From Lewinella cohaerens DSM 23179 (GTDB lineage Bacteria; Bacteroidota; Bacteroidia; Chitinophagales; Saprospiraceae), in contig NZ_KB903531.1 of NCBI RefSeq assembly GCF_000379805.1, forward strand, positions 353,130 through 400,958: a stretch of 47,829 bases of DNA, in the 5' to 3' direction. Below the pieces are notes generated by a model. It was not told the origin of the DNA and searched no databases. It saw only the letters and a list, made by a program, of their open reading frames with translations. Made by a program: the position numbers and the translations under genes. Shown in pieces: positions 1-47,829 of this stretch (positions are counted from its first letter, which is position 1; every line of letters starts with the position of its first letter).

Positions 1-73
1 GAACACTATTACTTAAACCTTTGCTACCCCTCACAGGGTGGCCTGGGAAGCTCATGCCCAAACAAATTACATC

Positions 74-268
74 ATGAAAAATTTTACACTATCGCTTGAA
101 GCGTTACTCTTAATTTTTTTATTACTTGCAGGCTTGTACGGAGCCCGTACTATTATGAAAGGAGAAGACGTATCTCCAGGGTTGGCCTCGCCTCGCCAAG
201 AAGAACCAGCAATGGTAATGGCTACAGAAACAACCGAAGATGTTTATCAAATACATCTCCCCAAATAA
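74..268 (+). CDS. Small single-pass membrane protein, unknown function
   Basis: A 64-residue product if translation starts at the ATG at 74; a GTG at 38 would add 12 unconvincing residues. Residues about 5-24 form one hydrophobic segment (ALLLIFLLLAGLYGA), followed by a short charged tail, so it should be an inner-membrane peptide with a soluble C-terminus. No family is recognised. It precedes a PspC-domain gene on the same strand with about 115 bases between. It could be spurious, but the clean hydrophobic segment after the ATG favours a real gene. Confidence 0.45.
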   Translation: MKNFTLSLEALLLIFLLLAGLYGARTIMKGEDVSPGLASPRQEEPAMVMATETTEDVYQIHLPK

Positions 269-384
269 AATCACAACCATTTGAATGACTTGATAGAAGT
301 CATGCTAAAATTCAATATCCATTTCAATGTACAATTTCCAAACAAGCTCTAAAAGTTGTACCTTATAGCACAAGTAATGTGCCT

Positions 385-600
385 ATGGAATACTTTAGAC
401 AAATGATGGAACGCTCGGCCTTCGGGGTTTGCAGCTATCTGGGAGAAAAAATTGGCTTGGCTAGCAGCCGGGTGAGGCTTTACTTTATCTATATTACCTT
501 GCTTACGCTTGGTTCGCCAATCATTATTTATCTTTTTGCTGCTTTTTGGCTCAACATTAAGCGGTATATCAAAAAAGGTAGAAACATGATCTGGCAATAA
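385..600 (+). CDS. PspC-domain small membrane protein
   Basis: A 71-residue protein starting at the ATG at 385 (an in-frame GTG lies at 379). Residues about 12-60 match the PspC domain: the FGVCSYLGEKIG stretch, a VRLYFIY segment, and one hydrophobic helix ending near KRYIKKG. PspC proteins of other bacteria sit in the inner membrane and take part in envelope-stress responses; small stand-alone PspC proteins are common in Bacteroidota and mostly uncharacterised. The next gene is convergent and begins (its stop) four bases downstream, so it is probably monocistronic or paired with the small membrane protein upstream. Confidence 0.75.
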   Translation: MEYFRQMMERSAFGVCSYLGEKIGLASSRVRLYFIYITLLTLGSPIIIYLFAAFWLNIKRYIKKGRNMIWQ

Positions 601-603
601 GCA

Positions 604-1152
604 CTAATTTCTTCCTTTCCAGGCTATTTCCTCTACTCCTAGCTCATGAGACAAATAGCGAGCTAGCACGAAAAAATAATCAGACAAGCGATTTAGGTAA
701 TGAAGTGCCCGAGCATTGATTGGCGCCTCTACATGCATGCGAACACATTGGCGTTCGGCACGGCGGCAGATAGTGCGCGCCAGATGTGCGTAAGATACCT
801 GAGGATGGCCACCCGGTAAGATAAAATTACGCAAAGGCGCTAGGGTCGCGTCCATCCGATCCATTTCTTTTTCCAACAACTCCACATCTTCTTCAAGAAT
901 ATCCAATGCAACCTCCTTGCCTTCTTTAGAAGGAGTTGCCAAATAAGCACCCAGGCTAAATAATCGATTTTGAATAGTGGAAAGAACAGCCTTTTCTGCG
1001 TCTAACGATATATGGTCTCTCAACAAACCAATAAAGGCATTGAGTTCGTCCAATGTCCCGTAAGCTTCAATCCGGTCATGTGATTTATTGACGCGCTGTC
1101 CGCCAAAAAGACCCGTTTCGCCTTGATCCCCCGTTTTGGTATAAATCTTCAT
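604..1152 (-). CDS. pduO: Corrinoid (cob(I)alamin) adenosyltransferase, PduO type
   Basis: 182 residues, the normal length for a single-domain PduO-type ATP:cob(I)alamin adenosyltransferase, which transfers the 5'-deoxyadenosyl group of ATP to reduced corrinoid to make adenosylcobalamin. The N-terminus KIYTKTGDQGETGLFGG holds the ATP-binding TGDxGxT motif, and the C-terminal half has the family signature RTICRRAERQC followed by NRLSDYFFVLAR. The start ATG at 1152 is well placed. No other cobalamin gene is in the window, so it probably serves salvage of corrinoids for B12-dependent enzymes elsewhere. Confidence 0.92.
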   Translation of the reverse strand: MKIYTKTGDQGETGLFGGQRVNKSHDRIEAYGTLDELNAFIGLLRDHISLDAEKAVLSTIQNRLFSLGAYLATPSKEGKEVALDILEEDVELLEKEMDRMDATLAPLRNFILPGGHPQVSYAHLARTICRRAERQCVRMHVEAPINARALHYLNRLSDYFFVLARYLSHELGVEEIAWKGRN

Positions 1153-1294
1153 AAGCTAATGTTGTAAAAGTGTAAGGGTGTGTAAGGGTGTAAAAGTGTA
1201 GGGGTTGTAAGGAGGTGATTTGAGACACACACATTTCTAAACAGTCTCAAATCAACCCTTACACCTTTACACTCATCCAACTTTTACACAAAAA
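1153..1294. repeat. Imperfect inverted repeat filling the gap between two minus-strand genes
   Basis: The left half (about 1163-1212) is built from repeats of TGTAAAAGTG and TGTAAGGGTG; the right half (about 1251-1291) carries their reverse complements (TTACACCTTTACAC, CTTTTACACA). An inner pair, TTTGAGA near 1219 and TCTCAAA near 1244, closes the hairpin. The whole gap could fold into one long stem. Part of the right arm recurs at 16236-16269. Confidence 0.7.
1259..1292. repeat. Dispersed 34-bp repeat, copy 1
   Basis: Begins TTACACCTTTACACT and ends CCAACTTTTACACAAA. It matches 16236-16269 at 32 of 34 positions by direct comparison. It forms the right arm of the inverted repeat at 1153-1294. 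Confidence 0.75.
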
Positions 1295-2029
1295 TCATTG
1301 ATCCCGCAAATAACGGTGGGTGGGGTCATCGACACTTACGATATTTTCGTTTTTGATGTCAGACTCTACTTCACCATCACGTAAACGAATAATACGATGA
1401 GCATGTTCTGCAATATCAGGTTCGTGGGTTACGAGAATGACCGTGTTGCCTTTGCTATGGATGTTTTCAAATATTTTCATGATCTCAATGGAGGTCTTGG
1501 TATCAAGATTACCCGTTGGCTCATCAGCCAGGATGATACTGGGGTTGTTGACCAAGGCCCTGGCTATTGCAACCCGCTGGCGCTGTCCACCTGACAATTC
1601 ATTCGGCTTGTGATCTACGCGATCACCGAGGCCTACCTCTGTAAGTACTTCTTGTGCCCGGGCTTCCCGATCCGCTTTTGACCAGCCGGAATACACCAAG
1701 GGCAAAGCCACGTTATCTAATGCTGTGAGGCGTGGCAGCAGGTTAAAAGTCTGAAAGACGAAACCAATTTTTCTGTTACGAACTTCAGCCAGCTCTCCAT
1801 CCGTCATGGTGCTAACATTGATAGCATCCAGAAAGTAATCGCCCTCGCTAGGTGTATCCAAACAGCCCAGGAGATTCATCAGCGTGGATTTACCAGAACC
1901 AGAAGGCCCCATCAGCGCAACGTAATCGTTGACCGATATTTCGACATCAACCCCACGCAGCGCGTGTACTTTGGTCGTTCCCATGTCGTAGGTCTTCCGC
2001 AAATCTTTCGTAGATATAACAACAGCCAT
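1295..2029 (-). CDS. ABC transporter ATP-binding protein, LolD/MacB type
   Basis: A 244-residue ATPase subunit. Visible motifs in order: Walker [10 protein letters not shown] (about 41-49), Q-loop in [16 protein letters not shown], signature LSGGQRQR, Walker [13 protein letters not shown] and switch histidine in ILVTHEPD. The [20 protein letters not shown] stretch is typical of the LolD/MacB/FtsE-like group that powers extraction or export through MacB-fold permeases. No permease lies beside it, so the partner must be encoded elsewhere. It lies 29 bases downstream of gatC on the same strand and could be co-transcribed with it. Confidence 0.9.
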
Positions 2030-2058
2030 GCAAGGTGATTTTTTAAAAAAATTCTTAA

Positions 2059-2352
2059 CTACAAATCAATTACTTTTGGAACACGGAAGAAAGTACCATC
2101 CTGATCTGGAGCATTGCGCAGAGCAGCTTCCCGATCTACTTGGTTGTTTATTACATCCTCACGTTGCCGATTGACAGCTTCATTGAGGTAAACCAGCGGT
2201 TCAACGTCTTCTACATCCAGCTTTTGCAATTTTTCTACCATACCCAGGATATTCGTAAGGTCTGTTTTCAAACCTTCTTTTTCTGTAGCAGAAAGTTGTA
2301 GTCGAGCTAGATTTTCCAATCGGGAAATTAGTTGATCATCTATCTTCATCAT
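2059..2352 (-). CDS. gatC: Asp/Glu-tRNA amidotransferase subunit C
   Basis: 97 residues, typical for GatC, the small belt-like subunit that stabilises GatA and GatB in the GatCAB complex converting Glu-tRNA(Gln) and Asp-tRNA(Asn) to their amidated forms in the cytoplasm. Family features seen: the N-terminal helix [12 protein letters not shown], the central [19 protein letters not shown], and the C-terminal [19 protein letters not shown] with the final [10 protein letters not shown]. gatA and gatB are not adjacent, which is common in Bacteroidota. Start at 2352; the second Met at 2349 is an equal alternative. Confidence 0.93.
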
Positions 2353-2473
2353 AAGTTTTTAGATGAGTAATGGGTATTCATCGTTAAAAAAACGAATACC
2401 AAAGGTAAGTAATCCCATTATTTCTAAGAGAAAGTTTATTTTCGCGAACACAACTGCACACAAAATAATTTTA

Positions 2474-3121
2474 ATGGCTGATCATCAACCACCCGCTAAC
2501 ATAAAACACGTAGCAATTGCCGGAAATATCGGCGCTGGAAAAACCACCCTCTGCACACAGCTGGGGAAGCATTTCGACTGGGACGTTCACTACGAATCTA
2601 CGGACAACAACCCCTATCTGAGTGATTTTTATCTCGATATGCAGCGATGGTCCTTCAACCTCCAGATTTATTTCCTCCATAACCGCTACGCTCAGATCTT
2701 AAATATCCACCAGGGAGACCGCACTGTGGTTCAAGATCGCACCATTTACGAAGATGCTCACATCTTTGCGCCCAACTTGCACGATATGGGCCTAATGACC
2801 AAACGTGACTTTGAGAACTATATGTCTTTGTTTAAAACAATGACTTCTCAGATTCAACCACCAGACCTCCTTATCTATCTAAGAGCGGGTATCCCTACCC
2901 TCGTCAATCACATCCAGTCACGAGGACGTGATTACGAAGGTAGCATGAGTCTTGATTATCTCAAGCGCCTCAATGAACGCTACGACGAATGGATCAGTAC
3001 TTACACAGAAGGTAATTTACTCATCATTGATGCTGACAGTATCGATTTTAAGAAGAATCCAGAAGATTTAGGTACCGTATTGAACCAGGTTCAGGCCGAA
3101 TTACATGGTTTATTCCATTAA
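2474..3121 (+). CDS. Deoxynucleoside kinase (dNK family)
   Basis: 215 residues from the ATG at 2474; the reading frame is open back to 2363, but the extra N-terminal residues do not resemble the family. It phosphorylates deoxyribonucleosides in nucleotide salvage. Seen: P-loop IAGNIGAGKTTL, followed by the dNK-type YESTDNNPYLSDFY, the substrate-site QDRTIYEDAHIFA (the DRS/ERS-like motif with DR), and LLIYLRAGIPTL. Homologues are deoxyadenosine/deoxyguanosine kinases; the exact base preference cannot be read from sequence. It is divergent from gatC with about 120 bases between. Confidence 0.88.
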   Translation: MADHQPPANIKHVAIAGNIGAGKTTLCTQLGKHFDWDVHYESTDNNPYLSDFYLDMQRWSFNLQIYFLHNRYAQILNIHQGDRTVVQDRTIYEDAHIFAPNLHDMGLMTKRDFENYMSLFKTMTSQIQPPDLLIYLRAGIPTLVNHIQSRGRDYEGSMSLDYLKRLNERYDEWISTYTEGNLLIIDADSIDFKKNPEDLGTVLNQVQAELHGLFH

Positions 3122-3156
3122 TTTACGGTTTGGAACTAAAATTTATTCAATTTCGT

Positions 3157-3186
3157 TTTGGATAATGAAACTGATCTTTATATTTG
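3157..3186 (+). promoter_or_regulatory. Bacteroidota-type promoter for tRNA-Ser
   Basis: TTTG at 3157-3160, an 18-base spacer, then TATATTTG at 3179-3186, a perfect fit to the Bacteroidota -7 consensus TAnnTTTG. It lies 61 bases before the mature tRNA 5' end. Confidence 0.7.
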
Positions 3187-3246
3187 CAGCCGCTTAGGAA
3201 GTGAGTGTGGCTAGAAAGTCTAGTTTTTACTCGAAATCTAAGCTAA

Positions 3247-3331
3247 GGAGGAATGGCAGAGCGGTTTAATGCACCGGTCTTGAAAACCGACGTACTGAAA
3301 GGTACCGGGGGTTCGAATCCCTCTTCCTCCG
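3247..3331 (+). tRNA. tRNA-Ser (anticodon TGA)
   Basis: An 85-base cloverleaf with a long variable arm, as expected for serine tRNA. Acceptor strands GGAGGAA (3247-3253) and TTCCTCC (3324-3330) pair fully, with discriminator G at 3331. The anticodon loop is CTTGAAA with anticodon TGA, decoding UCA and probably other UCN codons. The T-loop is GTTCGAATC. CCA is not encoded; the genome continues CATAAG. A strong terminator follows. Confidence 0.95.
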
Positions 3332-3339
3332 CATAAGAA

Positions 3340-3367
3340 AGCAGTACCCTCGGGTGCTGCTTTTTTT
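3340..3367 (+). terminator. Rho-independent terminator of tRNA-Ser
   Basis: AGCAGTACCC pairs with GGGTGCTGCT (one G-T pair) and runs straight into seven T residues. Confidence 0.9.
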
Positions 3368-3491
3368 ATTGGCATAACTCACCCCCCTACTCTCATCTCA
3401 AGTCTATTAGCTGTGGAATTTTGTCTTCCTCCGTCTCGCTTTCATTCTACCGTGATGACCACCTCTAGCTGACAAATTTTCTTTTGAATAG

Positions 3492-3533
3492 AAAAAAGAG
3501 AGGAGCAATTGCCAAGTTTTCTGCTAACCTCTT
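3492..3533 (-). terminator. Probable terminator of the WG-repeat gene
   Basis: On the minus strand AAGAGGTTAGCA can pair, with a two-base bulge, with TGCTCCTCT, followed by a run of six T. It lies about 110 bases past the stop codon at 3646. The rest of the gap 3368-3645 shows nothing else recognisable. Confidence 0.5.
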
Positions 3534-3645
3534 AGTCTGGGTGTTTTTCTGAATTCTCTTATGTTTATCTTTTGGGGTTGGAAAGGCGGGAGTCGTGTAA
3601 GAGGTGTTCCCTCTTTAGTTTCTAGTCAGGGCCATATCTACTCGC

Positions 3646-6270
3646 CTAATTACTGGTATTTTTATATGCTACCAATGTTCTCTTATCGACATAGTATTTA
3701 TAGTCATTCATGTCCACTTCAATTAATTCGACACCATCAACAGCTAAAAATTTCAGTTTTTGAGTAGTTATAGAAAGATGGATTCTTCCATCTAAATCCA
3801 TAACTACTGATTTGCCACTTGAGAAAAATAAAAACTTGTTTATTGACAATTGATAACATCGTTCAAGTGAGCTAATATAATCGTAATTTCCCGAGAATAG
3901 CCTTTTACCATCTATAGTTACCAAGTGCCAATCGTGGTTATCGTCTCTAACGCTAATTATCTTATCTCCATAAAATCCACGAATGGCAGTGTAGTCAAAA
4001 GGGATCACGATACGGCCCTCTATATCAATTAAGCCATATCTCTCCTTCAGCTTAGCAACGTAGTAGCGGAATTTATCGGTATGGTTAAGGGGATATAGCC
4101 AATCATAGTTCGTCTCCAAAAAAACTTCACCTAGGGTATCGACCAATACAGCCTGCTTTTGGCCATCCATGCAGCCTTTTGATAAACAGGCATAATTCTC
4201 AAAGAATCGAAGCGTGAACCTATACTCCAGAGGCACCAGAACGTGTCCAAATTTGTCAATGTAACCAACATTTCTCTGCAGTTTCAGAATGGTATCTTGG
4301 CTTCCCGTGAAACAAGGGTTTGAAACGTGTTCGTAAAATTTATCGGAAGCAATTCTAAAAACGGAACGACGACCATTTATTGAAGAGTCATCAATGTAAT
4401 CATAGCCAGCTTCATTTATTTGCTGCCCATCAGGAGTAAAAAGAAAATACTTTCCTTCTTTTTTGGCTACGAAGAACTCCTGGTTGATCTCTGTAATTTC
4501 TTGTTCTGAAAATGGAGAGATTACATTGCCGTGTACATCAATAACACCTTGCTTGTTTCCAGCAACTACAGCAATCAATCCCAGAGATATATTGACCTTT
4601 ACAATACTATCAAACTGCTTACCCCAATGCTCAAATAACTTACCATCAATGATCACTTCATTTATGGTATCTCGCACATGCAATACAGCTATAAAAACAG
4701 AATCTTTCTTTGTATAGCCCGTGAAAAAGTTCTTACTATTTACATTTAAAGGATTGCCATGTATATCTGTAAAATGATAACTGTTTTCATGACGATGCCA
4801 ATTGACGCTGCGGCCCGAAAGATGAGAAGATCTACTATTAAATGATGATAGTTGGTTTCCACTTAAATCAAAACTAGCATACCGCCCATTCTTTCTTGGT
4901 CGGAGTACGGTTTCATTTTGGACTACTTCAAACTCAATTTCTTCAAATTCTGGTTGGAGTATTATTTCCCCTTGAGCATTGGCTAATCCTTTTTTATCTC
5001 CCTGAGTGAGGATATAGAAATTGTTATTTCTATAGTAACACCTATCGTATTCAATTGGAATTATTATCTGCCCCTTTGAATCGATTATCCCGTATAATCC
5101 ATTTGACGAAACAAGGTATCTGTCATTCCTTGAGCTAATTCTATGGATGGACGCTGCCTCGTAACTTATTTCTACATTCAAAGCGCTATCTAGCACTGAT
5201 ACTGTTTCACCCTTTTTTGAGGTATAGTAGTTTCCATCTTTGATAAATTTGAAGGTATCGAATACCTGATCTTCTAAAGTGATTTTTCCCAATAGCTCCA
5301 CAACCTGTATCTTGTCATCATGCCTTATGGCTTTGAATAAGCTATCATTGATTGGATATATTGATTTGTATTCAGAAGTATCGACTAAGTCGTTTTTAAG
5401 GTCACTCAAAAATGCGTTACCGTTCCTTTTAAGGACATAAACTCCGTTGTGAGGTGAAACCCCTTGATATATCGTATCCAAAATTACTTGTCCATCTAAA
5501 TTGACAACCCCATATTTAGTGTTTTGCCGATGAAAGACAAATCCCCCTCCATTCTTTTCTTGAGTAGAAACAATCAAGTACTTACCCTCAACGACTTCGA
5601 CTATCGATTTATAGGAATATTCTTTTATGTATCCAGATTTGGGGTTAAATAGGTACGAATAGTCTCCTTGTCCAAAAGTTATCAGTTCATCCCCCCATAT
5701 AGTAGGTTTGCTTAAAGTGGACTTAAGGACATCTCCATCTACATTTAGAATTTCAAAGCTCCCATCAGATTTGTCACCGATGAAATAACCATGGTAGAAC
5801 TCCACCGATTCTCGTGGCCTTCTATACGAATACAATTGTTCATCTGGAGTATCAATAATATACCTAGAAGATAAAGTCTTAGTGTTCAGATTCAGCAATT
5901 GGCATTCGCCATTATCCAACATCACCCACTTTAGATGCTTTATTGTGTCTCTTGAAATAGCCCCTCGCCTCCACCCCCTGTTATCTGTACTGTAGGTAGC
6001 AGGTAATAATCGAATCTCAATGTCATTCGAATAAGAAGAAAGTTCTAATCCGTTTTTATCGATTATTATTTTTCTATCATCCTTTATCACAAATGCGATA
6101 GCGTCGCTTAAAAAGAATTCTACTTGATCATATTTAGGTGCAATTTTGACTATTCCATTTGTATCACAGTAGCCATATTTACCTTCATCGTAATACGGAA
6201 TCAAAGTTTGACTGACGCAGTCTATCCCTACGGAAAATGTTAATATGATTAGTAAAAACTTAAGGTTCAT
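3646..6270 (-). CDS. Secreted WG-repeat protein
   Basis: 874 residues from the ATG at 6270, chosen because it opens a signal peptide (MNLKFLLIILTFSVGIDC then VSQ); the frame is open to 6327. The protein is built from many WG/KWG-type repeats of about 40-50 residues, each with a pattern like GKYGYCDTNGIVKIAPKYD; clear examples include KYGVVNLDGQVIL, LYGIIDSKGQIIIPIEYD, KKGLANAQGEIILQPEFE and RYGLIDIEGRIVIPFDY. WG repeats are thought to form beta-propeller-like scaffolds, and their functions in Bacteroidota are mostly unknown. A cysteine near the end of the hydrophobic segment (IDCVSQ) is not a good lipobox. No catalytic domain is visible. It stands alone, with its own likely terminator. Confidence 0.85.
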   Translation of the reverse strand: MNLKFLLIILTFSVGIDCVSQTLIPYYDEGKYGYCDTNGIVKIAPKYDQVEFFLSDAIAFVIKDDRKIIIDKNGLELSSYSNDIEIRLLPATYSTDNRGWRRGAISRDTIKHLKWVMLDNGECQLLNLNTKTLSSRYIIDTPDEQLYSYRRPRESVEFYHGYFIGDKSDGSFEILNVDGDVLKSTLSKPTIWGDELITFGQGDYSYLFNPKSGYIKEYSYKSIVEVVEGKYLIVSTQEKNGGGFVFHRQNTKYGVVNLDGQVILDTIYQGVSPHNGVYVLKRNGNAFLSDLKNDLVDTSEYKSIYPINDSLFKAIRHDDKIQVVELLGKITLEDQVFDTFKFIKDGNYYTSKKGETVSVLDSALNVEISYEAASIHRISSRNDRYLVSSNGLYGIIDSKGQIIIPIEYDRCYYRNNNFYILTQGDKKGLANAQGEIILQPEFEEIEFEVVQNETVLRPRKNGRYASFDLSGNQLSSFNSRSSHLSGRSVNWHRHENSYHFTDIHGNPLNVNSKNFFTGYTKKDSVFIAVLHVRDTINEVIIDGKLFEHWGKQFDSIVKVNISLGLIAVVAGNKQGVIDVHGNVISPFSEQEITEINQEFFVAKKEGKYFLFTPDGQQINEAGYDYIDDSSINGRRSVFRIASDKFYEHVSNPCFTGSQDTILKLQRNVGYIDKFGHVLVPLEYRFTLRFFENYACLSKGCMDGQKQAVLVDTLGEVFLETNYDWLYPLNHTDKFRYYVAKLKERYGLIDIEGRIVIPFDYTAIRGFYGDKIISVRDDNHDWHLVTIDGKRLFSGNYDYISSLERCYQLSINKFLFFSSGKSVVMDLDGRIHLSITTQKLKFLAVDGVELIEVDMNDYKYYVDKRTLVAYKNTSN

Positions 6271-6408
6271 ATTAAAGATTTTATCACTTGTAACTAACAA
6301 TAAGCTCTGCATTCGCCGGAATGGCAAATGCGGGAAAGTTGAAGAAAAAATCCCTTAGGTGTCTTCGGTGATTCAACATTTGGAAAGAAAAGCGTACAAC
6401 CCCAATCG

Positions 6409-7320
6409 CTAATACCGCAGCCCCTCTGCTGGTATCTTCTCTAAATGCACATCGCCAAAGGTGACGCTGACTGTGATGACGGGGTAAGTTTCTTTACGGG
6501 TAGGTTTGAATTGTACCTTCTGGACTTCGGGGGTGTCTTCCAAGGCAAGTAGGCGGAGGTTTTCGGGGGTAAGGATTTTACCGTGGGCGGCCGTGAGGGT
6601 GTAGCCATACAACTCAGGCTGATCGCCGTAGAGGTAGACTTCGGATTTTTCGGCGCTAATATCCAATCCTAAGAGGCCTGCTCCGGGTTGCAATTTCAGG
6701 ATACCGTATTGGGCATTGATCTGGTAATTGCCGGCTATCTCATAGAGGGTCACATCAGAACGGCGGGCATTGATGGTCACATTTCCGTCTATCTTTTCGC
6801 CGACGACATCACCGAAGCGGGTACGAATATCGAGGAGGCCTTTAACGTTGTCGATATCAATCTGGCTGTATTCTCCGAAGATCCGTAACCGGTTGGTAAG
6901 GTTGGAAATATTGGCCGCCCCAAAGTAATTCTTGACGTACACCGGGCAGTCTTCCGGGAGCGTAATGTAATAGGTAACGGAAAGTACGGATTCGGTTTGT
7001 TCGGCCCCACCGTAGCGGTAATTGCGCAGGTAAATTTTATTCTTGATGCGCTCTGCAACGAAGTTGACGGTTTCCAGATCAGTTTCGGCGGTAGCTTTTT
7101 CTGGATGTTTCGCTGAAATTTCTAGGCGTAGACCTACTTGACGTTTGTCCCAGGTTTCGACGAAAATCTCCGCTTTCTGGCCTTCAACATTGACTTCGTA
7201 GCCATCCTGATAGTTGAAGGTTTTCTCAATAACTTTGGTAACCACTTGCACGACTTCTTGCGCGGAAACAGAGATGGTTAGTAAACTCCCCAGGAAAAAC
7301 AGGAATAATCTTTGCATCAA
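6409..7320 (-). CDS. DUF4097-like secreted protein of a sigma/anti-sigma operon
   Basis: 303 residues with a signal peptide (MQRLFLFFLGSLLTISVSAQ; a second Met at 7317 is an equally good start). The body is rich in short beta strands with repeating patterns such as GDVVGEKIDGNVTINARRSDVTLYEIAGNY, cited here only in part, which resembles the DUF4097/adhesin-like beta-helical fold common next to ECF sigma genes in Bacteroidota. It starts four bases after the upstream anti-sigma-like gene ends, so the two are almost certainly co-transcribed. Its role, perhaps sensing or shaping the cell surface, is not established. Confidence 0.75.
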   Translation of the reverse strand: MMQRLFLFFLGSLLTISVSAQEVVQVVTKVIEKTFNYQDGYEVNVEGQKAEIFVETWDKRQVGLRLEISAKHPEKATAETDLETVNFVAERIKNKIYLRNYRYGGAEQTESVLSVTYYITLPEDCPVYVKNYFGAANISNLTNRLRIFGEYSQIDIDNVKGLLDIRTRFGDVVGEKIDGNVTINARRSDVTLYEIAGNYQINAQYGILKLQPGAGLLGLDISAEKSEVYLYGDQPELYGYTLTAAHGKILTPENLRLLALEDTPEVQKVQFKPTRKETYPVITVSVTFGDVHLEKIPAEGLRY

Positions 7321-7324
7321 TTAA

Positions 7325-7939
7325 TTAGATTGCTTCAATGATTTGACGATAAATATCGCTTCTTTCGCGTTCAATATCGGCCATTTGTCGGATCAGCTGA
7401 GGGTCGCGACCATAGGACCTTAGCATCGCAGTTACGTCTTCGTGTGCCGAACTTAGTTCTTCGTATTCAAAACGCAACTTGTTGATAGCAGGGTCATTGA
7501 CCTGCACAAGTTCTTGCTCCAGTTGTGCAAAAATATTTTCATCAGTATTCCAGTCAAGTTCCGCCTGGAATTGCTGAACCGTTTCTTGTGCGTATTGCAG
7601 TTTTACTTTCGGGCCGGGTTCCCGCATGATACCGTAGCCAGCCATTAACAGGAGTGCCACCGCTGCGGCCCACTGTAATACTTGCCGGCGGCGCACTACA
7701 CGCAGTTGCCGGGTTTGATGGTCAGTGTCAAGCTGACGAGCCAATTTGTTCCACACCGTAACGGGAGGAGCATAACCGGGCAAATGCTGTACCGCATCGT
7801 GGAGTGCCTCCTCTACGGGCGCATGAGGCGTGGCTAACTCCGACTGAATCTGATCCCACAGTCCCGCAGGGGGATCGAAGGAAGGCATTTGGCCCAGTGC
7901 TTTTTTGAGGCTATCTCTATTCTTTTCGAATTCAGACAT
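7325..7939 (-). CDS. Membrane anti-sigma-factor-like protein
   Basis: 204 residues. The N-terminal third is cytoplasmic and contains two similar short segments (LGQMPSFDPPAGLWDQIQ and VQHLPGYAPPVTVWNKLA), an internal duplication. One membrane helix follows (VLQWAAAVALLLMAGYGI, about residues 88-105), then a periplasmic helical, glutamine-rich region likely to be coiled coil. Topology and position directly after an ECF sigma gene (45 bases) support an anti-sigma role; a zinc-binding HxxxCxxC motif of the ZAS type is absent, so this is inference from context. Confidence 0.7.
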   Translation of the reverse strand: MSEFEKNRDSLKKALGQMPSFDPPAGLWDQIQSELATPHAPVEEALHDAVQHLPGYAPPVTVWNKLARQLDTDHQTRQLRVVRRRQVLQWAAAVALLLMAGYGIMREPGPKVKLQYAQETVQQFQAELDWNTDENIFAQLEQELVQVNDPAINKLRFEYEELSSAHEDVTAMLRSYGRDPQLIRQMADIERERSDIYRQIIEAI

Positions 7940-7984
7940 GGTTCAAAATAATTGATATAAAAATACAATAACCTGTTCTTATCT

Positions 7985-8515
7985 CTACCGGTATTTCTCC
8001 AGCGATTTTCGTAATTTTTTCTTGGCGTAAAAAAGCTGCGACTTCGATGTTCCTACCGAAATCCCCAGCATTTCTGCCACTTCTTTGTGCGCATACCCTT
8101 CTACTTCGATCATCACAAATACAGAACGATAGCCTGCTGGCAAAGCTTGAATAGCTTTTTCCAGGTAGTCCGCATCGAGATAATGCCCCCAGTCTACAAC
8201 TTGGTCTTTATGGTGATAATCTTCCAGTGTTTCCATCCTGATTTCCCGTCGCATCCGGGAAAGAGCTGTTCGGACAACAATGGTTTTGATCCATGCTCCA
8301 AGGGTTGACTCTCTGCGAAATCCTGCCAGGTGGCGAAAGATTTTCACAAAAGCTTCCTGCAACACATCATTAGCAAGTTCAAAGTCGGAGGTTATTCGGT
8401 AAGCAGCAGTATACATTGCCCGCGAATAACGATCATATAGCTCTTTCTGAGCCAAGCGATCATTATCAAGGCAAGCATCTATCAATTCTGATTCCGTCAT
8501 GGCGGCCGTAGTCAT
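7985..8515 (-). CDS. ECF-family RNA polymerase sigma factor
   Basis: 176 residues. Region 2 is seen as AQKELYDRYSRAMYTAAYRI..ELANDVLQEAFVKIF, including the DVLQEAFVKIFR core-binding helix, and region 4 as ALPAGYRSVFVMIEVEGYAHKEVAEMLGISVGTSKSQL (shown in part), the DNA-binding helix-turn-helix. It should direct RNA polymerase to a small set of promoters, including its own operon with the anti-sigma-like and DUF4097-like genes downstream. Start at 8515; Met at 8500 is an alternative. It is divergent from the sugar-porter gene. Confidence 0.93.
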   Translation of the reverse strand: MTTAAMTESELIDACLDNDRLAQKELYDRYSRAMYTAAYRITSDFELANDVLQEAFVKIFRHLAGFRRESTLGAWIKTIVVRTALSRMRREIRMETLEDYHHKDQVVDWGHYLDADYLEKAIQALPAGYRSVFVMIEVEGYAHKEVAEMLGISVGTSKSQLFYAKKKLRKSLEKYR

Positions 8516-8732
8516 GAGCGAGTATTTCTTAGAAAAAAAACACCTAGGTGTAAACTCATCGTGGTTATAATGTAAAGAGTTGCACTTTCGTAAAACGGTT
8601 GTATCTTAGTTAAAATTATTCCAAGCTCTTGTCGCAAATTTCTGCGAACAGAGTTCCTGTCCCAAAGAAGCAAGCTACAAGCATTTAACGGAAATAAATT
8701 GATCTATTTCCCCCGTCTATTAACAAAACATA

Positions 8733-10082
8733 ATGAAGAACAACAAAGTTATTTTGTGGTCCGTCACCGTGGCCCTGGCAGGGTTTTTATTTGGTTTTGA
8801 TACTATCGTCATTAATGGTGCTGACAAGCCCATTCAGGATTTATGGCAAACCAGCGACTGGTTTCACAGTACCTTTATCATGTCGATGGCGCTGTGGGGC
8901 ACTGTGATTGGAGCGCTGTGTGGCGGGTTTCCGACCAAACGCTTTGGGCGCAAGAAAACCTTATTTTGGATTGGTATCTTCTATCTCGTTTCTGCCTTGG
9001 GCTCATCGATGGCAACAGACCCTTATCTATTTTCCTTCTTCCGTTTTCTTGGTGGCTTGGGCGTAGGTGCTTCCTCGGTAGCAGCTCCCATTTATATTTC
9101 TGAAATAGCTCCGCGTGAAAACAGAGGCAAACTGGTAGCCCTTTACCAGTTTAATATCGTGTTGGGTATTCTAATTGCTTTTCTATCGAATTGGCTCATT
9201 GGTAAATACATGGCTCCGGCTGTTTCCTGGCGATGGATGTTGGGGATAGAAGCCCTACCCGCACTGCTCTACAGCTTGGTCGTGTTGACCATTGCAGAAA
9301 GTCCTCGTTGGTTATTACTCACCAAAGGCGACCGACAAGGTGCAAGGGCGGTGCTTGCTAATATCTTCTCCTCAGAAAAAGAAGTCGAAGAACAGTTACA
9401 AATCATCGAAGATTCACGAGAGACTGCGGAGCGTAAAACTGCTGGTGTTTCTTTCTTTTCTGCCCGACATCGCTGGCCTATATTTTTAGCGTTTTTACTC
9501 GCTATGTTCAATCAGCTTTCGGGTATCAATTTTGTGTTTTATTATGCTACCCGCATTATGCAAGAAGCAGGCATGACCGCTGAAACTGCTCGCGCCTCTG
9601 GCATTTGGCTGGGGCTTATCAACTTCCTATTTACCTTCGTAGGGCTTTACCTCATCGACCGCATGGGGCGTAAATCACTCATGTACATAGGCTCTATTGG
9701 TTATATCGTTTTCCTCTCACTGGTTGCTTATGCCTTTGCTACGGGTACCACAGGAGGTTGGGTAGTCGTAATGGTCTGTGGTTTCATTGCTGCCCATGCC
9801 GTAGGACAGGGAGCAGTGATTTGGGTGTTTATCTCCGAGATATTCCCCAACCAGGTACGAGATTTCGGCATGGCTTGGGGCTCAGGAACCCACTGGGTGT
9901 TTGCGGCAACTATTACGATGATTACACTACCTGTACTAAACGCCTTCTCTGCGACTACCGTATTTGGATTCTTTGCCTTTTGTATGGTACTACAACTACT
10001 TTTCGTCCATTTTATGATGCCGGAAACAAAAGGGGTATCGTTGGAGGAATTGCAGAAGCAGTTGACGGATAACGAGGCGTGA
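8733..10082 (+). CDS. MFS sugar transporter, sugar porter family
   Basis: 449 residues with about 12 membrane segments. Sugar-porter signatures seen: GFLFGFDTIVINGA in helix 1, RFGRKKT in loop 2-3, SEIAPRENRGKLVALYQ, AESPRWLL before the central loop, QLSGINFVFYY in helix 7, DRMGRKSLM in loop 8-9 and PETKGVSLEEL at the end. These proteins import hexoses or pentoses with protons across the inner membrane. The next gene on the strand is a GH32 enzyme, so the likely substrate is fructose or a fructan oligomer; this is context, not sequence proof. Confidence 0.92.
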   Translation: MKNNKVILWSVTVALAGFLFGFDTIVINGADKPIQDLWQTSDWFHSTFIMSMALWGTVIGALCGGFPTKRFGRKKTLFWIGIFYLVSALGSSMATDPYLFSFFRFLGGLGVGASSVAAPIYISEIAPRENRGKLVALYQFNIVLGILIAFLSNWLIGKYMAPAVSWRWMLGIEALPALLYSLVVLTIAESPRWLLLTKGDRQGARAVLANIFSSEKEVEEQLQIIEDSRETAERKTAGVSFFSARHRWPIFLAFLLAMFNQLSGINFVFYYATRIMQEAGMTAETARASGIWLGLINFLFTFVGLYLIDRMGRKSLMYIGSIGYIVFLSLVAYAFATGTTGGWVVVMVCGFIAAHAVGQGAVIWVFISEIFPNQVRDFGMAWGSGTHWVFAATITMITLPVLNAFSATTVFGFFAFCMVLQLLFVHFMMPETKGVSLEELQKQLTDNEA

Positions 10083-10088
10083 TGGTGC

Positions 10089-10097
10089 GGGGGGGGG
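10089..10097. repeat. Run of nine G residues just after a stop codon
   Basis: Nine consecutive G begin seven bases after the sugar-porter stop. It is outside the reading frame, so slippage would not change the protein. Confidence 0.9.
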
Positions 10098-10143
10098 CTT
10101 TGTGCGAAGTGCGGGGTGTTCGCTGGCACTCACAGTAGTGCTG

Positions 10144-10223
10144 TTCCGATGAATCGGAATCGCGGAGGTGTTCATCCCAATTTTCGGGATTCACGAGGGT
10201 ACTACTCATCCGATAAATCGGAT
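10144..10223. repeat. Three spaced hairpins between sugar porter and GH32 genes
   Basis: Three short stems occur about 30-34 bases apart: TTCCGATGAATCGGAA (10144-10159), ATCCC-N7-GGGAT (10174-10190) and ATCCGATAAATCGGAT (10208-10223). The first and third share the core CCGAT/ATCGG. No T-run follows. The gap 10083-10377 holds no convincing gene; this cluster and the G-run are what it contains. Confidence 0.75.
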
Positions 10224-10377
10224 TAGTGGCAGTACTCGCTTCGCTCGCGGTGGGGGCGACTGCCTCAGCGATAGCCCATGATACAGGTGATTCTAAAAAC
10301 CGCCCGTATAGTGAGCACAACCGTGAACCCACTTTATTGAGAGAACACAACATAAACTAGGACAAACGCTAATTACT

Positions 10378-11976
10378 ATGTATGCCAAAACACTATTAAT
10401 TTTCTTGGTCGCTGTTACGCTTTTTACAACTTGTAGGAAGGATGAAACAGGAGACGCCACGGCTGGCCCAACTTATCTGGAACAACACCGGCCACAACTC
10501 CACTTCTCCCCTCCTACCCAGTGGATGAATGACCCAAATGGGATGGTCTTTTTTGATAATGAATATCATCTGTTCTATCAATATTATCCAGACAGTACGG
10601 TATGGGGGCCCATGCATTGGGGGCACGCAATCAGTAAAGACCTCGCTCACTGGGAGCATTTGCCTGTAGGAATAGCCCCTGACGAAAAAGGCTACATCTT
10701 CTCTGGTAGTGCGGTTGTTGATTGGGACAATACCAGTGGCTTTAGTGATGATGGAGAGCCGCCGTTGGTAGCCATTTTCACCTATCATGATCCTGAGGGA
10801 GAGAAAAGTGGTGCCATCGATTTCCAGAGTCAGGCCATTGCCTACAGCAACGACCGTGGGCGCACCTGGACGAAGTATGAAAACAACCCGGTCGTCCCTA
10901 ATCCAGGGATTCGAGATTTTCGTGATCCAAAGGTCATCTGGGATTCAGATAATCGCCAATGGATCATGGTACTCGCCGCACAGGACAAAGTCATGTTTTA
11001 TGCTTCAAAAGATTTAAAAAAGTGGAACTACCTCAGTCAATTCGGTAAAAACAGGGGGGCTCACGGTGGCGTGTGGGAATGCCCAGATTTGTTCCCCGTT
11101 ACCATTAGTGAAACGGGGGGCAGAAAATGGGTTTTACTCGTTAGCATCAACCCTGGTGGGCCTAACGGTGGGTCTGCTACGCAATATTTCATTGGTGAAT
11201 TTGATGGACAACGTTTCCGTTTAGATCAGGAGTTTGGTGCAGAAATGGCTCGCCAAGCGAGAAAAGACACCAGCAATGTTGCCGCTTGTTGGGTAGATTA
11301 CGGTCGCGACAACTATGCTGGGGTAACCTGGTCAGACATTCCACAAGAAGATGGCCGTCGGATATTCATGGGTTGGATGAGCAATTGGGATTACGCGCAA
11401 GTGGTGCCCACCCAGCTATGGAGAAGTGCCATGACGTTGCCTCGCCAATTTCAAGTTAAATCGACGGCGATGGGTCCACGTTTAGCGCAATTTTTCCCGC
11501 AGGAACTACAAAACATTCGGGGAGAAAAAAAGGAAATCACGATCAATACAAGCCCCGGAACAACACACGACTTAGGAGTTGATCCACAGAAGCTGGAAAT
11601 TATCCTTGAGGCTGCTACCGACGCCACTGGTAGCTTTGGATTTGAGTTACTCAATACCAAAGGGGAGGTTTACCGAATAGGTTACAGCGCTGATATGCAA
11701 GCCTATTTCAGTGATCGAACCAAAGCGGGCAATCATGATTTTTCAGAAAAATTCGCCCAAGAAATACACTACGCGCCTAAGCAATTGGAAGGTGTATTGA
11801 TTACGATGCACTTGGTTTTGGACGTAAGTTCGGCCGAGCTCATTGCCGATGACGGGCTGACTGCTATCACAGACATTTTCTTCCCGACGGAAGATTTTAC
11901 GACCATTCGTTTCTTCACAAACGAAGGCGTGGCGGTGCAGCGGTTGGACGTTTATCCTTTGGAGGGGGTTTGGTAA
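10378..11976 (+). CDS. GH32 family lipoprotein (levanase/inulinase/invertase-like)
   Basis: 532 residues. The N-terminus carries a lipobox, LFTTC with Cys19, so it should be a surface or periplasmic lipoprotein. The five-bladed propeller of GH32 is clear: WMNDPNG (49-55, nucleophile Asp52), the RDPK motif (182-185, transition-state Asp183) and ECPDLF (234-239, acid/base Glu234), followed by a C-terminal beta-sandwich. GH32 enzymes hydrolyse fructosyl bonds in sucrose, inulin or levan; exo versus endo action cannot be decided here. It pairs with the upstream sugar porter. The length is normal for the family with no sign of damage. Confidence 0.93.
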   Translation: MYAKTLLIFLVAVTLFTTCRKDETGDATAGPTYLEQHRPQLHFSPPTQWMNDPNGMVFFDNEYHLFYQYYPDSTVWGPMHWGHAISKDLAHWEHLPVGIAPDEKGYIFSGSAVVDWDNTSGFSDDGEPPLVAIFTYHDPEGEKSGAIDFQSQAIAYSNDRGRTWTKYENNPVVPNPGIRDFRDPKVIWDSDNRQWIMVLAAQDKVMFYASKDLKKWNYLSQFGKNRGAHGGVWECPDLFPVTISETGGRKWVLLVSINPGGPNGGSATQYFIGEFDGQRFRLDQEFGAEMARQARKDTSNVAACWVDYGRDNYAGVTWSDIPQEDGRRIFMGWMSNWDYAQVVPTQLWRSAMTLPRQFQVKSTAMGPRLAQFFPQELQNIRGEKKEITINTSPGTTHDLGVDPQKLEIILEAATDATGSFGFELLNTKGEVYRIGYSADMQAYFSDRTKAGNHDFSEKFAQEIHYAPKQLEGVLITMHLVLDVSSAELIADDGLTAITDIFFPTEDFTTIRFFTNEGVAVQRLDVYPLEGVW

Positions 11977-12072
11977 AACTTCTCTTTTGAACCACCAAAG
12001 GCACTTAAGTTTTTTTTAGTAATGCCTACAAACTAGACAAGCCCTCCAGTCCGTATTAGTGAATCAAATTGA

Positions 12073-12112
12073 TCCCAGCAGCGGCCTTGGCAAAGCAAGG
12101 CCGCTGCTGGGA
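12073..12112. repeat. Perfect 17-bp stem hairpin between convergent genes
   Basis: CCCAGCAGCGGCCTTG at 12074-12089 is exactly inverted at 12096-12111, with one flanking T-A pair and a six-base loop. It sits between the ends of the convergent GH32 and esterase genes. It lacks a T-run on either strand, so a two-way terminator or REP-like element are both possible. Confidence 0.85.
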
Positions 12113-12162
12113 AAGGATACCATTTGTATAAATACATTTATGCATTTACACATTTGGTCACG

Positions 12163-13440
12163 CTACTTAATGATCACCTTCTGTACTGTACTGGCCCGTG
12201 TGGCATCGTCCTCTACATGAAGCCAATAGATACCCGCAGCTAGCTGCCCTATCATTAATTCAGTCGTATTTTGGCGCTGCATTACCCTTTGGCCCATACT
12301 GTTGAAAAGGCTCAAATTGAGTACCAGCCCTTCAGGGTTAATCACCTGGATACGATCAGTAGCAGGATTTGGGAAATTGCGGATACCGCTTAATGCTTCC
12401 GGCTGGTCATTGGTGCCAACAAGTTGCTCACACATAATGTCCTGCAAAAATTCTGTTGTAAAATCGATTGTAGCCGCATATTCTTCAGCAGTACCAAAAT
12501 AACTAACGTGATCAAAGCTATTCTCGATGGTCAATAGACGGTTGGGGATATCAAGGCTATCTCCCTTTAGCTGAAGCTGAAGACTCCCCTCTAAATACAC
12601 GATTTGCACGCCTAAGATGCTCGCAAAGCCAGTGTTGTAAGGAACAACGATATCCATATCGTCATGAACACTTGCAAAAGGAGGATCATTTTCATCCATC
12701 CAGGAAGCATCGTTCAATGCACCAGATAGACTGATATAGCCCTGCACTTCATGCGAGTATTCTGTATTGTTGCTGGAATTACCCGTAAATCCACCATTGG
12801 CTTCAATCAGTGCTACTAAATCTGCGTCAATATCGTCCGTTTCGTCCAATACCGCAGTATGCGCAGCAGCAATGCCGCCAGCAGACACACCACCTATAAA
12901 TATCATATCAGGATCAACCCGGAAGGTGTTGCTCGTAGCGGCATCTTCTCTCATATATCGAATCGCAGCTTTGAAATCAGAGATTGACCGTACCACTACA
13001 TCCCGCATTTCATCAGAAGTAGGGAATGGAATTAATGGAAGATCGTACAAGCGGTAATCAATACTCACGGCTACAAAACCCCGCCGGGCATAAGACTCAC
13101 AAAGGCCAGCCAGGTCTCCTCGCTCGCCGGAGATAAAGCTCCCCCCGAAGGCAAGGATAATTACCGGGCGAATCGCCTGCTCGTCACCAACAGGCTCATA
13201 AACATCCAGAAAAAGCTCCTGTTCATTTCCTGCGATGGTCGTACCAGAACCGTAAGACAGGCCTAAGGTTGATTCTACTTCGGTAAATACATCTGTGCGA
13301 TAGCGAATATCATCACAACCAGGGTAAGCTTGTGCGTTGGCAAAACTTATTGCACCCAAAACGAGTAGTGGTGTAAATAAAAACCTGATCGATTGTGGGC
13401 TAAAAATCGAACAAGAAAAATTTGGTAAAAATGGCTTCAT
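12163..13440 (-). CDS. Secreted alpha/beta-hydrolase (esterase-like) with T9SS sorting domain
   Basis: 425 residues from the ATG at 13440, picked because the signal peptide (ending ..LVLGAISFANA) follows it; the frame runs open to 13515. An alpha/beta-hydrolase domain shows LAFGGSFISG (oxyanion region) at about 97-105, SIDYRLY, and the nucleophile elbow GGVSAGG with Ser186. It resembles the BD-FAE/carboxylesterase group that often has His in the HGG motif; here it is FGG. The C-terminal 75 residues (FPNPATDRIQV.. to ..VQKVIIK) are a T9SS type A sorting domain, so it is exported to the surface or medium. Substrate unknown. Confidence 0.87.
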   Translation of the reverse strand: MKPFLPNFSCSIFSPQSIRFLFTPLLVLGAISFANAQAYPGCDDIRYRTDVFTEVESTLGLSYGSGTTIAGNEQELFLDVYEPVGDEQAIRPVIILAFGGSFISGERGDLAGLCESYARRGFVAVSIDYRLYDLPLIPFPTSDEMRDVVVRSISDFKAAIRYMREDAATSNTFRVDPDMIFIGGVSAGGIAAAHTAVLDETDDIDADLVALIEANGGFTGNSSNNTEYSHEVQGYISLSGALNDASWMDENDPPFASVHDDMDIVVPYNTGFASILGVQIVYLEGSLQLQLKGDSLDIPNRLLTIENSFDHVSYFGTAEEYAATIDFTTEFLQDIMCEQLVGTNDQPEALSGIRNFPNPATDRIQVINPEGLVLNLSLFNSMGQRVMQRQNTTELMIGQLAAGIYWLHVEDDATRASTVQKVIIK

Positions 13441-13604
13441 CCTATTTCTGTATTTATGTGTATTTAAAAAATCTGCTAAAGTTAAGCCTTTCAGTTTATC
13501 CCATTTGTCAAGCAACAGTGTTATTGTTTTTTTGTTTACAACATGGAATTCCTATGTGCCTTTAATCGGCGCTTTACACTTGCGGGGAAATTGCTTATGT
13601 TTGT

Positions 13605-13731
13605 CTTTATATTGCGCAGAAAACAAAATGCGATTCTCTTTAGGTTTTTCAAATAGTTAAAGCACTTAGAATGAATCGTTTATTCAACTATTATGAAAAA
13701 CAGAATCGCATTTTCTTTTCGTGCTGTTCCT
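13605..13731 (-). repeat. Nested inverted-repeat element, copy A, in the engB leader
   Basis: Read on the minus strand it starts AGGAACAGCACGAAAAG and ends TGCGCAATATAAAG. Outer arms AAAATGCGATTCT (13625-13637) and AGAATCGCATTTT (13702-13714) are perfectly inverted; inside lie GTTTTTCA..TAGTT arms that pair again. It aligns along its length with the element at 40823-41018, which has extra sequence between outer and inner arms. It ends 17 bases before the engB ATG, and a TATGTTTG box at 13596-13603 suggests it is transcribed as leader. Confidence 0.8.
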
Positions 13732-13748
13732 CTAGCATAAAAGAAAAA

Positions 13749-14351
13749 ATGGTCATTCACGAAATAGAATTTAAGGGAAGTTTTCCTGAGCAACGCCAGG
13801 CACCACAAGATGGTAAGCCTGAATTTGCCTTCATAGGACGTTCAAACGTAGGAAAATCATCACTTATCAATATGCTTACTGAGCGTAAAGATTTGGCGCG
13901 AATTTCCAACGTCCCCGGAAAAACACAACACCTAAATTATTACCTCATCAATGATAGCTGGTATCTAGTGGATTTACCGGGTTATGGTTACGCCAGGGTT
14001 TCCAAAAAGCTGCGTAAGCAGTGGCGCTTGATGATGGATTTTTACTTTAAGAAAAGGTTGAGTGTACAATGTGTTTTTGTCTTATTGGATGGTAATATTG
14101 GCCCTCAAAAAGTAGACATTGAATTCATCAACTGGCTTGGGGAGATTGGCGTACCTTTTATCATTGTTTATACCAAAACTGACCGTACCAAGCCCCACGA
14201 ACTGGAAGCGAATATCGAGGCTATCACTGCTGCCTTGTTAGAACATTGGGAGGAGCTCCCACCCGGAATCCCTTCAAGTGCTAATACGAGAGTAGGCCGG
14301 GAAGAAATTCTAAAGATCATTGAAGAAACGTTAGATCGCATTGAGCTATGA
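13749..14351 (+). CDS. engB: Ribosome-biogenesis GTPase EngB/YsxC
   Basis: 200 residues from the ATG at 13749, matching the usual EngB length; the open frame upstream to 13671 lies within a repeat element and is not counted. GTPase motifs: G1 GRSNVGKSS, G2 region ISNVPGKTQ, G3 DLPGYG, G4 TKTD and a G5-like SSAN. EngB is an essential GTPase for 50S ribosome assembly. The stop overlaps the next gene's start (ATGA at 14348-14351), so the two are translationally coupled. Confidence 0.95.
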   Translation: MVIHEIEFKGSFPEQRQAPQDGKPEFAFIGRSNVGKSSLINMLTERKDLARISNVPGKTQHLNYYLINDSWYLVDLPGYGYARVSKKLRKQWRLMMDFYFKKRLSVQCVFVLLDGNIGPQKVDIEFINWLGEIGVPFIIVYTKTDRTKPHELEANIEAITAALLEHWEELPPGIPSSANTRVGREEILKIIEETLDRIEL

Positions 14352-16093
14352 AAAAACGTAGCAATACCATCCTACCTCCTGTCATCGATGACATTGAAGA
14401 CTGGCCGATCTACCGACTCAGTGAAGATCGCCGTGCCTTTGTTCAAGAAATTGAGAAATATACCCTTGAAAGGCTAATGGGCCAGTCCCCCTCCAAGACC
14501 AGGGATCTCATCTCAAAAACTATTTACAAGGAGCGCATCCGGATCAAAGAAGAGCCGTGGAAGGTTGATCCTCCAAAAGAAAAGCAATTTTGGCGACGGC
14601 TAAGTCACCGGCATGTCCGCCTGGCGATGGATCATAAACCCGAGGAAGTTGATCAAATCAATCGTGAACATCTGCATCAGATTATTCTTCGCTACGCCGA
14701 AGAAATTGTGGGGACTTTCAGGATTAAAACATTCCTTTTCGCCCGCCGCTTTTTAACCTTCTTTTTTACGCGTCTGCTCAATACTGCAGCATTGCGTTCT
14801 GTGCGAGGATTGTGGGGTCGAGAACACCGGCTCACTGAAAAACTCGCTGTAGAAGGTGAAGTAGAAAAAGTACGCAAGCTTTTCAAACAAGGTACCGTTG
14901 TAGTCGTCCCTACCCACTTTAGTAACCTCGACTCCATTTTGATCGGATATGCCATGGATACCTACATGGGCTTGCCTTCGTTCAGCTACGGCGCTGGCCT
15001 CAATCTATACAACACTGGTTATACGGCTTATTTCATGAATCGCCTCGGTGCTTACCGGGTAGATCGCCGCAAGAAAAATGGCATCTATCTGGAGACCCTC
15101 AAGGCGATGAGTATGCTATCCATCAAACGAGGAATCAATAGTTTGTTCTTCCCTGGTGGTACTCGTTCCCGATCAGGCAAACTGGAAGACAAACTAAAAC
15201 TAGGTCTGCTAGGGACGACTGTGGAAGCTCAAAGGACTATCTTTCAGGAAGGCCGAGATGAAAAAGTCTTTATTGTGCCATTGGTTTTGGGCTACCATTT
15301 TGTCTTGGAGGCCGAATTCCTTATTGAGCAGCATCTCCGCCAAATTGGTAAAGAACAATACCTCAAAACCAAAGACAACTCTTACAGCCCGTTTCGGGTA
15401 CTCCAGTTTGCCTGGAAAGTGTTCTCCAAAGGGAACAACATCACCTTATCTTTTGGGCAACCTATGGATGTTTTGGGCAACCCTGTTGATGAAGAAGGTA
15501 ATAGCTACGACCAGCACGGCCGCAAGGTAGATGTCTCAGAATATTTCCTGAATGCGAAAGGCGAAGTCAATGAAGACTTACAACGCGAAGCAGAGTACAC
15601 CAGTTTGCTAGGTGATCGCATTGTCGACCGTTATCACAAGGATAATATCGTGTTGACCAGCCATCTCGTTGCTTTTGCTGCCTTCCGGTTGTTAGAGCAC
15701 CAAAATCCACAACTAGACCTCTACGGCATACTGCGCCTACCTGCGGAAGAGTTTGTATTCCCTAAAGCAGCACTCGGAGATGTCATCAACCAGTTACGTA
15801 GCCGTTTGCTAGTCATGGAACGACTCGAAGAGGTTAAGCTTTCGCCGGATATTCATGAGGCAGTAGATTTCATTTTACAAGATGGTATCAAACACTTGGG
15901 GAATTTCCATGTTTCCAACCCTCTTTACTACGACAAGAAAGAACGTATCGTTAGTGCCAGTTTTAAGGTCCTCTACTTCTATCATAACCGGCTCGACAAC
16001 TACGAACTAGAGCGCTATATTGACTGGAAAAATATCGGCGAAGAAGCGCTCCTTCTAGAAGAAGAATTGTATAATCAGGAGGGGAGGTTTTAG
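14348..16093 (+). CDS. Glycerolipid acyltransferase (PlsC/GPAT domain)
   Basis: 581 residues. The central acyltransferase domain shows the catalytic HX4D box in VPTHFSNLDSILIG (His190, Asp195) and the substrate-binding FFPGGTRSRSG (about 267-277), where Gly replaces the more common Glu of FPEGTRS, as in the PlsB-like GGRS form. It should acylate glycerol-3-phosphate or lysophosphatidate at the inner membrane. The long N- and C-terminal extensions (each about 180-250 residues) resemble GPAT-type proteins of Bacteroidota rather than the short PlsC. It overlaps engB by four bases. Confidence 0.85.
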   Translation: MKKRSNTILPPVIDDIEDWPIYRLSEDRRAFVQEIEKYTLERLMGQSPSKTRDLISKTIYKERIRIKEEPWKVDPPKEKQFWRRLSHRHVRLAMDHKPEEVDQINREHLHQIILRYAEEIVGTFRIKTFLFARRFLTFFFTRLLNTAALRSVRGLWGREHRLTEKLAVEGEVEKVRKLFKQGTVVVVPTHFSNLDSILIGYAMDTYMGLPSFSYGAGLNLYNTGYTAYFMNRLGAYRVDRRKKNGIYLETLKAMSMLSIKRGINSLFFPGGTRSRSGKLEDKLKLGLLGTTVEAQRTIFQEGRDEKVFIVPLVLGYHFVLEAEFLIEQHLRQIGKEQYLKTKDNSYSPFRVLQFAWKVFSKGNNITLSFGQPMDVLGNPVDEEGNSYDQHGRKVDVSEYFLNAKGEVNEDLQREAEYTSLLGDRIVDRYHKDNIVLTSHLVAFAAFRLLEHQNPQLDLYGILRLPAEEFVFPKAALGDVINQLRSRLLVMERLEEVKLSPDIHEAVDFILQDGIKHLGNFHVSNPLYYDKKERIVSASFKVLYFYHNRLDNYELERYIDWKNIGEEALLLEEELYNQEGRF

Positions 16094-16235
16094 GATGTAA
16101 GCCTGCAAGAGTTGGATGGTTTGTTTGTTAGATGGTTGATGGTTGATCGTTATTTGTTCAAATAAGCCAAAAAAACAACTTGATATTCAACAATAAAAAA
16201 CCTCTGCGGCTCCAAAGGGCCATGACATCCTACTT

Positions 16236-16269
16236 TTACACCTTTACACTTAACCAACTTTTACACAAA
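16236..16269. repeat. Dispersed 34-bp repeat, copy 2
   Basis: Begins TTACACCTTTACACT and ends CCAACTTTTACACAAA, differing from 1259-1292 at two positions. Unlike copy 1 it has no obvious inverted partner nearby; the preceding stretch 16110-16160 is a low-complexity run of GATGGTT/GTTGGATGG units. Confidence 0.75.
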
Positions 16270-16341
16270 TATTTCCGACTTGAAAAAAGGGAGATAAGGA
16301 ATTCGTAGGTTTTAGAACAAATTGAAATAATTAAGAAAACA

Positions 16342-17244
16342 ATGCTTCAACAACTCAATCCAAAGAACGAAAATCTTATCGTCTATGTAGACGGCGCTTT
16401 GGTACACCGCGATGATGCCAAAGTAAGTGTTTTCGATAGTGTTGTTCAGGGAGGTGATGCCGTATGGGAGGGCATCAGGGTTTACGATGGCAGAATTTTC
16501 CACCTAGAGCAGCACCTTGAACGGCTACAACTATCTGCTCATGCCTTGGATTTCAAAGCTATTCCCGATAATGACTTTATAACAGATGCAATTTTCCAAA
16601 CCCTAAAGGCCAACCAGATGCGTGATGGTGTGCATATTCGCCTCACCCTCACCCGAGGCCGAAAAATCACCTCCGGGATGGACCCTCGCCTCAATCAATA
16701 CGGTTGCACACTGATTGTTTTGGCAGAGTTTAAACCACCTGTGTATCCTCCGTCCATTAAATTGGCGACCAGTTCTACGCGCCGAAATTCCCCTATGCAC
16801 CTTGACAGCAAGATTCACCACAACAACCTATTGAATAATATCCTGGCTAAAATAGAGGCCAACTATGCAGGTGCTGATGCTGGCCTAATGCTGGATACAG
16901 ATGGCTACATCGCTGAAGCCAATGGCGTGAATGTCTTTTGCATACACCGAGGAGTCGTTTATACCCCTCATGCAGACTATTGTCTTCCTGGCATTACGCG
17001 CAGAACTATTCTTAGGCTCTGCAAGGAGAACAATATTCCACATGCTGAAAAACGGCTTTCCCTTACTGAATTTTATACTGCCGACGAAGTGTTTACCACC
17101 GGTACGATGGGGGAACTAACCCGCGTAGAAAGCATCGATGGTCGGAAAATCATTAACCGCTCAGGAGAACAGGTACTGGAAAAAATATCCGCTCATTTCC
17201 GGGCATTGACCGAAGTGGAAGGCGTAAAAATTCCAGCCTTCTAG
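16342..17244 (+). CDS. Class IV aminotransferase (branched-chain / D-amino acid type)
   Basis: 300 residues, PLP-dependent fold type IV. Seen: VYVDGALVHRDDAKVSVFD at the start, GDAVWEGIRVYDGRIF, the PLP lysine in HLDSKIHHNNLLNN (Lys157), EANGVNVF (Glu193) and the phosphate-cup TGTMGELTRV. The family includes IlvE, which interconverts branched-chain amino acids and 2-oxo acids, and D-alanine aminotransferases; the GIRVYDG and NLLNN features lean to the IlvE side but do not settle it. Its stop overlaps the convergent serine hydrolase stop by four bases. Confidence 0.85.
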   Translation: MLQQLNPKNENLIVYVDGALVHRDDAKVSVFDSVVQGGDAVWEGIRVYDGRIFHLEQHLERLQLSAHALDFKAIPDNDFITDAIFQTLKANQMRDGVHIRLTLTRGRKITSGMDPRLNQYGCTLIVLAEFKPPVYPPSIKLATSSTRRNSPMHLDSKIHHNNLLNNILAKIEANYAGADAGLMLDTDGYIAEANGVNVFCIHRGVVYTPHADYCLPGITRRTILRLCKENNIPHAEKRLSLTEFYTADEVFTTGTMGELTRVESIDGRKIINRSGEQVLEKISAHFRALTEVEGVKIPAF

Positions 17245-18563
17245 TTAGGAGGCAGCGCCGCCAAAACCTCCTCAATAAACTTAGCTAAGGGGAAAGTTTT
17301 GTCCTCGTTCATTCCCAAACGCACCATTACAACCTTGCGGGAAGGAATAATAGCAATCCGCTGATCCTGGTAGCCTCGAAACATAAAAAGATTGCTGGGT
17401 ACATCACTCAGCTCTTCGGGATCAGGCAACCATACCTGAGCGCCATAAACGCCCTCAGAACCAGCAGCAACTTCTCGTGAAAAGTCCACCCAGCCTGCTG
17501 GCAGTACGGGATAACCATCCCATTGGCCGTCCTGTAAATACAGCTGCCCAAAACGTGCCCAATCACGAGCTGTAGCCCAGCCGTAGCTAGAGCCAACAAA
17601 AGTACCAGATTGATCGGTTTCCATTTGTGCAGAATGCATACCTATTGTATTAAAAAGGCTATCCCGTACCAAATTGTGATAGGCCTGATCATTCCCCAAT
17701 GTTTGGCGAACAAGATCACTCAGCAAGTTGGTCGTACCAGACGAATATACCCAGTTGGTATTTGGTGTAAATGCGGCTGGTTTTGCACGACTATACGCAG
17801 CCATATCAGACTGCGTATACAACATTTTTGTAGCGTCAGATACACCACCGTAAGCTTCATTCCATTCCAAACCACTATTCATGTGTAATAAGTCTGCCAA
17901 GGTGATATTGGCTCGCTCATCTCCTTCCCATTCAGGGAAAAGGTGGTCTTGCTGCAAACTCAAAGCCCCATTTTTCACCAATATCCCCACCAGTGCATTG
18001 GTAATGCTTTTCGTCATAGACCAACCTAACAGAGGTGTATCTCTGGTGAAACCCGGAGCGTACTTTTCGTGAACCAGATGTCCATCATGTAGTATGACCA
18101 GGCCACGAGTACCTCCACCAGGTAGGGGCAAAAAAGCATTCTGTGCTGCTTGCTCCAGGGCTTCTTTGTTTAGCCCTTCTGGTAGTGTATCGTAAGTAGG
18201 CAAAGGCATCACGATAGAAGCCATTGGAGAAGCAGGGACCTCCGCTGGCATCGGCTGATCTTCATCAACGATCAGCACACACCCTCTTCCTTCAATAAAC
18301 TGTGCTTGCTGAGAAATCAAGCCAAAGAAAGAAGCCTTGATGACTTTCTTTTCCTGATTGTGAGACAATTTCACCAGCGGTAATGCAGAATAATTCAGGT
18401 CTTCAGCCTTGATATTTTCCAAATTTCGGCCTTGTATATAATGACAAGAACATGCCATCTTAGCCGCATAACCCGCGCCTACCTTTAGTAAAGGATGAGC
18501 ATACCAATATCCACCTACTAAAAGGATGGCAACAACTATCAAGAACCATTTGAGGTACTGCAT
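17241..18563 (-). CDS. Serine hydrolase, beta-lactamase class C family
   Basis: 440 residues with an N-terminal membrane anchor (WFLIVVAILLVGGYWY). The catalytic SxxK motif is SMTK (Ser182, Lys185) in LLGWSMTKSITNALVG, with the second motif as WVYSSGTTNLL (Tyr-Ser-Ser in place of YxN). This family includes class C beta-lactamases, D-aminopeptidases and esterases such as 6-aminohexanoate-dimer hydrolase; the YSS variant fits esterase/amidase members better than true beta-lactamases. It probably acts in the periplasm on an unknown ester or amide. Confidence 0.85.
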   Translation of the reverse strand: MQYLKWFLIVVAILLVGGYWYAHPLLKVGAGYAAKMACSCHYIQGRNLENIKAEDLNYSALPLVKLSHNQEKKVIKASFFGLISQQAQFIEGRGCVLIVDEDQPMPAEVPASPMASIVMPLPTYDTLPEGLNKEALEQAAQNAFLPLPGGGTRGLVILHDGHLVHEKYAPGFTRDTPLLGWSMTKSITNALVGILVKNGALSLQQDHLFPEWEGDERANITLADLLHMNSGLEWNEAYGGVSDATKMLYTQSDMAAYSRAKPAAFTPNTNWVYSSGTTNLLSDLVRQTLGNDQAYHNLVRDSLFNTIGMHSAQMETDQSGTFVGSSYGWATARDWARFGQLYLQDGQWDGYPVLPAGWVDFSREVAAGSEGVYGAQVWLPDPEELSDVPSNLFMFRGYQDQRIAIIPSRKVVMVRLGMNEDKTFPLAKFIEEVLAALPPN

Positions 18564-18699
18564 AAAGGAATGAAATTTAAGCTAAAGATAAAAGAATATG
18601 TGTTTCTTCCTCGGTGTGTGTTTAACTTATTGGTTGTATCTTAATCCCTACCCTGCTCCCCTGGTGTCTTTGGTGTCTTTGGCTCTAAATGTTCGTACT

Positions 18700-18764
18700 A
18701 AACGTAGCTTGGGCTTCAGCCCGAGCGTAATACTCACACTCGGGCTGAAGCCCAAGCTACGTTT
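18700..18764. repeat. Perfect 26-bp inverted repeat (REP-like hairpin)
   Basis: Arms 18700-18725 and 18739-18764 are exact inverse copies (core CTTGGGCTTCAGCCCGAG) around a 13-base loop. Because it lies between divergent genes it cannot be a terminator for either. The GC-rich core with internal self-complementarity resembles REP sequences moved by RAYT transposases, but no transposase gene is in the window. Confidence 0.9.
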
Positions 18765-18804
18765 AACAGCCCACTAGCAAAAAAACCAACACAAATACTT
18801 AATA

Positions 18805-19866
18805 ATGAAAAAATTAGCAACACTCACCTCTAGTATCATTGCAGTACTATTCCTGTATCTCCTTTTCTGGCCAACTGCCCTCAAACCAGAAACATGGACA
18901 GCGCCACCCAACCCAGGTTATACTGGCGACTTTGCGTCCAACACATTGCTACAAGCTGTAGAAGTGCGCCACTTGAGCTGTCCGGAATGTGAAGATATTG
19001 CTATTGACTCCAGCGGCAGGGTGTACGGCGCAGCAGTGGATGGGAGGTTATTAAGGTACGATAGCCCCGACGCCGATCCTGTGGAGTTGGTTAATACTGG
19101 TGGCCGGCCACTAGGGTTGGATTTTGACCAAGCTGGCAACCTCTATATTGCCGATGCCCGTAAGGGGCTGCTTCGTTATTCAACAGACGGGCAACTCGAG
19201 GAGTTAGTCAACAGTTATGATGGACAACCATTTGGGTTTACCGATGACCTGGAGGTGGGGCCTGATGGAAAAGTATATTTTTCAGATGCTTCTGATCGCT
19301 GGGCCATTGAATCTTATAAGCTGGATATTCTGGAACACCTTCCTGTAGGGAAACTATACGTCTATGACCCTCTCACCAAGGAGCTAGACCTATTATTGGA
19401 TAAGCTCTATTTTGCAAATGGTATAGCACTGGCGGCAGACACTTTCTTTGTGCTCGTCAATGAAACCAGCAGTTACCGCACCTTACGCTACTATTTAAAG
19501 GGAGAAAAAGGAGGAACAGTAGATACTTTCATACAGGGGCTACCCGCCTTTCCCGATGGCATTAGCCGTGGGAGCGATGGCATCTTCTGGCTGGCTATGA
19601 TCAGCCCCCGCAACTCACTCATTGATGATTTGTCGGAGTGGCCTTTCCTGCGTAAGGCTATCGCACGCCTACCTAACTGGCTACAACCAGCTCCCGCTAC
19701 CCATGCAGGTGTATTAGGCATTAATAGCCAGGGAGAGGTGATTTACAACATACAAGACCCCGATGGCAAGTTTTCCCAAATCAGTAGCGTGCAAGAATGG
19801 AATGGGCATTTGTATTTTGGTAGCTTGGGGCGGGAAGGAATTGGTTATTTGAAAACCTTTCAATAG
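18805..19866 (+). CDS. SMP-30/strictosidine-synthase-like beta-propeller protein
   Basis: 353 residues with an N-terminal hydrophobic anchor (LTSSIIAVLFLYLLFWP). The body is a six-bladed propeller: repeats such as EDIAIDSSGRVYGAAVDGR, GLDFDQAGNLYIADARKGL, DLEVGPDGKVYFSDAS and FPDGISRGSDGIFWLAM. The YFSDAS..VGKLYVYDP section is characteristic of the strictosidine-synthase/APMAP branch, whose members act as lactonases or esterases on small molecules; substrate unknown. It probably sits in the periplasm anchored to the inner membrane. Confidence 0.85.
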   Translation: MKKLATLTSSIIAVLFLYLLFWPTALKPETWTAPPNPGYTGDFASNTLLQAVEVRHLSCPECEDIAIDSSGRVYGAAVDGRLLRYDSPDADPVELVNTGGRPLGLDFDQAGNLYIADARKGLLRYSTDGQLEELVNSYDGQPFGFTDDLEVGPDGKVYFSDASDRWAIESYKLDILEHLPVGKLYVYDPLTKELDLLLDKLYFANGIALAADTFFVLVNETSSYRTLRYYLKGEKGGTVDTFIQGLPAFPDGISRGSDGIFWLAMISPRNSLIDDLSEWPFLRKAIARLPNWLQPAPATHAGVLGINSQGEVIYNIQDPDGKFSQISSVQEWNGHLYFGSLGREGIGYLKTFQ

Positions 19867-20112
19867 GTGAATACCCCGCGTGAGCGATGTGGAGGGGTGA
19901 CCGACCAGCGGGAGGTGAGATAGCGACGATAGGAGCTAGCCGAGTGAATAACGAGCCCCGCAACGTAGCGACCACAAAGTGGGCACGCCCAAAAGAGGGA
20001 AAAACGAAAATAATCAAATCAGAAGATCAGCATTCCGTTGCAAAGTTGGCCTACAATTTAATAAATGACCGACACCCGACCAAGCAAGCAACCATATTGC
20101 GGGAAATCATTT

Positions 20113-20120
20113 TATCTTTG
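20113..20120 (+). promoter_or_regulatory. Bacteroidota -7 box upstream of TonB receptor
   Basis: TATCTTTG fits TAnnTTTG exactly; it lies 82 bases before the proposed TTG start. A -33 TTG at the usual spacing is not evident. The rest of the gap 19867-20201 (335 bases) is GC-rich near 19880-19980 with GAGCGA/AGCGAC repeats and no convincing gene. Confidence 0.45.
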
Positions 20121-20201
20121 CGCCGTTGAAAACAGTTCCCCCGAAATAATGGGTTAACTGCCCCGATTGACTTATTGAAACAGATTGAAACAGACGATAT
20201 T

Positions 20202-22520
20202 TTGAAGAAGTTATTTACCCTCCTGTTATTTTGTGCTTTCTCTTTCCTGGCTTTTGCCCAAACTGGTATTATCCGAGGCAATGTTTTTGATGAAGAAAGC
20301 GGTGAAACTATCATTTACGGTACCGTAATGATGGATGGCACCGACCGTGGAACGACCACCGACCTTGATGGTTTCTTTACCTTTTCTAACCTGGAGCCTG
20401 GCACCTACAAGTTGCTGGTTTCCTATACTGGCTTTGGCACCAAAGAGGTAGAGGTAGAAGTTAAAAGTGGCATTGAATACGTAAGGATTTATCTCTCCAC
20501 AGAAGCGGTCAACCTTTCTACCGTCAATGTTTCTGCTGATCGGGAACAGGCACGCTCTGACACTCAGGTATCTAAAATTACTGTTTCCGCAAACGATATC
20601 AGGGCTTTACCTTCCACAGGCGGCGAGGCAGATATTGCGCAGTACCTCACGGTTATTCCCGGTATTGTTTCTTCTGGTGACCAAGGCGGGCAAGTATATA
20701 TTCGTGGTGGTTCTCCGGTGCAAAACAAGATCTTGCTAGATGGGGTAACCATCTACAATCCTTTTCACTCGATTGGATTTTTCTCTGTTTTTGAAACAGA
20801 AACAGTACGTAGTGTAGACGTGCTTACTGGAGGCTTTAATGCAGAATATGGTGGCCGTGTATCTGCCGTCGTAGATATTAAGACACGAACGGGCAATCAG
20901 CGCAACTTGAGTGGTTTGGTTTCCGCCAGTCCTTTTCAGGCGAAAGCACTGATTGAAGGCCCCATCAAAAAGCTTGACCCTGAAACAGGTAACAGCATCA
21001 GCTTCATGCTGACTGCAAAACACTCTTACCTCGACCAGACCTCTAAGCAATTGTATGCATACGCTGTAGATACGAATTACTATGCTTATGCAGGTGACTC
21101 CCTGAATTTGCGCCCGGAAGACATTGGCTTACCTTTTAATTATACCGACGTTTATGGCAAGCTCTCTATCAATGGAGGTAACGGTAGTAAACTGGATCTT
21201 TTCGGGTTCAATTTTACCGATGGCTTCAAGGTTCCCAATGTAGCTGACCTCACTTGGGACAATGGTGGCGGCGGTGCCAACTTCATCTTGATTCCGCTCA
21301 ATAGTAACATCATCATGAATGGTACCTTGAGCTATTCTGATTACAATATTGGTCTTCAAGAATCAGACGGAGCACCACGTAGTAGTGGTATTACCACCTA
21401 CAATGCACTTTTGAATTTCGCGTATTTCGGCCGCAACAGCCAATTGAATTACGGTATTGAATTCAATGGTTTCAACACCAATTTTGAATTTACCAACCTC
21501 ATCGGCGTGCGCTTTAAACAACTTGATTTCACTACCGAGTTGTCGGCCTACATGAAGTATAAGCAGAAAATAGGTAATTTGATTTTGGAACCTGGTTTCC
21601 GGATGCAATACTATGCCTCTCAGAATACAGCCTCTCCGGAACCACGCCTGGGCTTAAAGTGGAACGCTACGGAATATCTGCGTTTCAAAGGAGCTGCCGG
21701 CTTGTATTCTCAAAACCTAATCAGTACAGTCAACGACCTGGATATTGTCAATTTCTTTGTAGGGTTCCTAGCGGGGCCAGAAGAAACTATATACGAACCT
21801 AATTCTCGTACACCTACCGATAATCGCTTGCAAACAGCCTTTCATGGCGTAGCAGGATTTGAGTTGGACCTCGGTGATTATGTCACCACCAATATCGAAG
21901 GTTATTACAAGGGCTTCACCCAACTCATTACGATTAATCGTAACAAACTTCGCGCTACCGACCCCGATTTCACTACAGAAACAGGCTATGCCTACGGGAT
22001 AGATTTATCGCTGAAGTACGAAAGAAATCGTCTGTACTTATGGAGTACCTACAGTTATGGTCACGTACGACGCGATGATGGATTCCAGGAATACCCTACC
22101 AATTTCGACCGCCGTCATAATGCCAACTTTTTAGCCAGCTATCTTTTAGGTGAAAAAAGAAACTGGGAATTAGGCGTTCGTTGGAACCTTGGTTCTGGCT
22201 TCCCTTTCACAGAAACGCAAGGTTTCTATGAAAATGCTACCTCTCAGAATCCGGTGCTTGTCAACTTCCTAACAGGCAATTACAATCTTGACATTTTACT
22301 GGACGAAGACCTTAATGGCGGACGGCTTTCTTATTTCCATCGTTTAGACTTTTCGTTGAAACGCAACTGGAGTTTTGGTCGCTACGGCGGGCTGGAAGCC
22401 ATCATCAGTGTAACCAACGCCTATGATCGCGCCAATGTATTTTACGTTGACCGGCTTACTAACAGGCGGGTAAATCAATTGCCGATTCTACCAAGTCTGG
22501 GAGTTACCTACAAGTGGTAA
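20202..22520 (+). CDS. TonB-dependent receptor with carboxypeptidase-regulatory-like domain
   Basis: About 772 residues from a TTG at 20202, which directly opens a good signal peptide (KKLFTLLLFCAFSFLAFAQ); no ATG exists between the upstream stop at 20154 and the signal, so a rare start is required (TTG at 20175 is the alternative). A CarboxypepD-regulatory-like beta domain (about 22-105) precedes the plug (GGQVYIRGGSPVQNKILLDG) and a 22-strand-type barrel ending in ..LPSLGVTYKW. It moves a ligand through the outer membrane with TonB energy. There is no SusD partner, so it is not a classical SusC; the ligand is unknown. Confidence 0.9.
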   Translation: MKKLFTLLLFCAFSFLAFAQTGIIRGNVFDEESGETIIYGTVMMDGTDRGTTTDLDGFFTFSNLEPGTYKLLVSYTGFGTKEVEVEVKSGIEYVRIYLSTEAVNLSTVNVSADREQARSDTQVSKITVSANDIRALPSTGGEADIAQYLTVIPGIVSSGDQGGQVYIRGGSPVQNKILLDGVTIYNPFHSIGFFSVFETETVRSVDVLTGGFNAEYGGRVSAVVDIKTRTGNQRNLSGLVSASPFQAKALIEGPIKKLDPETGNSISFMLTAKHSYLDQTSKQLYAYAVDTNYYAYAGDSLNLRPEDIGLPFNYTDVYGKLSINGGNGSKLDLFGFNFTDGFKVPNVADLTWDNGGGGANFILIPLNSNIIMNGTLSYSDYNIGLQESDGAPRSSGITTYNALLNFAYFGRNSQLNYGIEFNGFNTNFEFTNLIGVRFKQLDFTTELSAYMKYKQKIGNLILEPGFRMQYYASQNTASPEPRLGLKWNATEYLRFKGAAGLYSQNLISTVNDLDIVNFFVGFLAGPEETIYEPNSRTPTDNRLQTAFHGVAGFELDLGDYVTTNIEGYYKGFTQLITINRNKLRATDPDFTTETGYAYGIDLSLKYERNRLYLWSTYSYGHVRRDDGFQEYPTNFDRRHNANFLASYLLGEKRNWELGVRWNLGSGFPFTETQGFYENATSQNPVLVNFLTGNYNLDILLDEDLNGGRLSYFHRLDFSLKRNWSFGRYGGLEAIISVTNAYDRANVFYVDRLTNRRVNQLPILPSLGVTYKW

Positions 22521-22553
22521 GCCCTGGAAAGCACTATTTTTAGCTCTACTCAC

Positions 22554-23144
22554 ATGAAAAAATTGGATGCGGAATATTGGGAGAAGCAATGGCAAGACCA
22601 ACAAACAGGTTGGGATATTGGCCAGGCTTCTCCCCCGCTAATACACTATCTCAACGAGAACAATTATCAGCAATCCCGCATTTTAATTCCCGGAGCTGGC
22701 CGAGCTTATGAGGCCATCTATCTTCACCAACAAGGGTATCAGCATGTATTTGTCTGCGATTGGGCCCCAAGCGCCTTTGATCACCTCCGGCAGATGGCCA
22801 CTGATTTCCCTGAAGAACACCTTCTGGTAGGCAATTTTTTTGAACTCGAAATCGATGTTCCTTTTGATCTCCTCCTTGAGCAAACCTTCTTTTGCGCCAT
22901 TGATCCCGCTCTACGACCACAGTATGTAGCACAAGCTGCTAACCTACTTGGTGATCAAGGCCGATTGGCCGGTGTTTTATTTGCCAAAGAGTTTTCTTTC
23001 CCTGGCCCTCCTTTCGGTGGAGTTGCCGAAGACTATCGAAAATTATTTGCCCCATCTTTCGAGATAATATCGTTAGAAATCACCCCCTACTCTATCGCTC
23101 CTCGCTTGGGGAATGAACTTTTTATTGAACTAAAGAAAAATTAG
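22554..23144 (+). CDS. Thiopurine S-methyltransferase (TPMT)-family methyltransferase
   Basis: 196 residues. Features of the TPMT family: YWEKQWQDQQTGWDIGQASPPL at the N-terminus (first part shown), SAM-binding motif I in ILIPGAGRAYEAIYL, a CDWAP acidic strand end, and EQTFFCAIDPALR. It should be a cytoplasmic SAM-dependent methyltransferase, probably of thiols, halides or other soft nucleophiles; the substrate is open. It starts 34 bases after the TonB receptor stop. Confidence 0.88.
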   Translation: MKKLDAEYWEKQWQDQQTGWDIGQASPPLIHYLNENNYQQSRILIPGAGRAYEAIYLHQQGYQHVFVCDWAPSAFDHLRQMATDFPEEHLLVGNFFELEIDVPFDLLLEQTFFCAIDPALRPQYVAQAANLLGDQGRLAGVLFAKEFSFPGPPFGGVAEDYRKLFAPSFEIISLEITPYSIAPRLGNELFIELKKN

Positions 23145-23197
23145 ATAGTTGTAACTATTGTTCTTTCGGTTTTAGACGACATTGCTAAAATCATCAG

Positions 23198-23233
23198 AAG
23201 GAAACAGGAGAAAGAAGAGTCTCCTGTTTCCTT
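23198..23233. terminator. Perfect 13-bp stem hairpin after the methyltransferase gene
   Basis: AAGGAAACAGGAG (23198-23210) is exactly inverted as CTCCTGTTTCCTT (23221-23233) around ten bases. It follows the methyltransferase stop by 53 bases. The T-run after it is weak, so termination is likely but not certain. Confidence 0.65.
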
Positions 23234-23256
23234 ATTTGAATTAAGTCTAAATAAAT

Positions 23257-23287
23257 TTTGCTAACCAACGCTCCCCGCTTATCTTCG
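23257..23287 (+). promoter_or_regulatory. Promoter of the LuxR-type regulator
   Basis: TTTG at 23257-23260, a 19-base spacer, then TATCTTCG at 23280-23287 (one mismatch to TAnnTTTG). The start codon follows 17 bases later. Confidence 0.55.
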
Positions 23288-23304
23288 CGCAGCAGCCTTA
23301 TCCT

Positions 23305-23946
23305 ATGGAAGCAAGTACAACTATAGCCATCGCCGATCCGCAGCTCCTCTCCAGGGCTGGCATCAAGCACCTTCTCAGTCAGAACGAAGGCTTAGTGCTA
23401 TTGTTTGAATCTACCCGTGAAGAAGAACTGTTTAGTCAACTGAAGATACAACAACCCAATATCCTCGTAATTGATTACGATCATTCGCCTCATTTCAGTG
23501 CAAATACGGTACACACTGTTATTAAGAACTATCCAGATATTCAGCTTTTGATCATCACTGATGATGATCGCAGGCATCAGATTTTACGGCTTCTGGAAAG
23601 TGGTGTAAAAACCTTCATCACCAAGGCCTGTAATGAAGAGGAAGTCGAAGACGCCCTACTAGCAGCAGTTCGTAAAGAAAAATTCTTTTGTGCAAAAGTA
23701 CTTGATTACCTCCTTGAAAGGTCTGCCTCACAAGCTAGTCCTGACATTACTATTCTGAGTCCCCGAGAAATAGAAATCGTCAGTTTAATTGCTAAAGGAT
23801 TAGTGGCCAAAGAGATTGCCGCCGAGCTACACCTGAGTACACACACCGTTTATACCCACCGTAAAAATATTCTCAAAAAGCTCAACTTGCGCTCTTCCTC
23901 AGAATTATTGGTTTTTGCGTTACAGAATAACCTGGTTACGGGCTAA
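23305..23946 (+). CDS. NarL/FixJ-type response regulator
   Basis: 213 residues. The receiver domain (about 1-120) has the phosphoacceptor Asp in ILVIDYDHSP and a C-terminal VKTFITKACNEEEV with the conserved Lys. A LuxR helix-turn-helix follows: ILSPREIEIVSLIAKGL, KEIAAELHLSTHTVYTHRKNILKKL (part quoted). It should bind DNA as a phosphorylation-controlled dimer. No histidine kinase is adjacent, so its partner is unknown (orphan). Confidence 0.88.
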   Translation: MEASTTIAIADPQLLSRAGIKHLLSQNEGLVLLFESTREEELFSQLKIQQPNILVIDYDHSPHFSANTVHTVIKNYPDIQLLIITDDDRRHQILRLLESGVKTFITKACNEEEVEDALLAAVRKEKFFCAKVLDYLLERSASQASPDITILSPREIEIVSLIAKGLVAKEIAAELHLSTHTVYTHRKNILKKLNLRSSSELLVFALQNNLVTG

Positions 23947-23980
23947 TATGTGGTAAATTGCACCCAAAGAAGCGTCTCGT

Positions 23981-24577
23981 ATGACAAAACGGATTGGTAT
24001 TACCGGAGGAATTGGAAGTGGGAAAACAACAGCTTGCCGTATTTTTGCAGCCTTAGGTATTCCTGTTTACTATGCTGATGACCGCGCCAAATGGCTGATG
24101 CAAAACGACCCAAAACTCGTAGCAGCCCTCAAAGATGCTTTTGGCGAAAAAACCTATGACGAGCAAGGGTTACTCAATCGCCCCTACCTCGCTGAGATTG
24201 TTTTCAATAACAAGGAACAACTAAGTATCCTCAATGGCCTCGTCCATCCTGCCGTCAAAGAGGATGGTATCCAATGGGATGAACAGCATCAAGCTACGCC
24301 ATACACCCTCCGGGAGGCAGCTCTTCTTTATGAAAGTGGGATAGACCAACTCCTCGACCAGGTCATTACCGTAACCGCTCCTGAGGATTTACGTATCCAA
24401 CGTGTGATCGAACGTGATGGCCTCAGCGCCGAGCAAGTGAAGGCTCGCATCGATAAACAATGGCCAGAAGAGAAGAAAGTAGACCTCGCTGATTTCGTCA
24501 TCCACAATGATGGTCAACATTCGCTGATTCGACAAGTATATCAAATTCATCAACAACTAAGCAAGTCCAAGGAATGA
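23981..24577 (+). CDS. coaE: Dephospho-CoA kinase
   Basis: 198 residues, normal for CoaE, which phosphorylates dephospho-CoA at the 3'-OH in the last step of CoA synthesis. Seen: P-loop GITGGIGSGKTTA, YYADDRAKWLM (substrate Asp), LVHPAV, and the lid/arginine region RIQRVIERDGLSAEQVKARI (20 residues). The stop overlaps the next start (ATGA at 24574-24577), implying translational coupling to the LOG-like gene. Confidence 0.95.
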   Translation: MTKRIGITGGIGSGKTTACRIFAALGIPVYYADDRAKWLMQNDPKLVAALKDAFGEKTYDEQGLLNRPYLAEIVFNNKEQLSILNGLVHPAVKEDGIQWDEQHQATPYTLREAALLYESGIDQLLDQVITVTAPEDLRIQRVIERDGLSAEQVKARIDKQWPEEKKVDLADFVIHNDGQHSLIRQVYQIHQQLSKSKE

Positions 24578-25713
24578 GTGCTGATCGCCCTAAATTTATT
24601 GCCCCACAAGAACAGATCATTAACCAGATCAGTACCTTCAAGGAACTTCTGAAAAATGGTCATTCTTTAGCCAACTGTACCGTGCAAGCTCTTGACTTTA
24701 GACCACTAAATCTGGACTGGGAAAATTTCAAAATCGACAATACCCTCTTTTTAGGTTGTCAGATGAGCATGGAGGAGGAAATGCAGCTCCGCCAAAAGGG
24801 TGCCAATATCTATCACGCCCCCGAAGATTTGCCTTACGACCCCTTCCGTACCCAGTTATATACCTGGAAAGAACTTTGTAAAACAACGAATGGGCAAAGT
24901 CATGACTTGGAGGTTTACAATCACTTCAGTACTTGTCGTTATAACCCTACCATCAATGAGGCCCTCTGGCAAAGAATCCACGACCACGCAATGGACAATT
25001 CGCTGCGCCAGCTGCTGGAATTTGATAAACAAGGCATGACCAATCGGCGGTGCGTCGCTTTTATGGGAGGCCATGGCGTACTTCGTACAGATCCCTACTA
25101 TCGTAAAACGGTAGCTACCGCAAAATTACTTGGCGAACACGGCTACTTTATCGCTTCCGGAGGAGGGCCTGGCATTATGGAGGCTGCTAACCTTGGCGCC
25201 TATCTTGCTGGCCAACCTGCAAATGCAATTGACAAGGCACTTGATCTACTAAAGGAGGCTCCGCTTTATTCCGATGAAGGATATCACGAAACCGCAGTGG
25301 CCGTGTTAGAAGCTTACCCTAATGGGCAAGAAAATCTCGCCATACCCACTTGGTTTTATGGCCATGAACCCAGTAACCTCTTCGCTAGTCATATTGCCAA
25401 ATACTTTTCTAACAGCATTAGGGAGGACACCTTGCTGGCAGTAGCGCTCTACGGTATTGTTTACGCCCCTGGCAGTGCAGGCACTACTCAGGAAATATTC
25501 ATGGATGCTGCGCAAAACCATTATGCGACCTTCAATTACTACAGTCCAATGGTTTTTCTGGGCAGAGAACGGTACGAAATTAACACGATGATTTACCCAC
25601 TTTTGCGGCAACTTGCTTATGGTAAAACGTACTACGACTTACTACATCTTACCGATGAGCCTACCGATGTTTTAGCCTTTTTACAGCAGCATGGGCCCGT
25701 GGAGAAGGATTAA
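24574..25713 (+). CDS. LOG-family-like Rossmann nucleotide-binding protein
   Basis: 379 residues. The C-terminal two thirds show the LOG/lysine-decarboxylase-like fold: VAFMGGHGVLRTDPYYR, FIASGGGPGIMEAANLGA with the GGGPGIMEA loop, and APGSAGTTQEIFMDAA in place of the usual PGGxGTxxE. Cytokinin-type LOG enzymes hydrolyse nucleoside 5'-monophosphates to release the base; the PGS variant and long N-terminal domain (about 1-150) put this in a divergent branch often annotated only as Rossmann-fold nucleotide-binding protein. It is coupled to coaE. Confidence 0.8.
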   Translation: MSADRPKFIAPQEQIINQISTFKELLKNGHSLANCTVQALDFRPLNLDWENFKIDNTLFLGCQMSMEEEMQLRQKGANIYHAPEDLPYDPFRTQLYTWKELCKTTNGQSHDLEVYNHFSTCRYNPTINEALWQRIHDHAMDNSLRQLLEFDKQGMTNRRCVAFMGGHGVLRTDPYYRKTVATAKLLGEHGYFIASGGGPGIMEAANLGAYLAGQPANAIDKALDLLKEAPLYSDEGYHETAVAVLEAYPNGQENLAIPTWFYGHEPSNLFASHIAKYFSNSIREDTLLAVALYGIVYAPGSAGTTQEIFMDAAQNHYATFNYYSPMVFLGRERYEINTMIYPLLRQLAYGKTYYDLLHLTDEPTDVLAFLQQHGPVEKD

Positions 25714-25717
25714 GTAC

Positions 25718-26194
25718 TTAATATTCAGTTTTATCTGTTTTGCTGTCCCACTGTTCAAAAACCTTTACGCCTTCTTCATTCAAGAGCGGAATAAATTTTA
25801 TTTTTCTGTCTTCGATCTTCATATCCAATTCATCATAAATAAATTGGTCATCAAACTCAATGCGGGCGGCATCTTCTTTTGTGCAGGCATAATAAACGGC
25901 TCGTGGCCTAGCCCAGTAAATAGCACCTAAGCACATTGGGCAGGGTTCGCAAGACGTGTAGATATCACAATCATCCAGCTGAAAAGTATTGAGCTTTTTA
26001 CAGGCTTCTCTGATGGCAACCATTTCTGCATGCGCAGTGGGGTCATTGGTAGATGTAACTTTGTTATATCCTTGCGCAATGATCTCATTATTTTTAACGA
26101 TAACAGCTCCAAATGGTCCACCTGCATTACTGTTCATTCCCTTCGCAGCCAGCTGGATTGCCTGTCTCATAAAATAGGCATGATCTAATTTCAT
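25718..26194 (-). CDS. guaD: Guanine deaminase (cytidine-deaminase-like)
   Basis: 158 residues. The zinc site is complete: AHAEMVAIR (His and catalytic Glu) and CEPCPMCLGAIYWARP (two Cys). The GGPFGAVIVKNNEIIAQGYN start and the C-terminal FDDQFIYDEL, with an aromatic-rich tail, match the Bacillus-type guanine deaminase rather than TadA. It converts guanine to xanthine plus ammonia in purine salvage or catabolism, in the cytoplasm. It is convergent with the LOG-like gene, four bases apart. Confidence 0.9.
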   Translation of the reverse strand: MKLDHAYFMRQAIQLAAKGMNSNAGGPFGAVIVKNNEIIAQGYNKVTSTNDPTAHAEMVAIREACKKLNTFQLDDCDIYTSCEPCPMCLGAIYWARPRAVYYACTKEDAARIEFDDQFIYDELDMKIEDRKIKFIPLLNEEGVKVFEQWDSKTDKTEY

Positions 26195-26393
26195 ATTATT
26201 ATTCCGTGTTTATAGCCCAAAATAAGCGCTTTACATTAGTAATCCTAAATCATTAAATACGCCATTCATTATTTTCTCTTTCCTTAAGCTGCTTATTCCA
26301 AATTCCTCTCATTATCTTCCATCTATTACATGAAGCTATCTAAAATTCAGCTTCAATATGCTATTGTAAATTAACCACAATACAAGACTAGTT

Positions 26394-27884
26394 ATGAAAA
26401 ATGCATTTTTACTCGTTCTAGGATTATTCCTAGTTGACGGTGTTGCTTTTGGACAACATCGCCACCTTTCTATCGACACCATGGTTGTCACTCAACATAG
26501 TACAACTATTCGGGGCCAAAAAATTGACTACACCGCGACCATCGGCATGCAACCCGTTTGGGATGAAATGGGGGAACCCATTGCCACATTGCATTATACC
26601 TATTATACACGAAATGGAGTGACAGACCGTGGAGAACGCCCCCTACTCATCTCTTTCAACGGCGGCCCTGGATCAGGTTCTGTATGGATGCATGTTGCCT
26701 ACACCGGGCCACAGGTCTTGAATATAGACGAGGAAGGTTACCCCGTACAACCCTACGGTACTCACGAGAACCCCTATTCGGTATTGGATATAGCAGACAT
26801 TGTTTATGTAAACCCTGTTAATACTGGCTACTCTCGGACCATACCCATGAGTGGTAAAGAAATTAAGCGTGAGCAGTTTTTCGGTGTAAATGCCGACATC
26901 AACTACTTGTCAGAGTGGCTAACCACTTTTGTGACCCGCAAAGAGCGTTGGCGATCACCCAAGTACATTATTGGAGAAAGCTATGGTGGCACCCGGGTAG
27001 CTGGCTTGGCCTTAGCCCTTCAGGAAAAACAGTGGATGTATCTTAATGGTGTAATAATGGTCTCCCCGGCAGATTATCAAGCATCAGCTTCGGACAGCCC
27101 TGTATCATCTGCCGTTAATTTTCCTTACTTCACAGCAGCGGCCTGGTACCACAAGCAATTGTCTCCTCAATTGCAGCAGCAAGACCTATTGGACATCCTC
27201 CCTGCCTCAGAGGATTTTGCTATCAACACCCTGATGCCAGCACTCGCGAGAGGCGGTTTTTTACCCCAAGAAGAAAAGGAGGTTATTGCCACCAAAATGG
27301 CGGAATATGCAGGCATCTCAGCCGAAGTAATTTTGCAACACAACCTGGACGTTCCCACCCAATACTTCTGGAAAGAACTATTACGTAACGACAGTGGCCA
27401 CACTATCGGTCGCCTCGACTCACGCTACCTCGGCTTAGATCGCAGGGAAGCAGGGGAAAGACCTGATTATAGTGCAGAACTAACCTCGTGGTTACACTCT
27501 TTCACTCCGGCCATCAATTATTACCTACGGGAAGAGTTGGGCTTCAAGACAGATTTGAAGTACAATATGTTTGGCCCGGTGCGCCCCTGGGACTTCCAGA
27601 AGAACAATGTGCGCGATGATTTGCGTAAAGCAATGGCCGAAAACCCTTACCTCAACGTCATGTTTCAATCAGGGTACTATGATGGGGCTACTACCTATTT
27701 CAAAGCCAAATACATGATGTGGCAACTAGACCCTAGCGGCAAACTACAAGATCGTCTAAGTTTCCAGGGTTATCGTAGTGGTCACATGATGTATCTCCGA
27801 CTAGAGGATTTGCAAGCAGCAAATGAACACCTCCGAACTTTTATTCTGGATAGTATGCCAAATGGGGAGGCGGCGAAGTATTAG
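26394..27884 (+). CDS. Secreted serine carboxypeptidase, peptidase family S10
   Basis: 496 residues with a signal peptide (MKNAFLLVLGLFLVDGVAFG). S10 landmarks: oxyanion-hole region SFNGGPGSGSVWMH (about 87-100), VYVNPVNTGYS, and the nucleophile IIGESYGGTR (Ser196); the catalytic Asp and His fall in the C-terminal part, with FQGYRSGHMMYL carrying the likely His. S10 enzymes remove C-terminal residues from peptides at acid pH. It lies alone and ends in a strong terminator, so it probably scavenges peptides in the periplasm or outside. Confidence 0.92.
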   Translation: MKNAFLLVLGLFLVDGVAFGQHRHLSIDTMVVTQHSTTIRGQKIDYTATIGMQPVWDEMGEPIATLHYTYYTRNGVTDRGERPLLISFNGGPGSGSVWMHVAYTGPQVLNIDEEGYPVQPYGTHENPYSVLDIADIVYVNPVNTGYSRTIPMSGKEIKREQFFGVNADINYLSEWLTTFVTRKERWRSPKYIIGESYGGTRVAGLALALQEKQWMYLNGVIMVSPADYQASASDSPVSSAVNFPYFTAAAWYHKQLSPQLQQQDLLDILPASEDFAINTLMPALARGGFLPQEEKEVIATKMAEYAGISAEVILQHNLDVPTQYFWKELLRNDSGHTIGRLDSRYLGLDRREAGERPDYSAELTSWLHSFTPAINYYLREELGFKTDLKYNMFGPVRPWDFQKNNVRDDLRKAMAENPYLNVMFQSGYYDGATTYFKAKYMMWQLDPSGKLQDRLSFQGYRSGHMMYLRLEDLQAANEHLRTFILDSMPNGEAAKY

Positions 27885-27956
27885 GTGCTTGGCTTTACCT
27901 CGCGTAGTGTTCGTCCTTAAGATCGGGCCTCACGGGGGAGCTTTTCCTATAAATCG

Positions 27957-27992
27957 ATCGCGGGTGTGCTCACTACACTCGCGATTTTTTTT
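27957..27992 (+). terminator. Rho-independent terminator after the S10 peptidase
   Basis: ATCGCGGGTGTG (27957-27968) pairs with TACACTCGCGAT (27974-27985) with two G-T pairs, followed by eight T. The gap 27885-28246 otherwise contains a CGAAGTGAGC/AAAGCGAACAC-rich stretch and the FadR operator. Confidence 0.85.
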
Positions 27993-28203
27993 GCACCTAT
28001 AGATAGTGTCTCGCAACCATGAGCTCGAACGAAGTGAGCACCCAAAGTGAATAAAGCGAACACAAAAGAGTAATACCTTTTCCGAGAACCGTTTTTACCC
28101 ACCCCCTTCTTTGGCCTCACACCATATTTATATCTATTTTACCGTTTTTTACAAAAAAATATTCCCCAGTAAGGAATATTACCGTATTTTGGGTTGACTA
28201 GCC

Positions 28204-28219
28204 AATTGGTCAACCAATA
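28204..28219. promoter_or_regulatory. FadR-type operator O1 before regulator 1
   Basis: ATTGGTCAACCAAT palindrome (28205-28218), 28 bases before the regulator 1 start; it matches the sites at 29167, 32979 and 43229. Position inside the gene's leader suggests autorepression. Confidence 0.75.
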
Positions 28220-28246
28220 ATCCTGGTTTAAAAACTATAATCTCTT

Positions 28247-28957
28247 ATGCTTGAAAATTTCAGTGAAATCCGTGTTGAAACCCCTGTTGATAAGATTATC
28301 AAGCAAATTCGTGCATTAATCACGTCAGGACAGCTTGCCTCTGGGGATCGTTTACCTGCAGAGCGAAAGCTTGCAGAGAAACTAGGTGTAAGTCGATCAA
28401 ACGTTCGCGAAGCTATCCAAAAACTTGAGTTCTACGGTATTCTTAAAACGCTGCCCCAGAGTGGCACCGTAGTAGCAGGTATGGGGATCACAGCACTAGA
28501 AGGGCTTATCACTGATGTTTTGAAACTAGAAAAAAGTGATTTCGCTTCCTTGGTTGAAACCAGGGTTATTCTGGAGGTAAGCGCTGCGAAAATCGCTGCG
28601 GAGCGCAGAACACAGGAAGATATCATTGAGCTGAAGAAAGCATTAGTTGCTTACGAAAAAACAATTCGTTCTGGTGCATTAGCGGTAGAAGAAGACTTAC
28701 TCTTCCATCTAAAAATTGCAGAAGCCAGTAAGAACGCGGTTTTAAAATCACTAATGCTGATTATTACCCCCGACATCGTCAATAACTTTATCCAATATAA
28801 GGTATGCGATGATCAATCAGAATTGAAAGCCTACCACCAGCACGAGCAGATTCTGGAACATATCATTAATAAAGATAGCGAGGCTGCTGCCGAAGCTATG
28901 CGAGCGCATCTTCAGGAAGTTTCAGCCTTCAGCAAGTCGAAGAACATTCTAGGATAA
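28247..28957 (+). CDS. FadR-subfamily GntR regulator 1 of the alginate locus
   Basis: 236 residues. Winged helix (about 10-78): GDRLPAERKLAEKLGVSR, SNVREAIQKLEFYGILKTL and a wing at PQSGTVVAG. The FCD effector domain (about 95-225) has the metal-site pattern: Asp150 and His154 in DLLFHLKIAEAS, then His199 and His221. FCD regulators bind carboxylated sugars or acids, so an alginate breakdown product such as DEH or KDG is a sensible effector (inference). It is a close paralogue of the regulator at 43286, roughly 70% identical by eye without gaps. It stands alone, with its own operator. Confidence 0.9.
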   Translation: MLENFSEIRVETPVDKIIKQIRALITSGQLASGDRLPAERKLAEKLGVSRSNVREAIQKLEFYGILKTLPQSGTVVAGMGITALEGLITDVLKLEKSDFASLVETRVILEVSAAKIAAERRTQEDIIELKKALVAYEKTIRSGALAVEEDLLFHLKIAEASKNAVLKSLMLIITPDIVNNFIQYKVCDDQSELKAYHQHEQILEHIINKDSEAAAEAMRAHLQEVSAFSKSKNILG

Positions 28958-29453
28958 ATTAGAGCTTGTTTCTGAAGTTAAATCACCACAAATACATTCA
29001 AGCCTGAATTGCAGTAAAGCAGCATAAAGAATGGTCTCCTAGTGACCGATCCTAAATTGACTGCTACGCTCAAAGTCATGATTTTTTCAACTTTTGCTCC
29101 GCGACCGGTACTTTATTAAAAGTAGAAAATCGTCAAAAAATTTGGTAGTTCAAATTCTTCACTCTAAATTGGTCGACCAATTGATGGTTGGCCAAATTTT
29201 CTGCTGTTTAAGATCCAGGTATTTAATTGAAAGGTAAAGAAAAAGGTCAAGCAAAATTTGCATTAGAAGGCCACCAGGTACTGCTTCATTACATCAGAAA
29301 TGAAAATTCTGAAACAGCGGATTGAAGAGCACTTCAGTGGATACATTACTACAACACGCTAAACGAACAGTACTGGTTTCAAAAAACGTAAACAGTACTA
29401 AAAATACAACTTTAATAATTTACCAAACTTTTTTAATAAAAAACGTAACTGAA
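28958..29453. other. Gene-free gap of about 500 bases with one operator
   Basis: Between regulator 1 and the PKD lipoprotein. It holds the double palindrome at 29167-29195 and a long downstream leader of about 250 bases. A frame open from 29322 upstream of the lipoprotein ATG is not convincing coding sequence. Confidence 0.7.
29167..29195. promoter_or_regulatory. FadR-type operator O2 before the PKD lipoprotein
   Basis: A perfect 16-bp palindrome AATTGGTCGACCAATT (29167-29182) followed at once by TGGTTGGCCAAA, a second related half (TTGGCCAA, 29188-29195). The tandem layout matches the operator at 43229. Confidence 0.8.
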
Positions 29454-30509
29454 ATGGAAAGTTTCTTAACTAAAATAAATAAAAACATCATTCTAATGAT
29501 GTCCTTATTTTTAGCGTTTACTTTAATCACCTCTTGTGGAGACGATGACGAAATGATAGTGCCAGACCTATCAACCGTTGTTGCCAGTTTCACCGCACAG
29601 GTTGATGCCGACAATTCTTTGACCTATGATTTCACAAACAACTCTGTAGTAAATGGAATCACGGATACTAGTTTTGATTCATCATGGGACTTTGGTGGCG
29701 ACGGGACTTCAACTGATGAGAATCCTACCCATACCTTTTCTGGTGAGGGTACTTATACCGTGACATTGACTGTAACCGCTTCCGATGGAGTAGTAGCTAC
29801 GACAACTGAAACAGTAGAAGTTACTGCACCTAAGAACAGATATGCTATTATTACCGATATGACGGATAGTGATACTGGTGAGCTTAGATATGCACCGATG
29901 GATTCTATCCGGAACGGAAGAATTACTTTTATGTACCGATTAACTGAAGGTCCTGCAATGGATATTCAGGATGGCTTTATCAACGTTTCAGGTAATTCCA
30001 CAACTGGTGATTTTGCAATGGTCGAAGTAAGATTGAAAGACAATGCACCACATGAGTTCCGTGAAGGAGCTTCCGATGCGACTATTGCTGCTGCTGCTGC
30101 TAATTTCCCTACGGGAGCGCCTGACGTTTGGGTTCCTGTAGAGATAAGTTGGTCTGCTGATGGCACTAATTACCCAACTTATAGCCTTACAATCGATGGT
30201 GTAACTATAATCACTGATGCGGTAAGTACTACTAACGGTGGTGTTGATGATGAAGCTCCGCATTTAGAGGCTGTCAAAGACGGTGCTGCTAATTTCCAAT
30301 GGAAATACGCTGGAAATTCAGCTATTTCTGACGGTATGTTTCATGTTGATGATATCGTAATATATTCTTCAGATTCAGGAAGTGAAGTAGTGGCTTTCGA
30401 AGATAACTTCCAAGGAAGAGTAAAAGGTGATAATCTAAATCCTGATGTTAACCTTGATTCTCCTTATCATGTAAACAGTGCAGACGCTACAGTAGGAGAA
30501 GATGAATAA
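29454..30509 (+). CDS. PKD-domain lipoprotein of the alginate locus
   Basis: 351 residues from the ATG at 29454, chosen because it opens a lipoprotein signal (lipobox LITSC, Cys28); the frame is open upstream to 29322. A PKD domain (about 43-123) shows SWDFGGDGTSTDENPTHTF and GTYTVTLTVTASDGV. The remaining 225 residues (from KNRYAIITDM) match no family I recognise; the ending HVDDIVIYSSD..FEDNFQGR recalls laminin-G-like or alginate-lyase-like carbohydrate-binding folds. By position and operator it is likely a surface glycan-binding lipoprotein doing the job of SusE/F, which are absent. It is transcribed as its own unit, with an operator and terminator. Confidence 0.8.
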   Translation: MESFLTKINKNIILMMSLFLAFTLITSCGDDDEMIVPDLSTVVASFTAQVDADNSLTYDFTNNSVVNGITDTSFDSSWDFGGDGTSTDENPTHTFSGEGTYTVTLTVTASDGVVATTTETVEVTAPKNRYAIITDMTDSDTGELRYAPMDSIRNGRITFMYRLTEGPAMDIQDGFINVSGNSTTGDFAMVEVRLKDNAPHEFREGASDATIAAAAANFPTGAPDVWVPVEISWSADGTNYPTYSLTIDGVTIITDAVSTTNGGVDDEAPHLEAVKDGAANFQWKYAGNSAISDGMFHVDDIVIYSSDSGSEVVAFEDNFQGRVKGDNLNPDVNLDSPYHVNSADATVGEDE

Positions 30510-30564
30510 ACTGTTAATGTCTCAATGAGATATTAGGAGTGGAACATAAGTTTCCTTAATCAAG

Positions 30565-30597
30565 AAGAGGAGTGTCTATTCAGGCGCTCCTCTTTTT
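30565..30597 (+). terminator. Rho-independent terminator of the PKD lipoprotein
   Basis: AAGAGGAGTG pairs with CGCTCCTCTT and continues into a run of five T. It separates the lipoprotein from the beta-helix gene. Confidence 0.85.
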
Positions 30598-30657
30598 GGT
30601 TTTGGCAATACATTACGAGCATGTTTGGTACTCACTCCAGTTGAAAATTAACGCTTT

Positions 30658-32841
30658 ATGAAACGATTATTATTTCTGATTTCTAGCCTTATTGGGGCTT
30701 ATTTAGCTCATGGGCAAAATTCTTCTCAATTGGTCTATTTAGATCAAGGTGAATTAACTTATGTTCCCTTCTCTATGACGGGGCAATCAAATGAGGTCAA
30801 CACCATTCCGGATTTTTCTTACGCTGGCTATATGGGGGGAGGTGTTTCACTTCCTACTGATATTCCAATTGAGGCTATCGTCACCCCAGAGGAAGGAGAG
30901 GATGCTCGAAGAATTCAGGCTGCGATAGACCTCGTCGCAGCACTCGAACCTGATCAAAATGGATTTAGAGGTGTAGTATTAATTAAAGCAGGGCATTATA
31001 GCTTGGAAAACATTTTGACAGTCAGAGCGTCTGGTGTCGTTTTAAGAGGGGAAGGGCAGGGATTAAACGGAACTGTGCTCCATTCAAATCCGCGAGTTGA
31101 CCATAGTATTATCAATATTATGGGGCCAAGTGGTACCATTATTATTAAAGATGAACAATCGGAACAAGCTATTACAACCAATTATGTACCGGTAGGAGCC
31201 TATTCCTTTGAAGTTGAAGATGCATCGGGTTTTGAGGTTGGAGGAAAAATTGTGGTTACCAGAACACCAAATCAAGTCTGGATTGATGAATTAGGTATGG
31301 ATCAGGAAACACTCTGTGCGGGAGAAAGTGGTTGTAACGGCTGGACACCTGATGGCTATACCATTGATCATGAACGAATGATCACCGCCATATCTGGCAA
31401 TACTATTTCCATCAATATTCCCATAGTTGATGTCATGGAAGAGGTGTATGGCGGCGGGTCTATTTCGAAAATCCAATCATCAAGGCGCATCAGCCATTGC
31501 GGTGTTGAAAACATGAGAATCCAATCCTTTTACGATGGTGATCTGGATGAATCTCATGCCTGGACTGCGGTTAGACTAAAAGATTCAGAAAACTGTTGGG
31601 TAAAACAAGTAACCGGTCAATACCTTGCTTATAGTACCGTAAATATTGAAAGTGCCAATTTTACAACGGTTCAGGATTGCGCATATATTGACCCAAAATC
31701 TCGAGTTTCTGGGGGCAGGAGGTATCCTTTTGCTATCCAAGAGGGATTAGGAAATCTATTTCAACGATGTTACGCAATTAATGGACGACACGATTTTGTG
31801 ACAGGATCCAGAGTCACCGGACCCAATGTTTTTTTGGATGGGCTGGCAGAAAGCGCTAACTCAGATATTGGCCCTCACCATAGATGGGCTACGGGGACCC
31901 TTTTTGACAACATTCGTGGAGGTTCTACCAGGGTTTGGAACCGGGGTAGCTCGGGTAGTGGACATGGATGGTCAGGTGCACAAACTATGTTTTGGAATAT
32001 GGACTCCTATAATGGAGAGTTTCGGGTAGACAGTCCACAGGGTTCAATGAATTGGGGTATCGGCTGTATTGGTACAAATCAAACAGGCGACGGATATTGG
32101 GAAAGTTGGGGTACTAACGTGCATCCCAGGAGTCTTTATATCCAGCAATTAGAAGATCGCTTAGGCGTGAGTGCTCTTGATAATGTTTTAATACCTGAGC
32201 AGCAATCAGGAGAAATATATGATTTGCTAGCTACGTGGGGTGGAGATGGAAATTTTTCTGATAGAGGGTTTCATGGGGAGATACCCAATGTGAGTTTTAT
32301 AAATCCAACGAGTGCTATTGATGTGTCCATTTGGGAGGGGGGTGATATAGAAGTTGATGCGTCGGATAGTGATGGAACAATTCAAAATGTGAAATTGCTC
32401 ATCAATGGAGAACCCGTTGGGACGGATAATGAAGCGCCCTACATATTCACTAATTTAACTGCTACCATTCAAGACCTTTCTCATGAAATTCATTACCTAC
32501 AAGCTATTGTTACGGACAATGATGCGAATACAAATTTTACCAGAATAGCTATTATAGGAGGAGATCCGCCACCGCCTAATGAGGAGGAAGAAGAAAATGA
32601 GCACTCACAAATACGAGTTTACCCCAACCCAACACAAAACAGGGAGCTAACTATTGAAATGAAAGAGGTGGGGTCCTATGCCGTCAGCATTCTTGATTTG
32701 TACGGTCGGAAAGTAGATCATTTTATATTTGAAGGGGTGGAGTACCGGGGCAATTTGCAGCAAAATCTGCCTGACGGAATTTATATCCTGGAAATTCAAA
32801 CTGAGGAAATGATCCTCTTTACAATGAAGCTTAGTTTATAG
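30658..32841 (+). CDS. Secreted parallel beta-helix protein with T9SS domain, candidate polysaccharide lyase of unassigned family
   Basis: 727 residues. Signal peptide 1-19 (ends AYLAHG); catalytic-like beta-helix about 75-540, starting with EDARRIQAAIDLVAAL and VVLRGEGQGLNGTVL, a pectate-lyase-superfamily style opening; Ig-like domain about 545-635; an acidic linker (NEEEEENEH); and a T9SS sorting domain about 650-727. Polar clusters that may form an active site are GGRRYPFAIQEG (352-363), NGRHDFVTG (375-383) and GPHHRWATG (405-413). I recognise the overall type from uncharacterised proteins but no numbered PL or GH family. Its place among PL7, PL6 and PL17 genes suggests alginate or another uronan as substrate (inference). 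No operator lies directly before it. Confidence 0.75.
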   Translation: MKRLLFLISSLIGAYLAHGQNSSQLVYLDQGELTYVPFSMTGQSNEVNTIPDFSYAGYMGGGVSLPTDIPIEAIVTPEEGEDARRIQAAIDLVAALEPDQNGFRGVVLIKAGHYSLENILTVRASGVVLRGEGQGLNGTVLHSNPRVDHSIINIMGPSGTIIIKDEQSEQAITTNYVPVGAYSFEVEDASGFEVGGKIVVTRTPNQVWIDELGMDQETLCAGESGCNGWTPDGYTIDHERMITAISGNTISINIPIVDVMEEVYGGGSISKIQSSRRISHCGVENMRIQSFYDGDLDESHAWTAVRLKDSENCWVKQVTGQYLAYSTVNIESANFTTVQDCAYIDPKSRVSGGRRYPFAIQEGLGNLFQRCYAINGRHDFVTGSRVTGPNVFLDGLAESANSDIGPHHRWATGTLFDNIRGGSTRVWNRGSSGSGHGWSGAQTMFWNMDSYNGEFRVDSPQGSMNWGIGCIGTNQTGDGYWESWGTNVHPRSLYIQQLEDRLGVSALDNVLIPEQQSGEIYDLLATWGGDGNFSDRGFHGEIPNVSFINPTSAIDVSIWEGGDIEVDASDSDGTIQNVKLLINGEPVGTDNEAPYIFTNLTATIQDLSHEIHYLQAIVTDNDANTNFTRIAIIGGDPPPPNEEEEENEHSQIRVYPNPTQNRELTIEMKEVGSYAVSILDLYGRKVDHFIFEGVEYRGNLQQNLPDGIYILEIQTEEMILFTMKLSL

Positions 32842-32978
32842 TGATTTGACTTGAAGACACCAAAAAGGTAAATCAAAAATCCAGCATTTTTAGTGGAAGC
32901 ACTGCGTGTTGAAGCAATATTCTATTTTTTAATAAAAAAATAGTCAAGATTATTTGGTCAGGAAATTAGATGGCCTTA

Positions 32979-32994
32979 AATTGGTCAACCAATT
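32979..32994. promoter_or_regulatory. FadR-type operator O3 before susC
   Basis: AATTGGTCAACCAATT (32979-32994), with AAGGTGGTTATAC following in the position of the second half found at the other sites. A TACATTTA box at 33007-33014 could be the -7 element, which would place the operator over the -33 region. An additional lone half, TTGGTCA, is at 32953. The start codon of susC is 84 bases downstream. Confidence 0.8.
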
Positions 32995-33078
32995 TGAAGG
33001 TGGTTATACATTTAGCTGCTTTGGCTATGCATATGACCCAAAAAGTGCATTTTTAATGGATTTTAATAACCTTATTCT

Positions 33079-36000
33079 ATGAAGTATTTTTTACAAAAAA
33101 TTCTTGGGTGTACCAGCAAGGTGATGAGCCTCCTGGTTATATTCATTTGCTTGGTGGCGGCAACGAGCGCATCCGCGCAGGAAACCATCAATGGTAACAT
33201 CACCGATGAGAGTGGTGAACCTTTAATAGGAGTTACCATACTAGTGCAAGGAACTGCTACTGGTACGGTAACTGATATCGACGGAAATTTTAGCTTAGCG
33301 GTTGACTCTGACGCGGTGTTACAGGTTTCGTACACTGGATATGAACCACAAACTATTCCCGTTAACGGGCAAACCACCTTCAACATCACGCTACTGGTAA
33401 ATTCAACGGTATTGGACGAAGTTGTCGTAATCGGCTATGGAAGTGTTAAAAAGAGTGATGTTACGGGTAGTGTATCTTCTGTAAAAGCGGACGAAATACA
33501 AGCTTTTCCCGTATTAAATGCAGCACAGGCACTTCAAGGTCGTGCAGCTGGAGTAGCTGTTCAAACACAGAATGGAGGTGAGCCTGGTGCAGGTATTTCT
33601 ATTCGAGTTCGAGGTAGTTCATCACTTAATGCAAGCAGTGACCCACTTGTGGTGGTTGATGGTTTTGTTGGAGCTGCTTTTCCGCAGCAAAATGACATTG
33701 AATCTATAGAGATATTAAAAGATGCCTCTGCTACTGCAATTTATGGATCAAGAGGATCAGGAGGTGTTATCCTGGTAACTACTAAGAAAGGTAAAGCCGG
33801 GAAAGCGGTCGTAGAGCTTAATTCCACTTATTCTTCTCAGGAGACGACCAATAGGTTGGACTTGCTGGATGCAAACGGATTTGCTCAATATCAAAACATG
33901 ATCCGTAATAATGCCGGAGATGCTCCGTATGCTCAAGGACAGGCTAATACAGACTGGCAAGACGAAATTTATAGAGCTGGAAGCACACAAAATCACCAGT
34001 TGGCAGTTTCTGGAGGTAGTGATAATGTAAACTATTATTTTTCTGGTACTTATTTTGACCAAGAAGGAATCATTGTTAACTCTGACTTCAACAAAGTTCA
34101 GTTTTTAGCAAATGTAGATGCAAAAGTTGGTGAGCGATTAAAGATTGGAATAAACAGTATTGCTAGTAGAAGCGAGCAAAATGGTGTTTCAACTCAATCA
34201 ACTGGTAGTGATAATATTGGTTCTGTGAACGGAGGAGGAGATGATGTAGTCGCTTTGGCATTCAGATTTGCTCCCGATGTTGGCAGGTTTAATGACGCAG
34301 GAGATTTCTCTCAAAATACAGTGGGAGATGACATAGAAAATCCGTGGGCTGTGGCAACACAGATAACAAACGAAACCAAAACGGATAATTCAAGAACAAA
34401 CGTTTATGCCGATTTTGAGATTTTGAAAGGCCTGAATTTCAAAACTACTTTAGGCTACAGAACGCAAAATAGTACGGAAGGTTATTTTAAGCCACAGACG
34501 TTTGTGCTTTCTGCTGGTGGAGCGTTTTTAGAATCCGTAAAAAGAACAAGGCTACTAAATGAAAATTACCTGACGTATACTTCAGTAATTGGGCAAGGTA
34601 ATTTAACAGCAACAGCCGGACACTCCTATCAAAAAAATACCACCGAAGGGTTTGAAGCAGGTGCTCGAGGGTTATTGACTGATGCGTTCTCATGGTATAA
34701 CCTAGAAGCTGGGCAGATAGATCAACGCACCATTGATTCTCGTTTCTCTGAATCGGAAATCGAGTCCGTTTTTGGGCGCGTCAATTTTGAATGGGCAGGC
34801 AAATATTTGCTGACTTCTACCGTCCGTAGAGATGGAGCATCCAACTTTGCAGCAAATAATAAATATGCAATCTTCCCTTCTGTCGCAGTTGGATGGAAGG
34901 TTTCAAGAGAAGATTTTTTACTCGACAACCCGACACTATCTCTCCTCAAATTAAGAGCTAGTTATGGTCTAACGGGTAATCAGGCCATTGGCCCTTATGA
35001 GTCACTTTCTACGTATCGTGTTCAGCCACCTACAGTGGTTGGTGGAGCTTTTGGTGTAGATCTAGCTCGTGAAGCAAACCCAGACTTGAAGTGGGAAACT
35101 TCCTATCAGACAAATATCGGTGTGGATATTGGTTTATTTGAAAATAGAATCACGATTAGTGCAGACTATTACAACATCGACACGGAAGACCTTTTAGCGG
35201 TAGATAGAGCTTCTAATTTTTACTTAGGAACATCTGATTTAGATGTTCTCAGAAATGTTGGTTCTATTAATAATCGTGGAGTTGAGTTTTCTTTGACGTC
35301 AACCAATATTAACAAGAAAGATTTTAGATGGACATCTAATTTCAACATTGCAAGGAACAGAAATGAAATAGTGGAGCTGTCTGGCGGAACCGAGATTTTA
35401 GGCAGTGGAGCTCCGGGTTACTTCGCTGGTGGTAATACTTACATATTACGAGAAGGTGAGGCGCTTGGTCTCTTTTGGGGATTAGATTACCAAGGTGTAT
35501 ACCAAGGTGGTGCTCTTCCCGAAGGTACAGCTGTAAAAGACGTGTCTTTGGATGGAGATGGAAACGCAATCCCTGGAGAGCCTTTGTTCGCTGAAGTAGC
35601 AGATGAAGAGGGCAATTTTGATGGCGTAATAAACGACAATGACCGGCAGATTATAGGAGACCCAAATCCTGATTTTACGTTTGGTTTCACCAATACCTTA
35701 ACTTACAAGAGTTTTGACTTAAATATCTTTTTCCAGGGGTCTGTAGGTGGAGATATCTACAACCTGACAGCTGTTCAATTATATAATGGTGACAGTAATG
35801 GCTTAACGGATGTATTAAATTCGTGGACGCCAACCAATACAGATACCGATATACCTCGAGCGGCAATTAGAGGAAGAGAACGTTCATCTCGTTTTGTGGA
35901 AAGCGGAAGTTATGTAAGACTTAAGAATGTAGCATTAGGCTATAGCTTGCCAAATGGTATGTTGGATAAAGTTGGCGTCGGTTCTGCAAGGTTATCTGTT

Positions 36001-36171
36001 AGTGCTCAGAATCTACTAACCATTACTAACTATTCTGGATTAGATCCTGAAGTGAGTTACTTTGGTAGTGGTGGCGAAAGCAGTGGAGATGATAATGTAA
36101 TTCAAGGGCATGATTTTGGTAATTACCCTAATCTAAGGTCAATTACGCTTGCTCTCAACTTGAAATTCTAA
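33079..36171 (+). CDS. susC: SusC/RagA-type TonB-linked outer-membrane transporter
   Basis: 1030 residues. Signal peptide to about 34 (..LVAATSASA), CarboxypepD-regulatory-like domain about 36-115 (INGNITDESGEPLIGVTIL), then the SusC hallmark VLDEVVVIGYGSVKKSDVTG, plug with ILKDASATAIYGSRGSGGV, and a long beta barrel ending SITLALNLKF. It imports oligosaccharides through the outer membrane together with the SusD gene nine bases downstream; context says alginate oligomers. Arginine is very often AGA here, unlike the neighbouring housekeeping genes. Confidence 0.96.
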   Translation: MKYFLQKILGCTSKVMSLLVIFICLVAATSASAQETINGNITDESGEPLIGVTILVQGTATGTVTDIDGNFSLAVDSDAVLQVSYTGYEPQTIPVNGQTTFNITLLVNSTVLDEVVVIGYGSVKKSDVTGSVSSVKADEIQAFPVLNAAQALQGRAAGVAVQTQNGGEPGAGISIRVRGSSSLNASSDPLVVVDGFVGAAFPQQNDIESIEILKDASATAIYGSRGSGGVILVTTKKGKAGKAVVELNSTYSSQETTNRLDLLDANGFAQYQNMIRNNAGDAPYAQGQANTDWQDEIYRAGSTQNHQLAVSGGSDNVNYYFSGTYFDQEGIIVNSDFNKVQFLANVDAKVGERLKIGINSIASRSEQNGVSTQSTGSDNIGSVNGGGDDVVALAFRFAPDVGRFNDAGDFSQNTVGDDIENPWAVATQITNETKTDNSRTNVYADFEILKGLNFKTTLGYRTQNSTEGYFKPQTFVLSAGGAFLESVKRTRLLNENYLTYTSVIGQGNLTATAGHSYQKNTTEGFEAGARGLLTDAFSWYNLEAGQIDQRTIDSRFSESEIESVFGRVNFEWAGKYLLTSTVRRDGASNFAANNKYAIFPSVAVGWKVSREDFLLDNPTLSLLKLRASYGLTGNQAIGPYESLSTYRVQPPTVVGGAFGVDLAREANPDLKWETSYQTNIGVDIGLFENRITISADYYNIDTEDLLAVDRASNFYLGTSDLDVLRNVGSINNRGVEFSLTSTNINKKDFRWTSNFNIARNRNEIVELSGGTEILGSGAPGYFAGGNTYILREGEALGLFWGLDYQGVYQGGALPEGTAVKDVSLDGDGNAIPGEPLFAEVADEEGNFDGVINDNDRQIIGDPNPDFTFGFTNTLTYKSFDLNIFFQGSVGGDIYNLTAVQLYNGDSNGLTDVLNSWTPTNTDTDIPRAAIRGRERSSRFVESGSYVRLKNVALGYSLPNGMLDKVGVGSARLSVSAQNLLTITNYSGLDPEVSYFGSGGESSGDDNVIQGHDFGNYPNLRSITLALNLKF

Positions 36172-36180
36172 AGAACTAAA

Positions 36181-37740
36181 ATGATGATTAAAATGAAAGC
36201 ATATAAATATTTATTCGCCTTGATACTTGGTTTATCAATGGTGGCATGTTCGGACTTAGAAGAGAACGCAATAAGCGAATTGGAGCCCGATGAGCGTGTG
36301 GTCGATTTGCAAACAGTAGAGACTACCATTGCTGGTGCTTATGGTAATTTATCGGCTAGAGCATTTTTGTCTAGAGGATTGGGCTTACCGATTATGCTGC
36401 GTTCAGATATGGTAGCTATAGGAAACCCTACCACTGCGGCTGAAAGAATTGAACACGATATATTTACTGTCTCGGCAACTAATCCACTGATTTTAAATCC
36501 GTCTAATCCTGAAAGAAGTTTCTGGCCTCGGCTCTATCAGATGGTGAGAGGTGCCAATGAGACCTTGCGAGAGGTAGCTGCTCTTGAAGAACAAAACCCT
36601 GGGGTGAGTGAAGAAATAGCAGGACGAGCGCGATTCATTAGAGCTTATGCCTACTATCATTTGGTCAGACTTTTTGGAGACATTCCATATTTGGACGAGA
36701 AAATTACTACTGCTGAAGCATCAGTGGCACCAAGAACACCTGTAGAAACTGTATATGAGAACATCATTGCAGATTTTGAATATGCCAAGGAATGGTTACC
36801 AGACTCACGAGCTAACAGAGCCCTTCCTGGCAAAGCAGCCGCTAGTGCTTTTCTCGCTAGTGTTTACCTAACCAGAGGAGAATATCAACTGGCTTACAAT
36901 GAAGCTACTGATATCATCAATAAGGCAGGAACCTACAACTTGGCATTGGAGCCGGACTATCGGAATATCTTTCATGCAGAGAATACCAATTTTTCTCTAG
37001 AGCCAATTTTTGTAATAGACTTTGTTGCAACCAATATTAATGATGAATCCAGAGATTATCTAGCTGCTTTCACTGGTTTCTTTGGTCAAGCAACTTATTA
37101 CCCTTCAGGTGGATGGTCTGTTATGGTGCCAGCTCAAAAAGTATATGATACTTGGGAAGATGGAGACTACAGAAAGGACGTCTGTTTTGATGATGAAGCA
37201 TTAGATAACAGTGGTAATCTAATTCCTTTTACTGCTTTTTCTAGCTTAGATGGTCGTAATACGAATCGTCCACATATTTCTAAGTACACAGCAATGGCGG
37301 GCGACTTGCCACAAGCGAATACTAGCGGAAGAGATTCGGAATCCAATTACCAGTTGATGCGCTATGCCGAAGTGCTATTAATCGCTGCGGAGGCTGCTGC
37401 TGAACTTGGTAATACGGCAGAGGCCGACCAATGGATTAATATGATAAGAGAAAGAGCGAGAAATGGAGATGGAACTGGTGCTCCTAGTGCTGCACCTGCC
37501 AACATCTCGGGAGCGACTGTTGAAGATGTGCTAGAGGAAAGAAGATTAGAGCTTGCCTTTGAGCATAAAAGATGGTACGATATCGTCAGAAGAAAAATGG
37601 GAAATGAGGTGTTCGGACCAAATGGTTTTGAAGCCGAACTTCCAACACGAAACTTTGATCCATCTAGGGACTATTTGCTGCCAATTCCTCCATTGGAAAT
37701 TACAAACAACCCTAATTTGACCCAAAACCCCGGGTACTAG
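36181..37740 (+). CDS. susD: SusD/RagB-type surface glycan-binding lipoprotein
   Basis: 519 residues with lipobox MVAC (Cys23). TPR-like helices typical of SusD: IAGRARFIRAYAYYHLVRLF with GDIPYLDE, KAAASAFLASVYLTRGEY, and the C-terminal RYAEVLLIAAEAAAELG, ..LEERRLELAFEHKRWYDIVR and LLPIPPLEI. It caps the SusC transporter and captures the oligosaccharide. The second Met at 36193 is a possible start as well. It should be co-transcribed with susC from operator O3. Confidence 0.96.
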   Translation: MMIKMKAYKYLFALILGLSMVACSDLEENAISELEPDERVVDLQTVETTIAGAYGNLSARAFLSRGLGLPIMLRSDMVAIGNPTTAAERIEHDIFTVSATNPLILNPSNPERSFWPRLYQMVRGANETLREVAALEEQNPGVSEEIAGRARFIRAYAYYHLVRLFGDIPYLDEKITTAEASVAPRTPVETVYENIIADFEYAKEWLPDSRANRALPGKAAASAFLASVYLTRGEYQLAYNEATDIINKAGTYNLALEPDYRNIFHAENTNFSLEPIFVIDFVATNINDESRDYLAAFTGFFGQATYYPSGGWSVMVPAQKVYDTWEDGDYRKDVCFDDEALDNSGNLIPFTAFSSLDGRNTNRPHISKYTAMAGDLPQANTSGRDSESNYQLMRYAEVLLIAAEAAAELGNTAEADQWINMIRERARNGDGTGAPSAAPANISGATVEDVLEERRLELAFEHKRWYDIVRRKMGNEVFGPNGFEAELPTRNFDPSRDYLLPIPPLEITNNPNLTQNPGY

Positions 37741-37756
37741 TCAGGGCATTATTGAG

Positions 37757-37883
37757 AAGATTCAAGGTTCCTCCTTCTTTAGAGAACAGCACGAAAATAA
37801 TCCAGATAATTATCGGAATTATTTTCTGCGAAATACTCTAGGAAACAGCACCAAAATAAGTGCTTGGAGGAAGCTTGAATCTT
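37757..37883. repeat. Nested inverted-repeat element, copy C, between susD and PL7
   Basis: Outer arms AAGATTCAAGGTTCCTCC (37757-37774) and GGAGGAAGCTTGAATCTT (37866-37883) are inverted with one mismatch. Inside is GAGAACAGCACGAAAATAAT..ATTATTTTCTGCGAAATAC (37782-37836), itself a hairpin, followed by a partial second start AGGAAACAGCACCAAAATAAG (37840-37860). The GAACAGCACGAAAA and TTTTCTGCGAAATAC ends match those of copies A and B. Confidence 0.75.
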
Positions 37884-37998
37884 TCCCTAATTATACGGAT
37901 ACTCTTAATGTACCAAACATCCTCTTAGTTGGACATTTTCCATGCTTGGCTTGGATATTTCCTACTCAATACTCTTCGCCCCTTTCAAAAAAATAATT

Positions 37999-40815
37999 AT
38001 GAAAACGTCATTTAGCTGTAACTTTCTAAGTATAAGACAACTTGAATTTTCTTATATTTTACCTTACACTCGATCTGTTTTTCTGCTATTAGTAATGAGT
38101 ATGGTAGTTAGTTCTGCTACGGCACAAGATTTAGATCCCAACCTTCCTCCCGGTGGGAATTTTGATCTTTCTTACTGGAAACTTACCCGTCCAAATCAAC
38201 AAGAACGAGATGCAGAACAACTGGTAGGTGGCTATGAAGTGGATGGTGAATTCTACACCGATCCGGTTACTGGCGCCATGGTATTTTGGTGCCCCAACGA
38301 TGGAGCTACAGGTGGTAGCAGCTATCCAAGGAACGAGTTAAGAGAAATGATTCGTAGACTTGACACCAGCATTCCTACTCAAGGAATAAATAAAAACAAC
38401 TGGGTATTTTCTTCTTCTACGATGGAAAACCAAGAAGCTGCTGGAGGCGTAGACGGCATTATGACTGCCACCGTAGCTGTGGATCATGTGTCTGAAACCT
38501 CTGATGCGAGCTTTAAGGTAGGTCGAACTATCGTTGGGCAAATACACGCCTCCAATGATGAGCCTTGTAGATTGTATTATCGCAAATTGCCAGGGAACAC
38601 CAAGGGGGCTATTTATTTCGCTCATGAACCTACTACTGGCCCTGAACAATGGTACGAAATGATTGGTAGTAGAAGTGATGGTGTACCCGATCCAGTAGAT
38701 GGGATTGCCTTAGGTGAACAGTTTAGCTACGAGATTAAGGTAATTGGCAATCTTCTGACGGTAACCATCATGAGAGAGGGTATGGATGATGTTGTTCAAG
38801 AAGTAGATATGACAGATAGTGGCTTTGCTGATGATTGGATGTACTTCAAAGCAGGAAACTATAACCAAAACAATGCTGGAGATCCCGACGAATATGCGCA
38901 AGTATCTTTCTTTGCTTTAGATGTTACGCACTTTGCCCCTACCCCACCAACCGCCTATCTTGCCCCATCTGATATACCAAGATTTCAACCTTTTCTCGCA
39001 GAATGCAAATTACAAGGTCCTACCAGCTCAACGCTTCGCGACAGAGATGCACTTAATTCTGGCTATACGCATCCCGAGTGGTTCTATGTAGTTGATGGTG
39101 ATAAAATACGGTTCAATCAATCTGGTGATAGCCAACGAACAGAACTCCGGAATGAAACGAATTGGGACCTCAACGACGAGAATCGATCGCTGCACGGAAG
39201 AATTGACATTGTAGAGCAGACTTGTGATCAGGTGACTGTAATGCAGATTCATGATGATGCCAATGCTGGTAGTGGACCTAACAAACCCTTACTGAGAATA
39301 TATAAACACAATAACAAAGTACCTACTAATCATTTGTGGGCGGCAATTAAAACAGACGACGGAGGATCCAACACCACTCATGTGGACCTTGGAGAAGACC
39401 CCGGTGGATATTTTAACTGTGATATTCGATTGGTTGATGGAAATATGATCATAGATTTTGAAGGAGAAGAAAAGGTGAATATGGATGTCTCCTACTGGAC
39501 CTGGCCTAGTTATTGGAAAGCAGGGGTTTACCTTCAGGATGCTGGTGAAGCAACTGCACATTTTGATGAACTATTTGAAGAAGATGGTTCGCCACAAAAC
39601 TATTCCCCTTCTGTCAGTATAACTGATCCTGCCAACGGTACTAATTTCTTACCCGGTAGTGACATCACGATTACCGTTGACGCGGTAGATTCTGATGGTT
39701 CCGTTACAGCGGTAGAGTTTATTGAAGGCGGTGGTAATATACTTGGAGAAGACACTACTGCTCCCTATTCGTTTACCTGGACAAATGTACCTGAGGGAGC
39801 CTATACATTGACAGCCAGAGCTACCGATAATGAAGGAGGGTCAAAGACCTCCTTAAGTACCAATATTACGGTTCAGGTTCCGATAGATGTGACTGGAGTG
39901 GACATGGCTGAGCTTACCGGACCAATTGCTGTTGGGGCTAATCTCCAATTAGAAACACTCGTTTCTCCTGGAGATGCCACCAATCAAAATTTGATTTTTG
40001 AGTCTGACGATACAAGCGTTGCTACAGTAACAGAAAGCGGCTTACTGTCCGCGATTTCCGAGGGGGAGGTGACCATCACAGTAACAACAGTTGCCGGAGG
40101 ATTTACCGATTCGCAAACCTTAGATGTACTCACTCCTTCCGATGACTTCAACTGGGCATTGGGGCAGCCGGTTGTAGGTACCGGTACGCCAGATGGTAAC
40201 AACGATGAAGATAAGCTTGTAGATGATGATACCGGTACGCGTTGGGCTGTATCAGGCTTTCCACAATCTGCAACTGTTGATTTAGAAGGGAATATAAAGA
40301 TAACCCAGACAGAAGTTACCTGCTACCAAGACAGAGCTTATCAATTCATTATTGAAGGTGCTTTAAATGAAGATGGCCCCTTTACCACTATCATAGACAG
40401 ATCAAATAATAATATTCCAGGTACTGCTATTGCGCCTATTATCAATGCTGTAGATAGTATTGAAGCCAGATTCGTAAGAATAACGGTATCGGGTGCAGAT
40501 ATTTATACTGGTCCATGGGTAAGTCTTACGGAATTGAGAGTGTTTGGTGACGGTGAACGGACATTTACAAATGTGACGGAATTAGAGGAAGAAAAAATAC
40601 AAATATCTCCCAACCCTGCCTCATCTATCGTAACAATAGAAGCCGGGGATGAATACGATGCCGTGGTCGTTTATGACGCAACAGGAAGAAGCGTCATCCA
40701 AAAACCGATTAATAAGTTAATAACCCTGGATATAAGTGGACTTCAATCAGGAACTTACTTTATAAAGCTTGAAGGCCGTAACAAGTCCGAAGTTCGTAAG
40801 CTTATAAAACGCTAA
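37999..40815 (+). CDS. Multidomain alginate lyase with two PL7 domains, CBM-like and T9SS domains
   Basis: 938 residues from the ATG at 37999 (the frame is open from 37942); the signal ends near residue 43 (VVSSATAQ). PL7 domain A about 46-313: YPRNELREM (109-117), GQIHA (180-184), YFKAGNYNQN (282-291). PL7 domain B about 327-530: QRTELRNE (379-386), MQIHDD (415-420), YWKAGVYLQD (505-514). Both keep the Arg, Gln-His and Tyr expected of a PL7 active site. Then an Ig-like domain (536-626), a Big_2-type domain (631-711), an F5/8 type C (CBM32-like) domain (715-853) and a T9SS domain (861-938). It cleaves alginate by beta-elimination outside the cell. It is flanked by repeat elements C and B. Confidence 0.93.
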   Translation: MKTSFSCNFLSIRQLEFSYILPYTRSVFLLLVMSMVVSSATAQDLDPNLPPGGNFDLSYWKLTRPNQQERDAEQLVGGYEVDGEFYTDPVTGAMVFWCPNDGATGGSSYPRNELREMIRRLDTSIPTQGINKNNWVFSSSTMENQEAAGGVDGIMTATVAVDHVSETSDASFKVGRTIVGQIHASNDEPCRLYYRKLPGNTKGAIYFAHEPTTGPEQWYEMIGSRSDGVPDPVDGIALGEQFSYEIKVIGNLLTVTIMREGMDDVVQEVDMTDSGFADDWMYFKAGNYNQNNAGDPDEYAQVSFFALDVTHFAPTPPTAYLAPSDIPRFQPFLAECKLQGPTSSTLRDRDALNSGYTHPEWFYVVDGDKIRFNQSGDSQRTELRNETNWDLNDENRSLHGRIDIVEQTCDQVTVMQIHDDANAGSGPNKPLLRIYKHNNKVPTNHLWAAIKTDDGGSNTTHVDLGEDPGGYFNCDIRLVDGNMIIDFEGEEKVNMDVSYWTWPSYWKAGVYLQDAGEATAHFDELFEEDGSPQNYSPSVSITDPANGTNFLPGSDITITVDAVDSDGSVTAVEFIEGGGNILGEDTTAPYSFTWTNVPEGAYTLTARATDNEGGSKTSLSTNITVQVPIDVTGVDMAELTGPIAVGANLQLETLVSPGDATNQNLIFESDDTSVATVTESGLLSAISEGEVTITVTTVAGGFTDSQTLDVLTPSDDFNWALGQPVVGTGTPDGNNDEDKLVDDDTGTRWAVSGFPQSATVDLEGNIKITQTEVTCYQDRAYQFIIEGALNEDGPFTTIIDRSNNNIPGTAIAPIINAVDSIEARFVRITVSGADIYTGPWVSLTELRVFGDGERTFTNVTELEEEKIQISPNPASSIVTIEAGDEYDAVVVYDATGRSVIQKPINKLITLDISGLQSGTYFIKLEGRNKSEVRKLIKR

Positions 40816-40822
40816 ATATTTA

Positions 40823-41018
40823 AGGAACAGCAAGAAAACAAAATACGATTGGCTACGCCGCTACTACGTGGTCGCTTTGCGGCTACTTTGTAGTCTGTTT
40901 TCCATAATAGTTAACTAAATGATTCATTTCAAATGTGTTAACTATTATGGAAAACCTGAAGAGACCTCGAAGAAAGAGCGAAGCTAATCGCATTTTTTAT
41001 TTTATGTGCAATACTAAG
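40823..41018 (+). repeat. Nested inverted-repeat element, copy B, between PL7 and PL6 genes
   Basis: Begins AGGAACAGCAAGAAAACAAAAT and ends TGTGCAATACTAAG. Outer arms AAAATACGATTGGCT / AGCTAATCGCATTTT and a perfect inner pair GTTTTCCATAATAGTTAAC / GTTAACTATTATGGAAAAC (about 40896-40914 and 40936-40954) nest around a 21-base core. It aligns with copy A (opposite strand) but has about 45 extra bases, including CTACTACGTGG..CTACTTTGTAG, on the left. It fills essentially the whole intergenic gap. Confidence 0.85.
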
Positions 41019-41023
41019 TCCCT

Positions 41024-42958
41024 ATGAAACTTCCTCTTCTGTTTTCGTTTTTATTCGTTAGTGTTCTGGTAAGTGCCCAAAACCGCTATGATGTTTCGTC
41101 TCAATCAGAGTTCAATACCGCCCAAGACCTGGCAAACGCAGGGGATACAATAGCATGGGTGCAGGGTACGTATTCCGATACTCGTATGGATATTGATAAA
41201 GATGGATTAATAGTAACCGCAATACCGTACGGAACTGTTTTATTTACAGGAGTATCTAGAGTTGTCATCAATGGTGATGATGTCACTTTTTCTGGCTTTC
41301 AATATATTGGAGGTTTTGTCCCCACTTTAGATGTAATTAGAGTATATGGAAGTGATGTGTTGATTACGCAGGTAAACATTCAAAATTACACGAGCTTCAA
41401 GTATCTCAGGGTGTATGAAGAATCCAGAAGAACGACCATTAGCTATTGTAATTTCGAGAATCGACTCAACTTAGATGATCAGAATATACTCTCCATATTA
41501 GTAGATGATGAACCCGGCTATCACAAGATTCAATATTGTTCCTTTAAAAATTTCGATGGTATAGGCAATGACCAAGGTATTGAACCAATCAGAATTGGGG
41601 TCAGTTCACAATGGGATTTAGATAGTCGTACACTTGTGGAGTATTGCTACTTTACGCAGTGCAATGGAGATGGTGAAATTATCTCGCACAAGTCCAGACA
41701 AAATGTTTATCGCTATAATACCTTTGAAAACAACCCGGTAGCTGAACTTGTACTAAGACATGGTGATGAAGGAATCGTCTACGGCAATTTTTTTCTGAAT
41801 AATATGGGAGGAATTAGAATACGAGAGGGTTCTAATCATTTCATTTACAACAACTATTTCGAGGGACAAGATCGAAGAACAATTTACTTACAAAACGACC
41901 CGTCTGACCCTTTATCTGATATTCACATTTATCATAACACGATTATCGATTCGGAGGAATTCAGACTGGGAGGTAATGGAAATAACCCGCCCACCAATGT
42001 TATCATTGCTAATAATGTTTTTACAGATCCAAAAACGCAATTATTTGACGAAGACACTGGAAATGAAACATGGATTGGCAATCTTTCCTTTGGTACCCTA
42101 GGGATTGACTCCCCATCATCTGGGCTTTCTAATACTGACCCTGAGCTTGTTGAAAACATCGAGGGCTTTTTTCAGCCAGCATCCAACAGCCCGGTTATTG
42201 CCGCAGCTAGTGCTGGCTACCCAGTAGTTCCTCTTTATCCAGGCATGGATTATGATAATGAAATATTGTTTGATTTGATGATAGAACCGAGACCGGTATC
42301 AATAGCCGATCGAGCGATTGGTGCTTCTGAATTTTCATCAACAGTCAATGTCCAGCCACATGCTACTGAAATGAATACAGGTCCTTCCTACTTATTTGAC
42401 AACCTGGTCAATTATATTGCGGCCAATGTATCACAGCTTTATATTGGAGGAGAAGGAGAGAATAGGTCTATTGTGATTTCCAGTAATATCGATTGGACCA
42501 TAACGAGTAGTACAAGCTGGATATCAACCAACCTTTCATCTGGATCGGGAGATGCCCAACTCACTGTAACGATTGATGCAAACGAAGAGAACGTTAATAG
42601 ATCGGGAACATTGACAATTACTGGTGGCACACAATCGGTGACTATTAATGTGTTTCAAGATCCCGGTGGACCGGTTGGTGTGCAGGAAAACCTTAAAAGT
42701 GAAGTACTTTTATTTCCAAACCCAACAGATGGCAGCGTAAGGTTGAGTAATTTACCATCAGGAATCTACAGTTCTCATTTAGAGCTAGTTGATCTGGCCG
42801 GAAGAAGTCTTTTCTCAAAGGAGTATCGAATAGATAATAATGAATTGTTGGTTGATTTGGACAAATTGGTGCCTGGTACTTATATATTGAATATAAAATT
42901 CATGCTTCAAAATGGCACTATTTACAGGGAGTTGACCCGTAGGGTGGTGAGAAATTAA
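41024..42958 (+). CDS. PL6 family alginate lyase with BACON and T9SS domains
   Basis: 644 residues. Signal peptide 1-18 (FVSVLVSA). Parallel beta-helix of PL6 (chondroitinase B/alginate lyase type) about 20-400, with NGDGEIISHKS (Lys223 as Bronsted base) and ELVLRHG (Arg245), the two catalytic residues of the family, and metal-site residues in NGDGE. A BACON-type beta domain (about 455-550, SSNIDWTITSSTSWIS) and a T9SS sorting domain (about 562-644) follow. PL6 enzymes act on MG or poly-G alginate, complementing PL7. It follows the dual-PL7 gene across repeat element B. Confidence 0.93.
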   Translation: MKLPLLFSFLFVSVLVSAQNRYDVSSQSEFNTAQDLANAGDTIAWVQGTYSDTRMDIDKDGLIVTAIPYGTVLFTGVSRVVINGDDVTFSGFQYIGGFVPTLDVIRVYGSDVLITQVNIQNYTSFKYLRVYEESRRTTISYCNFENRLNLDDQNILSILVDDEPGYHKIQYCSFKNFDGIGNDQGIEPIRIGVSSQWDLDSRTLVEYCYFTQCNGDGEIISHKSRQNVYRYNTFENNPVAELVLRHGDEGIVYGNFFLNNMGGIRIREGSNHFIYNNYFEGQDRRTIYLQNDPSDPLSDIHIYHNTIIDSEEFRLGGNGNNPPTNVIIANNVFTDPKTQLFDEDTGNETWIGNLSFGTLGIDSPSSGLSNTDPELVENIEGFFQPASNSPVIAAASAGYPVVPLYPGMDYDNEILFDLMIEPRPVSIADRAIGASEFSSTVNVQPHATEMNTGPSYLFDNLVNYIAANVSQLYIGGEGENRSIVISSNIDWTITSSTSWISTNLSSGSGDAQLTVTIDANEENVNRSGTLTITGGTQSVTINVFQDPGGPVGVQENLKSEVLLFPNPTDGSVRLSNLPSGIYSSHLELVDLAGRSLFSKEYRIDNNELLVDLDKLVPGTYILNIKFMLQNGTIYRELTRRVVRN

Positions 42959-43228
42959 TCACACCTTTTTGTTCTCGACAGTTCGGGTAACCAGTATCTT
43001 GGATTTGTATCTCCTATACTAATTGTAGCATTATTTTTCTACCGCTGTACCACAAATAGGCCATACAGGGAATTGCTGCTATTTATTAAGGGGAAGTGCT
43101 TGCTTTATGCTATTTTAGCACATATCACCTGCCTCCGAGCTTATCTTCCATTGCAAATTCAATATCAAGTGTTGTATTTGAGGTCTTCGCACAAAAAAAA
43201 TTTGGCAAATCGGAAATATGACTTATAT

Positions 43229-43257
43229 TTGGTCAACCAATTTATGGTTAACCAATT
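43229..43257. promoter_or_regulatory. FadR-type double operator O4 before regulator 2
   Basis: TTGGTCAACCAA (43229-43240) directly followed by ATGGTTAACCAAT (43244-43256, core GGTTAACC 43246-43253). The pair matches O2 in order and spacing. The regulator start is about 30 bases downstream. Confidence 0.8.
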
Positions 43258-43285
43258 TTACGCCCAGCTTCTATAATAAACAGGG

Positions 43286-43990
43286 ATGTTAGAAAATTTC
43301 AATGAAATCAAGGTAGAATCATCAGTAGATAAGCTTATCAAGCAAATCAAAGAGCTGATTACTACTGGACAACTGACTCCGGGAGATCGCCTACCTGCTG
43401 AGCGAAAGTTGGCAGAACGACTTGGCATCAGTCGTTCAAATGTTAGAGATGCCATACAGAAGCTGGAGTTTTATGGCATACTGAAGACATTACCACAAAG
43501 TGGTACGGTGGTCGCTGGTATTGGAATAACGGCTTTAGAAGGGCTAATTACGGATGTATTAAAATTGGAGAAAAGTGACTTTACTTCTTTAGTGGAAACA
43601 CGAGTTATTCTGGAAACCTCTGCGGCGCACTTTGCAGCAGAGCGCCGCACAAAGGATGACTTAGCAGAAATAAAGAAAACACTAAAAGCATACGAACTCA
43701 AAGTAAAGCAAGGAGAACCTGCCATTGAGGAAGATTTGCTTTTTCACCTAAAAATTGCAGAAGCAAGTAAAAACGTGGTGTTAAAGTCTCTGATGCTGAT
43801 CATAACGCCAGATATCATTAAAAACTTTACTCAATATAAGGTTTGTGATGATGAGACAGAATACAAGGCATTTCATGAGCATCAGCTCGTTCTTAAGCAT
43901 ATTACAGATAAATATAGTCAGGGAGCGGCAGAAGTTATGCGCAAGCATTTACGTGATGTAATAGACTTCAGCCGGTCGACCGTATTTTAA
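43286..43990 (+). CDS. FadR-subfamily GntR regulator 2 of the alginate locus
   Basis: 234 residues, same architecture as the regulator at 28247: winged helix with GDRLPAERKLAERLGISR, wing PQSGTVVAG, and FCD domain with DLLFHLKIAEAS and later His residues. The middle region PQSGTVVAG-IGITALEGLITDV.. is nearly identical between the two; the C-terminal 60 residues have drifted most. It is likely to bind the same palindrome, which lies before both genes. The PL17 gene starts 60 bases later and may share its transcript. Confidence 0.9.
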   Translation: MLENFNEIKVESSVDKLIKQIKELITTGQLTPGDRLPAERKLAERLGISRSNVRDAIQKLEFYGILKTLPQSGTVVAGIGITALEGLITDVLKLEKSDFTSLVETRVILETSAAHFAAERRTKDDLAEIKKTLKAYELKVKQGEPAIEEDLLFHLKIAEASKNVVLKSLMLIITPDIIKNFTQYKVCDDETEYKAFHEHQLVLKHITDKYSQGAAEVMRKHLRDVIDFSRSTVF

Positions 43991-44049
43991 TCACAGTTCT
44001 ATTGTTGATTACTTTCTTTTACTCACTTTGATTTTTAAACTTAAAAATA

Positions 44050-46308
44050 GTGATTAGACATATCTGTACCTTCATGTTATCCTTTTTGTTGTTGACTTCG
44101 ATTAATGCTCAACATCCATCTTTAAGTCTGACTTTCGAAGGGGTTGAACGTATCAGGGCTGGCTTAGGTAGTGTGCCCTTATTTGATGAGGCTTTAGACA
44201 AAGCTAAACAAGAAGTTGCTGAAGTTCTGGGGCAACCGTTACCGGTACCGGTGCCTAAGGATATGGCCGGTGGCTATACCCATGAACAGCATAAGAAAAA
44301 TTGGTTTTTACTACAAAAGGCAGGTGTACTATTTCAAATCACGGGAGAAGAGAAATATGCTATTTTTGTACGTGATGCCTTATTGTCTTACGCCAAGCTC
44401 TACCCTACTCTACCCATACACCCAACTAAAAGGTCATACGCTACAGGAAAATTATTTTGGCAATGCCTCAACGATGCCAACTGGTTGGTCTACGTAAGCC
44501 AGGCTTATGATTGTATCTACGACTGGCTTTCTACGCAAGAACAGCAGTTGCTAAATGATCAGCTTTTCCGCCCAATGGCCGATTTTCTTTCTGTTGAGAA
44601 CCCTCAATTCTTCAATCGTATTCACAACCACAGCACCTGGGCCAATGCCGCTGTAGGAATGATAGCGATCGTGATGGAGGACGACGAATTATTACAAAAG
44701 GCCCTCTACGGCTTACCCAATGATCAACTGCCTGATGATTTACGTGATAATGATAATGGTCAAATCAAACAGACCGGGCAAAAAGCAGCAGGGTTTCTTG
44801 CTCAGCTCGATTACTCTTTCTCGCCTGATGGCTACTTTACAGAAGGGCCTTATTATTTGCGTTACGCCATTTATCCATTTCTGCTATTCAGCAAGGCTTT
44901 AGCAAATAATCAGCCAGCCTTGGATATTTTTAATTACCGTGATCGCATACTCCAAAAGGCAACCTATTCCTTATTGAATCAAGCCGATTACAAAGGTGTC
45001 TTTTTTCCAATCAACGACTCCCAAAAAGGGATGTCTATCCAGGCGCGCGAAGTGATCACCGCAGTGGATTTAATGTACCTGGATGGTGGACGTGACCCAC
45101 AATTGCTGTCTATAGCCCAGCATCAGCAAAAAGTTATCCTTACGGATGCTGGTTTTGCTGTAGCTAAAGCAATCAGCCAAGGTTTAGCAGAGCCTTTTAT
45201 CCCCAAATCTATGCTTTATCGAGATGGTGCCGATGGTAAAGAAGGAGGCTTAGCCATTCTACGCACTAGCCAAAAGAAAGACACTGAAATCTGTTTGGTA
45301 ATGAAATATACCGCCCAAGGTATGGGACATGGCCACTTTGATAAGCTTTCCTACTCGTTGTATGATGAAACCGGGGAAGTTATTCAAGACTACGCCTCAG
45401 CTCGTTGGGTAAACATTGAACAAAAAGGTGGAGGGCGATACTTAAGAGAAAACAACAGCTGGGCCAAGCAATCCATCGCTCACAACACCCTTGTTATCAA
45501 CGAAACCTCTCACTATAACGGAGACATCCGTATTGCGGAAACAAGGCAACCAGATTTATACATTGGCAAGGCCGATCAATCAGATATTCAACTCATAGGG
45601 GCTATCGATACCGGTGCTTATACCGACCATACGCTTCAACGAACCATGCTTCTACTTAAGGATGAAGCTTTTGAACACCCTGTGATCATTGATATTTATC
45701 AGGCAACAGGTGCTACCCCTGCTCAATTTGATCTTCCTACCTGGTTTCACGGGCAACTACTGTCTACCAATTTTGAATATGAAATTGAGCATGAAGTAAT
45801 GGGAGATGGCCATGGTTACCAGCACTTATGGTCAGAAGCGAAAGGAAATAGTACCGATGGACAGGCGCAAGTGACCTGGTTTTCCGATGGGAAATTTTAC
45901 AGTCAGACCTCTTTAGCCAATGCATCAGATGAGCTTTATTTTTTACGCTTGGGCGCAAACGACCCTTTGTTCAACCTCCGGCGTGATCCTGCCTTTATGA
46001 TTCGAAAAACGGCGGCTGTTAATCCTGTGTTTATATCCATTCTGGAGTCGCATGGGAGTTACAATCCGGTTGAAGAAATTCCTTCTGCTCCTTTTGGAAA
46101 TGTGACCAAACTAAACCTCTTACATGCTGATGAAGCTTATATTATTTGTCAAATTCAGCATAAAAACGGAGACACTTGGCAACTAATGCTTGCCCAAAAC
46201 AATGCAACAGCAGAAGCTATTCACAGTGTAAGTACCAAAGAAAAAACGTGGGAGTGGAAAGGCCCTTATCAACTTATCAAAACAACTAATTCTAATGAAA
46301 GCAAGTAA
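44050..46308 (+). CDS. PL17 oligoalginate lyase (heparinase II/III-like)
   Basis: 752 residues from a GTG at 44050, which gives a good signal peptide (MIRHICTFMLSFLLLTSINA); the first ATG at 44074 would shorten it. Alpha/alpha toroid domain with NHSTW (193-197) and YFTEGPYYLRY (262-272), then a heparinase II/III beta domain with HGHFDKLSY (427-435). These are the PL17 catalytic Asn/His, Tyr and His. It cuts oligoalginate from the end to unsaturated monouronate. There is no T9SS domain, so it should stay in the periplasm and finish what the exported lyases begin. Arginine codons are mostly CGN, unlike SusC/D. Confidence 0.92.
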   Translation: MIRHICTFMLSFLLLTSINAQHPSLSLTFEGVERIRAGLGSVPLFDEALDKAKQEVAEVLGQPLPVPVPKDMAGGYTHEQHKKNWFLLQKAGVLFQITGEEKYAIFVRDALLSYAKLYPTLPIHPTKRSYATGKLFWQCLNDANWLVYVSQAYDCIYDWLSTQEQQLLNDQLFRPMADFLSVENPQFFNRIHNHSTWANAAVGMIAIVMEDDELLQKALYGLPNDQLPDDLRDNDNGQIKQTGQKAAGFLAQLDYSFSPDGYFTEGPYYLRYAIYPFLLFSKALANNQPALDIFNYRDRILQKATYSLLNQADYKGVFFPINDSQKGMSIQAREVITAVDLMYLDGGRDPQLLSIAQHQQKVILTDAGFAVAKAISQGLAEPFIPKSMLYRDGADGKEGGLAILRTSQKKDTEICLVMKYTAQGMGHGHFDKLSYSLYDETGEVIQDYASARWVNIEQKGGGRYLRENNSWAKQSIAHNTLVINETSHYNGDIRIAETRQPDLYIGKADQSDIQLIGAIDTGAYTDHTLQRTMLLLKDEAFEHPVIIDIYQATGATPAQFDLPTWFHGQLLSTNFEYEIEHEVMGDGHGYQHLWSEAKGNSTDGQAQVTWFSDGKFYSQTSLANASDELYFLRLGANDPLFNLRRDPAFMIRKTAAVNPVFISILESHGSYNPVEEIPSAPFGNVTKLNLLHADEAYIICQIQHKNGDTWQLMLAQNNATAEAIHSVSTKEKTWEWKGPYQLIKTTNSNESK

Positions 46309-46372
46309 TAAATTTCTCTTAGCCGACAAAATTGAGTGGCAAGAGGTAGGCCATGAAACATTAGACCAATAG
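46295..46372 (+). pseudogene. kdgF: Probable N-terminal remnant of kdgF (cupin)
   Basis: A 25-codon frame encoding MKASNKFLLADKIEWQEVGH plus five residues, overlapping the PL17 stop by 14 bases and ending three bases before the MFS start. The sequence resembles the beginning of KdgF-type cupins, which linearise unsaturated uronates from pectin and alginate and often lie between lyase and transporter genes. The rest of the cupin (about 90 codons with the metal-binding histidines) is missing. It could alternatively be a short coupling peptide. Identification is from memory of the family's N-terminus, not a search. Confidence 0.5.
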
Positions 46373-46375
46373 CTT

Positions 46376-47695
46376 ATGTTAAATCAAATCAAAAAAAAGG
46401 TAAGTGGCTTGCGTTGGTGGGTAATCGGTCTCATCGCCCTAGCTACGGTAATCAATTACATAGACAGACAGGCTTTGCCTGTTCTGTGGCCGGATATTGC
46501 AGAGGATCTGTATCCGGAGAAAAATGCAGACGAACGAAAAGCAATTTACGGGACTATTTCAGTAGTATTCCTTTTCTCTTATGCCTTTGGTCAAGCTATC
46601 TTTGGTAAGATATTTGACAAAGTGGGTACCCGCATTGGCTTTGCACTATCTATTGGCTTTTGGTCTATCGCAACAGCTATGCATGCTTTTGCAAGAGGTG
46701 TTGTTAGCCTTAGTATATTCAGAGGAATATTAGGTGTTGCGGAGGCTGGTAACTGGCCTGGCGCTGCCAAGGGTAATGCCGAATGGTTTCCCACTAAGGA
46801 GCGAGCTTTTGCACAAGGGCTTTTCAATTCAGGTGCTGCGATTGGAGGTATCATTGCCTTTCCGACAATCGGTATATTATCGATTTACATGTCTTGGAAG
46901 TTCATTTTCATTATTGTTGGCCTGATTGGTATGTTGTGGTTAATTCCATGGTGGATTATTGTAAAATCGCCTCCGTCGGAACATCCATGGATTACTGACG
47001 AAGAACGTGATTATATCCTGACAGGTCAGAAGAACCAAGACATAGATGATGATGGAGAACCTGACGAAGGCTATAATCCGACAACCACCAACATGCTTAA
47101 GCATAAAGAAAGCTGGGGGGTCATTATCGCCTCAGCAGCTATTGATCCAATATGGTGGCTTTTTGTATTCTGGATTCCCATTTATCTCAATGAGGTTTAT
47201 GGCATGGACGTCAAATCAATAGGTTTTTACGCATGGGTACCCTACGTGGGAGCCATGTTAGGTGCCTGGTTTGGGGGGTTATTTGCGCAGAACCGAATAA
47301 AAGCAGGTGTGTCTGTCAATAAGACACGTAAAACGGTGATAACATTAGGTTGTATAATCATGTTACCAGCATTATTTGCAATGTCGAATCCCGGAGGGCC
47401 AGTAACAGCAGTTTTGCTGATGGCTGTGATCCTGTTTGGATTCCAGACTGCAATAGGTAATGTTCAAACACTACCCAGTGATTTATTTGGTTCCAATACT
47501 GTTGGAACACTTGCAGGTATTGCAGGAACTGCAGCAAAATTAACTGCGGCAGGGCTTACCGTATTAGTTCCCTTACTTACTGCCGGAGGAAACTATACAC
47601 CAGCTTTTATTATAGGAGCTGCATTGGCGATCATTGCATTAGCAGCAGTGTGGGTCTTATGCCCTAAAATTGAACCATTAAAGCCACTTAATTAA
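46376..47695 (+). CDS. MFS transporter, ACS family, hexuronate (ExuT-like) type
   Basis: 439 residues with about 12 membrane segments. ACS-family marks: VINYIDRQALPVLWPDIAED in helix 1, GKIFDKVGTRIGF in loop 2-3, RGILGVAEAGNWPGAAKGNAEWFP in helices 4-5 (part), and WKFIFIIVGLIG. Relatives carry glucuronate, galacturonate, KDG or DEH with protons. Placed after PL17 and before kdgK, it most likely imports the monomer (DEH) made in the periplasm. It is separated from PL17 only by the kdgF-like fragment, and probably lies in the same operon. Confidence 0.92.
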   Translation: MLNQIKKKVSGLRWWVIGLIALATVINYIDRQALPVLWPDIAEDLYPEKNADERKAIYGTISVVFLFSYAFGQAIFGKIFDKVGTRIGFALSIGFWSIATAMHAFARGVVSLSIFRGILGVAEAGNWPGAAKGNAEWFPTKERAFAQGLFNSGAAIGGIIAFPTIGILSIYMSWKFIFIIVGLIGMLWLIPWWIIVKSPPSEHPWITDEERDYILTGQKNQDIDDDGEPDEGYNPTTTNMLKHKESWGVIIASAAIDPIWWLFVFWIPIYLNEVYGMDVKSIGFYAWVPYVGAMLGAWFGGLFAQNRIKAGVSVNKTRKTVITLGCIIMLPALFAMSNPGGPVTAVLLMAVILFGFQTAIGNVQTLPSDLFGSNTVGTLAGIAGTAAKLTAAGLTVLVPLLTAGGNYTPAFIIGAALAIIALAAVWVLCPKIEPLKPLN

Positions 47696-47728
47696 GGAAC
47701 AATATTAAACATTAAGTTAAGTAATAAT

Positions 47729-47829
47729 ATGAAAAAAGTAGTCACTTTTGGAGAGATCATGCTACGGCTGACTCCTCCAGCAATGCAACGTTTTTCTCAG
47801 GCCAACAGCTTCGATGTTGTTTATGGCGG
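47729..47829 (+). CDS. kdgK: 2-keto-3-deoxygluconate kinase, N-terminal part
   Basis: 33 codons from the ATG at 47729, cut by the window end. MKKVVTFGEIMLRLTPPAMQ and the following FSQANSFDVVYGG match the start of PfkB-family KDG kinases, which phosphorylate KDG to KDPG for the Entner-Doudoroff aldolase. It starts 33 bases after the MFS stop, consistent with one operon. Confidence 0.85.
   Translation, partial: MKKVVTFGEIMLRLTPPAMQRFSQANSFDVVYG

Follow-up and report, generated by a model that had tools for sequence, protein, structure and literature searches.

The alginate locus of Lewinella cohaerens DSM 23179 carries two regulator genes and a recurring palindrome, which raises the question of whether the palindromes are operators of one regulon and, if so, what kind of regulator would act on them. 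The genes listed below lie in the window, by which we mean the whole stretch of 47,829 nucleotides that was analysed. Enzyme functions are putative and follow from protein families and gene position.

28247 to 28957, + strand: regulator 1, 236 aa, GntR N-domain (PF00392, 9e-19) and FCD domain (PF07729, 2e-24), FadR subfamily
29457 to 30509, + strand: PKD-domain lipoprotein (PF18911, 2e-11); start picked by eye as the ATG preceding a lipobox-like SC
30658 to 32841, + strand: 727-aa secreted protein with Big_7 and Por_Secre_tail, without an upstream operator
33079 to 36171, + strand: SusC-like TonB-dependent receptor (Plug, 6e-18)
36181 to 37740, + strand: SusD-like protein (PF07980, 1e-40)
37942 to 40815, + strand: PL7 alginate lyase with two PF08787 stretches
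41024 to 42958, + strand: PL6-type lyase (PF14592), without an operator of its own
43286 to 43990, + strand: regulator 2, GntR and FCD domains, 74% identical to regulator 1
44050 to 46308, + strand: oligoalginate lyase-like protein, PL17 type (NF042990, 2.8e-203; 677 bits, under the model cut-off of 1400)
46376 to 47695, + strand: MFS transporter

Just beyond the window, the MFS gene is followed by a pfkB-family (KDG-kinase-like) gene and a KDPG aldolase gene. The PL17-type gene starts 60 bp downstream of regulator 2, and the two probably share one transcription unit. Between the PKD gene and the gene at 30658, a hairpin with a T-run can be seen by eye at about 30567-30598; a terminator scan of 30300-30900 did not return it, and no weight is placed on it.

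The preliminary description had reported four TTGGT-N2-ACCAA palindromes upstream of regulator 1, the PKD lipoprotein, susC and regulator 2. All four are exact, and each precedes the gene given for it. The sites, to which no strand is assigned, are as follows.

28206 to 28217: operator O1, TTGGTCAACCAA, a single site beginning 41 bp 5′ of regulator 1
29169 to 29180: operator O2, TTGGTCGACCAA, beginning 288 bp 5′ of the likely PKD lipoprotein start (29457)
29184 to 29195: second O2 copy, ATGGTTGGCCAA, 15 bp pitch, 2 mismatches
32981 to 32992: operator O3, TTGGTCAACCAA, beginning 98 bp 5′ of susC
43229 to 43240: operator O4, TTGGTCAACCAA, beginning 57 bp 5′ of regulator 2
43244 to 43255: second O4 copy, ATGGTTAACCAA, 15 bp pitch, 1 mismatch

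Shuffled windows are expected to hold 0.06 such palindromes, and four or more occurred in 0 of 100 shuffles. A tandem second half had been claimed for three of the sites. O2 and O4 are in fact followed by a full-length second site, while only a lone TGGT half comes after O1 (28206) and O3 (32981). It had also been stated that no full site precedes the other genes, and this is borne out: in the seven other intergenic stretches scanned (before 30658, PL7, PL6, PL17, MFS, KdgK and KdgA), every match has at least two mismatches, the best being at 37905, before PL7, with two. The PL7, PL6, PL17, MFS, KdgK and KdgA genes, which lack an operator of their own, must therefore depend on transcription that starts further upstream or on some other control.

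A genome scan of the kind suggested in the preliminary description finds the 14-base pattern TTGGTYRACCAATT at 7 places in the 7.3 Mb genome, all within 6 alginate-type promoters, and its reversed control nowhere, which supports a regulon. Four of these promoters are in the window, and the other two, at C2 and C14, precede the only two unlinked PL6-type genes among the three PF14592 genes of the genome, with sites 50-96 bp 5′ of their mechanical starts. The sites thus look like a regulon over the alginate locus, as proposed, but one that extends further, to these two unlinked genes. The less restrictive exact palindrome TTGGT-N2-ACCAA occurs 21 times genome-wide (reversed control, 10). Fourteen of the 21 fall outside alginate promoters; 11 of these fall within mechanical open reading frames or at their ends, and the remaining three (C6, C15 and C68:142907) lie outside such frames and lack a YR centre. 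On these grounds the 14 were treated as background rather than as operators. In the stretches read before the unlinked PL7 genes (C46, C68) and the best KdgF match (C8), there was no operator outside open reading frames at one mismatch or fewer. A simple sequence rule can locate alginate genes outside the polysaccharide utilization locus (PUL), as it did for both unlinked PL6-type genes, and the original four-site remark becomes a testable regulon with an exact genome-wide target list.

The association between site and regulator extends to relatives. Across 298 genomes of the order, 30 regulator loci were kept (regulator 1 itself among them); in the 400 bp 5′ of the gene, 28 of them carry an exact site and one more a site with a single mismatch. 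Regulator 1 matches 63 genomes at 1e-20, of which 41, with matches of about 1e-57 or stronger, were taken as regulator-bearing. TTGGTYRACCAATT is present in 36 of the 41 and missing from 5, compared with 64 of the 257 genomes without the regulator (Fisher 1e-14). The latter figure is about background, because the reversed control occurs in 59 of the same 257 genomes (and in 8 of the 41). Similarly, the best 80 of at least 419 confirmed regulator matches gave 80 loci with 151 exact N2 sites, where nine permuted palindromes gave 0-2. A recognised locus gene adjoins 146 of the 151 sites (GntR 128, SusC 14, PL6 12, PL7 4, PKD 2 and KdgK 2, some double-counted), and 5 have none nearby. Taken with the shuffles and the reversed genome control, the permuted palindromes rule out a chance origin.

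These same loci bear on the class of regulator involved. Regulators 1 and 2 both exceed the Pfam cut-offs for the GntR winged helix and the FCD C-domain, which together with the genome scan agrees with the original assignment to FadR-subfamily GntR proteins. By position, a palindrome of TKGT/ACMA boxes accompanies both. The FadR-like TGGTnnnACCA spacing that had been invoked does not hold, since the N3-spaced version occurs once in the loci of the best 80 of at least 419 matches, against 151 sites with N2, and N3 was rejected. E. coli FadR, which has fatty-acid targets, belongs to the same subfamily and combines a GntR HTH with an alpha-helical C-domain. According to the available part of the compilation of Suvorova 2015 (PMC4494728), three bases separate GT and AC for FadR and two for UxuR, GntR, PrpR and others; among the FadR-subfamily regulators in that part, none is from Bacteroidetes. 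The window sites are of the N2, UxuR-like spacing class, sharing with UxuR and other N2-spaced members of the subfamily both the two bases between GT and AC and the TKGT/ACMA boxes, although the targets and effectors of those regulators differ from those of the window regulators. FadR proper was rejected on its spacing and on its profile (NF003444 on regulator 1: 3e-11, 43 bits, far under the cut-off of 189), and UxuR proper on its profile (NF007588: 2e-27, 96 bits against a cut-off of 442). A sequence search for solved relatives returned distant GntR proteins only.

The spacing class and the NF007588 match, far under its cut-off as it is, could be taken to mean that these genes belong only incidentally to a hexuronate regulon of UxuR/ExuR type, serving pectin or glucuronate. 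We give this idea almost no credence, because the targets encode lyases of the PL6, PL7 and PL17 types, a KDG-kinase-like gene and a KDPG aldolase gene lie downstream, and no uxu or pectin gene is among the targets identified.

The closest described system is instead the alginate repressor AusR, and not FadR as first suggested. In the available parts of three reports (PMC8286568, PMC7874173, PMC8073546), AusR of Zobellia galactanivorans is a GntR-family repressor of the alginate system, which includes two isolated genes and one lyase that escapes control as a sentry. A secondary account, likewise available in part (PMC7874173), adds that the operators of AusR are single, double or triple and that alginate metabolites stop its binding. 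As far as these sources go, the Lewinella system matches in its GntR-family regulator, its SusD-like and PKD-containing proteins, its one to three operator copies and its two isolated genes. Here too, a GntR gene lies within an alginate PUL, its promoters share an operator, and the operators come as one to three tandem copies. It is therefore very probable that the palindromes serve as operators for an AusR-type (GntR/FadR-subfamily) repressor of alginate genes, in a regulon of an already known kind, first described in Zobellia. A literature search found no study of alginate regulation in Saprospiraceae and relatives, and among the matches listed by a text search of papers for the exact motif, none is on this subject by its title.

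Alginate-type PULs of gut Bacteroides (B. eggerthii, PMC11381880, available in part; B. finegoldii plasmid record, L251) also have a FadR/GntR regulator adjoining SusC, together with PL6-type, heparinase II/III family, cupin and MFS genes. The B. finegoldii record has two TTGGT-N2-ACCAA sites at 16 bp pitch between the regulator and susC. However, the Bacteroides regulator is only 45% identical, and its placement in the tree is poorly resolved.

How a regulator might act is suggested by the position of the operators relative to candidate promoter elements, of which the following were found.

29141 to 29144, + strand: candidate −33 element TTTG, 20 bp 5′ of the candidate −7 box at O2
29165 to 29172, + strand: candidate −7 box TAAATTGG, 5/6 of TAnnTTTG, overlapping O2
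32953 to 32956, + strand: candidate −33 element TTTG, 20 bp 5′ of the candidate −7 box at O3
32977 to 32984, + strand: candidate −7 box TAAATTGG, 5/6 of TAnnTTTG, overlapping O3
43201 to 43204, + strand: candidate −33 element TTTG, 19 bp 5′ of the candidate −7 box at O4
43224 to 43231, + strand: candidate −7 box TATATTTG, exact TAnnTTTG, overlapping O4

Three of the four window promoters thus have their operator across a candidate −7 box, with TTTG 19-20 bp upstream of the box; no convincing −7 box lies alongside O1. O3 had been placed over the −33 region, but it is the candidate −7 box that it overlaps. Among 104 promoters, 41 have the first operator fused to an exact TAnnTTTG (shuffled mean, 3.3) and 63 do not; with one −7 mismatch allowed, 46 do not (shuffled mean then 25.5). 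Fusion is the commonest arrangement, the next single offset accounting for 8, and where the exact box stands apart from the first operator it is at −20/−21 in 15 cases and at +22/+38 in 14.

Those displaced boxes, which a second operator may cover or which may be uncovered, would fit activators or dual regulators whose tandem site brings polymerase in instead of keeping it out, and activation is known for some FadR-subfamily proteins. Such a role seems quite improbable here given that the first operator most often sits atop the −7 box (an exact box in 41 of 104, next offset 8). It would also depart from AusR, which the available parts of PMC8286568 and PMC7874173 describe as a repressor.

For an AusR-type repressor, we infer the following sequence of events. 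Regulators 1 and 2, a pair of close paralogues, would be expected to bind the common operator TTGGTYRACCAA as dimers. Because the operator covers the candidate −7 box in three of four promoters and a second copy follows 15 bp on in two, bound repressor should block RNA polymerase; because both regulator genes have an operator, both should also repress themselves. An unsaturated monouronate formed in alginate breakdown (DEH or KDG) would bind the FCD domain at a D/H/H/H cluster. In regulator 1 numbering, D150 is conserved in 155 of the 156 regulators left after duplicates were removed from 205 matches, and H154, H199 and H221 each in 156 of 156. The ligand-bound repressor would then leave the DNA, permitting expression of SusCD uptake and of the lyases, including the two PL6-type ones that are unlinked.

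Perhaps regulators 1 and 2 act on separate targets or answer to different inducers, such that the four sites form two look-alike regulons. The pair is 74% identical, each member adjoins a different gene set, and same-contig regulator duplicates exist elsewhere (L074/L105, L106/L114 and L080/L120). We consider this division unlikely, because their winged-helix residues are nearly identical and the same site stands at both regulator promoters. Moreover, a genome of the same genus (G173) has one regulator match, and TTGGTYRACCAATT is found there only as a tandem pair before it.

The genome has three GntR genes, of which one lies outside the window. Its product (C89) falls inside a second clade, that of the f75 regulators, and regulators 1 and 2 fall outside it (support 1.0). 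The regulators of classic alginate loci in the tree come from family f75, which, judged by gene order, is probably Flavobacteriaceae; in named plasmid records, the matches are from Persicobacter and Flammeovirga, at under 60% identity. Array pitch is 15-16 bp in the group of the window regulators (clade A) and 13 bp at f75 loci (clade B). The window regulators, which are duplicated, would use TTGGTYRACCAA, at 15-16 bp where the sites are tandem, unlike the f75 alginate-locus regulators with their 13 bp pitch and often C-flanked half-site. There are 71 copies of the eight-letter core TGGT-N2-ACCA at f75 loci, where its other permutations give 0-11 and other spacings 9-19, a weaker contrast than that of clade A. 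With four long-branch or intermediate sequences (L158, L159, L160 and L180) excluded, a core site is absent from the 400 bp 5′ of the regulator gene for 7 of 113 clade A regulators and 13 of 39 clade B regulators. Support is low at several deep nodes, and the proteins from Bacteroides, Flammeovirga, Persicobacter and Shinella are remote; the window group may be a true clade or a grade that gave rise to the 13-bp clade. What is new is that two groups of predicted repressors share a half-site and differ in array pitch.

Both groups occur together in this genome, as they do in genome G129. The C89 locus comprises a separate susCD and an SDR gene that by position resembles a DEH reductase, and the third and fourth units of its array are weak (pairs with 2 mismatches). 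The third, more distant repressor would control this SusCD locus through the same half-site at 13 bp pitch. It is nearly as likely as not that the change in pitch reflects a changed packing geometry of adjacent dimers on DNA, and that spacing and cooperativity make two insulated channels from one core palindrome. One grammar would then govern the susCD and lyase genes, and the other the second susCD and the SDR gene. With the pitch difference, a general question becomes testable, namely whether dimer spacing, and not the half-site, insulates two paralogous repressors in one cell. The PL6 promoter at C14, in which a YR-centred core is followed at 13 bp by a degenerate second half, may be responsive to both repressors.

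We read the TTGGT-N2-ACCAA palindromes of the alginate locus as operators of an AusR-type regulon that spans seven sites in six promoters genome-wide and is served by two paralogous regulators. AusR, the GntR-family alginate repressor of Zobellia, is described as acting via single, double or triple operators, with alginate metabolites stopping its binding (PMC7874173), and as repressing most alginate genes, alyA7 excepted (PMC8286568). Some Zobellia loci are noted to carry duplicated AusR (PMC8073546), and in the alginate locus of Vibrio sp. C42 two of the three gntR genes are reported to be induced (PMC13390454). The core of the preliminary description, a real regulon, stands, with corrections to its regulator type (AusR), operator spacing (N2), genome-wide reach and promoter overlap (a candidate -7 box).

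The window contains four exact palindromes, at 28206, 29169, 32981 and 43229 (O1 to O4), and these lie upstream of regulator 1, the PKD lipoprotein gene, susC and regulator 2, just as had been claimed. Dinucleotide-shuffled windows held 0.06 palindromes on average, and 0 of 100 shuffles had four. A second half in tandem had also been proposed; this was borne out as a full-length copy at two sites, but the other two palindromes (28206 and 32981) are followed by a lone half-site only. The full-length copies are as follows.

29184: second copy of the operator, 15 bp after 29169, 2 mismatches
43244: second copy of the operator, 15 bp after 43229, 1 mismatch

Between the PKD lipoprotein gene and susC, positions 30658-32841 encode a secreted protein of 727 aa that carries Big_7 and ends in a T9SS tail. 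No catalytic family was found for it (a DUF4955 match was sub-threshold), and no operator was found upstream of its gene.

A genome scan, as the preliminary description had suggested, took in all 89 contigs of the 7.3 Mb assembly and returned 21 exact palindromes, compared with 10 for the control pattern read backwards. The stricter pattern TTGGTYRACCAATT, in which the palindrome must have a YR centre and be flanked by A/T on one side, occurs at seven places, all in promoters (four in the window and three elsewhere), and its control occurs at none. Three more YR-centred sites lack the A/T flank, and all are within reading frames. The sites elsewhere precede genes on two other contigs, with gene starts assigned mechanically.

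C2:249829/249845: tandem pair, 16 bp, 80-96 bp upstream of a 783-aa PL6-type gene
C14:115751: site 50 bp upstream of an 866-aa PL6-type gene

The genome has three PF14592 genes, one within the window locus and two unlinked. Because both unlinked genes are preceded by an operator, the operator predicts both. No operator was found in the stretches read at two unlinked PL7 genes (contigs C46 and C68). In Zobellia, the AlyA7 lyase is described as being outside AusR control and serving as a sentry (PMC8286568), and by analogy the C46 and C68 genes might be candidates for such a role.

The operator is also conserved among relatives. In an order-wide comparison of 298 genomes, 30 loci were kept for regulator matches, regulator 1 included; 28 of these carry an exact palindrome no more than 400 bp upstream, while in another the site has one mismatch. 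The pattern TTGGTYRACCAATT is present in 36 of 41 genomes with the regulator versus 64 of 257 without (Fisher 1e-14). The reversed control gave 8/41 and 59/257, and since 59 is close to 64, sites in regulator-less genomes are at about chance level. A further set was formed by the best 80 among 419 matches that had been confirmed; Saprospiraceae predominate in it, and Fulvivirga, Reichenbachiella, Algoriphagus and Echinicola are also represented. These 80 loci (1.26 Mb) hold 151 N2 palindromes spread over 71 loci, with a YR centre in 130, compared with 0-2 for each of nine half-site permutations and 1-9 for other spacings; the permuted controls were run on the same DNA and are hence unaffected by the choice of loci. 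A recognised locus gene accompanies 146 of the 151 sites (GntR 128, SusC 14, PL6 12, PL7 4, PKD protein 2 and KdgK 2, some sites counting for two genes), where the GntR share is biased because the loci were picked by regulator, and the counts are not independent because many come from related metagenome assemblies. The TGGTnnnACCA spacing proposed in the preliminary description is not borne out in these 80 loci, with one N3 site versus 151 N2 sites. According to Suvorova 2015 (PMC4494728), the GT-to-AC gap is three bases in most FadR-subfamily operators and two in UxuR and a few others, and the table in that work lists 0 Bacteroidetes members of the subfamily.

The placement of the operators argues for a mode of repression. 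The Bacteroidota -7 box has the consensus TAnnTTTG. Upstream sequence could be used for 104 regulator promoters of clade A, the group that holds the window regulators; in 41 of them the first operator and an exact TAnnTTTG share the last three letters of the box, compared with 3.3 for shuffled flanks. TTTG (at least 3 of 4 letters) lies 18-22 bp upstream in 35 of these 41; in the other 63 promoters the exact box is not at that place, and the next most frequent single offset accounts for 8. Overlap with the -33 region had been proposed for O3; there, as at O2 and O4, the overlap is instead with a candidate -7 box.

O4: candidate promoter TTTG-N19-TATATTTG, overlapping the operator
O2 and O3: candidate promoters TTTG-N20-TAAATTGG (one mismatch), overlapping the operators

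No such box was found beside O1. With the operator overlapping an exact -7 box in 41 of 104 promoters and a candidate one at three of the four window promoters, the arrangement points to repression by steric blocking of the -7 box, as judged from sequence.

Besides the two GntR genes of the window, the genome holds just one more, at C89:84.8 kb. Regulators 1 and 2 (GntR + FCD) share 74% identity, their winged helices being almost the same, and form a group of three with the sole regulator of the same-genus genome G173, at low support (0.26); the nearest named regulator loci are from Saprospiraceae. The FCD residues D150, H154, H199 and H221 are conserved in 155-156 of 156 regulators. In FCD proteins, residues of this kind together bind a metal, which in turn helps to hold a carboxylate ligand.

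The third regulator belongs to a different clade (support 1.0), together with those of alginate loci in f75, a family of the class that we take from gene order to be Flavobacteriaceae. These f75 loci have the classic run PL17, SusC, SusD, PKD, PL7, GntR, MFS, SDR, KdgK and KdgA. When adjacent sites separated by under 31 bp were counted, the pitch in 24 f75 loci was 13 bp in 18 of 19 pairs (26 in the remaining pair), versus 15 or 16 in 48 of 52 pairs in the 80 clade-A loci (14 in three and 27 in one). No pitch of 13 was seen in those clade-A loci, and none of 14-16 in the f75 loci. The sites also differ in their outer base, which is T in 317/338 in clade A versus 86/134 in f75, and in their centre, which is YR in 144/169 in clade A versus TA, AA or TT in 55/67 in f75. 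Second-clade loci inside the window's own family (L178, L179 and C89) likewise have a 13 bp pitch, and thus pitch tracks the regulator rather than the host. Residues of the DNA-binding domain that separate the clades include regulator 1 positions 28, 41, 68 and 78. Some clade-A promoters of another family have two palindromes at a third spacing, 22 bp (L157, L169 (G614) and L167 (G499)). A 13-bp tandem pattern (up to 2 mismatches) occurs in the genome only at the following array and, weakly, in the C14 PL6 promoter, with zero in the control.

C89:79723-79773: 13-bp array with at most four units, weak in its later part, upstream of a SusC-like gene

The regulon adds one more example to a type already known, and the presence of a second operator grammar beside it makes it a variant worth testing. 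Our search found no publication describing alginate repressors that differ in pitch, but most subscription papers and Dudek et al. 2020 lay outside it, so we make no claim of priority.

All four f75 alginate loci that were read contain an SDR gene with 84-91% identity to that of the C89 locus, and from its position in alginate loci we infer a DEH reductase. In G173, the SDR, PL6, two PL7 and cupin (KdgF-like) genes form one cluster beside one regulator, which fits a pathway that became dispersed in the present genome, with the C2 PL6 gene retaining its operator. The opposite course, a gathering of the genes in G173, may have been taken instead.

An Nramp-family (PF01566) transporter gene adjoins alginate genes in two loci of the present genome, one of the same-genus genome and one of f75 (L070:7271-8506, L068:10533-11801, L182:12381-13640 and L177:15443-16717). 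Because alginate binds divalent cations, this association may be more than chance.

Related sites also occur on plasmids. A 101-kb Bacteroides finegoldii plasmid record has two palindromes at 16 bp pitch (L251:11779-11806) between a GntR gene and susC, in a cluster of PL6-type, heparinase-type, cupin and MFS genes. Flammeovirga kamogawensis plasmid p1 has a PL7 cluster in which single palindromes TTGGTCAACCAA (L253:8361 and 13208) lie upstream of a cupin gene and a TonB receptor gene, the second being fused to TATATTTGG. On a Shinella zoogloeoides plasmid, CTGGTTGACCAA (L254:7929) lies upstream of an alphaproteobacterial regulator relative (42% identical), ~70 bp from the part that was matched, and the site and relative together hint at spread between phyla.
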